DNA from: Mermis nigrescens
Lineage: Eukaryota > Nematoda > Enoplea > Mermithida > Mermithidae
Direction of reading: 5' to 3'
Length of the DNA stretch: 64,000 nt
Assembly (NCBI GenBank): GCA_036768485.1
Contig: JAVLUZ010000273.1
Coordinates: 2,165,669 to 2,229,668 of the forward strand
In this document: in pieces, positions 1-64,000 of the stretch
How the letters are laid out: each line of letters begins with the position of its first letter
How positions within the stretch are numbered: the stretch's first letter is position 1
Notes under the pieces: model-generated
Seen by the model: the letters and a program-made list of their open reading frames with translations, nothing else
Told to the model about the DNA's origin: nothing
The model's database searches: none
Position numbers and translations under genes: made by a program

Positions 1-893
1 ACTCTGAACCACCTAACGGGCTGACCATATGTTCGTTTATAGTCACCAGCTCGGACTGAGCTGTCTTGCGGATTGTGCAGCTGTATATATATTATCGCGC
101 GCACACGCATTAATAAAACCGGTTCTATTGGGCGAACCCAATAGCCTTTGTCAGGGCTGACTCCTCACTTAGCAGTTTTACGTGCTAAGCTCGGACCGGT
201 TCCCTTCAGATTATATGTCCCCTCAATATATACGTTGAATTCCTGTTGTTCTAACGTGCGCATCAAGTGTCAATGGATTACTGTAGTAGCGTATGGTCGT
301 TTTACCTGACACTTCCCTCCTTAGCTTTGATCATCCTTGATCAATAATAGCTGCTACAGACTCCACAAGATATGTGACTATCCCACTCCTGCCACCAAAT
401 ATGTCACGCCCGGTTTTGGTCAATTTATAATCACAACATATTCATTATAACATGGGTCACTGCGTGTATTGTACGTCTGTCGAGCCCATTAACAATAGTA
501 ATATAATTCCTTAGTTAACATAATACTCCGCGTGTCTCTGTGCACGTCTGTCGAGTCAAGGTTCAATAATTCTTAGGTCAATATACTTTGAACCACCTAA
601 CGGGCTGACCATATGTTTGTTTATAGTCACCAGCTCGGACTGAGCTGTCTTGTGGATTGTGCAGCTGTATATATTATCACGCGCACACGCATTAATAAAA
701 CCGGTGCTATTGGGCGAACCCAATAGCCTTTGTCAGCGCTGACTCCTCACTTAGCAGTTTTACGTGCTAAGCTTGGACCGGTTCCCTTCAGATGTTATGT
801 CCCTTCAATATATATGTTGAATTCCTGTTGTTCTAACGTGCGCATCAAGTGTCAATGGATTACTGTAGTAGCGTATGGTCGTTTTACCTGACA
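1..893 (-). mobile_element. TRIM-like LTR retrotransposon, internal region about 90 bp
   Basis: Positions 1-311 and 582-893 are near-identical direct repeats with a period of 582 bp. The complete right-hand repeat unit runs from TGTCACG at 402 to CTGACA at 893, so it has the TG...CA ends and 5-bp terminal inverted repeats of an LTR. The left LTR is cut by the window edge and ends at 311. Read on the minus strand, the 90 bp between the LTRs starts with TTTGGTGGCAGG directly after an LTR end, which fits a primer-binding site. It ends with AAGGAGGGAAG directly before an LTR start, which fits a polypurine tract. There is no room for coding sequence, so this is either a TRIM (miniature non-autonomous LTR element) or an internal-deletion product. 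The primer tRNA is not assigned. Confidence 0.6.
402..893 (-). repeat. Complete LTR of the TRIM-like element
   Basis: This is a 492-bp LTR with terminal TGTCA/TGACA inverted repeats. Its last 311 bp match positions 1-311 with only scattered substitutions. A short perfect hairpin-like segment (TATTGGGCGAACCCAATA) lies in the middle. No target duplication can be checked because the partner end lies outside the window. Confidence 0.6.
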
Positions 894-937
894 TAACCTA
901 TTTTGGCGCTTTTCAGTAAAAGTCGTGCTTTCAGATT

Positions 938-1312
938 TTGAAGATTTTCCGAACAGTATACAAGACATCCAAACCGAACCATATTTACAGCAGTTTTGTT
1001 GATAAAATCCATATTCTCTATGATCTTTATGACTCACTCCTAGATGCTTTGAATGAAAGCAAATTAAGAGAAGAACTAGAAAACGCTAATAATGCTTACC
1101 AGCATACATTAAAATTTGGAAAAAAATAAGCTGATGAGACAGCTTGGGCCAGTCGAAAATACATGTTCAAAAAATTGATTCGCAAAAATGCCAAGCTATT
1201 TGAGGATGAGCAGATGAAACGAGAAGACAATGATGAAGTTGTCACATCTGTTGAAGAGTCTAGTAGTGCTCTGCTAGACTATCCAAATCAGATAAGAATG
1301 CTCAGAATATAA
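938..1312 (+). pseudogene. Unrecognised coding-like fragment, possible terminal exon
   Basis: One plus-strand reading frame stays open from about 938 to the TAA at 1310-1312, except for a single TAA at 1127-1129. The predicted protein (about 124 codons) is charged and helical: a Leu/Asp/Glu-rich stretch, then a Lys/Arg-rich stretch, then an acidic Ser-rich tail. A pyrimidine-rich stretch ending in TTTCAG at about 935 could be a splice acceptor, making this a last exon. The internal stop argues for decay, or for an intron/exon boundary that I cannot resolve. I do not recognise a family. It abuts the TRIM-like LTR, so it could also be the tail of another element. Confidence 0.3.
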
Positions 1313-2160
1313 TCAGTACACTACTCTAAAGAATTTTTACCCTAAATTTGGTACTTTGTGCCTAGAAAGGCAGAGTTTATATGTTTAAGTGTTTAACCCG
1401 TTTTATGATGTTTTATGCGTCGTACTAATGCATTGTGGTGTAGGAATTTGTATTGAGCACATGCTATATGTTGTGCTGCCTGGTTGATTCTCTGTAAGTT
1501 TTTATTTGGCTTGTTTTTTTCTGATTTTGATTAATTAAGGTGTTGTATTACCGTTGTATAGCCTGACGTTCAAATTTAACACTTTGCTTTTGATGATGAT
1601 TTATTATGCATGCACTTACATGTCTCAAAGTTCGAAAAACATGCAAAAATAGAGCAGCTTGCCAATGCTTCAATGTGCAGTATGAACTAAAATTAGAACA
1701 GTAGCATGGGGAGAGGCTGCCAGGCCAGCTAGTCTCACAAATTAAAATTAATTTGTTCTGCCCGTCCTGGATAACCGACTGTGAATAGTTGGGCGCTTCA
1801 CGCCTATGTGTAGCCAAAATGCGGCAATTCAAGCGGCTGAGTGCAAGTGTACTAAGAGCGTGCATTGTCCAAATGGAGTCTCTTTGCTTAAGCATGTGCT
1901 ATGCTTAAGCATGGAGGCGCTGAAGGGGCCACTCTTACTACTCACATCATTGTTCTGTATAGTATTGCCCATCTTGTAGCATTATGTAGGTTGTATTACG
2001 CTCGATCCTATGTTATAATGCACGCAGCAGCAAAAGTACCGTAAACCCGAAATAGAGTAAACTGAATTTATTTCGATTTTTGGAATTTGGCAAAAAAATT
2101 GGCGTCCCGAAATCGGCCATGCTTGAGCATAGGAACGCCTCTCGCTTCACCCCTGTTCAT
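1313..2160. other. Non-coding stretch, no clear feature
   Basis: I see no credible gene here. The minus-strand open stretch at 1548-1895 has no protein-like composition. The end of the stretch (about 2104-2152) is a roughly 50-bp segment, including CCATGCTTGAGCATAGG, that recurs at 17019-17051 and 17308-17335, where a hAT MITE interrupts it. A shorter related piece occurs near 1900. Confidence 0.4.
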
Positions 2161-2164
2161 GTTT

Positions 2165-2300
2165 TTAAATCAAATCTATATTTTTGACTACAGAATAGTT
2201 TTTAAAACTCTTTAGCCAAAATCATATTTTTGATGTTTTGGGATGTTTTGGAAATTTTTTTTGGCCAAACCATATTTTTGATGTTTTAAAAATTTTTTGT
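2165..2300 (-). repeat. Short tandem repeat, about 50-55 bp period
   Basis: Three degenerate units share ATATTTTTGATGTTTT and a following GGCCAAA-type stretch. The same unit, on the opposite strand, forms a longer array at 58852-59120, so this is a dispersed minisatellite family. Confidence 0.55.
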
Positions 2301-2337
2301 TTGTTGTAGCAAAAGGTGTCTGTCATATACCTAGTGT

Positions 2338-2455
2338 TGTTACAGTTAACCCTATTACTAACCCAGATAGGGTTAGCCCTAACCCGAGTTAGGGTTGATG
2401 CTTTGAAAATAAACCTAATCCTAATCCTATTTGTTATTTCAACAGGGTTAAATAA
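2338..2455. repeat. Degenerate CCCTAA/TTAGGG-like tract
   Basis: Several interrupted copies of CCCTAAC and GGGTTAG lie in both orientations. A similar tract lies at 16795-16905. They are too short and irregular to be telomere. They may be parts of an old repeat family that also carries the flanking 50-bp segment shared by the two loci. Confidence 0.4.
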
Positions 2456-2629
2456 GGTCAATTAAGTGCAGTTGTTTCCACATTATAGAGACGGCCATTT
2501 ATAGTAACGCTTTCCAGCAAGTAACGCAGGCAAATGATGTCCATTTGCTCAACTAGTGTGTTTAATTATCGCCTATTCAAATTGCCTAATGTCTACAACA
2601 TCATCAATAGACTCACATTCAGTTATGGT

Positions 2630-2871
2630 CATACGTGGGCAGCAAGAAAATTCTGGGGGTCCAAGATTTTTTGAAGGTCAAAAAATGGCCTTAAAAATGG
2701 TGATATGGCGATAAAAACACCATTTTTCGACGTTTCTCATCAAGCACTATCCATTGGCATCAAAAAATTGCAGAAAAAACGAAAAAAATTTTTAAAAATT
2801 GATTTCTGGGGGGGTCTTTTGGTTTCTGGGGGGTCCAGACCCCCCAGACCCCCCCCCCACGCCCATGTGTG
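2630..2871 (+). mobile_element. hAT-type MITE, copy 1
   Basis: The element starts CATACGTGGGCAGCA and ends CGCCCATGTGTG, imperfect terminal inverted repeats of the hAT type. It is flanked by perfect 8-bp duplications GTTATGGT at 2622-2629 and 2872-2879. The body carries blocks shared by all copies: a GGGGGTCCAAG-type G-run, the segment coding-strand GACGTTTCTCATCAAGC, and G/C runs near the right end. It has no coding capacity, and the short ORFs across it are by-products of the consensus. Confidence 0.85.
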
Positions 2872-3040
2872 GTTATGGTCCGTTTCATTTGACTTTGAGG
2901 TTTTTGAAAAAAATTTAAAGTGCCTAGAAAAGTGGTTTAAACTAGCACTAGAGTGGTGATATTCTACAATATATTGACTTATGGTAAGACGCTTGCTATT
3001 GCCAAACCGCATTATTGCATCAAAAGTTTAAACCACTTTT

Positions 3041-3105
3041 GTAGCCTGATTCATGCGGATTAAATCCAACAGAAAACCACAAAGTTAAATTAAACAGACT
3101 ATAGA
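3041..3105. mobile_element. Possible deleted Tc1/mariner-type MITE
   Basis: The left end GTAGCCTGATTCAT and right end AAACAGACTATAG resemble the terminal inverted repeats of the elements at 34620-34789 and 60630-61176 (TATAGTCTG...). Only about 65 bp separate the ends, so it would be an internal-deletion relic. Confidence 0.3.
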
Positions 3106-3175
3106 TGGTGATCCTACTAGGATAGATTCACTGTGAAATAATAACGATATTGAGTATGATACTTTTCCATGCTTG

Positions 3176-3712
3176 TGTAATCGACCTAATCGTTCTCTGA
3201 GCGTCTTTCTTGTGTTGTACGGTAGTCGAAGTGTGATGACAATGTTCTTTTACTAATACACCAATAAGCAATAAGAATACAATAAGTGAGCAATGCGCTG
3301 GCGACGAATGTTTAGTAGCGTAGAGGGAATGACGGGAGGGTAAATTGCAAGCCCCTTTTATTCAAGTTCTAGAGCCTAGTGAGGTGCCTGGCTGGCGCGC
3401 TTGGAGGCGCTTAGCTGTGTTCGTGTTTAGTGTTAAGCTATGCATGTTTTTGCTGGACAATGTGAGTCACTTATTGTAAGATGTACAATAATATTATGTT
3501 AAAAACTAAGTGAGAGATGGAAGCTAAGCAGGTGTTAAAACATTAGGAAAGCTATTCTGGGAGTAAAAAGCGTCTCTGAAAGGCGCCAGCTTTCTGACTA
3601 AAATCTCAATAGTTAGTGAGTTAAAGGCTTTACTGTTTATAGCTAGTTATGTTATAAAGCTTAAAGTGTTATAGTATAGTTAGTGCGTTATAGTTAAAAT
3701 TATTTCATTACA
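3176..3712 (-). repeat. 3' LTR of element A
   Basis: This 537-bp LTR matches 13518-14052 over its whole length. It begins TGTAATCGACC and ends TTTCATTACA on the plus strand. It differs from its partner by scattered substitutions and a small indel near 3480-3500. Confidence 0.9.
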
Positions 3713-3725
3713 TTTCCCCCCTTAG
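3713..3725 (-). other. Polypurine tract of element A
   Basis: On the minus strand, CTAAGGGGGGAAA directly abuts the 3' LTR start TGTAATG, the canonical position for the plus-strand DNA primer. Confidence 0.8.
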
Positions 3726-3845
3726 TAGATCAGTGCCCCACTGATAAATGATTTAAATAACAAATACAAAATTTATCCAAAACCTATTAACCAATTAATT
3801 TAAATAAAACAAGTCACCCAGCATGCATAATAATAACCCATTTTA

Positions 3846-4855
3846 TCACCGAATGCGCCTCTTGTTTTGTATACGATAATCGAGGGCTTTTTGCAACCTG
3901 TGTTCTTTGTGCTCAAGCTCGGCGCGTGGTAGTGGGAAGGCGTGGTGCATTAGGGCGACCCAATGCTTGAAAAACGAGTGATAGTTAGTTGTCCAAACAC
4001 AGTCGTTGCATGCTCGGAATGTGGTGAAGAAAGCCTCGAGCATGTTCCAAAGGAATTTCTCAAAGTTTTCTTCAACGCTCGCCCTAGACGTTGATGGCGC
4101 CTGCTGCATCGGCAGTGTGTCTGGTGTTTTTCGGGGCCATACCCCTTCTGAGGCCACGTGATGTTGACGCCTCGTATTTCCATGGTGTGCTGATCCAGGA
4201 AACAGAATATGTCAAAGGCCAATACTGCCCTAAGACAGCATAATGTTGCCTGGTCACACTCCATTTCACCGAGTATGTTTAGTCGGAAAAATGTGTGGGT
4301 TACTGTGCCTAATGTTGTGTCTGTTAGCCGCTTGATGGTGGGGATCAGATCCCTGTTCTGCTCTGTAAGTGTGTTAATTACAGAGTGTAAGTCGAGTTCA
4401 GGTGCCCAGTTCCTCATGGACAGATCAGTAGCTCCCACTGTGCTCTCGGTTCCAAAACTCAGTGTTAGAAAGCTAGTGTTACGTAAGAGTGCCTGAGTGC
4501 ATTCTGGTACGCCTCCCAAGTCTGTCAAATTAAAAAGAAATACCTTGCCATCAGGGCGTGCAATGGCTAGTTGTTCTGTGCCACTTCCATCAGGTGAGTT
4601 CAGTTTGTGCACAGCCAATGTGTTAGGGACATGTGGATCTACCCCTAACAAGTGGCTGGCTAAGTTCGGGTTGCAGTCATCGGGAATGTGCAGTATGTGG
4701 AAGTCACCAGGGCGCCGATGAAGACGCTTCAGCCAGTTGTTTGCAACTAACATCGGTATTCGTGGCTGCTCTTGGCGCTTCCAGTTTTCGGTTGTCCTTT
4801 CAGAACTGCAGGTTGATCTTGAAACACTGCGGGTTCTGTTCTGTTCGTCTGACAT
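3846..4855 (-). pseudogene. RNase D-like (degenerate DEDD exonuclease fold) ORF, frameshifted
   Basis: This ORF lies between integrase and the 3' LTR of element A. It starts at the ATG at 4855 and stays open for 301 codons. From about 4150 a different frame (3846-4157) looks more protein-like, so a frameshift probably splits it. Residues about 65-215 follow the RNase D/EXD pattern: a LLGVDP segment where exo I (DxE) is expected, then QLAIARPDGKVFLFNLTDLG matching the strand pair after exo I, then SFGTES where exo II is expected, and QATLCCLRAVLAFDIF in the place of the exo III YxxxD helix. The usual catalytic acids are not at the aligned positions (DPH for DxE; LCCLR for YxxxD), so a binding or inactive role is likelier than nuclease activity. 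This is a by-eye fold assignment without a profile search. The downstream frame is helical and aromatic-rich and not recognised. Confidence 0.45.
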
Positions 4856-5354
4856 CTAAATACACGGATAAAAAATAAAACGATAATGACAGCATTTCAA
4901 GGTAGACTCCAATAAGTGTAATAGTGTTCAGTGAGCGAGTGTGCTAATAAGTGGTCATAAATTTTCTGATAATAAATAAATTCATCATGAATAAGTAAAA
5001 AGTTATAATTAGTCATGAATAGTTTGTGAAAGATTATTAAATACAAATTTTTTTTCAGTCATTATTATAATTTAATTCCTCATTGTATTTAACAAATGAA
5101 GGTTATTAGAGGAACATCTTTTTATATTAAGTTGATGCATGAGTTAAATGGTTCCCTTCCTCCTTTAAGTGCTTTTTCAAATTTAAAAATATATTATTGC
5201 GTCAGTGAGTCAGTGTTTCCTAATTTACAAACTTTGTTCTGTTAACATACATAACTCGTGGCTCAACCTTCCCAATTATACGAATGTATTGTAGCTTTTC
5301 CTGAGAAGCACCAAAATGCGTAAATTTAATTCATGAAAAGTTTGTAGAATTTCT
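4856..5354. other. Non-coding spacer in element A
   Basis: This is AT-rich sequence between the small coiled-coil ORF and the RNase D-like ORF. I see no reading frame or repeat worth naming. Confidence 0.4.
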
Positions 5355-5576
5355 TCACTTGTTTCGTTTTAATAGATTTATTCTGTCTTGTAGCCGTAGA
5401 GATCGAAGCTCAAGATAATCTAGGTTCTCCCTCAGCTTTTTGAACTGGTTTTGTAGCTCTAAAAATCGAATTTCAGTTGGTGAATCTGGTCGAGGATTCC
5501 GAAATGCTGGCTCAGAAGTTGATGTTTCTTGTTGTTGATTTTGTAGTCACTGGTTGCCTTGAGTGTTGTTAATCAT
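5355..5576 (-). pseudogene. Small coiled-coil ORF of element A
   Basis: The frame runs from the ATG at 5576 to the TGA at 5357-5355 (74 codons including the stop), with one in-frame TGA at codon 10. Codons 11-30 are Q/S/P-rich. Codons 33-72 form a clear amphipathic heptad pattern with Leu/Ile spacing (EIRFLELQNQFKKL onward), predicted to be a short coiled coil. It begins 118 nt beyond the integrase stop. The TGA could be a decayed CGA. I do not recognise a family; a dimerising accessory protein is a reasonable inference, and chance conservation cannot be ruled out from one copy. Confidence 0.4.
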
Positions 5577-5693
5577 CGAACTGCAAAGATGTTAACATTT
5601 TAAAAAGACTATTAGTGTAATTCACATGCTGGACATAAAACGAATTAGTAATTTAAGCTATCCTAGGTTAATAAAAGATTAAATTATAATGTT

Positions 5694-7781
5694 CTATTGC
5701 TTCTTATTGCGTAGGTTATAAGTGTGAGGCAAAGTTGTGTGCTTTTCATGATCTCCTTCCCCTCCTCCCAGTGGTCGTTCGATTTTAGGAATAGTCAAAT
5801 CTTTTTGTCCCTCCTTATCGTTCAAGTCATTTACCCTAGTTTTATACAGCTTAGTCCGATTAAAGTGTACAGTTCCAAGTTCCTTTTTTCCATTTAGTGA
5901 TTCAAAAACGAGAGTGGGTGTTCTAATGGATTTTATTCGATAAGGTCCATTCCATTGGTGCATAAATTTATGAGTTTTTCCCTGAGGAGTGCTAGGATTA
6001 AAAATCATGACAAGATCACCAATTTTGTAATTAGGAAGTTTCACTTTTCTATCATAGTAAGTCTTTTGACTTGTTTGTGCCTGACGAATGTTTTCACGTG
6101 CTAAAGACCATGCTTGTGTTAGGTGGTGCTTAAAGTCAATCAAATAGTCATCTAAGTCAATAATGTATCGTGATTTAGTGAAGTTGAGAGCAGTGTCAAT
6201 CGGGAGTCTTGGTGCCCTACCATACAACAGTTCAAAAGAACTGATTTTAGTGCTTGTCTGATACGTTGAGTTATGCAAAAGTGACGAAAGGTAAGACATC
6301 ATCCCAATCATGCTGATTTTGGCTTACGTACATTGATAACATGTTTGCAAGTGTGTGGTTGAATTTTTCGACTAGACCATCTGTCTGTGGATGATATGGA
6401 GTAGTGTTAATCTTCCGTGTGTCACAGAGTTTACAAATTTCGGCTACCAAGTTAGACATGTAGTTCGTTCCCCTGTCAGAAAGTAGCTGTTTAGGTGCAG
6501 AATGTTGGCATAAAATACCTTCAACAAATTTTAAAGCAGTAGTTTTAGCTGTACAGTCAGAAATAGCGAAACATTCAACCCATTTAGTTAAGTAATCAGT
6601 AAATACAATTATATACTTTTTCCCATTTTGTGAAAGTGGGAGTGGTCCCAAAATATCAGTGGCTACGCGGTCAAATGGACCTTCCACGGGTAGAGGGCAG
6701 AGGGCTGCGCGTGTTTTCTGTATGGGTGATTTTCGTGTTGCGCAACCTAAACATTCAGTGCAGTGTCTCTTTATGTCATGTATCATGCCTTCCCAGAAGT
6801 ATTTTTCGCATATGCGTTGATAAGTTTTTTCGAATCCAAAATGTCCAGAAAGGATATCATCATGATATGATTCAAGTATTTCTTCTTTAAGTGAAGTAGG
6901 AATAACAGAGCAAAGGTGATTTTTGGCTTTAGTCTGTTGTCTTTGTAAGCATCTATCGACTAAGCAGTAGAGTTTTGATTTTGAAATAATAATATTTCGA
7001 GAAACTGAGTCATTAGGCAGCTCATTGTTTTCTAAATATTGAATGATGGGTAATAAGTTAGTATCATTTCTCTGCTCATCTACTAGTTTAGTGTTTTCTA
7101 ATTGTATGTGTGCAATAAATAGTCGAGAAACTGCATCAGCGTTTTTGTGCTTAGCTTGTGACTTATAAGTTAATGTGTAGTCAAACTGTTGCATTATGAC
7201 ATGCCATCTTGCGAGGCGACCTGTTAAGTTATTATCCTTTTTAAACAGTCCAATGAGAGGTGCGTGATCAGTTTGAATGTGTGCCTTGTGACCAATAATG
7301 TAAGGATGAAATGTTTTGACAGCCCAAATTACACCTAATGCTTCGCTTTCAGTGGTTGAATAGTTACGTTCTGGTTTTGTAAGAGTTCGGCTAATATAAG
7401 CAATCGGATGTTCTTTTCCCTCAAAAATCTGACTAAGTACAGCTCCTATGCCATAAGATGAAGCGTCAGTTTGAATATAAAAATCTTGTGTAAAGTCTGG
7501 TAGTTTTAGAATAGGTGCAGTTGTAAGCAGAACTTTTAGCTGTTTAAATGCCTCATTACATTCTTTAGTCCAAGCAAATGTCTTATTTTTTTGTAAAAGG
7601 CTGTTAAGAGGTGCCGAATTCTACTACAGTTTGGAATGAAACGACGATAATATGAAACTAATCCGAGAAAAGATCTGAGTTGATCAATATTCGTTGGTGT
7701 TAGTGCTTGTTCAATAGCAAGTACTTTTATCTTATCTGGCTTCAAGCCATCGGCTGTAAGTTCATGTCCTAAAAATTTGAC
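5694..7781 (-). pseudogene. RT end, RNase H and integrase of element A, frame-broken
   Basis: This continues pol after the TGA at 7782. The RT connection region (7536-7745) carries the SFLGLVSYYRRFIP motif. RNase H follows with a shift of frame near 7585 and is recognisable through 7195. Integrase (6271-7194) shows the HHCC zinc-binding region (H..H, then CTECLGC) and the DDE core: ATDILGPL, LLSDRGTNY and the PYHPQTDGLVEKFN block with the catalytic Glu. A further frameshift near 6290 moves the C-terminal domain into 5694-6311, which has the GPYRIKSI segment and ends YNLRNKKQ. These proteins would make and integrate the cDNA. The stop codon and two frameshifts mean this copy cannot make a full Pol. 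Confidence 0.85.
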
Positions 7782-10289
7782 TCAATGTTTGCAAAAATAG
7801 CATTTTTCAAGTCTTAATTTTAGTCCTGCTTGCTTAAGGCGGTCAAAAACTAGTTGTAGATTTTCCATGTGTTTTTCAAAAGTTTCAGAGTAAACAAGGA
7901 CATCATCTAAATAGACTAAGCAAATTTTCCATTGTAGTCCAGATAAAACAGTGTCCATTAGCCTCTGATAAGTGCTAGGTGCATTACAAAGTCCGAAAGG
8001 CAAAACATTAATCTCATATAGTCCGCTGAGAGTTATGAATGCTGTTTTCTCCTTATCAGTAGGTTCTACTGGGATCTGCCAGTAGCCCCAGGCCTGATCC
8101 AGGGTAGAAAAGTATTTAGCCTTACCTATAGTGTCGAGTATATCATCAATTCTAGGTAGAGGGTAAGTGTCCTTTTTCGTAATTGCATTAAGTTTTCTAT
8201 AATCTACACAGAAACGATCAGAACCATCTTTTTTCTTGACTAATACAATAGGGCTAGCCCATGGACTTGTGGAAGGACTAATGATATTAGCTTCTAACAT
8301 TCTGTTCACGTGTGTCAAAATTCGTGCTCTGTCTGCAAAAGGTACTCTATAAGGATAGCTTCTGACTGGAGCATGCCTCTCTGTGTTAATGTGGTGAGTA
8401 GCGAGTGAAGTTTTTCCTAGATCGTGTTCATGCTGTACAAAAATGCTTTCATTTGCCTGTAAAAATCTGATTAAGGCATTTGTTTGTGCATGTGCTAGAT
8501 TAGTGTTGAGTTTCATTTTAGATGCTATCTGCTCATTCATGCTTGCAGTTGCACAGTGTGCTATAGGAGTGCTAGTTGCGGCTACAACCCCTTGAGTGCC
8601 ACTGTGTGTGTGAATAGTGGGTATAGCATAACCTAGCGTCGCATTTTTGAAGAGTTTAACATCAATAGTGAGTGGGTTAAGAATTTGAATCAGTATATGA
8701 TTACACATAGGTCTACCATAACTCGGATATACAGTAATTCCAGTATGCTTAGAAAATAAGGGAAGAGGTTCAAAATTTACATATTGTTCTCTGCTATTTT
8801 TCTCAAGTAATTCTGAATTTACATGACCGAGAATCTCCATCACCAATTGGGCAGGTACAGTTATTGTTTTACACATTGTTATTTGTGCCTTCTTTGGCGT
8901 TTCATCACTTAGCCTACGCACAAAATTTATAAGTTCTCCCCCAAGACCCAGAGTTTTTGACTTAAAGTCAAAGAGTACTGTTCCGTAAAATGCTAAGATA
9001 TCTACTCCAATAATCAATTCAAAAATGCTTTTTCCTAGTATGCAAAACGTGACGTTTTTCTGACTTCCATTTACCACAAGGTTGATGGAAATGGTTTCAA
9101 GGACCGACAAATTATGCCCACCAACGCCCTTGATAATATTGTTCACAGGGTATACATCTGCAGGAGTGATTCCTATTTGAGGTAGTGCTTGTACAGAGAT
9201 GACTGAAACGGATGCTCCGGTATCCACAATTGCTTTTAAAGGGTATCCATTGACGTTTACAATTATAGATGGGCAATCAAAATATAAACTATCAGACTGA
9301 GTTACTAAAACAGCTTTTTGTGGTGAATTTCTTTGAATCGTTAAGAGTTTAGGTTTTATAGGTTCGAGCGAAGCTAAGTCACTACTAAACCTCCCATCAT
9401 GCCATGGTGATACTAAGTCGCTCGGTAAAAATGGAATATTGTGATTATTTATTGTGACAGTGTGATTACCTATGTTCAAAATTACATCATTAAGTAAACA
9501 AAGTGCATCACAACCTAAAATACAGTCAATATTACGTTCAGTCATAACAGGAAGATCAAAAATTAGAAAATTCACTGTTATGTATTGTGCAGCAATTGTG
9601 ACCGTTAGTTTAGTGTGATTAGTGGCCTCTATCTCATGTCCAGTTGAAGTAATGAGTGTATGATTATTTTCAGGTGTCTGAGTAAGTTCAGGAGTGGGCC
9701 CAAAAAGATATTCAAATAAACGCTGACTAATAAGAGATGCTTCGGAACCAGAGTCGAGTAAAGCTGGTATTTTATCGCTAGAAATTCGGATGAGTATTTT
9801 GGGAATGTCAGAAATTGACTCAGTGCTTTGATTTTTACTTGAGCCTTTACGCAGAAGAAGTCCAAAAGTTGTTGATTTTTGTTTTTGTCTTCTATTTGTA
9901 GTTTGTGACAAAATACCTTCCCTTGGTACTCCTGCTGTACTAATCGTTCCTAAGCTCGATAGTTCTACGCCTACTTCATTTACCATGCGTTGAAAAGTCA
10001 CTCTCTGAGATCTGTTCCGCCAGTAAACTTTAAATTTTAAGTACCCTATGTACATAATAGCTATGATCACTAGTGTGATAATAAGTGTCACAAAGAGATT
10101 TATTAGTACTTGATATATACTACTTAGTAAATGACTGAAAGTACTTGATGTGCCCAAAGCAGTTTTGTCAATTAAGTGTTCAAATTTTTGCTGACTATGA
10201 TCGAGTACGTTGTTAAATGCAGTTCCAGTTCCTGTGAGAATTTGGTAAATTAACTGAGGATTTTCAGATAATTGAGAAGTATATTTCAT
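7782..10289 (-). CDS. Envelope C-terminal anchor, two retropepsin-like domains and RT of element A
   Basis: An 835-codon frame. Residues 1-60 are helical and continue the envelope-like stem. Residues 61-84 form a strong transmembrane segment followed by a basic cytoplasmic stretch. Two aspartic protease-like modules follow: the first has D179-S-G-S with ILGCD at 257-261, the second has D356-T-G-A with IIGVD at 426-430. RT begins near residue 650 (SPWASPIVLVKKKDGS, then YFSTLDQAWGYWQI) and carries the YLDD catalytic box near residue 800. The frame ends at a TGA within KCYFCKH, after which RT sequence continues in frame, so that stop is probably a decayed sense codon. The M at 10289 is only a nominal start; the frame is open upstream into the envelope region. 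Fusion of an envelope anchor to the protease end of Pol is highly unusual for Ty3/gypsy. Confidence 0.85.
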   Translation of the reverse strand: MKYTSQLSENPQLIYQILTGTGTAFNNVLDHSQQKFEHLIDKTALGTSSTFSHLLSSIYQVLINLFVTLIITLVIIAIMYIGYLKFKVYWRNRSQRVTFQRMVNEVGVELSSLGTISTAGVPREGILSQTTNRRQKQKSTTFGLLLRKGSSKNQSTESISDIPKILIRISSDKIPALLDSGSEASLISQRLFEYLFGPTPELTQTPENNHTLITSTGHEIEATNHTKLTVTIAAQYITVNFLIFDLPVMTERNIDCILGCDALCLLNDVILNIGNHTVTINNHNIPFLPSDLVSPWHDGRFSSDLASLEPIKPKLLTIQRNSPQKAVLVTQSDSLYFDCPSIIVNVNGYPLKAIVDTGASVSVISVQALPQIGITPADVYPVNNIIKGVGGHNLSVLETISINLVVNGSQKNVTFCILGKSIFELIIGVDILAFYGTVLFDFKSKTLGLGGELINFVRRLSDETPKKAQITMCKTITVPAQLVMEILGHVNSELLEKNSREQYVNFEPLPLFSKHTGITVYPSYGRPMCNHILIQILNPLTIDVKLFKNATLGYAIPTIHTHSGTQGVVAATSTPIAHCATASMNEQIASKMKLNTNLAHAQTNALIRFLQANESIFVQHEHDLGKTSLATHHINTERHAPVRSYPYRVPFADRARILTHVNRMLEANIISPSTSPWASPIVLVKKKDGSDRFCVDYRKLNAITKKDTYPLPRIDDILDTIGKAKYFSTLDQAWGYWQIPVEPTDKEKTAFITLSGLYEINVLPFGLCNAPSTYQRLMDTVLSGLQWKICLVYLDDVLVYSETFEKHMENLQLVFDRLKQAGLKLRLEKCYFCKH

Positions 10290-10593
10290 GATACGATCTA
10301 TTTTCTGCTCTAATTCATGTGAGGTCCAAATATCTTTAAAACTGCTGATAGTGTCATGAAATAGTGTCGGAGAATCAAAAGTGAATGGGGTCCAGTTTCC
10401 ACTCCAAACAAGCTGAATTGGGGTTTGTGCAACGTGTGTGGCTCCGTTAGGCGAAAGAAAAAAATTGGTTTTCTTTATAAATGCTCGGTATTATTTTATC
10501 ACATGAAGTTCTGTGAGAAAACATAGTCAAATCAGTGCCTCCAGGTAAAACAAAAAATTGATGTGCATTAATTTCAACAGGTAAGTTTACATA
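10290..10593 (-). pseudogene. Envelope-like membrane-proximal region, broken by a stop and a frameshift
   Basis: Between the Gag-Env frame and the Env-Pol frame the minus strand keeps coding. The Gag-Env frame ends at TAA (about 10594), yet the following sequence stays protein-like in the same frame to about 10475. Near a run of T residues there it moves to the frame that feeds the 7782-10289 ORF. This suggests that Gag, Env and Pol were once one continuous polyprotein frame, or one with a recoding site; the present breaks look mutational. It has Trp- and Phe-rich beta-type segments as expected for a fusogen ectodomain. Confidence 0.5.
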
Positions 10594-13359
10594 TTATGTG
10601 TCTCGTACTTTATGGTTCCAATAAATTTTGCTTGTGTTAACTCGATGACATTGCCACACCATAAGTACATCTCCAGCAAAGACAGCATGAATATCACTAC
10701 GCCTAAGTAAGATTCTAGCTCCTGCAGTCGTGTCAATCTGTAAAAGTTGCTTTATTGTGTCTAGTTGGCGCTGTGCAGATCTACAGAGTTCTAGCCATAC
10801 ATTTTTAAAACTTTCTTGCTCAATTTGTAAAATGCGCTGTTCTAAGTATTGCAATTTAGCATTTTCTGGATCAGTTATTTGTGCTACAGTCGAAATAGTA
10901 GTGTTTTGAACTTTTGGATGTGATTTTTCATACTGTTGTCGCAAAAAGAAACTATCTCTTCCCATGATAATTTTTATTAAAACGCCTTGAAGAGTGTCAT
11001 AAGTGCTAATTAGTCCACAGTTACTGCTTACTTTAGTCAGTGTAAAGCCGCTTTGTAGTTCCTTAACTATGACAAACGGAAAATTCACATCTACAGCAAA
11101 AGTTCCTAGCTTATGATACTTACAAAAAGATTTCAGTGGATAAGGGTTCCAAATTACAATAGAGTTATCAGTTACGCATTTACCATGTTGAGCATGACAT
11201 CCTCCTAAGTCACATAAGTCAGAGCTGAGTGTAGTTCCGTCAGTGGTCCCTACATGACATACTTCAATGAAAAAATTTATCGCAGTTTTACACAAGTCGC
11301 GGCAACACCACGAAAATTCTACAGTAAGATTATTAGCAGTAGTCCAGAGTCCATGATGCATATCGTGAAGAGTTTCACTTACCCAAGTTTTAGTTTTCCA
11401 TGCTTCAGAGCAAATAGTGGCAGTAACAGCTTTCATAGAGCTTCCATCATATACTATTCCCTTGCTTCCGAGAAAACCAGTGTTTGTACATATAGCTCTA
11501 TTATGTATATAACATTTTATAGCTTCAGTTGTGTAAGGTGCATCATTAGGTACCCATATATCGACTTTCATGTTATAGGGAGTCGATCTGAGAAGTGGGG
11601 GTACACACTCCACCGCTTTAGAGACTGCTAAGGTATATCCGCCCTGTAGCTTACCACAAAAGTTATAAGTGCGTACATTAGGTGCTGTGTGACATAGTGC
11701 TACTGTCATCAAAACTGTCAAAAAGCAAAGTGATGTCAGAAAAGTATTGTGCAGTGTCTTTTGATTAAGGGATTTACCATGAACGCAAATAAAACTGTCA
11801 TTTTTCATCTCTTTTTCAGCTGCAGCTTCAAGTTTTGGTGACCTAGGCGCGTTCATGACCAGAAGGCGCTCAGACTGTCCCTTATTGCAGTTTTCATCAA
11901 AATCGTTTATGACTGTGACCAAATCGTCACCACCTACCCCTCCTAGGTCAACGGGCACATTTTTTGCCTCCTGCCTTTCCGAAAAGGGGATTGGTGCAGT
12001 CATTTCTCGGGCTAGGTATTTGTGCTCCAAATCCTTACTTTTCAATTGCCCTTCCAAAACTAGACAGTTCACACTATTAAATTCAAAGTTATTTCCGGAA
12101 TCATTAAAATTATACGGTTCTGGACACGTTTCAAACAAACAGAAAGGGTTGTCAACTATTTTAGAATTAGCTGAGTTCTGTTCAGTGTCATCCGCAGGGT
12201 CCACTCCTCCACTTACTGCTAGTACATTACGTTGCTGTGGGCGTACTATGGCTGGGCTAAATGCATTCGTTTTATATCGCACTGGTCCTGCGCTTGCCCC
12301 TGTTCTTCCACTAGACTCATAATTATTATTATTATTGCTCGATTCATTAGTGTTACGATTATTCACGTTCTGATTACATTTAATGGCATGATGGCCAAGT
12401 TTGCCACATTTCCAACAGCAACCCTTTCCTTGGTCACTCCAAGGGGCACCATCCCATTTCCAGGGCCCTTGGTTGCGGTCTGGTTGCCCGTATGGATGCC
12501 AATGATTTCGCTGTGGCTGTTGGATACTTAAATTAGCTATCTGTTGTGATAAGTTATTCATCGTGTCTGTTAAAAGGCTCAGTTCCGGTACAGAGCGCTT
12601 AGCGCTCACATTAGTTGTTGATGTGCTATATGCTTGCTCCTGAATTTCCTGCTGAGTTGCCCTCCTAATTGCTTCCTCTAGATTTTTAGGTTCAGTTACG
12701 ATGATAGTGTAGCGTTTTATCTCAGGTCTTAAACCTCTCAAAAAAGCACCTTTTGCGACAGTTTCACATTGTTCAGTGTTCAAAGAACGATAAGCAGCCT
12801 TAACTAAATTTCGGATATCTACAGCGAATTCTGAAACAGTTTCAGTGGCTCCTTGAGTTCTGTGTACAAGTTGCATTTCCTTAAGCGCGGAGTCTCTACC
12901 TACTGGAAATTCGTTTTTTAGTTCAGTTATCCAGTTTTGATATGTTAAAGGATTATTCAAATTTTCCTGCTCACGACGATTAAAGAAACTAAGTGCTAGT
13001 CCTCTTAAAAATGTAGGTAAAAGTGAGATTTTACACAGTTCATTTAAATTATGTGCATTAGCGAATCGATTAAAAAGTAAAAGCCAATCAGAAATATTTT
13101 CGTTAGAATTTCCAAAGAAAAGAGGTGGCTGTGTTTGAGTTAATAAAAGAGGCGAGGTGTTCTGAACTGCATTAACAACGTGATCTAAGGTTCTCCTAGT
13201 AATTTCTTCAGCTCCATTCGTGAAAAGATCTTGTAGTTCTTGCAAATCCACTGTCGTCATTTTATTACTTAAATTTTTGGTAGCAGATCTAGTTATATAC
13301 AACCTAGGTGCAGGCAATTGAGTAATTCGCTTAGGTGGCAGTTTAGAATAATAAAACAA
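10594..13359 (-). CDS. Gag fused to envelope-like glycoprotein (element A)
   Basis: A 921-codon frame. Residues about 45-280 resemble a retrotransposon capsid/Gag (PPLFFGNSNENISDWLLLF, later FLRGLRPEIKRY). A CCHC knuckle CWKCGKLGHHAIKC sits near residue 316. After an acidic linker, a hydrophobic segment near 538-556 (SLCFLTVLMTVALC) acts like an internal signal peptide. It is followed by a cysteine-rich ectodomain (residues 560-920) with many paired Cys and several N-x-S/T sites. Residues about 790-900 contain a long heptad helix followed by a Cys-containing strand region, the arrangement of class III fusion proteins such as the gB-like glycoproteins of chuviruses and herpesviruses; that assignment is by pattern only. 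The anchor is encoded at the start of the next ORF. The ATG at 13260 is an alternative start. Confidence 0.75.
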   Translation of the reverse strand: MFYYSKLPPKRITQLPAPRLYITRSATKNLSNKMTTVDLQELQDLFTNGAEEITRRTLDHVVNAVQNTSPLLLTQTQPPLFFGNSNENISDWLLLFNRFANAHNLNELCKISLLPTFLRGLALSFFNRREQENLNNPLTYQNWITELKNEFPVGRDSALKEMQLVHRTQGATETVSEFAVDIRNLVKAAYRSLNTEQCETVAKGAFLRGLRPEIKRYTIIVTEPKNLEEAIRRATQQEIQEQAYSTSTTNVSAKRSVPELSLLTDTMNNLSQQIANLSIQQPQRNHWHPYGQPDRNQGPWKWDGAPWSDQGKGCCWKCGKLGHHAIKCNQNVNNRNTNESSNNNNNYESSGRTGASAGPVRYKTNAFSPAIVRPQQRNVLAVSGGVDPADDTEQNSANSKIVDNPFCLFETCPEPYNFNDSGNNFEFNSVNCLVLEGQLKSKDLEHKYLAREMTAPIPFSERQEAKNVPVDLGGVGGDDLVTVINDFDENCNKGQSERLLVMNAPRSPKLEAAAEKEMKNDSFICVHGKSLNQKTLHNTFLTSLCFLTVLMTVALCHTAPNVRTYNFCGKLQGGYTLAVSKAVECVPPLLRSTPYNMKVDIWVPNDAPYTTEAIKCYIHNRAICTNTGFLGSKGIVYDGSSMKAVTATICSEAWKTKTWVSETLHDMHHGLWTTANNLTVEFSWCCRDLCKTAINFFIEVCHVGTTDGTTLSSDLCDLGGCHAQHGKCVTDNSIVIWNPYPLKSFCKYHKLGTFAVDVNFPFVIVKELQSGFTLTKVSSNCGLISTYDTLQGVLIKIIMGRDSFFLRQQYEKSHPKVQNTTISTVAQITDPENAKLQYLEQRILQIEQESFKNVWLELCRSAQRQLDTIKQLLQIDTTAGARILLRRSDIHAVFAGDVLMVWQCHRVNTSKIYWNHKVRDT

Positions 13360-13498
13360 TGAAACAATGCAGTATAAGTATACGATAATTAAATTAATTA
13401 GTGCAGAGAAACGATTAAGTGATTTTGGTGAATGATTTGAACTTACGTTAAAGTTCCGTGAATAGTTAGTGAATAGCGTGGCGATTTAGCGAGTTCTA
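13360..13498 (-). other. 5' leader of element A
   Basis: An untranslated leader of about 140 nt lies between the primer-binding site and the first ATG of Gag. I see no clear packaging hairpin or splice donor. Confidence 0.4.
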
Positions 13499-13516
13499 TC
13501 TCCATTGCGGCCTCCA
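13499..13516 (-). other. Primer-binding site of element A
   Basis: On the minus strand the 5' LTR end GATTACA is followed, after one T, by TGGAGGCCGCAATGGAGA. TGG is the complement of the tRNA CCA tail. The implied acceptor end (GGCCT before CCA) resembles tRNA-Thr, but I cannot confirm the primer. Confidence 0.6.
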
Positions 13517-13517
13517 A

Positions 13518-14052
13518 TGTAATCGACCTAATCGTTCTCTGAGCGTCTTTCTTGTGTTGTACGGTAGTCGAAGTGTGATGACAATGTTCTTTTACTAATA
13601 CACCAATGAGCAATAAGAATACAATAAGTGAGCAATGCGCTGGCGACGAATGTTTAGTAGCGTAGAGGGAATGACGGGAGGGTATAGTGCAAGCCCCTTT
13701 TATTCAAGTTCTAGAGCCTAGTGAGGTGCCTGGCTGGCGCGCTTGGAGGCGCTTAGCTGTGTTCGTGTTTAGTGTTAAGCTATGCATGTTTTTGCTGGAC
13801 AATGTGAGTCACTTATTGTAAGAGGTACAATAAAATTAAAAAAAACTAAGTGAGAGATGGAAGCTAAGCAGGTGTTAAAACATTAGGAGAGCTATTCTGG
13901 GAGTAAAAAGCGTCTCTGAAAGGCGCCAGCTTTCTGACTAAAATCTCAATAGTTAGTGAGTTAAAGGCTTTACTGTTTATAGCTAGTTATGTTACAAAGC
14001 TTAAAGTGTTATAGTATAGTTAGTGCGTTATAGTTAAAATTATTTCATTACA
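13518..14052 (-). repeat. 5' LTR of element A
   Basis: This 535-bp LTR is the partner of 3176-3712. It is followed at 14053 by CTTG, matching the CTTG before 3176, a 4-bp target duplication typical of Ty3/gypsy integration. Confidence 0.9.
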
Positions 14053-14114
14053 CTTGTTATGTGTTCCCAGTTTATTGCATGTGTGTGGGTGTCCAGCTGC
14101 ATAATACCTTCATT

Positions 14115-14493
14115 CATGGACGCATGCAGGGGCGGGGATGTTTGGCCGCCCCCTTGACCAAAAAAATTTTGAAAGGTAAGATAATGCACGAAAAAAATGA
14201 AAGTTGGCATATTTTTATCAAAAATTCTCAAAATTTTCCGCGCTTTGTGTCAGGATCATTATTTTCCAAAAATTTATCCCAGGCGCGGCCAAAAAATGTC
14301 ACTTTTCATAGCTCCTTGAGAGAGAATAATTTTTTCCGAAATGTTTACATTTTATGATCCTAATTGATGGAGCATGTATTGAAATGTCAGAGAATGCACT
14401 TTATTTTGAGCAACCCTTAATATTTTCTGAGATATTGGGCCTTGAAGCTTTCACTACCCCCTCCCCTTTCAAAAAATCCTGCATACACCCTTG
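14115..14493. mobile_element. Second hAT-type MITE family
   Basis: The left end CATGGACGCATGCAGG and the reverse complement of the right end, CAAGGGTGTATGCAGG, match at 12 of 16 positions. The flanks CCTTCATT (14107-14114) and CCTTTATT (14494-14501) match at 7 of 8 positions, fitting an 8-bp hAT target duplication. There is no coding capacity. Confidence 0.5.
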
Positions 14494-14559
14494 CCTTTAT
14501 TATATTATAGTACCTCGTGTTAATAAAGCTATGTATACAGTGATTGACTGGGTACCTAG

Positions 14560-15375
14560 GCCCGGCCGATCATAGCAGATCCGGGCCCAGCTGAAAACCA
14601 CTGGGCCCGGGGTCGGGCCTCAAATAATTATTGTTTATATTTTAGACATTTACTATTTCAGCTGTTGTCTATACATCTTAAGAGTTTGCTATAGCCTGTG
14701 ATTCTATTAAAATCGATTGGCCTTACTTCTGCCCATCTGCTCATTATCGTATCCTTGTCAACTGTCATATGTACATGCATCTTCTATACAATGCTTTAAT
14801 ACGTGTCCTATTCTAAACACTACACAATTACAACTGACATCAACATATCTTCTCCACTTTAACTATTCTTTGACCTCAAAAAAACGATTGTGCTACAGCT
14901 ATATGTAAAATAAGCAAATAAAATATTATTGAATGTTTCAAAACTGCCACTCTAAAACTCCTTCAAAATAAAAAATTTTAATTTCTACAAAAATCTTTTC
15001 AATTCAGTTAGCTCGGAAATATCTTAGTGCGCCATGTGGAAATAGTTCAAGCGAACGAGAATTTAGTGCAGTTGGCGACATAGCAATTTATGAAAGAATT
15101 TGTTTGCTGCCCGAGAATGCAGATGAATCGATTTTGCAAGTATAACTTGAAGGCCACTGGATTTGATTCATCTGCTCTAAAGCAGTAATTGGCGTTTAGT
15201 GCGGATAAATCTTTTTGACACAACAGTAAGCCTTGCATTTGACAAATAACAAATGTAAAATTGGTCTAAATATGTATCTTATGTATAACACTATATTGGA
15301 AGCAAGGCTTGCTGTTAATGTATAAGCCCGATCCCGGACCCGGTATTTTTTGAGCCCGGTCGATCAATGTATGTA
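14560..15375 (+). mobile_element. Relic hAT transposon
   Basis: CCGGGC-rich ends (14560-14630 and 15325-15375) resemble each other as diverged inverted repeats, including CCCGGGGTCGGGCCT on the left and the reverse complement CCGGGATCGGGCTT on the right. Between them lies the C-terminal end of a hAT transposase (15011-15145). Most of the transposase is gone. Confidence 0.5.
15011..15145 (+). pseudogene. hAT transposase C-terminal dimerisation domain fragment
   Basis: A 44-codon frame ends at a TAA. It contains LARKYLSAP, SSSEREFSAVGDI and, 8-10 residues later, a RICLLPENADES segment. This is the conserved hAT C-terminal pattern (Ala/Lys-Tyr-Leu, Ser-Glu-Arg-x-Phe-Ser, then Arg..Leu.Pro-Glu). 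The frame is open a little upstream (through FSIQ), but the catalytic core is absent. It lies inside GC-rich terminal repeats, so it is a transposon relic and not a host gene. Confidence 0.65.
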
Positions 15376-15468
15376 CTTCTGATCGGGCCAACAAGTAATT
15401 CAACTATTACACATGTAATGGCTCAAAATTTTGGTGGGGTTCCCTGGTCATTTATAATGGGTAATGAC

Positions 15469-15724
15469 CATACGTCGGCAGCAAGAAAATTCTGGGGGGT
15501 GCAAGATTTTTTTGAAGGTCGAAAAATGGCCTTAAAAATGGTGGTATGGCGATAAAAACACCATTTTTCGACGTTTCTCATCAAGCACTATCCATTGGCA
15601 TCAAAAAATTGCGAAAAAAGAAAAAATTTTCAAAAAATTGAATTCTGGGGGGGTATTTTGATTTCTGGGGGTATTTTGGTTTCTGGGGGGTGCATACCCC
15701 CCAAACCCCCACGCCCAGAGTGTG
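15469..15724 (+). mobile_element. hAT-type MITE, copy 2
   Basis: Starts CATACGTCGGCAGC and ends CGCCCAGAGTGTG. Perfect 8-bp duplications GTAATGAC lie at 15461-15468 and 15725-15732. It lies 140 bp from copy 3 in the same orientation. Confidence 0.85.
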
Positions 15725-15864
15725 GTAATGACCTCCAGTTCTTCAAGTAAAACGGCTAGAAAACCCAAAAGATCCGAAAAAATTCGAATTTTTTTTAACA
15801 GTTGAGGGGGTCAAAAATTTTCTTGCATTGGGGGAAAGGAGGACGACCAACTCAGGGTGAGGGG

Positions 15865-16125
15865 CATACGTGGGCAGCAAGAAAATTCTGGGGGGTGCAA
15901 GATTTTTTTGAAGGTCGAAAAATGGCCTTAAAAATGGTGGTATGGCGATAAAAACACCATTTTTCGACGTTTCTCATCAAGCACTATCCATTGGCATCAA
16001 AAAATTGCGAAAAAACGAAAAAATTTTCAAAAATTGAATTCTGGGGGGGGGTATTTTGATTTCTGGGGGGTATTTTGGTTTGGGGGGGGGGTGCATACCC
16101 CCCAAACCCCCCACGCCCAGGTGTG
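15865..16125 (+). mobile_element. hAT-type MITE, copy 3
   Basis: Starts CATACGTGGGCAGC and ends CGCCCAGGTGTG. Perfect 8-bp duplications GTGAGGGG lie at 15857-15864 and 16126-16133. Confidence 0.85.
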
Positions 16126-16133
16126 GTGAGGGG

Positions 16134-17043
16134 ATATCTTATCCCCCTTACATGTATGCTTGCATGAACGACTCCTGCAGTACTCTGGGAGTTCGAGTTT
16201 TTTGGAGCTCGGGAATTACATTGCACCAATGCAAAGACTCAGCTGATACTTAAAAGCTATAATTCAGATAAGAGTGATTTCAAAAACAAGTGTTCATTTA
16301 ACTCACTTCTGAACTTTAAAAAGCGACTTCATAACTGGAAAAATGAACTTTCCTAGGAGTTTTTTGGTGCAAGACATAAGATTTTTATGTACATACATAA
16401 GATTTTTTGTACATTTTCTAGCTCGATGGATTGGTCAAAACAGGTGGCGCATTCCGCAGTCAAATTTCTGAGTTGCCCACTGAAAGTTTGAACTGCAGTG
16501 CTTATAATAATGATGATGCAATTTCATTTGTCCAATCTGCCATAAGCAGGAAAATAAATTGCGAAGTTCAGCAAAATATACCTAAAAATTCACATCTTTC
16601 CCTTGAAGTGAAGCTAAAAATTTATCGGAGACATCAAAAATTTGTTGTTCTGATATGCTTGCCAGTAATGTTTATATTGACTAATTTATGTCAGTTGCTT
16701 GTTTGTCCAACAAATACAGTAAGATTTTGAGTTGCATATTGCATATGAAAGCGTTTTATAACTTATCTCACAAAACCCTATTTAAGTGGTTCAACCGGTT
16801 AATTTTGAGCTGGTTAACCCTAACCCTAGCCTTATCTTTTTCCTCACATAGGCTTAGCCACTAACCTTAATCTAATCGTATTTTGCTAACCCTAGCAACA
16901 CTACATCTATCACGTGATATCTTATATCACTCATATGTTGTGTGATATAAGATATCACAGAGGGTATCTCCTATCTTATATCACTGCATGTTATGGCACA
17001 TGTTTTCGGCTATGTCCCAAAATCGGATGTGCTTAAGTATAGG
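16134..17043. other. Unannotated stretch with old repeat segments
   Basis: I see no convincing gene. The open frame at 16431-16730 has a hydrophobic end but no family I recognise. It contains a degenerate CCCTAA tract (16795-16905) and the inverted repeat at 16914-16958. Confidence 0.35.
16914..16958. repeat. Perfect 17-bp inverted repeat
   Basis: GTGATATCTTATATCAC (16914-16930) is followed after 11 bp by its exact reverse complement GTGATATAAGATATCAC (16942-16958). Each arm is also nearly palindromic. A partial third copy follows at 16972-16983. Confidence 0.7.
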
Positions 17044-17051
17044 GACGCCTC

Positions 17052-17307
17052 CACACCTGGGCGTGGGGGTATGCACCCCCGAGAAACCAAAATACCCCCC
17101 AGATATCAAAATACTCCCCTCCAGAATTTAATTTTTGAAAATTTTTTCGTTTGTTTCGCAATTTTTTGATGCCAATGGATAGTGCTTGATGAGAAACGTC
17201 GGAAAATAGTGTTTTTACGCCATGCCACTATTTTTTGAGGTCATTTTTTGACTTTCGTAAAATCTTTGCACCCCCCCCCCTCAGAATTTTCTTGCTGCCC
17301 ATGTATG
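17052..17307 (-). mobile_element. hAT-type MITE, copy 4
   Basis: Reverse-oriented copy from CACACCTGGGCG to CTGCCCATGTATG. Perfect 8-bp duplications GACGCCTC lie at 17044-17051 and 17308-17315. The related locus at 2104-2152 represents the empty site. Confidence 0.85.
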
Positions 17308-17315
17308 GACGCCTC

Positions 17316-18240
17316 CCGCTTCACCCCTGTACAGGGTAGTGTTGGCAAAACAATAACGAGAACAAAAGGAGGAACAGTTGTTCTCATTTCCCGTTATTGT
17401 TAACAAACCGAGAATGATGTTTTTGGACCGATTTGATTTACCATTAACAGAGCGATTAATGAACATCTTTAATGAGAATTGGAACAATAAAGTCTTCAGA
17501 ATGGCTTCATTTATCGTTAACAAAGGAATAATTGATCATGGTTAATGAGAACGAAAACAAAAAAGCTCCTCAGAACAGTCTTGATTATTGTTCTAAATGA
17601 TTTTTGAGTCAGTAATTTCATAGGTTAAAACGTGCACACATAATTACTGTATTTTTGTTTTTGTGAATTCTTCAAATGCGTTACTTTATGCATACAACTC
17701 ATTCCTGCTCTTCTCGATTGTTTATCAAACTCAATCAGTTAATCCGTTATTGAATGTATTCTGTCTGCAATTCAGTCTTTCGCAACTTCATTTTAATCAA
17801 GAGATGAGGTAAGTTTTCATTGAGGACGATAATATGGCAGTAGTACAATGAGGCGCTCTGGGGTTGCCACCCACGCACTTTTGCACTTAAGTGCATTAGT
17901 ATAGGTGCACGCATTCAAAATGCGTACTAGGTGGTGATGTACAACTTAGGGGGCCCTGACCGACCTAAAAGATGGCAAATAGAAGGTTAGGCGCATGGTC
18001 AATAAGCCCTACTGGTCATCTAATGGTCAAGAAAAAGTAAATTCATAGTAATTAAAGTTCAATAGAGCCTAGAGGCCCCCTCCGACCAACCTGGTAGGCG
18101 GCCAATAGCGAGTAATGGGTTTGGTCAGGTGCAATAAGCGCTAATGGTGGACAGGTCAACTAATGGTCAAGACATACAAAAATAGTGTAAAGTAAATAAT
18201 GAAATATTAACTGTCTATACATTAATATTTAGTGAGTGTA
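17316..18240. other. Unannotated AT-rich stretch
   Basis: From 17340, repeated AACGAGAAC and GTTAATGAGAAC motifs follow TAGTGTTGGCAAAAC, which looks like the end of an old hAT-like element, but no second end was found. At 17880-18130 two related segments around CCGACC(A)...GGTAG..GGC(C)AATAG repeat loosely. No gene is seen. Confidence 0.3.
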
Positions 18241-19400
18241 AAGTCAAAAATTTGGTGTTTACAATGCGTTCCTGTCTTGTTTTTTCTGTCTACTTCTCCG
18301 GTTATGAGTCAGAGACACGATTATTGAGTCTAGAAATGGACCAGAAACCAAATTTGATATGCCAGTCTGGCGCATATGTTTACACTCTACAGTGTTGTTA
18401 AGTAGTTTACACCTATTGTTAGTTTGCCCATCGAACATTATTGAGACTTAATTTTTTTCATAAATATTAATCGTTATATCGAAACAATATTAAAAATACG
18501 AATCTGACCAAAATCTTCTTTACACTAGGTGTTTACATGAAGTTTACACTACATATGTATTTATCTTTGTTTTTGAGCATTCCAGAAACCTAATTTTTTC
18601 CTGGAGTCCAGACATTTTCAAAGAATCAAATGTGAGACATCATGTAGGCCCGTTTGTTTACATCCAACAGTGATGTAAAGTAGTTTACACTCATTGTTTA
18701 TTTGTCCTTAGACCATTGTAGAGACATAACTTTTTCATTAATGTTGATCATAATATCCGAGTAATATCAGATTTACAAATCCGACTAGAATCCTCTTTAC
18801 ACTCGGTTGGTTGTGTGAAGTTTACACTGCTAATCAATCTTTGTTCTAAAGCTTTGCAAAAACCTGAATTTTTCGCCAAAATCTGAAAATTTACATGGAA
18901 TTAAATAAGGGACGTCAGCTGGGCGCGTTTGTTTACTTTCAACAGTGATGTAAGGAGGTTTACATCTGTCTATTTGTCCTTAAATCGTTATGGAAATGTA
19001 ATTTTTTTATGAATGGTGATCGTAATATCCGAGTAATATCGAATTTACAAATCCGACTGAAATCTCACTTTACACTCGTTGCTAGTGTTAGGTTTACACT
19101 ATATAATAAGCTCCATTCTAGAGCCTCACGGTGACTTATTTTTTCTCTAAAGTCATAAAATATATATGGAAACAGATGTGATACATCTGCTGGGGGCGTA
19201 TGAAGAGTATTGTAAAGTGATTAACATCTAAGATTAATTTGTTCTTAGAACATTATAGAGGTTTCATTTCTTAATAAATGCTGATCGCTATATCAAAGCA
19301 ATATCGAAATTATTAATCCCACCAAATTCTTTACACTCTTGTGTAAAGTTTAAAATGTAGATTAAGTTTAGCTCTAAAAAGTTTTGGAAGCATATTTCTT
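18240..19400. repeat. Tandem satellite, about 265-283 bp period, four copies
   Basis: Diverged units repeat in order: a GTTTACA...CAACAGTGATGTAA start, TATTTGTCCTTA, ATGTTGATCATAATATCCGAG, an ACAAATCCGAC box, CTTTACACTCG and an AAGTTTACACT box. Unit starts lie near 18370, 18650, 18933 and 19198. GTGTAAA/TTTACAC boxes recur in every unit and also in other arrays of this window. Confidence 0.7.
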
Positions 19401-20105
19401 TACAGGATGTTCTATGTAACATAAGAATTACTAATCAGAATGTTTGTTTCTTCTACAACTAGTAGCTTTGTAAATTTAAAACCATTCAATTTTTAGAAGA
19501 ACCACACAGTAAATGAAATCCAGTATTGTATTTCCAAATGTTGCTAATTAAAAGTAGAGGTACTAGCAAAGAAAAATGCTCAGATGGAACAAAAAGGGGA
19601 ATATACTTGGGATTATGGATTATCGAGGATGTAAAAGGAGGGGACTAGGAAAAATCTCCCTATGTTATATGCCAAAAATCACAAAATATGTTAAAAACCA
19701 GACTTTCTCTAAACAATGCAAAAAATCGAAGTATATTCTACTGCCTTGAAAAATGCAAAAGTTTAGTAAACATTTGTTGTAGACATGTGTAAAAGAGTAT
19801 CTATATAAAGTCTGTTGCACGTCAGCTTCCGTGCTTCCTACTGCTTTGAGCCAACAATATCATTGATTGTCTTGAATGCATTGATATGTACTATTTCATT
19901 CAATTTGGTTAGCTACTTTATTGCTAATTTGCTGCTTGTTTCAATCAATTTTTTGGCGAGTAATGAAGTAATTTCTATTGATTGATGATTATAGAAATAA
20001 ACGAGTACGTAATTTACCGTTTTGACGTAGACAATTTTGTCCACAACCTGGTTTCGAGTAGATTTTAGTCGGGTCTGGTGGGTAGATTCCTCGATTTCTA
20101 TGAGA
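19401..20105. other. No feature seen
   Basis: AT-rich sequence without a protein-like frame or an obvious repeat. Confidence 0.4.
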
Positions 20106-20220
20106 ATGCGAGTATAAGTCGAGTTTTTATTCTAAATTCTCAAGAATACGGGTATAAGTCGAGCTTTTATTCTAAATTCTCAAGAATGAGGGTATAAGTC
20201 GAGTTTTATTCTGAATTCTG
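20106..20220. repeat. 40-bp tandem repeat, three copies
   Basis: Units share GGGTATAAGTCGAG followed by TTTTATTCTAAATTCTCAAG, with a period of about 40 bp. An open frame at 20172-20390 on the minus strand overlaps it but has no recognised family. Confidence 0.65.
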
Positions 20221-20606
20221 AGTTTTTGAGTTATACGCGACTGCTTGGCTAACGTCCTAAGACAGACTAACTCCACTTTGTTTAATTTTTCTAATTGTGT
20301 GCCTAATCCTATTTTTACGCCTCTATTCTTTGGGAGGGCACGTAGGGCAGCCCTGGTTGCAGGCTGAATACAAGGCATTTTAAATTTCACGTGTACTGAG
20401 TCATGCTTCTGCCTACATAATAGCTCGAGTTAGGTACTTATTTTTATCAACCCAATTCGTGCATCAATTAAGGCTCTAAGCATGCGAGTATACTATCTGT
20501 TGAGTACTGTATGTAGTGCCCGCTGTTGATGAATGACAGCTGCTGCGCACGTACACAATCAATTTTTGTCTGTTGCATGTGATATGCGGAGGTTGGGGGT
20601 TGCGAG

Positions 20607-20869
20607 CACACATGGGCGTGGGGGGGATCTGGGGGGGGGGTCTGGACCCCAGAAACCAAAAGAACCCCCCAGAAATCAAAAGACCCCCCAGAAATCAATT
20701 TTTGAAATTTTTTTTGTTTTTTTCGCAATTTTTTGATGCCAATGGATAGTGCTTGATGAGAAACGTCAAAAAATGGTGTTCTTATCGCCATATCACCATT
20801 TTTAAGGCCCTTTTTTTGACCTTCAAAAAATCTTGGACCCCCCCAGAATTTTCTTGCTGCCCACGTATG
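20607..20869 (-). mobile_element. hAT-type MITE, copy 5 (tandem pair with copy 6)
   Basis: Reverse-oriented copy from CACACATGGGCG to CTGCCCACGTATG. It is flanked by GTTGCGAG at 20599-20606 and 20870-20877. The right duplication is shared with copy 6, which begins immediately after it. Confidence 0.85.
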
Positions 20870-20877
20870 GTTGCGAG

Positions 20878-21141
20878 CATATGTGGGCAGCAAGAAAATT
20901 CTGGGGGGGGGTGCAGTGCAAGATTTTTTGAAGGTCGAAAAATGGCCTTAAAAATGGTGGTATGGCGATAAAAACATCATTTTTTGACGTTTCTCATCAA
21001 GCACTATCCATCGGAATCAAAAAATTGTGTGAAAAAAAGAAAAAATTTTCAAAAATTGAATTCTGGGGGTATTTTGATTTCTGGGGGGGGTATTTTGGTT
21101 TCTGGGGGTGCATACCCCCAAAAGCCCCACGCCCAGGTGTG
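20878..21141 (+). mobile_element. hAT-type MITE, copy 6
   Basis: Forward copy from CATATGTGGGCAGC to CGCCCAGGTGTG. It is flanked by GTTGCGAG at 20870-20877 and 21142-21149, making three copies of the same 8-bp target across the pair. The pair is arranged in opposite orientations. Confidence 0.85.
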
Positions 21142-21290
21142 GTTGCGAGGTAATTTCGACTATGCTTACAAGAAGTTTGAAAAGGCGGACAAAAAAATCA
21201 ATATCCTTACTTAAGAAAATTTAAAAGTATCTGATAATTCATTAAAAACCCGCCATCTCGTGATTTTATCATTTTGCATGACATGCCATC

Positions 21291-21559
21291 CACACCTGGG
21301 CGTGGGGGTGGGGGTTTGGGGGTATGCACCCAGAAACCAAAATACCCCCCCCCCAGAAATCAAAATACCCCCCCAGAATTTCAATTTTTGAGATTTTTTT
21401 GTTTTTTTCGCAATTTTTTGATGCCAATGGATAGTGCTTGATGAGAAACGTCGAAAAATGGTGTTTTTATCGCCATACCACCATTTTTAAGGCCATTTTT
21501 CGACCTTCAAAAAAAATCTTGCAGCCCACCCCCAGAATTTTCTTGCTGCCCACGTAGTG
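21291..21559 (-). mobile_element. hAT-type MITE, copy 7
   Basis: Reverse-oriented copy from CACACCTGGGCG to CCCACGTAGTG. Perfect duplications ATGCCATC lie at 21283-21290 and 21560-21567. Confidence 0.85.
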
Positions 21560-22285
21560 ATGCCATCCCATCAAAAGTCGGACGTCCTCATTCGATGTGG
21601 GGCTGGGTGCAAGTTGTATTTTTGTTGACCCTCTTTCCTTGTCTTGTTCATGTCCGGCGAATCGTCATGGTTGTCCTCAATCACCGGCCCCAATGGGCTG
21701 AGCTCTGATGGAGCTTGGCATAGAATGAGGGCAACACCTGTCTTTTCAGGTGTGCCTGGCACAACTCTTTTGGTGCCGATTTCAGCGGTTTTATCATGAA
21801 ACGGTCAGGTTCTGTTTATGTGTACTGTCTCTATCTGCTTTGGGTTCGAGATAAGCTGAATTTTAACATTAGGGTATTTAACTTTCACCACTTTATAAGG
21901 ACCCTCAAATGCTGGCAGCAGTTTTTTCGTAAATCCTCATTTTCTGTACCGTACATCTTTGAGCAGAAGATCACCTTCTGTATAGCTAATTTCATTCGCT
22001 TTTTTATTGTACTTGATACTGTATCTGCACTGCGTTGCGTCAGGTTCTCTCTAAATAGAGTAAGCGCTGTTCTGAAATGCACTTTAGCGTTTTCCGCATG
22101 ACTGTCAATGTTGATCAGATGAATTGGCTTTTCAAAATTAATTACGCTGTCAACGGAAAGGCAGGGTTTTCTGCCCAAAACAAGTTCAAAGGGGCGAGTA
22201 TTTTGTCAATTCGTTCTGATTTATATTTGTGGCAAAAAACGCAAATGGGAGATGGAAGTCTCAATCTGTGTGTGTGGGTTAATGT

Positions 22286-22540
22286 CATACGTGGGCAGCA
22301 CCAAAATTCTGGGGGATGCAAGATTTTTGAAGGTCAAATAATGGCCTTAAAAATGGTGGTATGGCGATAAAAACACCATTTTTTGACGTTTCTCATTGAG
22401 CACTATCCTTTGGCATCGAAAAATTGCGCAAAAAACGATATAAATTTTCAAAAAATTGAATTCTGGAAGGGGGTATTTTAATTTCTGTGGGGTATTTTGG
22501 TTTCTGGGGGGGCTGCATCCCCACACCCCACCCAGGTGTG
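22286..22540 (+). mobile_element. hAT-type MITE, copy 8, inside relic E integrase
   Basis: Starts CATACGTGGGCAGC and ends CACCCAGGTGTG. The flanks GTTAATGT (22278-22285) and ATAAATGT (22541-22548) match at 6 of 8 positions, so this is an older insertion than most. Confidence 0.8.
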
Positions 22541-23074
22541 ATAAATGTACATTTGCATTTGTATAATTAGTATCTGATTTATGTGTTCAACCTGTCCATT
22601 CACTCATCAGGGGATAGCTGGTTGTAAATAACTGTCAGGTATTCATTAATTTCGGAATTTCGTGCATATAGCTTTGGTGAGAAATCGGTTCCATGGTCTG
22701 ATTGGAGTATAGTGGGCGCCCCATGCAGACATACTGATTTTTTTGACAAATTGTTTTGCTATCGTTAATGCTGTTATGTCGGGGACTGCAAATGCTTCAA
22801 CATACATTGTGAAGTGGTCTATAAACACCACGATGTATTTATTGCCCAATTTGCTTAATGTTAACGGACCAACGCAATCTACGCTAAGTCAGTCAAAAGG
22901 TCCTTTGACCTGAATCCGTTTGTAGCATAGCAAAGTTTTTGCACTGCAAATGCTTATTTTTCTGACACATCTCACAGATCTTACAGTACTCTCTCTTTCA
23001 TCTCCTGTGCATCATGGGCTAGTAGTACTTTTGTCTGAGTAAATAAGGAGTTTTTGATGGCCAAAGTGGCTCAC

Positions 23075-23278
23075 AGTCAAGACCACAAGTAACATCGCTC
23101 AAGCGCATGTCCTACAGGCACCCTGGCAGTCAAAGTGACAGGCATCTAAGCACAGGCAATTTTTCTTTTGACGCGCGTGTACCAATATAAAATTTTGGCC
23201 AATTCGCAGAGCAGGTCGCAGGCACCTGTTGCCTGTTGTGCCTGCACTTGAAGTGACAAGTACTTGTGGTCTTGACTG
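23075..23278. mobile_element. Tc1/mariner-type MITE
   Basis: Perfect inverted ends CAGTCAAGACCACAAGTA (from 23075) and TACTTGTGGTCTTGACTG (to 23278). TA follows on the right and CA precedes on the left, where TA would be expected. The interior contains further inverted pieces built on GGCACC, CAGGCA and TTGCCTG, so the transcript could fold back strongly. It lies within relic E. Confidence 0.6.
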
Positions 23279-23690
23279 TACCAATCAATTGTCATGTAAC
23301 GCATGCGCATGAGCGTTTCTCTCATTTTTCCGGTACATAGATTTTTGCACCTGATTTACATATTTTGCTGAGTATGCTTTTTTTGAGGAAAAATGAGTCT
23401 GATCCGAGTATTCAAATTTTCGATTTCTGTTATTTTACTCTGAGAAAAACGGATCCGACTTTTGCGCTAATAAGATTTCAAAAAAGTCTGATTGGACCCT
23501 TTGAGAATGCTGTTCACATATGGGTTGTTTTCTGACTTTGCGCACTCATTTGGTGTCCGGTAGATACTTCTTCGTGTTTTGGGTCTGCACAGTGCAGCAG
23601 GGTTTTGATGTCCATGCATGGTTTTGGTGTTTGGGTTTAGGGTTCTTGACAGGGCATCTGCATTTCTGTTTGCTGAGCCCTTTTTGGTCT

Positions 23691-24606
23691 TATGTCTAGA
23701 TTAATACTACTTAATGTGTGATCCCAGCGGGTATACCCGTGGGTTGTTATTCAATTTTTCTAACACTACCCTTTATCCCCTTTAGTCAGTTTCCGCAATA
23801 ACATCCTGCTGGTATGGCCGGGCAAGCTATATAATCGAAGTTTAATGAAGAAGAATAGAGCATTCTAATTAATACTGCATGAAGTACTTATAATGGTAAA
23901 AACGACCAAGTGACTATTACTAAAGTAGACAAACTAGATTGTTTTACATACATTACAGTATTAATGCTACAAGCAACTAACTACAGTATATAATCAGTTT
24001 CACTGTTTTAATTTTGATCGCTTTCGAGCACCTGCCACCAAATTGTTACATTCCTCCCCTTTTTGATCATGAGCTAATCTAATTTTCCAAATTTCCAGAG
24101 AAAATTGTTGCACTTCAATTTTTTTGAAGTTATTTTACGTTGGACAACGTTGTGAGTTCTGCCTTTACACACCGTTATATTCCGTCGGGAGTTTTAGCCA
24201 AGAAATGTTAATTGAAGGTCATTTCAAAGGTGTTTGATTAAAATAAATGAATAAATATTAACGCAGAAATGTCTTACAAATTCAAGGAGATATGGCTATT
24301 CTGAGAAGTTATGCATCAGTGCATCTCTGCTATGTATATATAAATAAATAAATTCCATTACATCAATATTACTAATAACGGATCAATCAATTCAGCTAAT
24401 ATACTAATAAAATTTAGCTGATATACATGTATATAAGGGCTTTGTGATTTTTAGCACGCAAATATTTATACAATGCATAATTATATTTTACAGATATTGA
24501 GTACAAAATGCCCTATTTAGACATTAATACTCCACACTATTGTCACTTAATTGATCTGTTTCATCAATTACATTTCGTTTTTCAACATGAAAAGGTCGTA
24601 AATGAT
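23691..24606. other. Relic flanks, possible LTR edge near 24044-24065
   Basis: TTACATTCCTCCCCTTTTT at 24047-24065 resembles an LTR edge. On the minus strand it is followed by TTTGGTGGCAGG, the same motif seen after the LTR of the TRIM at 1-893. I cannot find the matching second LTR. No gene is seen. Confidence 0.35.
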
Positions 24607-26020
24607 TCAAATGAACCACTTTAATCTTTCTACGACCCCTGAATCTTTTACAATAGCATTAACTCCTCTAATGGTCTGAATTTCAAAGGGTCCCAACCAA
24701 CGTTTCTGAAATTTGCTGCTAAACTGAGGATTTTTATACAAAACAAGCTGTTTAGCTTTAAAGAGGTTGTACAATAGCTTGTACCTGGTTTCTGCGGTCA
24801 TACTGGGCTTGTTGACGCTCTTGAGCCCCGTTTAACTGCTTCAGCAGCAAACCGTTGAGCAATTTTCAGGTTAGCATGGATTTTGCGGATAGTGGGCACT
24901 GAAGGCGGTACTTTGTTGCCATCTGCTCCTGCTTCCAAAGCCTGTTCGATAGGTAGCTTAGCTTGTTGTCCATAGACCAGGAAGAAGGGCAAAATCCGAT
25001 GCTCTCATGGCGAGCAATGTTATAGGCGAAGGTTACTGTGGGAGTCGTTGATCCCAATCATTTTCTTCTTGCTGTATTGTCGTAGCAAGCATAGTTCCAA
25101 GAGTTTGGTTGAATCGTTCAACCAAGCCATTAGTTTGTGGACAATACACCGTGGATGTAATGTGACAAACCTCAAAAAGTTTGCAAACCTCCTGGAATGT
25201 GACGGTTGAAAAGCCGGCTCCCCTATCCGATTGCTACAACTTTTGGGGCTCCAAAACGAAGGATAATTTGGTTGACAAAATGTTCTGCAATTGTGGTAGC
25301 TTGTACATCTGGGACGGCAATGGTTTTGGCCCATTTGCTTAACCTATCAATAAAAACTAATATATTAGTTTTCCCCCAGATTGCAGGTAGTGGTCCCATA
25401 GTGTCAATGACCCAGGACTCCATCGCTGCGGTCACAGGAATGGGCTTCATGGGTTGCACCTTTAGCCGTTGATTCAAAGGTCAATGACGTTGGCATTCCA
25501 GGCATTCTCGGCAATGCTTCCAAATATCAGAACGCATTCCAGGCCAGAAGAACCTATCTTTGGCTATCTGAAAAGTTCTATCAAAAGCTAGATGCCCAGA
25601 AATAGTGTCATCATGCAGGGCTTCCAAAAGGGTAGGGACCATTCTCCTAGGAATAGCCAAAATTGGATTTAAATTCAGTTTTTGACTGATATTTCAAAAC
25701 TCCTTGATCCTAAATAAAATCATTGCTAGCATTCCACTGTTCTAGTGAAATTCTTAAAGGCATCCGTCAATTTTGCAAAAGTCTATAAATTTATCCAAGG
25801 AAAATATCTTTCCGTTGCATGATCTCAAAATTTTGAGGTAATTCAATTGCACAAATATCAAAATTATTAGTTTCTTACAAACTTTTCACAGGCAAACGGG
25901 ACAAAGCAACTGCATTCCCATACTCTTTTCCTTTGCAGTACTTGATGTCACAATCATATTCTTGTAAGGACAAGACCCAATGGACTAATCTTGAAGGAAA
26001 AGCATCATGAATTTTCAAGA
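24607..26020 (-). pseudogene. Relic D: decayed gypsy RNase H end and integrase
   Basis: Minus-strand remnants in several frames. 25875-26015 encodes the RNase H tether (WVLSLQEYDCDIKYCKGKEYGNA). 25223-25477 encodes the integrase core start (WVIDTMGPLPAIWGKTNILV). 25020-25334 covers the middle with the catalytic Glu block diverged. 24607-24992 covers the C-terminal part (LVYGQQAKLPIEQALE, then WLGPFEIQTIRGV). Stops and frameshifts separate these. It ends abruptly at about 26021, where it meets element C head to head, so its RT and upstream parts are lost. Confidence 0.7.
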
Positions 26021-26022
26021 GC

Positions 26023-29000
26023 TTGCAAAAAATCATTAATGAAATGCTTGCTGACAAAATTATTCGGCCTACAACCAGTCCATGGGCAAGTCCATTGTTT
26101 CTCATAGGAAAAAAGGACGGTTCCCTAAGACCTGTTGTCGATTATTGCCGTTTAAATGACGTAACTAAAACGCAAGTATATCCTCTTCCTCAACTCGACA
26201 ATTATTTCGATACCTTAGGCTCTGCTGCATATTTTAGCACATTAGATCTAAAATCCGGTTATTGGCAAATTCCTCTCAATAAAGAATCTTGCGAAAAAAC
26301 TGCATTTATATGCCCTGTTGGCCATTACAAATTTGAAGTTTTACCTTTTGGTTTAAAAAATGCGCCCGCAGATTTTCAGAGGCTAATGGAGCTTGTGCTC
26401 GCAGGTCTCAACTGGAAATCTTGCCTTGTTTATATCGATGATATAATCATTTTTTTGCGCACATTCAAAGAACATTTAAAAGATCTTGAAAATGTTTTCA
26501 TTGCACTTCAAAACGCCAACTTACGGGTTAAACCTGATAAATGCCATCTTGCGCATGCCGAAGTAAAATTTCTCGGTCATAGCATAAGTTCGCTGGGCAT
26601 CGTTCCTGACATGTCTAAAGTCACAGATTTAGTCGCATTTCCCGTACCAAAAACCGTTAAATCTTTGCAGAAATTCCTTGGCTTAGTCCAATGGTTTAAG
26701 AAATTTGTTAAAGATCTCGCTAAAATTGCAAAACCGTTATTCCATCTGTCTTCGCAAAGATGTCAAATTTTGCTGGAAGGCCGAACACCAAACTGCTTTT
26801 GAGCTTCTTAAAAAAGCATTTACGTCTCCACCTATTTTGCAATTACCAAAATTTGACGATGAGCACCAATTTATCTTAACAACTGACGCAAGCAACTATG
26901 CGTTAGGTGCTATTTTGACTCAAAAACACTTACCGTCAAAAAGTCGTTTTATTCTTAGCTACGCTAGTTGCGTGCTAAATTCTGCCAAATGTAATTATGC
27001 TACATCGGAGAAGGAAGCGCTAGCAGTGGTGTGGGCCATCAAGCATTATTGACACTATCTATATGGTAAAAAATTCATTGTCGAAACTGATCATCAAGCG
27101 CTAACCTGGCTAGTAAACGTAAAAGACCCATTGAGTCGTTTACGCCATTGGGGTCTCAAATTACAGGAGTACGAATATGATATTGTGTACGTTCCTGGCG
27201 CATATAACTGCACAGCGGATCTTTTATCACGACATCCTAAATACGATCATGCAGAACGCAAATATAAACTTGAGCGCAAAAATATCGTTAATATTGCAAA
27301 TTTAGACTCGGAAGATTCTGAATCCGAGGACAAATCGGTCCCACCTGACCGACTGCGCAATAATACTCCTAATGCACCAAATAATAATCCTAATGCACAA
27401 GCTAATAACCTAATCGCCCATCAATCCAACTAATGCTAAACCTCCTACGTTTTGCGAACGCATTCAACTCACTGATGCAGAAAAAGCTGAAATGCTAACG
27501 CCTGCGCGTTTACTTGCAGAGCAACGCGCCTCAATGACGAACTACATAAAATTTGCATCGTGTTGAATGATTTAACAACAAAAAAATATTGTGACAAATT
27601 TTTTCTCGTAAACAATATTCTTTTTTGTCGTTTTCAACCTAAGCGTTTGCCAACCATTGTGCATCAAATTGTAATACCAAAATCATTGCATTGTTTCGTA
27701 TTAACCAAATTTCATGACTCTATTTTTGGAGCACATTTTTCATCGCGCAAAATTCTACCCGCCATGCAAATGCGTTATTGGTGGCCGCACATGGAAAATG
27801 ATGTGATCGCGTGGTGTAGGAATTGTGATGTGTGCTTACAACGTAAGGTCGCATTAAATTCCACATCTGTTCCTTTGCAACCAATTGAAGTATCCGCGCC
27901 TTTTGAACTCATCGCGTGTGATTGCTTGCATATGCCGCGATCTCCCTCCGGGAATGACCAAATCGTAGTCTTTATGGATTATTTTACCAAATATGTTGAA
28001 GCTTTTGCTGTTTCTGATATAAAAGCAACAACTATTGCAAATCTTTTGCTCAGAGAAATTATCCCACGTTATGGAGTTCCCAAAAAATTTTTGACAGATC
28101 AGGGTTCAAATTTTACATCTGCCCTAATTTCGGAAGTCTGTAAATTACTAAACGTTCAAAAAATCTTTACGACCCCATATCACCCTCAGTGTGATGGTCT
28201 TGTGGAACGTTATAATTGCACCTTAATTGACGGTTTATCTAAATTGAGTGCACAAAATCAGTATGATTGGGAGCAATTTTTGCCATTTGTGTTGTTCGCG
28301 TATCGCGCAACTCCTCAATCGTCAACTAATATCTCTCCTTTTGAAATGCTGTATGGTCGCAAACCTGCATTTCCTCTCGACACTTTACTCATAAATGACT
28401 TCACGATAAATCCGAATTTACAACCTATTGCGGAAAAATATCTCATCGATTTAAAGCTGACCTTGCAAGATCTGCATGAAATCGCGTCTAAAAATTTAGC
28501 TCAAGCGCATAAACAGCAAAAATCGCAATATGACAAATCTGTCACCGCAACCAATTTTTCTGTTTTGGATATCGTCTATCTTAATAATACATCGGTAATT
28601 CAACCTGAAATCGGCAAATTATCACCTAAACGTGTCGGTCCTTATCGAATTATTGCTTTACCTACACCGGAAACTGCAAAAATCGCTTATGTCTATAATC
28701 CGCTAATTATGCATCATGTTCATCGGAATAGACTTCTACCTGAGCCCAAACTACCATACTCGGATCTAATTGCCGAGAAGCACGCATATGTTCCTGGCGA
28801 TTTTGTTTTGGTAAAATTACCACATTGCCCTCTCGCCCCGGCTGTAGTAATAAGTTTTTTGGACTTACCGGGCAGGGAGCAAAAAGCAAGGGACTGCGCG
28901 CCAGTATGTTTGTTAAATGGCTCTAAAACTGCACATGCAGTACCATTATCTGACGTTTTCCCTTTTGCAGACCCATGGCTGACAAAGGTGCCCCTTGCAA

Positions 29001-29065
29001 AGCGGCGCTCTTGGAGTCAGCTGGTCGCCGATTTACACTCAAAGGACGCGACCCAACAACCCTAG
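26023..29065 (+). pseudogene. Pol (RT, RNase H, integrase) of element C, broken
   Basis: RT (26023-26802) shows SPWASPLFLIGKKDGS, STLDLKSGYWQIPL and YIDDIIIF. A frameshift near 26750 leads to RNase H (26705-27052; TTDASNYALGA). A TGA at about 27050 sits where B has CGA in the HYRHYLYG motif. The frame resumes at 27131-27433 and again at 27560-29065. The last part holds the whole integrase: HHCC region with CRNCDVCLQRK, DDE core (DQGSNFTSA, HPQCDGLVERYN) and a C-terminal GPYRII segment. The final 91 nt overlap the next ORF. The truncated start at 26023 is a junction, not a real initiation site. Confidence 0.85.
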
Positions 29066-32000
29066 ATGAGTTTTGCATGGCAATGGTGGAAGTGGCCACC
29101 AAACGGGGGTTGGACTTCCCAGACCCGTTGCCGCAAAATGACAATCAGCGTGTAAATGAATTAGAGGCACTAAGCGCAAAACAAATAAAATACAAGCATA
29201 AAAATGAGGCTAGGTGCCATCGAAAACGCATAAATAATCAGGAACTTTGGTGGGCCAACAAGTTTGGACGTTATCCGCTGGCTACTCTTTGTGTGCCAAA
29301 GCAGAACATACTCCAAACTGTGTTGGTCACCAATGACCAACAATCGTATGAGGCTATGCTGGCTTTGCTCCAGCCGTCAAACTTGATAAATGGCACATTG
29401 TATCTAGGCTACGATTCTGAGTTTGTAAATGACAGAAAAGCATTTAACATTATACGAACTGGGAAGAGCGTTACAAGCAATTTTGTCCCACGTACCCGGA
29501 CACAAACGGCCCATTTGTCTGTTACATTATGCTGGCCAGCGCATACGGCCATGTGTTTTGCTGGGACATGTCTTGTTTTCCCAAGCCTCCTTTTGGGTTG
29601 CACCAAATGCTAGCAACGTCTCTTACGGACGTACGGCTAGTGTGCCATGACCCAATGCAAGATAAAATTGCGTATTTTCATGTTTTTGGACCCACGTTTG
29701 AAGAAATTTTGGCAATTCCTGATGCCAAAATTCGCCGTAATATGCACTGGAAAAATCCTTTTTCGGCGATCTTTATTAACATACTTAATAACGCAAACAC
29801 GTTCACTCGCCACCAACATATCAAAGCTTTCTCGCATAAGCTGAAGCAATTGGCAGAGTTCTTCTTCGATATGCTCATCAATGAAGATGACCCTGACAAT
29901 TGGGGTCAGGCGTGGAGCTTACCACTCACACGCAACATGCAAGTCTATATGGCTTTGGATGCGTTAATCACCATCGATGTATTCATATTGATGGAAGTAT
30001 GCTCGCAAAATAACCGAATTACGGATGATAAAAAACCGTTGCCTTTTTATTTTAAAGACGACAAAAAACACATTAAAAAAGGCGGAACTAAAAAGAAAGT
30101 GTGATGTCCGCTGTCTCATACGCCATCGCAAGGCCAGTCGACCAGCTCGGCGGCTGAGACCACCGTAAACTCGGACGGCGAAGAAGTTGTAACGCCTTTA
30201 GACTTCTATATGCCGCGTCCGGAGCCCAAAGCGGCCATAGCCGCGGCTACTGTGGTTGCTCACGATGGCTAACACGCCGTCGCATGACAATGTTTGGGAA
30301 AACCCGTACCTAATGGTACGACAGTTGCAGTACAATGCCAACGTTCAGTTGGGCCCGTGCGTAACAACTGTTCCCGAAACAGCCACTATTGTCACTTCTA
30401 CGCCGGCCACTGCGACTCTTTTGCAAGCCGAGCCGCAATTCGAAACTCCGATGGTCGGAATTGAACCATCCGGGACCACTGAGCAGGCAAACTTATTGCC
30501 CTCACGCCTTGTAATTGCATTACTGGAATCTGAAACCGCAATGCAAGCGAATTTATTGCCTTCCAAAACTGGACGTATTTTATACTGCTCCAGGGGAGCC
30601 ATCCTCGCAACGCAAGCAATTGCTTCGCAATTGCTCACAACTCTGTCGCACGTGTTGATGGATGCCTTGCAGTTGCTTCCGTTACCAATGCCGCAGTCGG
30701 ATTGGGAAGAACAACACGCAGGGCCGGATATCATAATGACCAAAATTTTGAGTTTGCCTCCGCGAACGCAACCTTACGCTGCCACCCCAAGAGGTGTCGC
30801 AAGCTGCGTTATCAGTGCAAATTGCGTCACAAAGCGCGCCACCAGTTGCGTCGCAAATTACAGTTGACACTACGGCAGGTATATCAGATACTAACGTGCG
30901 CGTTCAGCCACTGGGTACCCAAAATATACCGCCAAATGCGGATGATACACCACATCCGCATGTAGAAATTGTTCGCCAACACGCATCAGCCAAACAAAAT
31001 GCGCAACAGCGCAATCACTCTCGCTACATGGCACATTTCTTCCAAATAGTTGAAACATTGGCTCGCGATCCTCCATGCTATATTGTCCCTGACGTTTTGC
31101 ACGATCTGTGCACCTACTTAGGTGACAGAGAAGGATCGATCATGTATGATGAACTCGTTAGAGGCTGCGCAAGTGCACCTCAATAAAATTTATGCAATTC
31201 ATTTGCAACGTGCACCCACAGCTGATGCACCCCAGCGCCCCTTGGCCTGGGCAACAGTCGCGCAACCCGCGATAGACGTTGACCGCAGACCACCGCCGCA
31301 TTTCATCTCGCAACTGAGCATGTTCCAACGTCTCTATTATCCGGATGACTATTTTGTGAGAAATTGATTTTTCTTAACCACCGGAATGATGCTTTATGAA
31401 GTTCTGCTAGAATACTTGGTTAGTCACCAGTACCTCAAAACTCCGAGTGTTGTGACCAATGGCCAAGCACGGAACATTCTTCCTGAAGTATTGCCGCACC
31501 GAGTGTGCCCAGCACCGGATCATATGGCACCATTATTGGTCACTATGCGACAAATGATCGATATTTTCGAAAACTTTTGCGAATTCCAAGCTGCATATGA
31601 ATTGGACTATCAGTTCCTACCGATTTTTTCATCCATAGATGTTATGCGAGCAAAAGTGCTTTTGGAATTCTTGGACAGACGTTTCCACTATTTCGCATTC
31701 GCCTATGGCAGTATGGCCATAGCCTGGCGAATGGTTGAACAGCTGCGCCATATGTTGCGTGTGGCTTTTCTCGGCCCGTCATACACGCCGACGCCAGCTG
31801 ATGCTTTTCCGGGATTCCCGGGACTGACTGAACAGAATTGAAGACCAGGCCAAATTGCATCGCACAATTTGAGCCATTTGGCTTCAAACTGATCCAGAAT
31901 TTGCTGTCCCGGTGCAATTTGATCAGTATAAAGGTCGCCAAAAATTGGCCTACTACCTAAAACATAAATTGCAAGCAGACTTAGAAAAAATCCGCAGAGA

Positions 32001-32934
32001 CAGACGTCAAGCCTCTTTGCAAGACCCGCGCGGGTCCATGGCAAACAAAGAAAGGCAAGACGTTGATTTGTCTATACCAGCTCAAGTTACGATGCGACAA
32101 GCGCGCATGGTTATTGAACAGCACGAAAGGGAAGTGCTTGCTCCCAAAGTTCCGCGACGCGTAATGCATCTGCGTTGCGCTGGTTCACTCACGCTCGCAT
32201 CAGGCATTTGTGAAATATCTGACGATGAACATTGTCATTGATTAAACAAATTCTATGACTCAAAATTGCAACACACTTTGCATCATTTGAAAAATTTAGA
32301 AAAGAACATGTGAAACGGCTAGTTCGAGCCGAAGTTCGCACGCGATTGCAAGCAAGTGTGAGCCACAGGGGCGCCAGGTGGCAAGCTCCGCAATTGTCCA
32401 GGCAATTGCAACCCCAATTGCAATCGCGTTCTCAATCACAAACAAAACCACAGGCACAAACGCAATCAAAACCGCAATTGCAAACACAAGCACACACACA
32501 GGCTCCTACGCAGCCAAAACAGTATTCAGTGACGCACTCGCGTTCTGAAGCGTACCCGCAGGCACATGCTGGACATATGTTGTGCTCGTGACAGCAGCAG
32601 CCGCGTGAGTATTGCCAACAATCACAACCAAACCGCGTAACTCATCAGGATTGTCAACAATCTCGCCCGCGTCAACAGCAGGATCAATCATTTTATCCGA
32701 CGCCGTATCCAAACCGCGAAGCCAGTCAGGTCTATTCCAATCCACCACCTCAACGTGAGCCTTTATTGCCTCCACCGTGGCCTATTTTGAAATCAAAGGA
32801 ACTTTCGCACGATTCCTCTTGCAATCAATCTGTATGGATTCACTCCGGAACCATATCAAATGCCGGTTCCACCTACCCCGCGTTGTTATGCGGATGATGA
32901 CGATGACAATGAAGACGAGGATGACGATTGACCC
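28975..32934 (+). pseudogene. ORF2 of element C: DEDDy exonuclease plus unknown domain, frameshifted
   Basis: Homologous end to end to ORF2 of element B. It starts at an ATG inside the end of pol, in the same CCCATGGCTG context. Exo I (GYDSEFVND) lies near 29410-29440, exo II (VCHDPMQD) near 29641-29664 and exo III (YMALDALITIDVF) near 29947-29985; all acidic residues and the Tyr are kept even though the frames are broken. The unknown C-terminal domain is readable at 30794-31186 and 31386-31841. A region from 31912 is cleaner here than in B, reading through where B has two TGA codons. The basic Q-rich region (32310-32591) and the acidic tail follow, and the stop aligns with that of B at 32932-32934. 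Not translatable as it stands. Confidence 0.7.
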
Positions 32935-33465
32935 GTTGATCCCCATTGTAATTTACGTCAACATTTATATGGACGCAACGCATCACCATATCATGAAAGG
33001 GAGCGTTTGAATATGCGTCGCGACACGGACTCGGATCGCGAATCTTTCCCGCATCGCTGCGGAAAATTCTGAATCCTGTGGATCGAAATCTAATTATTGG
33101 GATCAATATTGAACTTTGAAGTTCGAAATTATAAACTCTGCGACAGCCGTCGACTCGACCAGCAGCTTTTTTGTTTTTCGTTTTTCCTGATGTGGATTCC
33201 AGGACTTTTTTGCATCATGTTATTTGTTTTTTGTTCAACATTTTTTGCGTCAAATTATCATTGTAATTCCTTGATTCTCTGGTGCTTATTTTTCTCGTCA
33301 TTATCGCATAATTACATTCCTCGTTTTAAATTACCTCGTATTTTAATTTCTCGTCTATGTCTTTAATTTTTTGCTCATGCATAATGGCTTTTACTTGCCT
33401 TATAATCTCGTGTCTTAAATTTTTTGCTCAATTAGCGGTATTACTATTATCATATCTTATTTCTT

Positions 33466-33771
33466 TAACGGACAAGGGGTTTTCACACCCAATCTACAAA
33501 ACTTTTTCAATTTAAAAATTTTCCTTACCCGGGAACTGAAGGAAGGCAGAAGGCGCCGAAGTTTTCGTGCAAAAAGGTACAACTTTGGGCGCAAGAACTT
33601 CGTGGAAAAAGAAAGGAAGAGTTGCTCATGCAAGTTGATGAGCTGAAACAAGAATTAGCTTTGTTGAGAGTGTTGTTCAAGCGCGAACGGTGCCATGAGC
33701 TGGCGTTATCGTTATTATTTTGTTGTTTTATTTTTTGTTTGCTCATGTTGAGGCTTTGCGGACGCCAGTAG
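33466..33771 (+). CDS. Possible small membrane ORF3 of element C
   Basis: One frame is open from just after a TAA at about 33465 to the TAG at 33769-33771. The only ATG near the middle (33628) would give 47 residues. The frame encodes a Lys-rich start, a coiled-coil-like stretch (MQVDELKQELALLRVLF), then a 20-residue hydrophobic segment ending LRLCGRQ. Element B has related sequence (TQSTK, YPGTEG, and an ERGH..LLFF..RRCGRQ stretch) but with frame changes. It may be a short membrane-anchored accessory protein or a decayed envelope stub. Lack of a conserved ATG keeps confidence low. Confidence 0.3.
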
Positions 33772-33810
33772 CCCCCAAAAAATTTGCTACGTTGTTTCGA
33801 TTTTTTTCGA

Positions 33811-33822
33811 AACGTGGGGGAG
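33811..33822 (+). other. Polypurine tract of element C
   Basis: AACGTGGGGGAG directly precedes the LTR start at 33823. Element B has ACGTGGGGAG in the same place. Confidence 0.65.
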
Positions 33823-35041
33823 CGTAACTGTGAGAGTTACACGGTGCGAACTCGTTCCATTAGTCCGCACAGGCCTACCGAAAACAGCATGGTACTGTAT
33901 CGGTTAACATAGCCATTTGCGAGTTGACATCTGCGGATGGGTGAGCTCATGGCTATGCCTTCAGTTCTCATATAAATCCCTTATTTTTTATTACAAAATC
34001 TTTTAGATACTTGTCCGGTAAAACAGAATTAAATATATGATAATGGTAAGTGTTTCACTTGTTTACCACTTATCGTACTATCGTACTGAGTCGATTTGAG
34101 AGTAATCTTGTTTAATGTTAGTTTGACTTAAACTTCCGTTTTACTGTATTGATCCCATGATGGGATGTTAGTTGGAGTTGAGTTTTCGACAAGATAGTCG
34201 TTTGTTTTATTTTATTGTCTAGCGATATTGTTTTTGCTTCCCGGCATCTGCCGTGTGTAGTTGAATAAAATTATAAAATCCACCCAGGGGTGAATTATAT
34301 CGAGGGTGAGATTGGCTGGCCCCGACCGTCGAGGATTTCTGAGCTTTTGGTGGAAAGAATAGGTAAATAGTTTTTAATCATTTATTTCGTTTAAAAGTCA
34401 ATATTCTTTTCTCAACCCAAAATTAGTCAAAAACATTATTTAATTATTTATGATGATTGATCATTCTAGAGCTCGTTGGTGTTGTTTTCAAATTTCAAAG
34501 TGCTACTTACATTAGGAACCAAAACATTTCGAATCAAGAGTAAATTTGGAAAACAAGCTAATTTATCAACTTGAGTAGGGTTGAGATAGGTCAACTGACC
34601 TCGCGGCAATTCTGGGATCTATAGTCTGTTTCACATAAGTTCGTGCATAAATTCTTAGAATTTTCGTCGACAGTAGGCCGAGGGTTACAATATTTATATA
34701 TCAGATCAATGATATAATCGCAATCTGTCTGCTTATTGTCGTAGATAGTTTTTAAAATTTATGACCGAAGTTGTGTGAAACAGACTATAGGTAGGTACTT
34801 GTAGGATCTAGGGCGTAGCTGCTGAGACTCCCGACAAGAAGCAGTCAGCAATATTAGGACTGAGGGAGTCGAAGCCGTAGGTCTACAAGGGTTCAGAAGA
34901 TCGAAGTTGTTAGCGACTACGCGATCGGAACCAGCGTTAAGAGCAGCTAGGTACCTACGCAAGTAAATCCCGAAGGCAAATGTCAGTGCTGTCCGTATCT
35001 GTGCTGATTCAGTAGGTACAGTGCGGACACCTACATTTACA
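33823..35041 (+). repeat. 3' LTR of element C, interrupted by a MITE
   Basis: Starts CGTAACTGTGAGAGTTACA (B has TGTAACTGCGAGAGTTACA) and ends CTACATTTACA. The LTR opens with a palindrome, TGTAACT...AGTTACA. Without the 170-bp MITE at 34620-34789 the length is close to the 1,043 bp of the B LTR. The boundary was set by where B and C stop being similar and by the TGTAA/TTACA inverted ends. Confidence 0.7.
34620..34789. mobile_element. Tc1/mariner-type MITE nested in the element C LTR
   Basis: The ends TATAGTCTGTTTCACA and TGTGTGAAACAGACTATA are inverted repeats. The uninterrupted B LTR reads GAGACTAGGTAGG at the matching point, against GATCTA...TAGGTAGG here, so the insertion duplicated a TA. 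Related ends occur at 60630-61176. Confidence 0.8.
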
Positions 35042-36035
35042 GAGAGACCATGCATACTTTGAGAAAATATCACACAATGAAGTAGATACTTGTATCCGTT
35101 GTTGTGTGGAGCTAATGACTAAAGATCGACCTGAATGGCTTCCACTGCTCATCAATCCCACTTACTTAAACCTTGTTCCGTGAATATTTTCGTAATGCAA
35201 ATTTATATAAAATGCATGTAGTGTCGTAAACGTCTACTTATGATTTATTTTCGGCTATAAATTCACTTCTTCTGGTTCGTGTTCAATTGTTCACGACAAA
35301 AAAATTATTATGATAGGATAACAAATTTTTATTATCCTAAATCTCAACTTAGCTTTACTAAGTATTACTATTGGTCAACTCACCGTCCTTAGTCTAGCAG
35401 GTAGGCTGCGAAGCGTCCTAATTTAGCTCGTAGGCAGCAATTCAAATTGTAAATTTAATAAGTATGGCGAATGACAGTTTTTTGACGAGAACACGAGTAT
35501 ATAAACAGTTTCAAAAATGCAAATGACCGAATAACTGATACAAGCGTATTCACCCAAAATGTAAATGTTCCTAATTTCAGATTCATACAAAATATTCGAA
35601 AAGTCAAAAGTTAAACGGTAAAAGAGCATAAAATCAGATGCAAGTTTCACGTCTTTACCGTTTGTATTGGATTTGGTCGGTCGAAAATGATTTGAATCGG
35701 TTGGAAAATCTATTTTATGATAATCGAGCGGCAACTTGTTTTGTTGCTACCAATATGCGAGCCATTAAAAAATTCATGTGAAAAAACGATCAAAGAGTTA
35801 TTATATTCAAAATAGTGGTGAATTGGCATAGCTTACGAAAATCCGTAAGAATAAATAATTAGAAAGATTTCTGGCAAATAATTTACATATTATTATCTCA
35901 AAATTAACGTTTTTGCGACATTTGCAACATGTAGGTTACTTCTCTAACCATGCTTTTACTTGTTCAAATTTTATAGTTGGCCTCAACTTCTTAACATGAA
36001 TAATCAGTTTTTGCGCCTGTATAACCAGTTTGAGG
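35042..36035. other. No feature seen
   Basis: AT-rich sequence flanking element C. The open frame at 35423-35734 on the minus strand has no recognisable features. Confidence 0.4.
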
Positions 36036-36043
36036 GTCGTGGT

Positions 36044-36324
36044 CATAGGTGGGCAGCACCGAAATTCTGGGGGGGGGGTGAAAAAATTTCTGGGGGGGGT
36101 GGGAAAAAATTTTCAAAGGTCAAAAAATGGTCTTAAAAGTGGTTGTATGGCGAAAAAACACCATTTTTCGACGTTTCTCATCGAGCACTATCCAATGGCA
36201 TCAAAAAATTGCTGAAAAAAACAAAAAAAATTTTCTGGGGGGGGGGTATTTTGATTTCTGGGGGGGGGGGGTATTTCAACTTCTGGGGGGTGCATACCCC
36301 CAAACCCCCCACGGCCCATGTGTG
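36044..36324 (+). mobile_element. hAT-type MITE, copy 9 (tandem pair with copy 10)
   Basis: Starts CATAGGTGGGCAGC and ends GGCCCATGTGTG. GTCGTGGT lies at 36036-36043 and 36325-36332; copy 10 begins right after the second. Confidence 0.85.
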
Positions 36325-36332
36325 GTCGTGGT

Positions 36333-36603
36333 CATACATGGGCAGCAAGAAAATTCTGGGGGGTGCAAGATTTTTTGAAGGTCAAAAAATGGTCTTAAAA
36401 ATGGTGGTATGACGATAAAAACACCATTTTTCGACGTTTCCCATCAAGCACTATCCATTGACATCAAAAAATTGCGAAAAAAAGGAAAAAATTTTTAAAA
36501 ATTGATTTCTGGGGGGGTATTTTGATTTTTTCGGGGGAGGGGTATTTTGGTTTCTGGAGGGGTGCATACCAAACCCCAAATCTCCCCCCCACGCCCAGGT
36601 GTG
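36333..36603 (+). mobile_element. hAT-type MITE, copy 10
   Basis: Starts CATACATGGGCAGC and ends CGCCCAGGTGTG. GTCGTGGT lies at 36325-36332 and 36604-36611, so the pair shows three identical targets. Here both copies face the same way. Confidence 0.85.
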
Positions 36604-36611
36604 GTCGTGGT

Positions 36612-37565
36612 ACAATTTTTGCAATTCTTTCTCTATTTTCCCTCATTTGTTCTCTCAATTTTATGTATAATTTACGTAATAGGAAATAAAATTTTCGTAC
36701 ATGTTCTCCCACATGTTAATTCCATTTGTGTTAAAAATTCCCATAAGCCGCACAGTGAATCAATGCAAAATTGAAACTTTCAAATTTTTGCAAAAAGCCA
36801 AAATGCCTTACAATCACATTGATCATCCCTAAATGCTTATTAATCAAGTTTCTCCAAAAGCATAAACCTATGTTTCGAACAATTCTTGAGCTCCAGTACT
36901 TGCTTTTTTCTACAAGCTTTCTAACAAAATGTGGATAATCGGGTTCAACAGGAGAAGACATGGTTGTTCAAAATTCTAACCATGTATGCTCTTATTTATA
37001 GATTTTGGTAACGTTTTAAACCTTTTTCCTGCTTCTTGCGTGGCTCGTTGAATTCTGTGCATCTCAGGCACATGTCTACATGCATGTACAGTACGCCAGA
37101 ATTTGTTTCAAGCACATCTCTCATGGAACTTTTTTCTCACAGTATTCACATAATTGAATCATTAAGATGTACATAGGCCTATCCAGATTTTTGCAACACA
37201 ATTCGATAGGCGGTCGAATTGTACGGCCATAAGGTTTTACTTCCTCATCCATGAAAGGTTGCTTACCTTTTTTTAATTTTTAATCTATTGTCTCCTCAAA
37301 TGGTCGATTTTTTTCCATTTTAAGTTTTTCATCCATTTTTGGTATCACTTCCTCCATTTTTACTTCAGATTTCGCTTCTTCTTGCTTCTTAATTTCCTTT
37401 ATTGCTTCCTCCATTCTTTTGTTTTAAAATTACCGAGAAATAAGTTGACCATAAGTTCAAATCAACTATTTGAACTTTTGGTCAAGTTTTTATAAATACT
37501 GTATAAGTGACTGCCCTTATTTATTACAACAAAATGGCGTCAAAAGGATAAGATACCTACAAACG
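36612..37565. other. No feature seen
   Basis: AT-rich stretch. Short open frames (36731-36961 minus) show no family resemblance. Confidence 0.4.
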
Positions 37566-37850
37566 GCGCTATGGCAACTCGACGCAAGAGAACTCGCCTC
37601 AAGGCAACTGGACGCGGACTTCTCGACACTAAGACAATTCGATGCATGACAACTAGACACAGAGACAAGTCGACACAAAGCCAGCTCACCTCAAGACAAC
37701 TCGCCTCCAGACAACTCGCCTCAAGATAACTCGACGCAGACAACTCGATGCAGACAACTCGCCTCAAGACAACTCGACGCAGACAACTTGACGCAGACAA
37801 CTCGACGTAGACAACTCGACACAGACAACTCGATGCGACACTATTCTTAG
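37566..37850 (-). repeat. AACTCGACGCAGAC minisatellite array
   Basis: About twenty variable units of 12-15 bp built on CAACTCG followed by ACGCAGA, CCTCAAGA or ATGCAGA. The same array, on the opposite strand, occurs at 40290-40580. Read on the minus strand it yields a Ser/Leu/Arg/Val-rich open frame, which is a by-product of the repeat. Confidence 0.75.
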
Positions 37851-37999
37851 CTAGGTAGGTTACCTATATCTTCCTACGTAGTTATGTGCAATATGCACGA
37901 CATGTAGTGTAGATACATATGTACATATGTATAGGTATAGTCTATGTAGGGACATGCTGGATTTTTTGGCGCGGCTGTTCGTATAATTACGAATTTTAG

Positions 38000-38370
38000 T
38001 TTACGTGACTTTTTATCTTTTTATTCGTATTTTTTATGACTTATGTGACATTTGCTTTGCCAAGTCTTTCCTTGCTTGCATTTCGTTGTTTGATGCTTTT
38101 TATTGTGACATGACTTTTTGTTTTTCTTGACAGTTTTCTTTTTAGTTTTGTTTGACTTTGCTCAATCATCTTTTTGTGTTTTTGGACTTTGCGATGTTTT
38201 TTACTCGACATTATTTATTTTTACTTGAGTTGTTGTTTTTCTTGACCGATTTCTTTTTGGTTTTGTTGTGCTCAATCGTCTATTTTTGTTTTTTTAGACG
38301 TGATGCTTTTTGCTGGACAGTTCTTGTTATGACTCGACTTTTTTTGACAGATCTCTTTTTTACTTTTTGA
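38000..38370. repeat. T-rich degenerate tandem repeat
   Basis: Two or more diverged units of roughly 120 bp share CTTGAC(A/C)G(A)TTTCTTTTT, GTTTTG and GCTCAATC(A/G)TCT. The hydrophobic frame at 38152-38370 follows from the T-richness. Confidence 0.4.
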
Positions 38371-38428
38371 ATCTCATGTGTTATTTAACAATAAACTTAC
38401 TCTACGACATAGGATATGCAGTGACAAT

Positions 38429-38698
38429 TATATCTGGGCATTGGGGTGGGGGTTAGGAAAGTTTGCACCTCCGAGAATACCTTATACCCAACGTATAATG
38501 AAAATGCCCTGCAATATACCCAAAATGAACTTTTTGAAAATTCTTTTTTGCTTTTTACGATTTTTTGATGCCAGTGGGTAGTGCTCGACAAGAAACGTTA
38601 AAAAATTGTTTTTTTGCTATTGCATCATTTTGAGACGACAATTTTACCTTTAAAGACTTTTGCACCCGCAGAATTTTGGTGCTGTCCGTGCGCCTGTC
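38429..38698 (-). mobile_element. hAT-type MITE, old copy 15
   Basis: A diverged reverse-oriented copy with eroded tips. GTGACAAT flanks it at 38421-38428 and 38699-38706. The internal TTTTTTGATGCCA and TGCTCGACAAGAAACGT blocks align with the younger copies. Confidence 0.7.
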
Positions 38699-38845
38699 GT
38701 GACAATTAGATTTATTAGCAGAGCATTCATTGGGTTGCGTCAGTCAGCTGGTGCCGAGTGTTGTTCTAGGGGGATTGGTGAAATCCTGAAACGGAAACGA
38801 TGGGTATAATCCGGAAACAGAAACGATGGGTTTTCGAGTCATGAA

Positions 38846-39115
38846 CACACATGGGCGTGGGGGGTTTGGGGGGTATGCACCACCCAGAAGTTGAAATACT
38901 CCCCCCCCCAGAAATCAAAATACCCCCCCCCAAGAATTCAAATTTTAAAATTTTTCTTTGCTTTTTTAGCGATTTTTCGATGCCATTGGATAGTGCTTGA
39001 TGAGGAACGTCGAAAAATGGTGTTTTTTCGCCATACGACCACTTTTAAGACCATTTTCTGACCTTTGAAAATTTTTTCACTCCCTCTCCCCAAATTTTGG
39101 TGCTGCCCACCTATG
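38846..39115 (-). mobile_element. hAT-type MITE, copy 11
   Basis: From CACACATGGGCG to CTGCCCACCTATG. Perfect duplications GTCATGAA lie at 38838-38845 and 39116-39123. Confidence 0.85.
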
Positions 39116-39123
39116 GTCATGAA

Positions 39124-39970
39124 CCCTTCCTAAGTGGGAGATATTTTAAACGGCGTTAGGTACGTCCATCTTGATGTGGTCTGCTCGGGAAACCCTGGTT
39201 TAGACAATTTGGACCACCCTACAGGATGGAGAAGCTCCCAACGAAACTCGTGGTTAGCTTAACATTGTAAATAATGAATACCCCGTTTTAGAGCCTCTGA
39301 GCCCTCCTAAAGCAGGAGATGCTTTGCCAGAAATGAGGTTAGAAATCTCAATCTTGATGGGACCTGCCCTCTCGGAAAAACCCAGGTTCCGGCGGTCTGG
39401 ACCATAGATGCCCAGCATGGCCGATCTGGGGGGTCAGTCGGTCTGGGCAGGGTCGAAAATGGAGCTTTTTTGGGCCAAAATGAGCTCAAAAACGTGCATA
39501 CACGCTACAATAGCATTAAAACTATGTTATTACACAGTTTCTGGTCAATTTGAAGCACTTATTAAAGAAAATTTTGAATTTTCATCCGTTTTTGGCCTTC
39601 ATTTTGCTTCATTTTCCCGACAAAATTTTCAATTTTCCCATTCTGGAGGTCAGACCCCCCCCACGTGCATGTCTGATCTGGACCACCCCCAGTGTAAAGA
39701 AACCCCCGACGGAACTTCTGGTATAGTGAATAATGGGGTATATGTACCTCGTTTTCAGGCTGCTGAATCCTGCGGCAGACATTTCGCTGGAAACTTGCTT
39801 GGGTATTTTAACCTTGATAGGGGCTGCTCGGGAAACCCTGGTCCCGGCACTTTGGACCACCCCAGGGCAGAGAAACCCCCGACAGAACCAGTGTTAGCTT
39901 CATTTTGTTAAACCCGTTTCGGACCCCTCGATCCCAGCTTAGTGGGTTCTATTTTGCCAAAAATAGGGGT
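39124..39970. repeat. Dispersed and locally repeated element, also at 60090-60560
   Basis: Sub-units built on CGGGAAACCCTGG, GGACCACCC and GAGAAACCCCCGACGGAAC recur about four times, with a different core at 39405-39690. That core (AGCATGGCCGAT, GGTCGAAAAT, AGCATTAAAACTA, ACGTGCATGTCTGATC) recurs at 60100-60470. No coding function is seen. Confidence 0.55.
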
Positions 39971-40289
39971 TAGGGATGTTCTCGACATCTTTCCTCTTCC
40001 GCTTTTTACCGATCGTTTCCGTTTCAACCTCCGGTTTCCGGATTTCACTTTTTCCCGTTGTTTTTAACTTTTTGAGCACTTTAGGTCTATTGTATACATA
40101 TATCCTCATGCTCAGTGGCAGATTGACGGTAGGGCAGTTGGTCCTGAAAGGGCATTAGCCTAAGATCGTTGGAAAAAATTGCGTTTTTTACCAAAAAGTG
40201 TCTAAAAATGGTTAAAAATGCGTCTAAATGGGATTTTTTAATAGAAAACATTAAATTGCTTGATGCGCAGGATTGCGCATTTCACATGT

Positions 40290-40580
40290 CTGCGGCGAGT
40301 TATCTGAGGCGAGTTGTCTATCTGCGTCGAGTTATCTCGAGGCAAGTTGTCTGCGTTGAGTTGTCTGCGTCGAGTTATATGAAGGCGAGTTGTTTTGAAG
40401 CCAGTTGTCTGCGTCGAGTAATCTTGAGGCGAGTTGTCCTACGGCGAGTTGTCTGCGTCGAGTTGTCTTTGAGTCGAGTTGTCTTGGGTCGAGTTATCCT
40501 TGCGTCGAGTAGTCTTCGAGTCGAGAAGTCTAAGTCCAGTTGTCTCGAGGCGAGTTGGATCTATCGAGTTGTCTGGTCAC
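40290..40580 (+). repeat. GAGTTGTCTGCGTC minisatellite array
   Basis: Inverted counterpart of 37566-37850: about twenty units of GAGTTGTCT(G)CGTC, GAGTTGTCTTGAGGC and similar. The two arrays are separated by about 2.4 kb and could pair with each other. Confidence 0.75.
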
Positions 40581-40599
40581 CCCTACAAACATATTGTTT

Positions 40600-41064
40600 T
40601 GCACATCTTAAAGTACGGATATATGAAAGGAGGAAAGTCAGGCAGATATTTTTGGTTAAAAATGATGCAAGAGTATAAACAAAAGCGAGAGAAACAAGCA
40701 TTTATTAAGGATGTAGAATACTGCCTCGAAACCAGAGATTTTGAGACATTATGTCATTTGTGGTATGAATTTAGCGATGAAACCAAAGAGTTTTATGAAA
40801 ACTTTCTCGAGTGCATCAACGATTATACATAGGTTTCAAATTTTGAACGGATAACGATATTGGGAAGCTGTTAGAAAAGGCGATAAAAATCGTTATACAA
40901 GACAGAAACAATCAGCAGTACAATTGTTGAGTTTAAATGCTAATCAGGATATGGAACTGCAGCTGTTAAACAAGTTCAAAATATTTCAAGTACCATCTAT
41001 TGGTTTATTCAATTTTGCAAAAGTAGAAACGTTAATCAAGGGCCTCAGGCTGAAAATGTTATAA
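40600..41064 (+). pseudogene. Unrecognised coding-like region in two frames
   Basis: The frame ending at TAG 40832 encodes a Lys/Tyr/Glu-rich helical segment (KYGYMKGGKSGRYFWLKM, later DFETLCHLWYEFSDET). After a break, a second frame from 40858 to the TAA at 41062-41064 encodes a similarly protein-like stretch (YWEAVRKGDKNRY, later FQVPSIGLFNFAKVETL). Composition and codon phase look genuine and unlike the neighbouring minisatellite, but I know no matching family. It may be a decayed host gene, a viral remnant or part of a transposon. There is no clear start; the ORF runs in from the array. Confidence 0.35.
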
Positions 41065-41069
41065 CTTTA

Positions 41070-41574
41070 TATGCGACACACAGTCATTACGATCTCATTA
41101 CACGCATGCTTGATTTATAAAAAAAGTTTCATATCCGCACACCTTACTTTACACTCCTGGACCACTGATGAGAGGGGGCGGTCGTCAAAAATTATTTTGG
41201 CGCAATGATTTTTATTTTTCAAATTATTCTCTAAAACTTAACCCTCCTGTTACCAAGTGTTTTTCGCGCCCTAGAATTACCAAGGTTTAGATCGAAAATT
41301 AATCATTGCAGGAGTTTTCCTAAAACGAATTTCGGATATATTTCAGGTAGCCAAGTGTTTGACACTTTTAGGAAAATGTCGGTAAGTCCGCCCCTATCCT
41401 CCATCAACCAATTGGAGACCGTATTTGCACCTATTCAGTGGTGTCAGATGTTGATCTGCGATAGGTAGCACTGTCAGAGGTTCATGAGGTCAAGCTTTTC
41501 TGATAAAGTATAGCGTTAGTACGTGTATCTTTCGCTCAATGAACCGAATGTGCCGCCTTAACCATGTAGCTCTG
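41070..41574. other. No feature seen
   Basis: No coding frame or repeat recognised, apart from short stretches leading into the element at 41575. Confidence 0.4.
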
Positions 41575-42660
41575 AAAAGGTTCCCTTTACCTCAGAATTT
41601 GTGCCCGTTACCTCGAATAATGCATAAAAGAGCTAAATAAATATTCACGGCTTTAGCGCTCGATAGAAGTACCCGTTCACTTCAAAGAACGATGTTCCTT
41701 CAAAGAACGCAAATATAAAATTTCCCGTTACCTCGAAAGTCGTCTCCTTCTCTCGAGTTTGTAAATTTTCTATTTTCTAAATTGAAAGTTCCCACGGTAG
41801 AAAATTTTATTTTCCCACGGAATTTCACAAAAATAAATACGATGTACGTGCCATTAGTCGAGCTGAACATTTTCCTGATCTTGAATTTTGCGCCATTTTT
41901 CTTACTAAAATGGAAGATTATGGTCAAGCCACATATGTTTATCTTCACTAAATATCGCAAATCAAAGTCATTAAAATGGGAAAGCCCTCCCTTTACATGA
42001 AAAATTTTGCCCAAAAAATCCTGAAATGAAAATTTTTTGGGAAAGTTCGAATTCAGTGAATGCTTAAAAATTCCATTTTAGGAGCCGAGCCCAGGCGCCG
42101 CATCCCGAGATACGTCCTAGTAGATCAACAGCTCTCCACAGCCAAAGTGAACCTTGCGCGCCAACGAGCATTAGTGATAGGCGATGCTCATTTTTCTTGC
42201 GTCGTGTATCATACTTATTAGGCTAAAATGTTGTCAAATTTCTATTAAAATTTTTGCTTCGATACACAATTTTTAACTTTTCAAACCTGAAATTCTTGTG
42301 ACGAATGCTTAACTTTTACTTTGTTCTACAAAGTAAAAGTTAAGCATTCGTCAGTAGAATTAATGATTGATGATGACAGAAAATTAAATGAATCGTCAAC
42401 ACAAAAAATTAATTCTGATATACAATAAAAATTAATATTTTAACGCAAATGTTGCACTTCGAAGTTACAGGATACATTATTCGAGGTAAAGGGACTTTCG
42501 AGGTAACGGGATTTTTTTAGATAACAATCCCTTTGGAAGAAAGAACATTGTTCGAGGTGACGGGAACGTTATACATTATTCGAGGTAACCGGACATTCGA
42601 GGCAAAGGGACTTTCGGGGTAAAGGGATATTCGAGGTAAGAGGACGTTCGAGGTAACGGG
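41575..42660. mobile_element. Putative transposon with repeated subterminal CCCGTTACCTCGAA motifs
   Basis: The left side carries several copies of CCCGTTACCTCGAA and CCCTTTACCTC (about 41580-41745). The right side (about 42470-42660) carries at least six copies of the reverse complement TTCGAGGTAACGGG and variants. Arrays of one short motif facing inward from both ends are typical of transposase-binding subterminal repeats. The interior has no intact transposase. It includes a 26-bp perfect hairpin at 42299-42353. A hAT MITE interrupts the right border. Confidence 0.45.
42299..42353. repeat. 26-bp perfect hairpin with 3-nt loop
   Basis: The arm TGACGAATGCTTAACTTTTA continues to 42324. After the loop TCT (42325-42327) its exact reverse complement follows to 42353. 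No mismatch is present in 26 bp. Confidence 0.8.
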
Positions 42661-42667
42661 TCTCAAT

Positions 42668-42906
42668 CACACCTGGGCGTAGGGGTTTAGGGGATGCACA
42701 CCCCCCAGAAACCAAAATACCCCCCCAGAATTCAATATTTGAAATTTTTGTTTTTTTTCGCAGTTTTTTGATGTCAATGGATAGTGCTCGATGAGAAACG
42801 TTGAAAAATGGTGTTTTTTCGCCATACCACCATCTTAAGGCCATTTTTCGACCTTTGAAAAATCTTGCACCCTCCTTCCCCAGAATTTAGGTGCTGCCCA
42901 CGTATG
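42668..42906 (-). mobile_element. hAT-type MITE, copy 12
   Basis: From CACACCTGGGCG to CTGCCCACGTATG. Perfect duplications GTCTCAAT lie at 42660-42667 and 42907-42914. Confidence 0.85.
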
Positions 42907-42914
42907 GTCTCAAT

Positions 42915-43380
42915 CTTCAGTTGGACCAACGACTTATAGAAAAAATTGTTGTTTCAGTGGTTCAGAGATACTTTCTAGAGGTTCAGTGGTTCAGAGTTGT
43001 AGATATTTCTTTAATGCGCACCACGTAGACGGATAGTAAAGCGTTGCGTACGCATAAAGTGTTGTTTCTTTCAATTTTTGGCGCATTCTCTGCAGAAGTA
43101 ATCAAAAACTTCATTACGTACAGAAATTGGAATCGAGAAGAGTAGAAGCCGTGTCTCCCTAGATAACAAACGTTATAACATAGCCTGTGTTATAGCGTAG
43201 GCGGAGGGGCTCAGAATCTGCGCCCTGGCTTTTCTCAGGGCGCAATGCTGTAGCATAGGCTGTGTTGTAGCATAGGGAGGGAGGAGGCGCGCGCACCAGC
43301 CCAGGGCCAGGGGCTGAGGGCCAGGAGGGGGAAATTTCCATGGGGGAAATTTCCATGGGGGAAATTTTCCGGGAAATTTC
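42915..43380. other. GC-rich segment with short direct repeats
   Basis: 43190-43330 is markedly GC-rich for this window and contains two related TGTGTT(A/G)TAGC(G/A)TAGG units. 43325-43375 has three GGGGGAAATTTCC(AT) units. No gene is seen. Confidence 0.4.
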
Positions 43381-44470
43381 TCCTACTCAAGAACCAGCGG
43401 TCGGATCAGGCTCAAATTTTCAAAGAATGTTAAGTATACGTTAGGCATCATATAAACAGAATTTTAGCGCGCAACCTACAGTATAGCAGCGTAAGTTTAC
43501 ACTTTCTCATATAGCACTGTATTTGAAGAACCAGCAGTCGGATTTGGTTGAAAATTTCAGTGTATGTTAGGTATACATTGGGCATCATATGTACGAATTT
43601 TAGCGTGAAACCTACAGTATACCAGCATTAGTTTACACTTTCTCATATAGCACTATATTCCAAAAATCACTAGACGGATCTTATTCAAATTTTCAGGATG
43701 TGATGTATAAATCTTAGCTGTGCTATGTAAAGAAATTTAGCGCGCAGTCTACAGTATACCAGTTTACTTTACACTTTTTTGTATAGCACTATATTCCAAG
43801 AATCACTAGCCGGATCTTGTTCGAATTTTCAGGATATGATGTATATAGGCAAGGCATGCTATGTACAGAATTTTAGCGCGCAGCCTACAGTAAACTAATT
43901 TACTTTACACTTTCTCGCATAGCACTATATTCTAAGAATCATCAGACGGATCTTGTTCAAATTTTCAGGATATGATGTATATAAGCAAGGCATGTTATGT
44001 ACGGAATTTCAACATGCAGCCTAGGGTATACTAATTTACTTTACACTTTCTCGTATAGCACTATATTCCAAGAACTGTTCGCCGGATTTTGTTCAAATTT
44101 TCAGGATATGATATGTAAACCTTAGCTGTGCTATGTGCAAAAGTTTAGCGCGCAGCATACAGTATACCAATTTACTTTACACTTTCTTGTATAGCACTAT
44201 ATTCCGGAAACCGTGAGCCGGATTTTGTTCAAATTTCTAGGTTATGATACATACATACCTTAGCTGTGCTATGTGTAAAATTTTAGCGCGAAACATACAG
44301 TATACTAATTTACTTTACACTTTCTTGCATAGCACTATATTCCAGGAATCGCTAGCCGGATTTTGTTCAAATTTTCAGGATATGATAAATAAACCTTAGC
44401 TGTGCTGTGTAAAAAATTTTAGCGCACAACCTACTGTTTTCTGATTTTTTATTTGCACTGTCTTTACAAT
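43381..44470. repeat. Tandem satellite, about 136-bp period, about seven to eight copies
   Basis: Units contain TATAGCACTATATTCC, a GCCGGAT(T/C)TTGTTCAAATTTTCAGG box, TTAGCGCGCAGCCTACAGTA and TTTACTTTACACTTTCT. CACTATATTC-type boxes lie near 43510, 43650, 43786, 43920, 44060, 44195 and 44333. Similarity is higher in the middle units, as expected of a local array. Confidence 0.8.
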
Positions 44471-44903
44471 GCTTGATTTTTTAGCAGTACTTGTCTAATG
44501 ATGCCATTAGGGGTTATTTTTGCCCAGAAATAAGCAACCAGTATAGGCAAACATTGCTCAAATTGGATTATCATGCTATTTTGAGCTTCTCAAAGTTTAT
44601 CAGAAAACGCCTGAAAAAGGGCGATCTATGCCTGCTGATCAACTTGTGGGAATTTTTAAACTCTGATCCAGGCTTTACTTTACACACCTCCATACAAAAT
44701 TCATTAATGACTACGTAACTTAATCCATGTCATCAGTATCTATAATATTAATTTCGAGTTGTGTGTAAGTGTGTGTGTGCGTGAGGCAAAAAAGTTTTTA
44801 CTGGATAATTTTGTGATACTTATTTTTTCACTCAATGGGTATTCTCGGGCGCTAATTACGATTTTTTTGATTAAAATGGCTCGATCGGACTCTTGAAACC
44901 CAG

Positions 44904-45648
44904 AAACTACGGTTTTATGTAAAAGGTTTTCGTAGCTCTGGCCGCTTATGCAATTGCCGCAGGGTAAAATTTTAAAGCCACCCTAGATCAACTTTTTATG
45001 CGCTATCGACTGGTGTGAACTACTTTACACTATAGTGTAAACTGATGTGATGCCGTAAAGAAAAACGTAATTTACAAGTGTATTTTATCAAATATCTCAA
45101 ATCGCAGCGGATAAATTTTTTTAAAGTGTCTCAACAATCATTGGATATCTTATGACTGACCTTACTGTAAAATTTGAAGAAAATTCAAGGATTGGTTTCT
45201 GAGATACGAGAGCCCAAAGGTACCCTATGCATAGCGTAAAATTTAGGTTTTTGTCTTTCTTGCAGAAGCACAGATTGACTGTTGCTTCCAAAATTTGGCC
45301 CCTGGGGTTTCTAGGACCGCTGATTCCATATTCGCTACTTTAAATATACGATCTGGCATCATAAAACATGTATGAGACGGGCTGAAAGGAAATCACGTAC
45401 GGGTACTTATAAACATGATTAATCACTGAAAAAGAGCTTGCACCAAGTCAAAATTTTTGACCTTGTAAACCAGCGCGCGTGAAATTTAATGCGAAGCAAT
45501 CGAAAGCAGCAAACATGCGGCTTTCGAAAGAAAGCAGCAAACATGCGGCTTTCGAAAATACAAATCCAAATGTATTTGCTTCTAGCGGCTAATTTAATAT
45601 ACAACTTTTTGCATTTGTTTACAATGAGGGCAAAGTTGAACATTGTAC
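44904..45648. repeat. 745-bp direct repeat, left copy
   Basis: Nearly collinear with 57847-58586 in the same orientation, with about 25 differences by eye. It contains the GTGTAAA motif (TTTACACTATAGTGTAAAC) near its start and a duplicated AAAGCAGCAAACATGCGGC segment. It begins a few hundred bases after the 136-bp array and ends 283 bp before the B LTR. It has no LTR-like ends. Confidence 0.8.
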
Positions 45649-45931
45649 GCAGTTTTGCCGTTGAGTTGCCTCATTAACGGAAGAACGAGGCAAAAGAAGA
45701 CAGGGCAAAATGGAATGAGTCGTTGCTTAATGGAAAGCACTCACAAAATGCACATAAAATAATAATTGAATTATATATGTAGGTAGGTGCTATAAATCTT
45801 GATCCTTCTATGTACAATTCGCAAATGACCATAAACAATATGTACTGTAATTTTTATTCAATCGAGCAATAAATGTGAATTTAGTCATCTAAATACCTAG
45901 ATGCAAAGAAGACAGCTGTTCAAGAATAATA

Positions 45932-46974
45932 TGTAAATGTAGAGCCGTCTATACCTACTAGGAATCGGCATAGGACGGATACATTACCTTCGAGATTTAC
46001 CTAGGTACGTAGGTACTTAAGTCTACGCTTAGTGCTGGCCCCGATCGCGCGGCTCTAAGGCTTTCGATCTTTGGACCCTTACAGACCTTACGGCTTCGAT
46101 CCCCTCAGCCCTAATATTGCTGGCTGCTTCTATGTCGGGTGATCTCAGCAGCTACGCCCTAAGACCTAAGGCTACCTACCTAGTCTCGGTATTTGCCGCG
46201 GAGGTCAGTTGACCTATCTCAAGCTCAAGTTGTAATTTAACTTATTTTCAATCAGTGCCTGATCAGAAATGTTTTGGTTCCTAACTTGTGTAGCACGCTG
46301 AACTATGAAAACAACAACAACGAGCTCTATGCTGATCAATCATCTCTAAAGATTAGATAATAATTTTGATCAATTTTTGGCTTGAGACATAAATTATGAT
46401 TTTCGAATGGAAAAGACTATCATACGGAATTTACCTATCAGTCCACTAGATGGGTGGAAGTCCTCGACGAAGGGATGATGGCCGACCAAACCCTCGGTAT
46501 ATCCGAAACCACTGGGTTGGTTTTTCTAGGATTTTATTCAACGAATAACACACGGCCTATAGCCGGGAAAACAAATACGCCAAAGAAAAATAACAATGTA
46601 CAGTCGACGATAACCGGCCAACGAAAAACCGAACAAGCCAAAAAACTAACACGACCTTCAGTACACTGGCCTCAAGGGCCATTACAGTAAATTAAAAACA
46701 ACGATCAATATAACATAATACTGAAATGACTTTTATCTCAGATCGATTACACAAGCGGTATGCATGAAACAATTACTATTATCATACACTTAGCTCTATG
46801 ATACCGGACAAGTATCTAAATGTTTTTTATTATTGAAAATTTGGGAAAATAATGGGAAGACCGAAGGCATAGCCCACAGTACACTATCATAGATAGCTAC
46901 TAGTATTGGCTATGTTGTGGCTATTGCGAACTGCTAAGGCATGTTCGCCTAAACGTGTAACTCTCGCAGTTACA
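45932..46974 (-). repeat. 3' LTR of element B
   Basis: A 1,043-bp LTR. On the minus strand it begins TGTAACTGCGAGAGTTACA and ends CATTTACA. Collinear with 33823-35041 except for the MITE there. Boundaries rest on the polypurine tract, the inverted ends and the limit of B/C similarity. No target duplication can be read because the 5' LTR is absent. Confidence 0.75.
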
Positions 46975-46983
46975 CTCCCCACG
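46975..46983 (-). other. Polypurine tract of element B
   Basis: On the minus strand CGTGGGGAG directly precedes the LTR start TGTAACTG, as in element C. Confidence 0.65.
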
Positions 46984-47944
<961 letters not shown>

Positions 47945-50900
47945 TCAATCATCGTCCTCAAAATCTTCATTGTCCTCGTAGTCGTCTGCGTAACGACGCG
48001 GTATGGGTGGCGTCGGAGTGAATAATTGTTCCGGCGTAAAACCGTAAGATCGCTGTCGAGAAGGTTCGCGTGGACGCTGTTGTTGTTGCGTAACAGGCCA
48101 CGGTTTTGGCAAAAGTGGACCCGGTCGAGGTTGTGGCTGATAACCCCCGGTTGCTGGTTGACTTTGCTCCAACGGTGATTGATACTGGTCCCATTGACGT
48201 TGACGGGATTGCGACCGGCCCCGATGAGTTCCGCGGTTTGACGGTGGCGGACGGCGATATTCATAAGGCTGCTGCTGTTGCGAGCGCAACAGATGACCAG
48301 CATCGGCCTGAGAATATGGCTCGGAACGCTCATGCGATTCCGTGAATTGCTGTTGTTGCCGCATTTGGGTCTGCGGTCTTGTGTATTGTTGTACATGCGG
48401 TTTTACGTGTGTCTGTTGCTGTGCTTGTGATTGCGAACGGTGGTGCGTTTGCGCATAGCGCTGCTGGGATGACTGCGGGTCTTGCCGCCTCGATCCCCTT
48501 TGGCCTAAACGCGCTTTCAACTTAGCTGCAACCTCAGCTTGAACGAGTCTTCTCACTCATTGTTTTTCCAAATTTTTCAACCAACGCAAAGTGTGCTCGG
48601 ATTTAGAATCGTAAAAACGATTCAGTTTTGCCTTGTGTTTGTCTTCTGGCATATGACAAACTTCTGAAGTCTCAGCAAGAGAACCGGTGGCGCGTAACTT
48701 CGTCGCACGCCGTGGCATTTCCGTAGCCAAATTTTCACAATCACGCTGCTCGATCGTCATGCGTGTGCGACGCATCGCAATTTGTGCTTCCAAGGAAAGA
48801 TCGACTTCCGGCATATCAAGGCTCGCTGCGGATCCGCTTGGGTCCTGCGTGGATGCCTGTCATCTTTCTTTACGAATGTTTTCCAATTCGTCTCGAATTC
48901 GATGTTTGAGGTAAAATACGGATTTTTGACGACCTCAAAAACGATCGAACTGAGCCGGAACTTCGAGTGCCGGGTCGGTAGCTAACCGAATTTGCCTAAT
49001 CATGTTATGCAAAACATGAGGACTTTCAATTCGTGCTGTTAGGTCCGGGAATTCCGGAAAAGCCTCACGTGGAGATGGCGTGTAAGATTCGCCAAGGAAC
49101 GCTACGCGTAACATGCGACGCAGCTGTTCCGTCATATGCCAACCTATTCCGGCATTGCCATAAGCGTATGCGAAATAGTGGAATTTTCTATCCAAAAATT
49201 CCAAAAGCGCTGTAGCGCGCATGACGTCTATTGAAGAAAAGACCGTCATGTGTTGATACTCCGATTCGTATAACGACTGAAATTCTCGGAAGGTATCGAA
49301 AATATCGACCATCTGGCGTGTCGGTATTAGAATTGGCGCTAGATGATCTGGCGCTGGTGACATTCGATGCGGATATAAATCCGAAGAAATTTGATGTGTC
49401 ACGCCGTCGATCACTTCGCTTGGTGCGTCGAGATGTGGGTGTACGACCAAATACTCGAGCGGAACCTCGTACAACATCATTCCGGTTGTAATAAAAAACC
49501 GAATGCGCACGAAGTATTGGTCGGGATAGAATAATCGATTAAAAACGCTCATATCGCTGATGAATCTAGGTGCAGGCTCACGATTGGCATCAGCCAAGGG
49601 CTGTGCGAGCGTAGACCACACTAAAGGGCGAGAGGGCGAATCGGTCGAATTCGCGTACTGCAAATGAATTGCGTACACTCGATCGAAGTACACTTGAGCA
49701 GCTTCAATCAGCTGATCGTACAAACGCGATCCTGCGACTTTGCCCAAATAGGAGCGTAAATTGTGCAAAACGACTGGCGCAATAGTGCACGGTGGTTCGC
49801 GTGTCATATTTTCCATCATTGTGAAAAAATGCTGTACGTAGCGCGAGCGATTTTGAAGTCTAGCACTATCATTCGCGGCCATTTGGTCACGAATAGCTTG
49901 AACGTGCGCAGGTATTGCGACTTCCATATTTGATGATTGGCTTTGCGTAGCCTGTAATTGCAAATTTGCCACGGTACTAGACACACCCGTCATGGCCATA
50001 GGAGCCGTGAAACGAGTCTCCGGTGCCGTCGTACCTTGTGACACGGGCTGAGTCGCTACTTGCATGTATAATGCTACATGCGGTACTTTGTGTGCGGCTA
50101 ATGTACATTGCGGTTGTGGCGGAAAACCGATAATTTCCATCATGATGACATCTGGGTCAGTCTGCTGCTCTGCCCCAACCGGCTGAAGAGTCGGTAAAGG
50201 TCCGAGCGCACTGGCACCCAAGGGAGCTTGTTGGACCGCCGCAAGCGATTGCGAGACAATCGGTTGCGAAACGGTAATGATCCCTTTTCGAGCCATTGCT
50301 CCGCGTGTTATGCGCGGTGGCGACACGTTAACCTGTGTTTCCGCCTTGGTGTCAGATAACGCCATAACTAAACGTTTGGGAGATAAATCATCGTCTTCAG
50401 TGGAGATCAATGGTTCCACACCCAACATAGGCGAATCGTATGGGATATCGGTTTGTGAAGAAAATACCGAAGCTGGTGTACTCGTACTGGTTGGTTTCGA
50501 CTTAGGTTCCGTGTCAGGCGCATTTACCGGGCCCGAAACTGTGTCGGCAATGGTTTGCGAAGCCTGCACTTGTAAGTCATGGTTGTCAAACACGTTAGCA
50601 TGAGCCAACGCTTCCGTTACTGAGGCAATGGTGGTGGCTGCCGCTATAGCTACTTGTGGTTGCGGAGCCGGGCAATAAAAATCCTCAGCTAAAATTAACT
50701 CTTCGCCATTGGAATCTACTTCAGCTTCAACAGCTGCGCTGGTCGACTGCCCTTGTGGAGGCTTGCTAGATGACAATGGTATGCGTACTCTGGCTTTCGG
50801 ACCACTAGCCTTAATGTACAATTCATCACCTACGAAAGAAACCGACATGGGCTTTCTATCGTCAGTAATGCGATTATCTTGCGAGCACCCTTCTATCAAT

Positions 50901-51910
50901 ATAAAAACATCGATAGTAATGAGAGCGTCCATCGCTAGATAATGCTGCATATCCCGAGTTAACGGTAAACTCCACGCCTGTCCGAAATTTCCAGGCGCGT
51001 TCGGGTCAATATACATGTCGGAAAAGAATTCTGCCAAGCGCTTTAACGAATGCGATTGCGCTTTAATGCGTATACGACGAGTAAATGTTCTCGCCAACGG
51101 CTGAATGTTGATGAAATTTGCAATAAATGGGTCTTTCCAGTGCAGTTTATTGCGAATTTCTGCATCGGGAATTGCAACAATTTCCTCGAATGTTGGCCCG
51201 TAGACATGGAAATACGCAAGTCGATCTTGCGTCGGGTCATAACACACCATATACACGTTAGGTAAGCGTGTTTTGAGCAACTGGTGAAGCCCGAACGGAG
51301 GTTGCGGAAACTTCGCTAAATCCCAACAGAACACATGGCCAGTCGCGCTCGCAACTTGGACGTAGCGTACGAATGGGCCATGGAGGTCCTGGTAAGTGGG
51401 ACATAGTTGCTGAAAACGCAGGTCCCAGGTCTTATAATGCCTGCCTTTTCTATCATTCACAAATTCAGAGTCGTAGCCTAAAAATAAAGTGCCATTCGTC
51501 ATATTCGATGGCTGAATTAACGCCAAAATGGCGCCAAACGACGTCTGGTCGTCGGAGACTAAGACGGTGGGTAAAAGCCTATTCTTTGGTACGCGAGGGG
51601 TTACCAAAGGACTTCTACCAAGCCGATTCTCCCACCAGAGTTGTTGATCATTTATACGCTTTTTGTGATTTGCGATTTTATGTGTTGCTTTGTGCTTTAC
51701 CCATTTTGCGCTAAGTGATTCAGGACCGCCAACACGGCGAGTATCGTGTTGCGGCAGCGGGTTGGGTACGACCAATCCCCGCTCTAAAGCCATACTGGTC
51801 AACGCCGAACGAAACTCATCTAGGGACGCGGGAACACGTCCCTCGAATTTGCATCGGCGACCAGCTGCTTCCAACAATGCCTCCTTGCTGGGGGTACCTT
51901 GAGCAGCCAT
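47945..51910 (-). CDS. ORF2 of element B: DEDDy 3'-5' exonuclease plus unknown domain
   Basis: One frame of about 1,322 codons from the ATG at 51910 to the TGA at 47945, interrupted only by TGA codons (near 48935, near 48870 and at 48557-48559). Residues 140-345 form a DEDDy exonuclease: exo I GYDSEFVND (D147, E149), a GHVFCWDLAKF strand pair, exo II VCYDPTQD (D229), SLKRLAEFF (288-296) and exo III YLAMDALITIDVF (Y324, D328). This order matches RNase D, EXD and Mut-7, which trim RNA or DNA 3' ends with two metal ions. Residues 370-640 are a low-complexity P/A/T/Q linker. Residues about 640-990 form a conserved domain I do not recognise. A coiled/basic Q/R/S-rich region and an acidic DDYEDNEDFEDDD end follow. 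The frame is -1 relative to pol. Expression could be by reinitiation at the overlapping ATG. Confidence 0.75.
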
Positions 51911-54900
51911 GGGTCTGCAAAAGGAAAAACATTAGATAATGGTACGGCATGTGCTGTTTTAGAACCATTTAATAAACGTACAGGCGCGCAGTCCTTAGCT
52001 TTTTGTTCCCTGCCCGGTAAATCCTCAAAACTTATGACAATTGCCGGGGCAAGAGGGCGATGTGGTAATTTTACCAACACAAAATCGCCAGGGACATACG
52101 CGTGTTTTTCCACAATTAAGTCAGAATAAGGTAGTTTAGGTTCAGGCAAAAGTCTATTCCTGTGAACGTGATGAATAATTAGAGGGTTATAGACATATGC
52201 GATTTTTGCAGTTTCAGGCGTAGGTAAGTCAATAATCCGGTAGGGACCAACACGCTTGGGTGATAGTTTACCGATTTCAGGTTGAATGACTGAAGTATTA
52301 TTGAGGTAGACTATATCCGAGAGATTAAAATTTGTGTGCGTTACGGCTTTGTCATATTGCGATTTTTGCTGCTTACGCGCTTGAGATAAATTTTGAGACG
52401 CGATTTCATGCAGATCCTGCAAAGTCAGCTTTAAATCAATGACGTATTTTTCCGCAACAGATGGTAAATTCGGATTTATTACGAAGTCATTTATGAGTAA
52501 GGTGTCAAGAGGAAATGCTGGTTCACGACCATAAAGCATTTCAAAAGGAGATATATTAGTTGATGATTGTGGAGTCGCGCGGTATGCAAATAATGCGAAG
52601 GGTAGAAATTGTTCCCAATCATACTGTGATCGCGCACTCAGCTTAGACAAACCATCAATCAACGTACGATTATAACGTTCCACCAACCCATCACACTGGG
52701 GGTGATATGGGGTTGTAAATATTTTTTGAACGTTTAATAATTTACAAACTTCCGAAATTAGGGTAGATGTAAAATTTGACCCCTGATCTGTCAAAAATTT
52801 CTTGGGGACTCCGTAACGTGGTATAATTTCTCTTAGTAATAGATTTGCAATAGTTGTTGCTTTTATATCAGAAACAGCAAAAGCTTCCACGTATTTTGTA
52901 AAATAATCCATAAAAACTACAATTTGGTCATTTCCGGAGGGAGATCGCGGCATATGCAAGCAATCGCACGCAATGAGTTCAAAAGGCGCAGATACTTCGA
53001 TTGGTTGCAACAGAACGGATGTGGAGTTTAATGCGACCTTACGTTGTAAGCACACATCACAATTCCTACACCACGCGATTACATCATTTTCCATACGCGG
53101 CCACCAATAACGCATTTGTATGGCGGGCAAAATTTTGCGCGATGAAAAATGAGCTCCGAAAATAGAGTCATGAAATTCCGTTAATATGAAGCGACGCAAA
53201 GATTTAGGTATGACGATTTGATGAACGACGGTTGGTGAACGCTTAGGTTGAAAACGACGAAAAAGTACATCGTTTACGAGAAAAAATTCGTCACGATATT
53301 TTTTCGTTGTTAAGTCATTCAATGCGATACGAATTTTATGCAATTCGTCATCTGCACGTTGCTCAGCGAGTAAACGCGCAGGTGTTAGCATTTCAGCTTT
53401 TTCTGCATCGGTAAGTAACAAGCGTTCGCGAAATGTAGGTGGTTTAGAATTAGTAGGATTGGTTTGCGCAGTAGGATTATTATTTTGTGCGTTTGGATGA
53501 TTAATTGGCGCAGTAGGGGTATTATCGCACGATCGGCCAGGTGGAGCCGATTCGTCATCTGACTCAGAATCTTCGGATTCTAAATTTGCGATGTTAACGA
53601 TATTTTTGCGCTCAACTTTATATTTGCGTTCTGCATGATCATATTTAGGATGACGTGAAAGAAGATCAGCTGCGCAGTTATATGCACCAGGAACATAGAC
53701 GATATCATATTCGTATTCCTGTAATTTGAGACCCCAACGGCGTAATCGACTCGATGGGTCTTTAACGTTTACTAGCCAGGTTAATGCTTGGTGATCCGTT
53801 TCGACAATGAATTTTTTACCGTAAAGATAATGTCGATAATGCTTGATAGCCCACACTACCGCTAGCGCTTCTTTTTCTGAAGTAGCATAATTACATTCAG
53901 CAGAATTTAGCACGCGACTAGCGTAGCTAAGAATAAAACGACTTTTAGATGGTAAATGCTTTTGCGTCAATATAGCACCTAACGCATAGTTACTTGCGTC
54001 AGTTGTTAAAATAAATTGGTGCTCATGATCGAATTTTGGTAATTGCAAAATAGGTGGAGATGTAAATGCTTTCTTCAGAAGCTCAAAAGCGGTTTGGTGT
54101 TCAGCCTTCCAGCAAAATTCGACATCTTTACGTAGAAGATGGAATAGCGGTTTAGCGATTTTAGCGAGATCCTTAACGAATTTCTTAAACCATTGGACTA
54201 AGCCAAGAAATTTCTGCACGGATTTAACGGTTTTTGGTACGGGAAACGAGATTAAATCTGCGACTTTAGACATATCGGGAGCGATGCCCATTGCACTGAT
54301 GCTGTGGCCAAGAAATTTTACCTCTGCATGCGCGAGATGGCATTTATCAGGCTTGACACGTAAGTTTGCCTTTTTAAGAGCGATGAAAACATTTTCGAGA
54401 TCTTTTAAATGTTCTTCGAAAGTTCGTGAAAAAATAATTATGTCATCGATGTAAACGAGACAAGATTTCCAATTTAGACCTGCGAGCACAAGCTCCATTA
54501 GTCTTTGAAAATCTGCGGGCGCATTCTTTAAACCAAAAGGTAAAACTTCAAATTCGTAATGACCAACAGGACATATAAATGCTGTTTTTTCGCGAGATTT
54601 ATTATCGAGTGGAATTTGCCAATATCCAGATTTCAAATCTAGTGTGCTAAAATATGCAGCACTGCCTAAAGTATCAAAATAATCGTCTAATTGTGGAAGA
54701 GGGTAAACTTGCGTTTTAGTAACGTCATTTAATCGTCGATAATCGACGACTGGCCTAAGGGAACCGTCCTTTTTCCCAATGAGAAATAATGGACTTGCCC
54801 ATGGGCTAGTTGTAGGTCGAATAATTTTATCCGCAAGCATTTCATTTATAATTTTCTGCATAGATTCTCTTCTAGAATGCTCAACACGGTAAGTTTTTCC

Positions 54901-57444
54901 AACAACGGGTGGATTATCCCCTGTGTCTATATGATGTTTCATCAAGGGGGTACGACCAAGAGGTTCATTTTTTAATGCAAAAATTGAGTCGTATTTTAAG
55001 CAAAGTTCACGAATTTGTTGCTGCTGTCTAGAATTAACGGCGGAGCCGTTTAAAGCTTTGTTTATTGATGCAAAAAGTTCTGGTGTCCTATCATCAAAGG
55101 ATGAAACATGTGACACAACTTCGGCATCAGTGGTTAAAGAACCTATTATTTCACCCGAATCAATGCGAATTGGTGCTTTAGAGATGTTACATACGCGAAC
55201 AGGTATTAGAGGTTGTGAAGCATCGACTATAGACGGAGCAACAAAAAGTGAAGTTTTTTCCATAAAATCGGGATTAGGTTCAAATAATGCGAAATCAAAA
55301 TTGCAAGAACCGTGACTTATGTAGCCAGGTGTAATTAATTCATGCCTAGGTTGTATGATAACAGGCTCAGGTAACGAAACATGCACACACACAACACCAG
55401 AGGTAGTTGTGTTGGGTTTCGCGCGAAATTGCAATTTTTCGTGAGATGAAAGTAAGTTAATCTTTATGCCGTTTATAAAAGCACAACGCTCAATAGGATT
55501 AACCCACATGAGTGCGGATTCACAAAAATCATATCCTAAGAGCATGTCTTCCGGCAAATGATCAATTATAGCTACTGAGGTAGAAATAGATTGTTCTGCG
55601 ATTGTTAAAGTCATATTTACTTTATAGCGAACGACTGCGGTGATTTCGCCTACACCATGCACGACTTGTGAAACTTGCTTAGGTGGTAAATTAAAACCAA
55701 GACGTAAGAATGCTGATGTGGTCATCATGGTGACCTGTGAACCTGTGTCTATCAGAGCAGGTACGTCAACGCCATGAACTTTAACGAGAATAGTGGGTAA
55801 ATTTGTCCCAGCATGACTTACGATAGGAATATTAGGATCGAAAATCTTAGATGGAGGTAGATTAATTTTTTCGTAAGTTGCAAGACGACGTTGTAGACGT
55901 TCGTACTCTTCAAGAAATTCTTGTGACGCGAAGAAATTAGGACGTGCGCTAGATTCTTGGTCTTTCGCAGTAACTGTGTTTACATCACGAGGAGATGTAA
56001 GGGTTGGCTGCGGTGGGGGCACATTTATGGCGGGTTGGTTATCTGCAGTGTATGTGACATACGGGCGATTGAAATTATTATCGCTGCGATAACTAGAATT
56101 ATAGTATGTGCCACGTTGCTCATTTGGAAATTGCACAAAAGGTGTATTTTGGCGCGATTGGTTATTATAACGATTATCGTAACGCGAATTTTGATAATTA
56201 GCACGCGAATTTTGGTAATTATCATTACGATTTTGCCGAAAATTCGATCGTGATTGCTTTGCTTCAAAGCGATTATCATTATTCGTATAATTAGATGAAC
56301 GATGTTGACTAGAATTACGATATCGTGATTGAGATCGATGCCTATTCTGCGAATTCGAACGCGATGGCGAACGATTTCGTCGCGAAAAAGAACGCGATTG
56401 GCTGCAATTGCGCACCATAGAATTAGTATTCCGATCAGCTTGATTATTAAAATTAGCATTATTAGACGTTTCTTGTCTTTGACGCGTGAAGCATTCCTCA
56501 TAAATGTGACCTATGCGCTTGCAAAAGGTACAATATTTACGAGAAGAATTTTCTGGTTTCTCAGCACGCGATGAGCGATGAAACGTTCGATGACGTGAAC
56601 GATTTGGGTCATTTTGGTTAGATGCGCGAGGAGTATCTTTAGGTACTACGCTGCCTACTGGAGCAGCTGTTACCAATACGTAAGGCGTTACTGCCTTTTT
56701 ATCCTCGAATTCTTCATTAGCAAATTCAGCGCTAAGCGCATTGTCCAGAAATTCAGCTAATGATGCTCTAGGTTTTTTATGATATGCCTCTTTCGAAATG
56801 TGTGGTAATAAACCTTGTTTTAGTTGATGTCGCATTAGATTATTGAAATGTGGCGAGTCAACTTCAAGATAGGGATCCGATTTAATTAACTCTTCGCGAA
56901 GCGAGAGATAATAAGCTTTAACCGATTCGTTAGGCTGCTGTTTGTGTGACAAAAAACGATTAAAGAGCGCACCGGTGTCCATCGGACAAAATTCGGTTAT
57001 TAGCGCATGTTTCATTTTCGAATAAGATTGTTGTATATCAGCAGGTAACGAATGGTATAGACGCAAAACATAAGGGTCAAGAAATCCAGTAGCGAATTTT
57101 AAACGATCAGCCTTGTCAATATCATAGGTATTGGCAAGCGATTCAAATTCTGCAAAATAAGCCTTTATATCCGATTTGTCGCCGTCAAAAAATTTTTTAT
57201 TTGCAATTGCAAATTGCATCTGCTGCAAAAATGGTCCGCGATTCAAGGAATCAGCGAGACGTGAATCACCACGCAAGCTTTCAGATGAAGAACATGAACT
57301 ATGCCCTATGATGTCGTCTGCGCGACCGAGATTTGCGACGCGAGCGACGACTGCGCGGGCGATCATAACTATTAGATGAGCTGTCGTCAGAAAATTTGAC
57401 ATGTTTTTTCCTACTAGACGATTCAGATCGAGGAGCAGATTCAT
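51820..57444 (-). CDS. Gag-Pol polyprotein of element B (Ty3/gypsy)
   Basis: A single frame of 1,874 codons. The capsid-like region spans residues about 75-270 (FFDGDKSDIKAYFAEFESLA, PNESVKAYYLSLREEL). A CCHC knuckle CTFCKRIGHIYEEC lies near 305, followed by an Arg/Ser/Asn-rich nucleic-acid-binding stretch. Retropepsin has LIDTGSQVTMM near 565 and MLLGYDF downstream. RT follows with YIDD near 998, then RNase H (TTDASNYALGA, later TDHQALTWL). Integrase has its HHCC region near 1425-1470, then DDE residues in CDCLHM, LTDQGSNF (near 1553) and GLVERYN (near 1587), and a GPYRII C-terminal segment. The first 60 or so codons are probably out-of-frame readthrough, because the true Gag start is in the frame at 57299-57848. 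All catalytic motifs look intact. Confidence 0.9.
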   Translation of the reverse strand: MNLLLDLNRLVGKNMSNFLTTAHLIVMIARAVVARVANLGRADDIIGHSSCSSSESLRGDSRLADSLNRGPFLQQMQFAIANKKFFDGDKSDIKAYFAEFESLANTYDIDKADRLKFATGFLDPYVLRLYHSLPADIQQSYSKMKHALITEFCPMDTGALFNRFLSHKQQPNESVKAYYLSLREELIKSDPYLEVDSPHFNNLMRHQLKQGLLPHISKEAYHKKPRASLAEFLDNALSAEFANEEFEDKKAVTPYVLVTAAPVGSVVPKDTPRASNQNDPNRSRHRTFHRSSRAEKPENSSRKYCTFCKRIGHIYEECFTRQRQETSNNANFNNQADRNTNSMVRNCSQSRSFSRRNRSPSRSNSQNRHRSQSRYRNSSQHRSSNYTNNDNRFEAKQSRSNFRQNRNDNYQNSRANYQNSRYDNRYNNQSRQNTPFVQFPNEQRGTYYNSSYRSDNNFNRPYVTYTADNQPAINVPPPQPTLTSPRDVNTVTAKDQESSARPNFFASQEFLEEYERLQRRLATYEKINLPPSKIFDPNIPIVSHAGTNLPTILVKVHGVDVPALIDTGSQVTMMTTSAFLRLGFNLPPKQVSQVVHGVGEITAVVRYKVNMTLTIAEQSISTSVAIIDHLPEDMLLGYDFCESALMWVNPIERCAFINGIKINLLSSHEKLQFRAKPNTTTSGVVCVHVSLPEPVIIQPRHELITPGYISHGSCNFDFALFEPNPDFMEKTSLFVAPSIVDASQPLIPVRVCNISKAPIRIDSGEIIGSLTTDAEVVSHVSSFDDRTPELFASINKALNGSAVNSRQQQQIRELCLKYDSIFALKNEPLGRTPLMKHHIDTGDNPPVVGKTYRVEHSRRESMQKIINEMLADKIIRPTTSPWASPLFLIGKKDGSLRPVVDYRRLNDVTKTQVYPLPQLDDYFDTLGSAAYFSTLDLKSGYWQIPLDNKSREKTAFICPVGHYEFEVLPFGLKNAPADFQRLMELVLAGLNWKSCLVYIDDIIIFSRTFEEHLKDLENVFIALKKANLRVKPDKCHLAHAEVKFLGHSISAMGIAPDMSKVADLISFPVPKTVKSVQKFLGLVQWFKKFVKDLAKIAKPLFHLLRKDVEFCWKAEHQTAFELLKKAFTSPPILQLPKFDHEHQFILTTDASNYALGAILTQKHLPSKSRFILSYASRVLNSAECNYATSEKEALAVVWAIKHYRHYLYGKKFIVETDHQALTWLVNVKDPSSRLRRWGLKLQEYEYDIVYVPGAYNCAADLLSRHPKYDHAERKYKVERKNIVNIANLESEDSESDDESAPPGRSCDNTPTAPINHPNAQNNNPTAQTNPTNSKPPTFRERLLLTDAEKAEMLTPARLLAEQRADDELHKIRIALNDLTTKKYRDEFFLVNDVLFRRFQPKRSPTVVHQIVIPKSLRRFILTEFHDSIFGAHFSSRKILPAIQMRYWWPRMENDVIAWCRNCDVCLQRKVALNSTSVLLQPIEVSAPFELIACDCLHMPRSPSGNDQIVVFMDYFTKYVEAFAVSDIKATTIANLLLREIIPRYGVPKKFLTDQGSNFTSTLISEVCKLLNVQKIFTTPYHPQCDGLVERYNRTLIDGLSKLSARSQYDWEQFLPFALFAYRATPQSSTNISPFEMLYGREPAFPLDTLLINDFVINPNLPSVAEKYVIDLKLTLQDLHEIASQNLSQARKQQKSQYDKAVTHTNFNLSDIVYLNNTSVIQPEIGKLSPKRVGPYRIIDLPTPETAKIAYVYNPLIIHHVHRNRLLPEPKLPYSDLIVEKHAYVPGDFVLVKLPHRPLAPAIVISFEDLPGREQKAKDCAPVRLLNGSKTAHAVPLSNVFPFADPWLLKVPPARRHCWKQLVADANSRDVFPRP

Positions 57445-57848
57445 TTTGCAAATTTGCAGATTCGTTATTAATACCAGATAAATTTATCTCCACCGGTTGC
57501 ATCTCGATATTAGAAGAATGCAAGATAGGATTATTAGGTGGGATTTCCACGTTTATAGGGTTAGGTACATAATTAGTGGGTAAAATTTCTCCTTGAGGTG
57601 GAAAATACTGCAGCGGTGGTGGATTAAGTTGCTGCTGCGAGTTCGCAATAGAAGGAGTAGGTACGAAGGAAGGCGCATTACGATTTAATGGCAGCGAAGG
57701 GCGAGATCGCGACGTCTGCGAAATCGAAACCGACGGCTGCGAAATCGTAGGTATATTCTCCGAAAAACCCGAGTTTTGCACTGTTTGCAAACCCGTGTTT
57801 ACAGGATTCTGTGACAAATTACAGATTTCCGGCGCGCGATTCGTACAA
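57299..57848 (-). pseudogene. N-terminal part of element B Gag, truncated and frameshifted
   Basis: A frame open from the repeat junction at about 57848 down to 57299. It is Pro/Ser/Asn-rich and ends in an Arg/Ser-rich basic stretch (RPRSRRSRRKSRSRRRHH). It lies in a different frame from the 57444 ORF, and the two overlap for 146 nt, so a frameshift occurred between 57444 and 57299. No ATG is available upstream because the element is cut at the 745-bp repeat. The frame's first candidate start is a TTG at 57817. The shift may be mutational or a recoding site; with one copy it cannot be decided. Confidence 0.55.
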
Positions 57849-58586
57849 ACTACGGATTTATGTAAAAGGTTTTGGTAGCTCTAGCCGCTTATGCAATTGC
57901 CGCAGGGTAAAATTTTAAAGCCACCCTAGATCAACTTTTTATGCGCTATCGACTGGTGTGAACCACTTTACACTACAGTGTAAACTGATGTGATGCCGTA
58001 AGAAAAACGTGATTTACAAATGTATTTTATCAAATATCTCAAATCGCAGCGAATAAATTTTTTTTAAATTTTCATCAATTCTTGGATATCTTATGACTGA
58101 CGTTACTGTAAAATTTGAAGAAAATTCACGGATTGGTTTCTGAGATACGGGAGCCCAAAGGTACCCTATGCTTAGCGTAAAATTTAGGTTTTTGTCTTTT
58201 TGCAGAAGCACAGATTGACTGTTGCTTCCAAAATTTGGCCCCTGGGGTTTCTGGGACCGCTGATTCCATATTCGCTACTTTATATATACGATCTGGCATC
58301 ATAAAACATGTATGAGACTGGCTGAAAGGAAATCACGTACGGGTACTTATAAACATGATTAATCACTGAAAAAGAGCTTGCACCAAGTCAAAATTTTTGA
58401 CCTTGTAAACCAGCGCGCGTGAAATTTAATGCGAAGCAATCGAAAGCAGCGAACATGCGGCTTTCGAAAGAAAGCAGCAAAACATGCGGCTTTCGAAAAC
58501 ACAAATCCAAATGTTTTTGCTTCTAGCGGCTAATTTATGCAACTTTTTGCATTTGTTTACAATGAGGGCAAAGTTGAACATTGTAC
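57847..58586. repeat. 745-bp direct repeat, right copy
   Basis: Matches 44904-45648 from AAACTACGG to CATTGTAC. The left edge is the truncation point of the element B Gag. The two copies are offset by 12,943 bp. Confidence 0.8.
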
Positions 58587-58601
58587 AAAGTTGAACCCGA
58601 C

Positions 58602-58830
58602 GCTATAAGATAGGACGTGATATAACATACTCAATGCTATACAATAGGACGTGATGTGACATACCCCATGCTATACAATAGGACGTGATATAACATGCCC
58701 CATGCTATAAGATAGGACGTGATATAACATACCCAGTGTTACAGGGTAGGACGTGATATAACATACCCCATGCTACAAGATTGGACGTGATATACCATAC
58801 CCAGTGCTATAACATATCCTGTGCTGTAAG
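58602..58830. repeat. 34-bp minisatellite, six to seven copies
   Basis: Units read GCTATA(A/C)(G/A)ATAGGACGTG, then ATATAACATACCCCAT, in head-to-tail order. The last unit is degraded. Confidence 0.85.
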
Positions 58831-58851
58831 ATTGGTGTCCCAAAACATCAA

Positions 58852-59300
58852 AAATATGGTTTGCACCAAAAAATCTTTAAACATCCAAAAACATAAAAAA
58901 ACGGTTTTGACCAAAAAAAATTTTGAACACCCGAAAACATCAAAAATATGGTTTTGACCCAAAAAAATTTTTAAACCTCCAAAAACATCAAAAGTATGGT
59001 TTTGGACCAAAAAAGTTTTTTTAATATTCCTAAACGTTAAAAATATGGTTATGATCAAACAAAATTTTTAAACACCCCAAACCATCTAATGGTATAATTT
59101 CCAGAACATCCCAGAACATCAAAAATATGATTTAGGATGAAGAATTCTCAGAACCATTCCATAATGTCAGAAATATGGATTTAATCAAAGAAATGGTTGA
59201 CAAAAGACAGTTTTAAAAAATTTAAAAAATACAATATGTTTTTACCAACAATTTTTTTAGAAATATCCCAAAAACATCAAAAGTCCCGAAAAATAAAAAA
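58852..59300. repeat. Tandem repeat, about 55-60 bp period
   Basis: Units contain AACATCAAAAATATGGTTTT, GACCAAAAAAA and TTTT(A/G)AACA(C/T)CC. The family is the same as at 2165-2300, on the opposite strand. Copies decay after about 59120. Confidence 0.7.
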
Positions 59301-59552
59301 ATATACAAGAGAAATCTCAATCCCATACACCTATCAGGCCTAAGTTCAGCCAGGCAACGCCGGACAGCTCAGCTAGATATAAAAAATATTCAATTTTTAT
59401 TCAAAAACTCAAAAAACTATTCAAACTAGTTAGATATAAAAAACAGCTCAGCTAGATATAAAAAATATTCAAAAACCGCTCGCCGATCCATTGCAGAGTT
59501 ATTCAATTTTTTATACTAATTACTGGTTAAGATATTATTTGTTTACAAACAC

Positions 59553-59590
59553 TCTAGCAGATGGGGCAGCGAAGCGCCCCATTTTGCTAG
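59553..59590. repeat. CTAGCA-ATGGGGC hairpin
   Basis: CTAGCA, one base, ATGGGGC, a short loop region AGCGAAGC, then GCCCCAT, two bases and TGCTAG. Both stem halves are perfect complements. Confidence 0.6.
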
Positions 59591-59656
59591 TTCAGTATTT
59601 ATTTATAAAAAGTGTTTCTGCTCAATGACACTTTTGATTTGTTCTTGTTGCTCCAG

Positions 59657-59809
59657 TTTTCGCAAAGAACTACTGTACAAAACGTAGACCCAATCAACTT
59701 TTGGTTTGGTCCGTCCTGTGGACCGGCTGAAACGGAAGTATTGCCCGGGAACGGTCCTACGCATATGCGCCTAGTAGAGCTGGTTGCCAGAGCTTTAAAA
59801 GTTGTGTAA
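59657..59809 (+). CDS. Possible terminal exon of an unknown gene
   Basis: A pyrimidine-rich run ending TTGCTCCAG (to 59656) resembles a splice acceptor. The frame after it is open for 50 codons to a TAA-class end at 59807-59809. It encodes FSQRTTVQNVDPINFWFG, then a Gly/Pro-rich middle and a Leu/Val-rich helical end (LVELVARALKVV). No family is recognised and no upstream exon is seen in the window. It could equally be a chance frame; composition is the main support. Confidence 0.25.
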   Translation, partial: FSQRTTVQNVDPINFWFGPSCGPAETEVLPGNGPTHMRLVELVARALKVV

Positions 59810-59856
59810 ATGCTGAAGAAACACAAAAACTAAGTTGGTCGACTTTACAGTCAAGA

Positions 59857-60085
59857 GCGTGGGCAGCACCAAAGTTCTGGGGGTGCAAGATTTTTCAAAG
59901 ATCAAGAAATGGTGGTATGGTGAAAAAACACCTGGTGAAAAAACACCATTTTTAAACTTTTCTCATCAAGCACTATCCATAGGCATCAAAAAATTGAGAA
60001 AAAACAAAAAAAAATTCTAAACATTGAATTCTGAGGGTATTTTGGTTTCTCGGGGGGGGGGTGCATACCCCCACGCCCAGATGTG
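59857..60085 (+). mobile_element. hAT-type MITE, copy 13, left tip eroded
   Basis: Begins CGTGGGCAGCACC (the CATA tip is lost) and ends CGCCCAGATGTG. GTCAAGAG (59850-59857) and GTCAAGAC (60086-60093) flank it with one difference. The interior contains a short local duplication of GTGAAAAAACACC. Confidence 0.75.
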
Positions 60086-60093
60086 GTCAAGAC

Positions 60094-60560
60094 CATAGAT
60101 GTACAGCATGGTCGATATGGGGTCGAAAATTGAGCTTATTTGGGCCTAAATGACCTCAGAAACTGGCATAAGAGCTATAAATAGCATTAAAACTACAATT
60201 TGAAGCACTGTTGAAGAAAATTTTCAATTTTCACCCGTTTTGATATCCATTTTGCCTACATCTCAATTCCGGGAGTATAAGACCCCCAAACACATATGGG
60301 CTGGGGGGTTTGTACCCCGGAACCCGAAAACCTCCAAGCGGGTTACTGTAGACCCCAGATTTCTATTTTCAGTAACATTTTTGGCGATTTACCTCATCCT
60401 CACCCCCAACATTTAGGTGCCGCCCACGTATGCCCCCAAATACCCCCACGTGCACGTCTGATCAAGACTCGAGTCTAAGCAGTTTTGCAGAAAATTGTTG
60501 ATTTTCACGAATTTATGGCCTTCGTTTTGCCCCATGTTCCCCAAAAAGAAGTTATAACTG
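60094..60560. repeat. Dispersed repeat related to 39405-39690, interrupted by a MITE
   Basis: Shares AGCATGG(T/C)CGAT, GGTCGAAAAT, AGCATTAAAACTA, the TTTTCA(C/T)CCGTTTT segment and ACGTGCA(C/T)GTCTGATC with 39405-39690. The MITE at 60291-60432 interrupts this copy. Confidence 0.6.
60291..60432 (-). mobile_element. hAT-type MITE, copy 14, internally deleted
   Basis: Only 142 bp, from CACATATGGGCT to CGCCCACGTATG, with perfect duplications CCCCCAAA at 60283-60290 and 60433-60440. The matching uninterrupted sequence at 39645-39680 serves as the empty site. Confidence 0.75.
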
Positions 60561-60629
60561 TCTATTCATCCGGGATCTAGAAGACTCCACCGTGTGAATT
60601 TCTGCTCCTATTTATAACGTGTATGTACG

Positions 60630-61176
60630 TATAGTCTGATTCATTTATCCGAGAGCTTTTTCAGTAAATGTTTTCGGAGGCTACAGTAACCCTTTCTTTC
60701 TTATTTACTGTAGGTCGAAATCCAACTGTAGCTACATTGCAAAGAAGGGTTTTTCAAATTAAATCTTTTGCGGCATAATTTATTCTCGTCTTCCAGCAGA
60801 TCAATCAACTTACAGATAAAATCGCGCATTCAGCTTATCCTAAGTTGACACTTTAAGCACAATAGACTAAGATGTTAAGAAACGCCGCGAACTCCCGCAT
60901 AGCTCATTAATAAAACGTCCGCTTGTCGTGGAAAAACGGGGTTCGATCCCAGCCGACAGCTTTTTTATTTAGCGCACTTACTGTAGTATGTCCTAGCACT
61001 AATTAAACGCCTAAATTAAATTTATATAGACGGATTGGTGCATTCAAAATATAAGAATTCCAGCCACTCACCTCGCTGAGCTGATTTGCCCAATTACAGT
61101 AAATCGTCTTGTTTCGCTTACTGTAGCCCTTAGAAAAATTTACTAAAAAGCTCTCGATTAAATGAAGCAGACTATA
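60630..61176. mobile_element. Tc1/mariner-type MITE carrying a tRNA-like segment
   Basis: The ends TATAGTCTGATTCATTTATC and the inverted GATTAAATGAAGCAGACTATA, followed inward by (A)GAGAGCTTTTTCAGTAAA against TTTACTAAAAAGCTCTC, give about 38-bp terminal inverted repeats. The outermost TA fits a TA duplication. The ends are related to the MITE at 34620-34789. Confidence 0.7.
60893..60966 (+). tRNA. tRNA-like pseudogene or SINE head
   Basis: TAGCTCATTAATAAAACG resembles a box A/D-arm. CCGCTTGTCGTGG resembles an anticodon arm with GTC (Asp). GGTTCGATCCC is a perfect box B, followed by a run of six T, a Pol III terminator. The acceptor stem does not pair and the T stem has mismatches, so it is not a functional tRNA. 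It lies inside the MITE at 60630-61176. Confidence 0.35.
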
Positions 61177-62860
61177 GAAGCATATTCGAATTAAATCGTA
61201 TGTGTAGGAGCAATAAAAACTTCTATCCTAACAACAGGAGTTCAACCGGTCAGTTGCTCTTTTTCCTGTTCAACTTCTTTTTGTAACATCGAAGAAAGTA
61301 TACTCTGAGTTTTCGTTCGTTAAATAATTTCGACTTACTTAAGGTTCGTAAGAATCCAACGGATTTTCCTACTATATTGGCGACAAGATTACAATGGACA
61401 CAAATAAATGCCAATCAGAAACAACGTCGCTGAACTGCAATCGCTACTCTCGTTCGACACGACGAACTCATAAATTTTGCGAAAAATTACAGTAACAAGA
61501 TGGAAGAAGCTTGCCGATGAATTTCTGATATAACAAAGTTATGTTTTGATATTTTTTGTTAAATTATATTATTGTCGAATAGAAATTGATAATAAGTTGG
61601 AAATAATAATAGTCTGTCCGCCACATGTATGCGTGTTGTACAGTAAGTAATTTATTGTAAAGCACCGCATTAATGGTGCAAACATCGGTGCAAAGCACCG
61701 AAAAAATACTCGAAAAAAAATCATTTTATGATTTAAAAAATTCTTGTTCTGTCCATATACAACTGTTCTGACGTGAAAATCAACTTTTTAGAGCGTCGAA
61801 AGTCAGTAGATGTCATTGATTGGTAGTAACGGAAAAATTTGAAAAATCGTGATTAAAAAAGGGCTAAAATAATCAAGAAATCGCATCATTTTCTATTGCG
61901 CCCGAATATTTTTACGACAGGAGGCGGCCGCCCCCGCTTCCTCTGAATCCGTGCTTGATTTATATTTTTTGGTCTAAGAGTCGATACTAATGAAAAAAAT
62001 CAAGGGCCAATTCACCTGGAAGACCTTAAAACTTTTCTCGAATCTGAGTTACAGAAGCACAATCCGAATAAGCCATTCATTCCAGTGTTCATTTAAAGTA
62101 CGTTAATGAAGATGAAAGATCGAGTGGGCGTAGCCCTCGTTCTTCTAGCAGGGCAATCCGCGGTTCTACGAAAAAACAGTACCGATTCAAGGCTACGGAC
62201 GACGATTTATCAGTGTCGCAAACGGCACGTCTTGAAATGATAGATGTCGTTCGATTTTTTCAAAGTTTTACTTTAGTATCGTCTCCTTAGATTCACTCGA
62301 AAATTATCAAAAGTAATCAGTCATGGAGATTAGACATTTTTCACAAAAGTGCCAAATTTTCCACGTAACTAGGTAATAAACATTTAAATTTTGACGAGGA
62401 ATATAAAATTCTAAATTCTTTTGCGAACAAGCTAAGAGTTTCATTAGAAGCTACAGTAATACAACTTTCTAAATCATTTTATTTAACTTCTTATTTGATG
62501 AATGAGTCTGTAGTCACGGGGAATTCATAGCGTCAAAGTGATCGTGAATCGAAGCTGTTATACTATAATACAGATATGTACATAATGTACTTACGTAAGT
62601 ATAAGTGTTTGTTCTTGTCGATAAAATAATTGCACACCAACAGACTGGATGTTGGCATGGCAGGGGCGGATTTCAGGGGAGGGTAGTGAGCGCGCCCCTA
62701 TCAGCTTAAAATATTTGGCGGGATGAAAAATGGATATGTACCTTTGCACCGCTTTTTATTCATCGACCGTCATCATTTCTCAAATTTTTCTGGTGCTCCG
62801 CGCGGATAACACATATTTTATTACATTTTTTCACTGTCTTAGCGGTCTGGAAGTAGGGAT
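61177..62860. other. No gene seen
   Basis: AT-rich. CCGCCCCCGCTTCCTCTGAA near 61930 and CAGGGGCGGATTTCAGGGG near 62660 look like isolated hAT-type ends, but matching partners and target duplications were not found. Confidence 0.35.
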
Positions 62861-62865
62861 CGACC

Positions 62866-62962
62866 GGAGCTCCGGCTCCGGCCTCGGCTCCTCCGGCCAT
62901 TTTTGGTCCTCCGGCCTCCGGCGGCCGGAGGTACAAAAAAGGGGCCGGAGGCCGGAGGTTTT
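62866..62962. repeat. CCGGAG/CTCCGG-rich low-complexity tract
   Basis: Many overlapping CTCCGGC and GGCCGGAG units in both orientations lie in an otherwise AT-rich setting. The two halves are complementary and could fold. Confidence 0.7.
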
Positions 62963-63130
62963 TTGAACCGAATCATTCAATGCTTTACCGCTCTTCCTTT
63001 CTTTCTTTTCTTTTGCAGCTTAGCACTCAGATTGCCTATTTTATGAATTTGTACAAACACAGGTTTAATAAGTGAAGCGAATGTGAACACTAATGTGGCA
63101 TTGTGAATGAACAATTGGTGAAATATTATC

Positions 63131-63156
63131 ATAGGTAGCGCGATAGCGCTACCTAT
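63131..63156. repeat. 11-bp perfect hairpin
   Basis: ATAGGTAGCGC, loop GATA, GCGCTACCTAT. Confidence 0.7.
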
Positions 63157-63309
63157 AATATACTTGGCCATCCTTTTTTCTTATATGTTTTTCACAGCGA
63201 GTGCGAAATTTGTGTCCCCCTCCCTCACGGCTATAACGGCACGCCTCTGAGAGGTGCGGTTTTTTTAAAAGGTAGATAATAGAAAAACTTAGTGCCCCCA
63301 TTTTTTTCT

Positions 63310-64000
63310 TGTTTACACTCAATACCGAGCGCGTCGTGAGTGTGTAAAGTTTACACCAAAAATTCAAATAATTTGCAGAGGGCCAATTTTTTTTAAATGC
63401 TTTCCCTAATTAGTAGGTTACGAATCTGGTCTTAAAATTTCTTTACACTTATTGGTTGTTGCACAGGAGTGTAAATTAGACGGTTTTTTTACAGTTTTCA
63501 TGTGGCCAAGCATATCTAACTCAGTTTTACATTTTATGCAGTCTGACTGGTTTCAAAATGTAGACGGTTAAAAAGTCTAGGGAGACTTTTTTAATTTTTT
63601 TTCAAAAGTAATATTCTCGAATTCAGAGGCGGTTTATTGTAAAGAGTCTGGGACAAAAAATTTTTTTCCCTGCCATATTCTCCACTTGGTAGACAAGACG
63701 TGGTAACTACCCTTAAAATGTGCCTCGTCTTAGGAGCTACACGTCAAAATTTATTTTGTTTCTTTACAATCAATATTGCGTTATTAGTGCAAGTGTAAAC
63801 TTTACACTGAAAAAATTTTTTCGCCCATAGCGTCGTGGATGATGATTTTTTTAAAAATGTTTTCCCTAATTAGTAGGTTACGAATCTGGTCTTAAAATTT
63901 CTTTACACTCATTGGTTGTTGCACAGGAGTGTAAATTAGACGGTTTTTTACTGTTTTCATGTGCAAGAACATATCTAACTCACTTTTACATTCTATGCAG
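63310..64000. repeat. 460-bp tandem repeat, running off the window
   Basis: 63392-63540 and 63852-64000 match closely (CCCTAATTAGTAGGTTACGA, CACAGGAGTGTAAATTAGAC, ACATATCTAACTCA-type boxes) at an offset of 460 bp. Both units carry GTGTAAA(C/G)TTTACAC boxes upstream. Confidence 0.75.

What the first reader, a model, noticed from the sequence alone, without database searches (positions are those of the whole stretch)
7782..13359. Envelope-like glycoprotein lies between Gag and Pol instead of after Pol
Seen: one 921-codon frame goes from Gag with a CCHC knuckle into a signal-like hydrophobic segment and a Cys-rich ectodomain. The next ORF starts with the stem and transmembrane anchor and then runs into protease and RT. 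Known: in errantiviruses and other env-bearing gypsy elements the env gene follows pol. Inference: this implies a Gag-Env-Pol polyprotein threaded through the membrane, or a spliced/recoded strategy not usual for the family.
Basis: partly seen in the sequence, partly recalled or inferred. Interest (0 to 1): 0.92.

Follow-up and report, generated by a model that had tools for sequence, protein, structure and literature searches.

The report
Retroelements with envelope gene mid-genome
A retrovirus-like element in what looks like an invertebrate genome carries its membrane-fusion gene between the capsid gene and the enzyme genes, and diverse relatives in the same genome keep all three in one unbroken reading frame, a layout that the reference description of this virus family does not include.

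Summary
Window 14052-3176 (minus strand) is a complete LTR element: LTRs 97.95% identical, TG..CA ends, 4-bp duplication CAAG. Order: Gag - Env - two proteases - RT - RNase H - integrase - ORF3. Env is a class III-type fusion glycoprotein (PF24664, E 6e-8; 9e-18 in a relative). In the same genome 138 places (some on duplicate contigs) match this Env. Where Gag or RNase H-integrase was also found nearby in the capped lists, Gag lay upstream in 55 of 55 and RNase H-integrase downstream in 40 of 41 (the exception is 10.9 kb away). In seven diverged copies read, chosen for long frames, Gag-Env-Pol is one stop-free frame of 2201-2822 codons; in two of them the first part of Gag lies outside it. The split in the window is decay. 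The nine Env-bearing elements in the tree fall on one side of a branch (97/95). A metagenome contig from elsewhere shows Env-TM-protease-RT in one frame. Best reading: a Ty3/Gypsy lineage translated as a Gag-Env-Pol polyprotein threaded twice through the membrane. ICTV places metavirus Env downstream of integrase; the nearest single-frame precedent seen, Atlas virus, is Gag-Pol-Env. RNA and protein evidence is missing.

The parts
13518..14052 (-). 5' LTR (TGTAATGA...GATTACA)
   Evidence: 97.95% identical to the 3' LTR over 537 columns; ends TG/CA
14053..14056 (-). target-site duplication CAAG, 5' side
13500..13517 (-). primer-binding-site-like stretch TTGGAGGCCGC...
   Evidence: directly after the 5' LTR; L011 has TTGGAGG at its LTR end too; tRNA not assigned
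12376..13260 (-). Gag: capsid (Ty3_capsid 13065-12604) and CCHC knuckle (12417-12376)
11743..12375 (-). Gag-Env spacer, kept open but weakly conserved as protein
   Evidence: pN/pS 0.72 against 0.20 in the flanking domains; conserved nucleotide islands
11692..11742 (-). signal-like hydrophobic segment
10110..11691 (-). Env ectodomain, class III type (PF24664); broken here by one stop (10596-10594) and a change of frame
10053..10109 (-). Env transmembrane anchor, followed by 20 residues of net charge +5
9441..9788 (-). retropepsin-like domain 1 (DSG)
8988..9272 (-). retropepsin domain 2 (DTG)
7791..8240 (-). reverse transcriptase (YLDD at 7913)
5694..7620 (-). RNase H, H2C2, integrase core and tail, in two frames (decay)
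3950..4855 (-). ORF3, 301 codons, between pol and the 3' LTR, no Pfam match below E 0.1
   Evidence: relative in L027, 41% over 238 aa, E 2e-52
3713..3723 (-). polypurine tract aaggggggaaa
3176..3712 (-). 3' LTR
3172..3175 (-). target-site duplication CAAG, 3' side

Best explanation
The window holds one decayed, fairly young copy of a Ty3/Gypsy-type retroelement. Its group took a class III (jingchuvirus/mononegavirus-type) fusion glycoprotein into the join between Gag and protease, and translates Gag-Env-Pol as one polyprotein. Shown: the gene order, the common frame in relatives, the conservation of Env, the grouping of Env-bearing elements. Inferred: the ribosome makes Gag in the cytosol; the internal hydrophobic segment then acts as a signal sequence and threads the Env ectodomain into the ER lumen; the TM anchor stops transfer; and protease-RT-RNase H-integrase are made back in the cytosol. 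Signal peptidase would cut the Gag-Env join on the lumenal side, and the viral protease would release Gag and Pol on the cytosolic side, much as the flavivirus C-prM join works (recalled). Gag and Pol would start out tethered to the membrane where Env sits, tying assembly and budding together. The likely use is infection of other cells or hosts.
For: One stop-free frame spans Gag parts, Env, PR, RT, RH and IN in L011 (2508 codons), L013 (2201), L030 (2595 within the locus; 2822 in the genome), L031 (2540), L032 (2654), L033 (2709) and L034 (2493), with no N inside the stretch read. Domain order is by Pfam in L030-L034 and by tblastn in L011 and L013. Weakly conserved spacers stay open: Gag-Env spacer 120-523 codons, P(no stop) 3e-4 to 1e-20; Env-PR linker 62-271 codons, 1e-2 to 5e-8, in 7 of 7 (these copies were chosen for long frames). 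Gag is upstream of Env in 55 of 55 and RH-IN downstream in 40 of 41 paired places. Env is under the same constraint as capsid and RT: pN/pS 0.20, 0.20, 0.19. Env-bearing elements fall on one side of a branch, 97/95. TM is followed by net positive charge in 8 of 8. An outside contig has Env-TM-PR-RT in one 1044-aa frame.
Against: No RNA or protein data. In-frame Met codons lie within 60 codons upstream of the signal segment in 8 of 8, so a separate Env-Pol start is possible, though the ATG shared by the window and L011 reads GTG in L033. Nucleotide-level conservation at the Gag-Env join (best window: 18 of 18 synonymous codons identical against 50% overall) could mark a splice site. The frame lacks the first 37 Gag codons in L011 and starts inside the capsid in L032. 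No Gag family matched in L030 and L032 by Pfam, and Ty3_capsid was under its cut-off in L031 and L033. The signal segment of L034 is weaker (1.58), and in L031 another upstream stretch reaches 2.04. Charge before the signal exceeds that after it in 5 of 8, ties in 2, and is reversed in the window; across the TM it is as expected in 7 of 8 and ties in L030. The fold prediction was uninformative (pLDDT 31.5).
Confidence: 0.7

Rival explanations
1. The genomic RNA carries Gag-Env-Pol in one frame, but proteins come mainly from spliced RNAs: an in-frame intron over Env gives Gag-Pol, or removal of Gag gives Env-Pol, as errantiviruses make Env from a spliced RNA (recalled).
For: Extra nucleotide conservation at the Gag-Env join; a possible internal ATG in the window and L011.
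Against: The spacer is kept open in frame through weakly constrained sequence in 7 of 7 copies read, and so is the Env-PR linker, which spliced-out or untranslated sequence would not need. No stop follows Env in those copies, so even an Env RNA would make Env-Pol.
Confidence: 0.2
2. The Env-like block is a recombinant insertion or assembly join at this locus, with no meaning for the family.
For: The window copy is broken at Env; LTR elements with captured chuvirus-type glycoproteins are known (PMC10084718, PMC7642597).
Against: Same order in 40 of 41 and 55 of 55 paired places, in elements whose Env is only 31-34% identical to the window's, and in a contig from another source.
Confidence: 0.02
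3. The block is membrane-anchored and glycoprotein-like but no longer a fusogen; it serves intracellular targeting or assembly of Gag-Pol.
For: Fusion activity is not shown; Pfam covers at most about positions 214-572 of the 653-position profile; no furin-type site in the five translations tested.
Against: Ectodomain constraint equals that of the capsid; 14 Cys columns and 52 columns invariant; sub-threshold matches to BDV_G and herpes gB, both viral surface glycoproteins.
Confidence: 0.15

Closest known systems
Metaviridae (Ty3/Gypsy), incl. Errantivirus (ICTV profile PMC7879559, read in full)
   Same: LTRs, PBS/PPT, Ty3-type capsid, PR-RT-RH-IN order, some with Env
   Different: The profile says Env, where present, is encoded downstream of integrase; here it lies between Gag and protease, in the same frame in the relatives read. 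Errantivirus Env is likely from baculovirus (PMC12440569, passage), here of class III type
Atlas virus and kin, Belpaoviridae of hookworm (PMC9094657, passages read)
   Same: One stop-free polyprotein (2828 residues) that includes a viral fusion protein
   Different: Order Gag-Pol-Env, Env last; class II phlebovirus-like; BEL/Pao pol
Anakin, Pao elements of mosquitoes with chuvirus glycoprotein (PMC7642597, passages read)
   Same: Glycoprotein from a jingchuvirus captured by an LTR element
   Different: BEL/Pao; I saw no passage giving Env between Gag and Pol; the paper places the Env-like genes of Roo, Tas and Cer-7 downstream of the polyprotein
Jingchuvirales glycoprotein EVEs next to Gypsy fragments (PMC10084718, abstract and results read)
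   Same: Same glycoprotein type, Gypsy association in insects
   Different: Mostly fragmentary flanking elements; no internal Env layout in the parts read
Flavivirus polyprotein (recalled)
   Same: Would work alike: cytosolic capsid, internal signal, lumenal envelope protein, cytosolic enzymes
   Different: Unrelated virus; analogy of topology only

Membership tests
Metaviridae / Ty3-Gypsy element | LTRs with TG..CA, 4-6 bp target duplication, PPT | tested here: met
Metaviridae / Ty3-Gypsy element | Ty3-type capsid and PR-RT-RH-IN order | tested here: met
   window; order also in L030-L034, with capsid/gag match over cut-off only in L034
Metaviridae / Ty3-Gypsy element | Env, where present, downstream of integrase | tested here: not met
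   0 Env places within 6 kb downstream of the 94 IN rows; order; rule from PMC7879559
Errantivirus | separate env ORF after pol | tested here: not met
Errantivirus | Env from a spliced RNA | not testable with these tools
   no RNA data
Belpaoviridae (Anakin, Atlas) | BEL/Pao-type pol | tested here: not met
   Pfam hits are Ty3_capsid, RT_RNaseH_2, RVP and rve; no BEL-type family listed; which families mark BEL is recalled
Monjiviricetes-type (class III) fusion glycoprotein | sequence match over the curated cut-off | tested here: met
   31.5 bits in the window, 64 in L011, cut-off 27; 68 of 68 scored places over cut-off
Monjiviricetes-type (class III) fusion glycoprotein | class III fold | tested here: inconclusive
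   AlphaFold2 pLDDT 31.5; PDB profile search best hit gB, E 0.11
Monjiviricetes-type (class III) fusion glycoprotein | membrane fusion activity | not testable with these tools
   needs bench work
Troyka | CG..CG LTR ends, 3-bp duplication, no Env | tested here: not met
   TG..CA ends, CAAG duplication, Env present; definition from PMC12440569 (abstract and passages)

The most novel reading that the evidence does not exclude
A deep lineage of animal LTR retroviruses, apparently in more than one organism, expresses its coding region as one Gag-Env-Pol polyprotein threaded twice through the membrane. Its enzymes are carried into particles tethered to the envelope protein, a flavivirus-like genome strategy in a reverse-transcribing virus, which overturns gag-pol-env as the universal order.
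Probability: 0.55. Interest if true: 0.92.

Novelty: new variant of a known kind. Interest (0 to 1): 0.86.

Why it matters
The reference description of metaviruses places env after integrase, and the classical retroviral order gag-pol-env lets Env be made from its own RNA. A group that keeps Env inside Gag-Pol must solve membrane insertion, Gag:Env:Pol stoichiometry and assembly in another way. It widens what counts as a retrovirus genome, gives an old and repeatedly mobile case of fusion-gene capture, and warns that searches for env after pol miss such elements.

Tried and rejected
Recombinant insertion private to this locus: rejected. Troyka: rejected on LTR ends and Env. Belpaoviridae/Anakin: rejected on pol and capsid. 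Env1 piece of the window against 5.8 billion proteins: no hit; a longer query scored on Env found one; a search from that hit found itself, one Steinernema protein with PF24664 and four Gypsy-type proteins without PF24664 in their listed domains. Viral contigs scanned with four queries, no confirmed relative. PDB searches: nothing, or gB at E 0.11. Structure prediction useless. 2A peptide (NPGP) and furin-type sites: none in the five translations examined. Loci L009 and L010 dropped because their long frames cross 5-kb N gaps. The tree left out L009, L010, L020, L023, L026 (no or short RH-IN match) and L001-L008 (no match). A first dN/dS figure for RT (8 codons) came from a wrong frame and was replaced; the RT query had the same fault and its rows are not used. 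Host not named: COX1 reads open under the invertebrate mitochondrial code. Gag pairing was done in two parts, 72 and 70 of 142 rows.

Full report
What is there. On the minus strand, window 14052 to 3176 is one LTR element: 5' LTR 14052-13518 and 3' LTR 3712-3176 (97.95% identical over 537 columns), TG..CA ends, a 4-bp duplication CAAG, a polypurine tract and a PBS-like stretch. Inside, in order: Gag (Ty3_capsid 5e-8, Retrotrans_gag 3e-5, CCHC), a spacer, a signal-like helix, a Cys-rich ectodomain matching PF24664 Monjiviricetes_fusion (6e-8, over the curated cut-off), a transmembrane helix, two retropepsin domains, RT, RNase H and integrase, then a 301-codon ORF3. Sub-threshold matches to Borna G and herpes gB point to the same fusion-protein class; the class of the first is recalled, and gB is called class III in PMC9094657 (passage).

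The two-ORF look is decay. Between 10611 and 10490 the window has an in-frame stop and then a change of frame, and RT-RNase H-integrase is split over several frames. In the relatives read the Env stretch is continuous.

Relatives in the same genome. The genome is 524 Mb in 860 contigs. Of 18 ten-kb loci picked from a reverse-transcriptase search for long frames, 3 carry this Env (L011, L013, L025). L011 is 60-76% identical to the window in the Gag, Env, protease and RNase H-integrase pieces compared. L013/L025 are far more distant (Env 31%, E 1e-52; RNase H-integrase 48%). A search with PF24664 scored 68 places, all over the cut-off, of 775 first-look candidates, and a protein search scored 94 of 1848; merged, these give 138 places. 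Five more loci picked from the first list for long frames (L030-L034) all show the layout. Some places are duplicates: identical-scoring pairs at the same 78,440-base spacing occur on two contigs (C61, C687), so 138 is not a count of independent insertions, and many places are fragments or hold stops.

Gene order at scale. RNase H-integrase hits (94 rows scored of 4311 candidates) lie within 15 kb of 41 of the 138 Env places: downstream on the same strand in 40 (3.7-6.5 kb), upstream in 1 (10.9 kb, probably a neighbour), never on the opposite strand; 97 places had no partner in these capped lists. Gag hits (all 142 rows, in two scripts) lie within 8 kb of 55 Env places and upstream on the same strand in 55 of 55; the other 83 had none in the list. 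All three lie in order in 29. No Env place lies within 6 kb downstream of an integrase row. Of the 50 closest RNase H-integrase rows 35 have Env upstream, and of the other 44 rows 4 do. Of the 15 close rows without, I opened 2 (L036, L037) and both have Env in place, in broken frames. The other 13 were not read.

One frame. Seven copies from diverged branches have a stop-free frame running from Gag through Env to integrase: L011 2508 codons, L013 2201, L030 2595 within the locus (2822 in the genome; the rest not read), L031 2540, L032 2654, L033 2709, L034 2493, with no undetermined base inside. L025, a near-copy of L013, is open for 1673 codons and then changes frame. In L011 the frame starts at the position of Gag codon 38 of the window, and in L032 inside the capsid, so not every frame holds all of Gag. 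By Pfam Env, RT, RNase H and integrase are over cut-off in L030-L034. Gag is over cut-off in L034, under it in L031 and L033, and unmatched in L030 and L032; there it rests on a tblastn match to the window's Gag (L030, E 3e-12) or on the zinc knuckle (L032). Protease matches are partly under cut-off, with a DTGA motif in each. Other long frames (up to 2930) were not read and might cross gaps.

The Gag-Env spacer (120-523 codons) and Env-protease linker (62-271 codons) stay free of stops in 7 of 7, with 4-44 stops expected each; the other two frames of the same stretches hold 2-98. The copies were chosen for long frames, but chance of 3e-4 to 1e-20 per spacer is not explained by choosing among about 138, least of all in L030-L032. 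In Env-bearing loci the zinc knuckle lies 779-1201 codons before the protease motif found (7 of 8 loci; L031 shows no knuckle to the motif used; in L033 the second protease was the one found); in the 10 Env-less frames where both motifs were found it is 91-259.

Constraint. Between the window and L011, pN/pS is 0.20 for capsid-NC, 0.20 for the ectodomain, 0.19 for RT and 0.72 for the spacer; synonymous sites are close to saturation. Nine elements (L013 and L025 near-copies) share 52 invariant columns and 14 invariant Cys columns in the first two thirds of Env.

Descent. In a tree of RNase H-integrase (20 rows), the 9 Env-bearing elements are one side of a branch with support 97/95, as in 95% of 200 bootstrap trees. 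The tree is unrooted, so 'clade' assumes the root lies among the others, and it covers only loci in hand. The Env tree agrees near the tips; its deeper split (77/87) fits but is weak and has long branches. One capture, or one ancient presence, followed by long co-descent is the simplest reading. LTR identities of 97.7-99.6% in six elements show recent movement in several branches; for L030, L032 and L033 no LTR pair lay within the stretch read.

Outside this genome. One protein of 1044 aa on a 3.1-kb contig, filed under a Desulfobacteraceae MAG (presumably stray eukaryotic DNA), has Env (32% identical to L011), a TM helix, protease and RT in one frame. A nematode protein (Steinernema, 668 aa) carries PF24664 alone.

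How it most likely works. The anatomy fits a polyprotein that crosses the membrane twice. A hydrophobic 17-mer of mean hydropathy 1.58-2.84 stands before the ectodomain in 8 of 8, the highest stretch upstream of Env in each (in L031 another reaches 2.04). The ectodomain has 16-17 Cys and 6-7 glycosylation motifs (3 in the window's shorter piece), and the TM helix is followed by net positive charge in 8 of 8 (+1 to +7). Charge around the signal segment is as expected in 5 of 8 only. Gag and Pol would be cytosolic, Env lumenal. Signal peptidase and the viral protease as the cutting enzymes are inference. Splicing as an extra layer is open: the Gag-Env join shows more nucleotide conservation than its protein explains.

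Novelty. The ICTV profile of Metaviridae says Env is encoded downstream of integrase (PMC7879559, whole text). Atlas virus is a single Gag-Pol-Env polyprotein with Env last (PMC9094657, passages). A review of plant elements puts env-like ORFs between pol and the 3' LTR (PMC7264820, passages), and bdelloid Env-like genes are ORF3s after pol (PMC5408684, passages). In eight literature searches (capped listings, plus the papers named here) I saw no element with Env between Gag and Pol. The library is open-access only, and curated repeat databases were not available, so a prior description cannot be excluded.

Noticed in passing
window 4855-3950 (minus) and L027 1149-2045: A third ORF between pol and the 3' LTR, 41% identical between the window and the L011 element over 238 aa; weak similarity (E 1e-4 and 3e-4) to DNA downstream of integrase in other Gypsy loci (L016, L015). 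Bdelloid LTR elements carry DEDDy-exonuclease ORF3s (PMC5408684); membership here is untested.
   Followed up: partly
window 9788-8988: Two retropepsin domains in tandem in the window and L011 and, by motif, L033; L013, L030, L031, L032 and L034 show one by motif.
   Followed up: partly
window about 12021-11875: Near-perfect synonymous conservation between the window and L011 near the Gag-Env join (18 of 18 codons in the best window against 50% overall): a possible RNA signal or splice site, or a recombination trace.
   Followed up: partly
window 57880-47710 (minus): A second Gypsy element with an 1887-codon Gag-Pol frame and a 998-codon accessory ORF (48935-51931) with a sub-threshold 3'-5' exonuclease match (E 0.13).
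   Followed up: partly
window 26011-31841 (plus): By eye, a decayed relative of the second Gypsy element, on the other strand.
   Followed up: no
window 15638, 16034, 17075, 20647, 21056, 21329, 22469, 36237, 36502, 38883: Recurrent short tandem repeats of a GGGGGTATTTTGATTTCTGG-type unit on both strands, probably pieces of a dispersed repeat.
   Followed up: no
window 43388-44434: A 136-base tandem array of about 7.7 copies.
   Followed up: no
L035 (G000:C61:36162539-36163888): A COX1 gene with 10 TGA codons, open under the invertebrate mitochondrial code, inside a 48.8-Mb contig: a recent nuclear copy or a misassembly.
   Followed up: partly
G000 C61:46309650/46388090 and C687:316734/395174: Identical-scoring pairs of Env places at the same 78,440-base spacing on two contigs, suggesting uncollapsed haplotype copies.
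   Followed up: no
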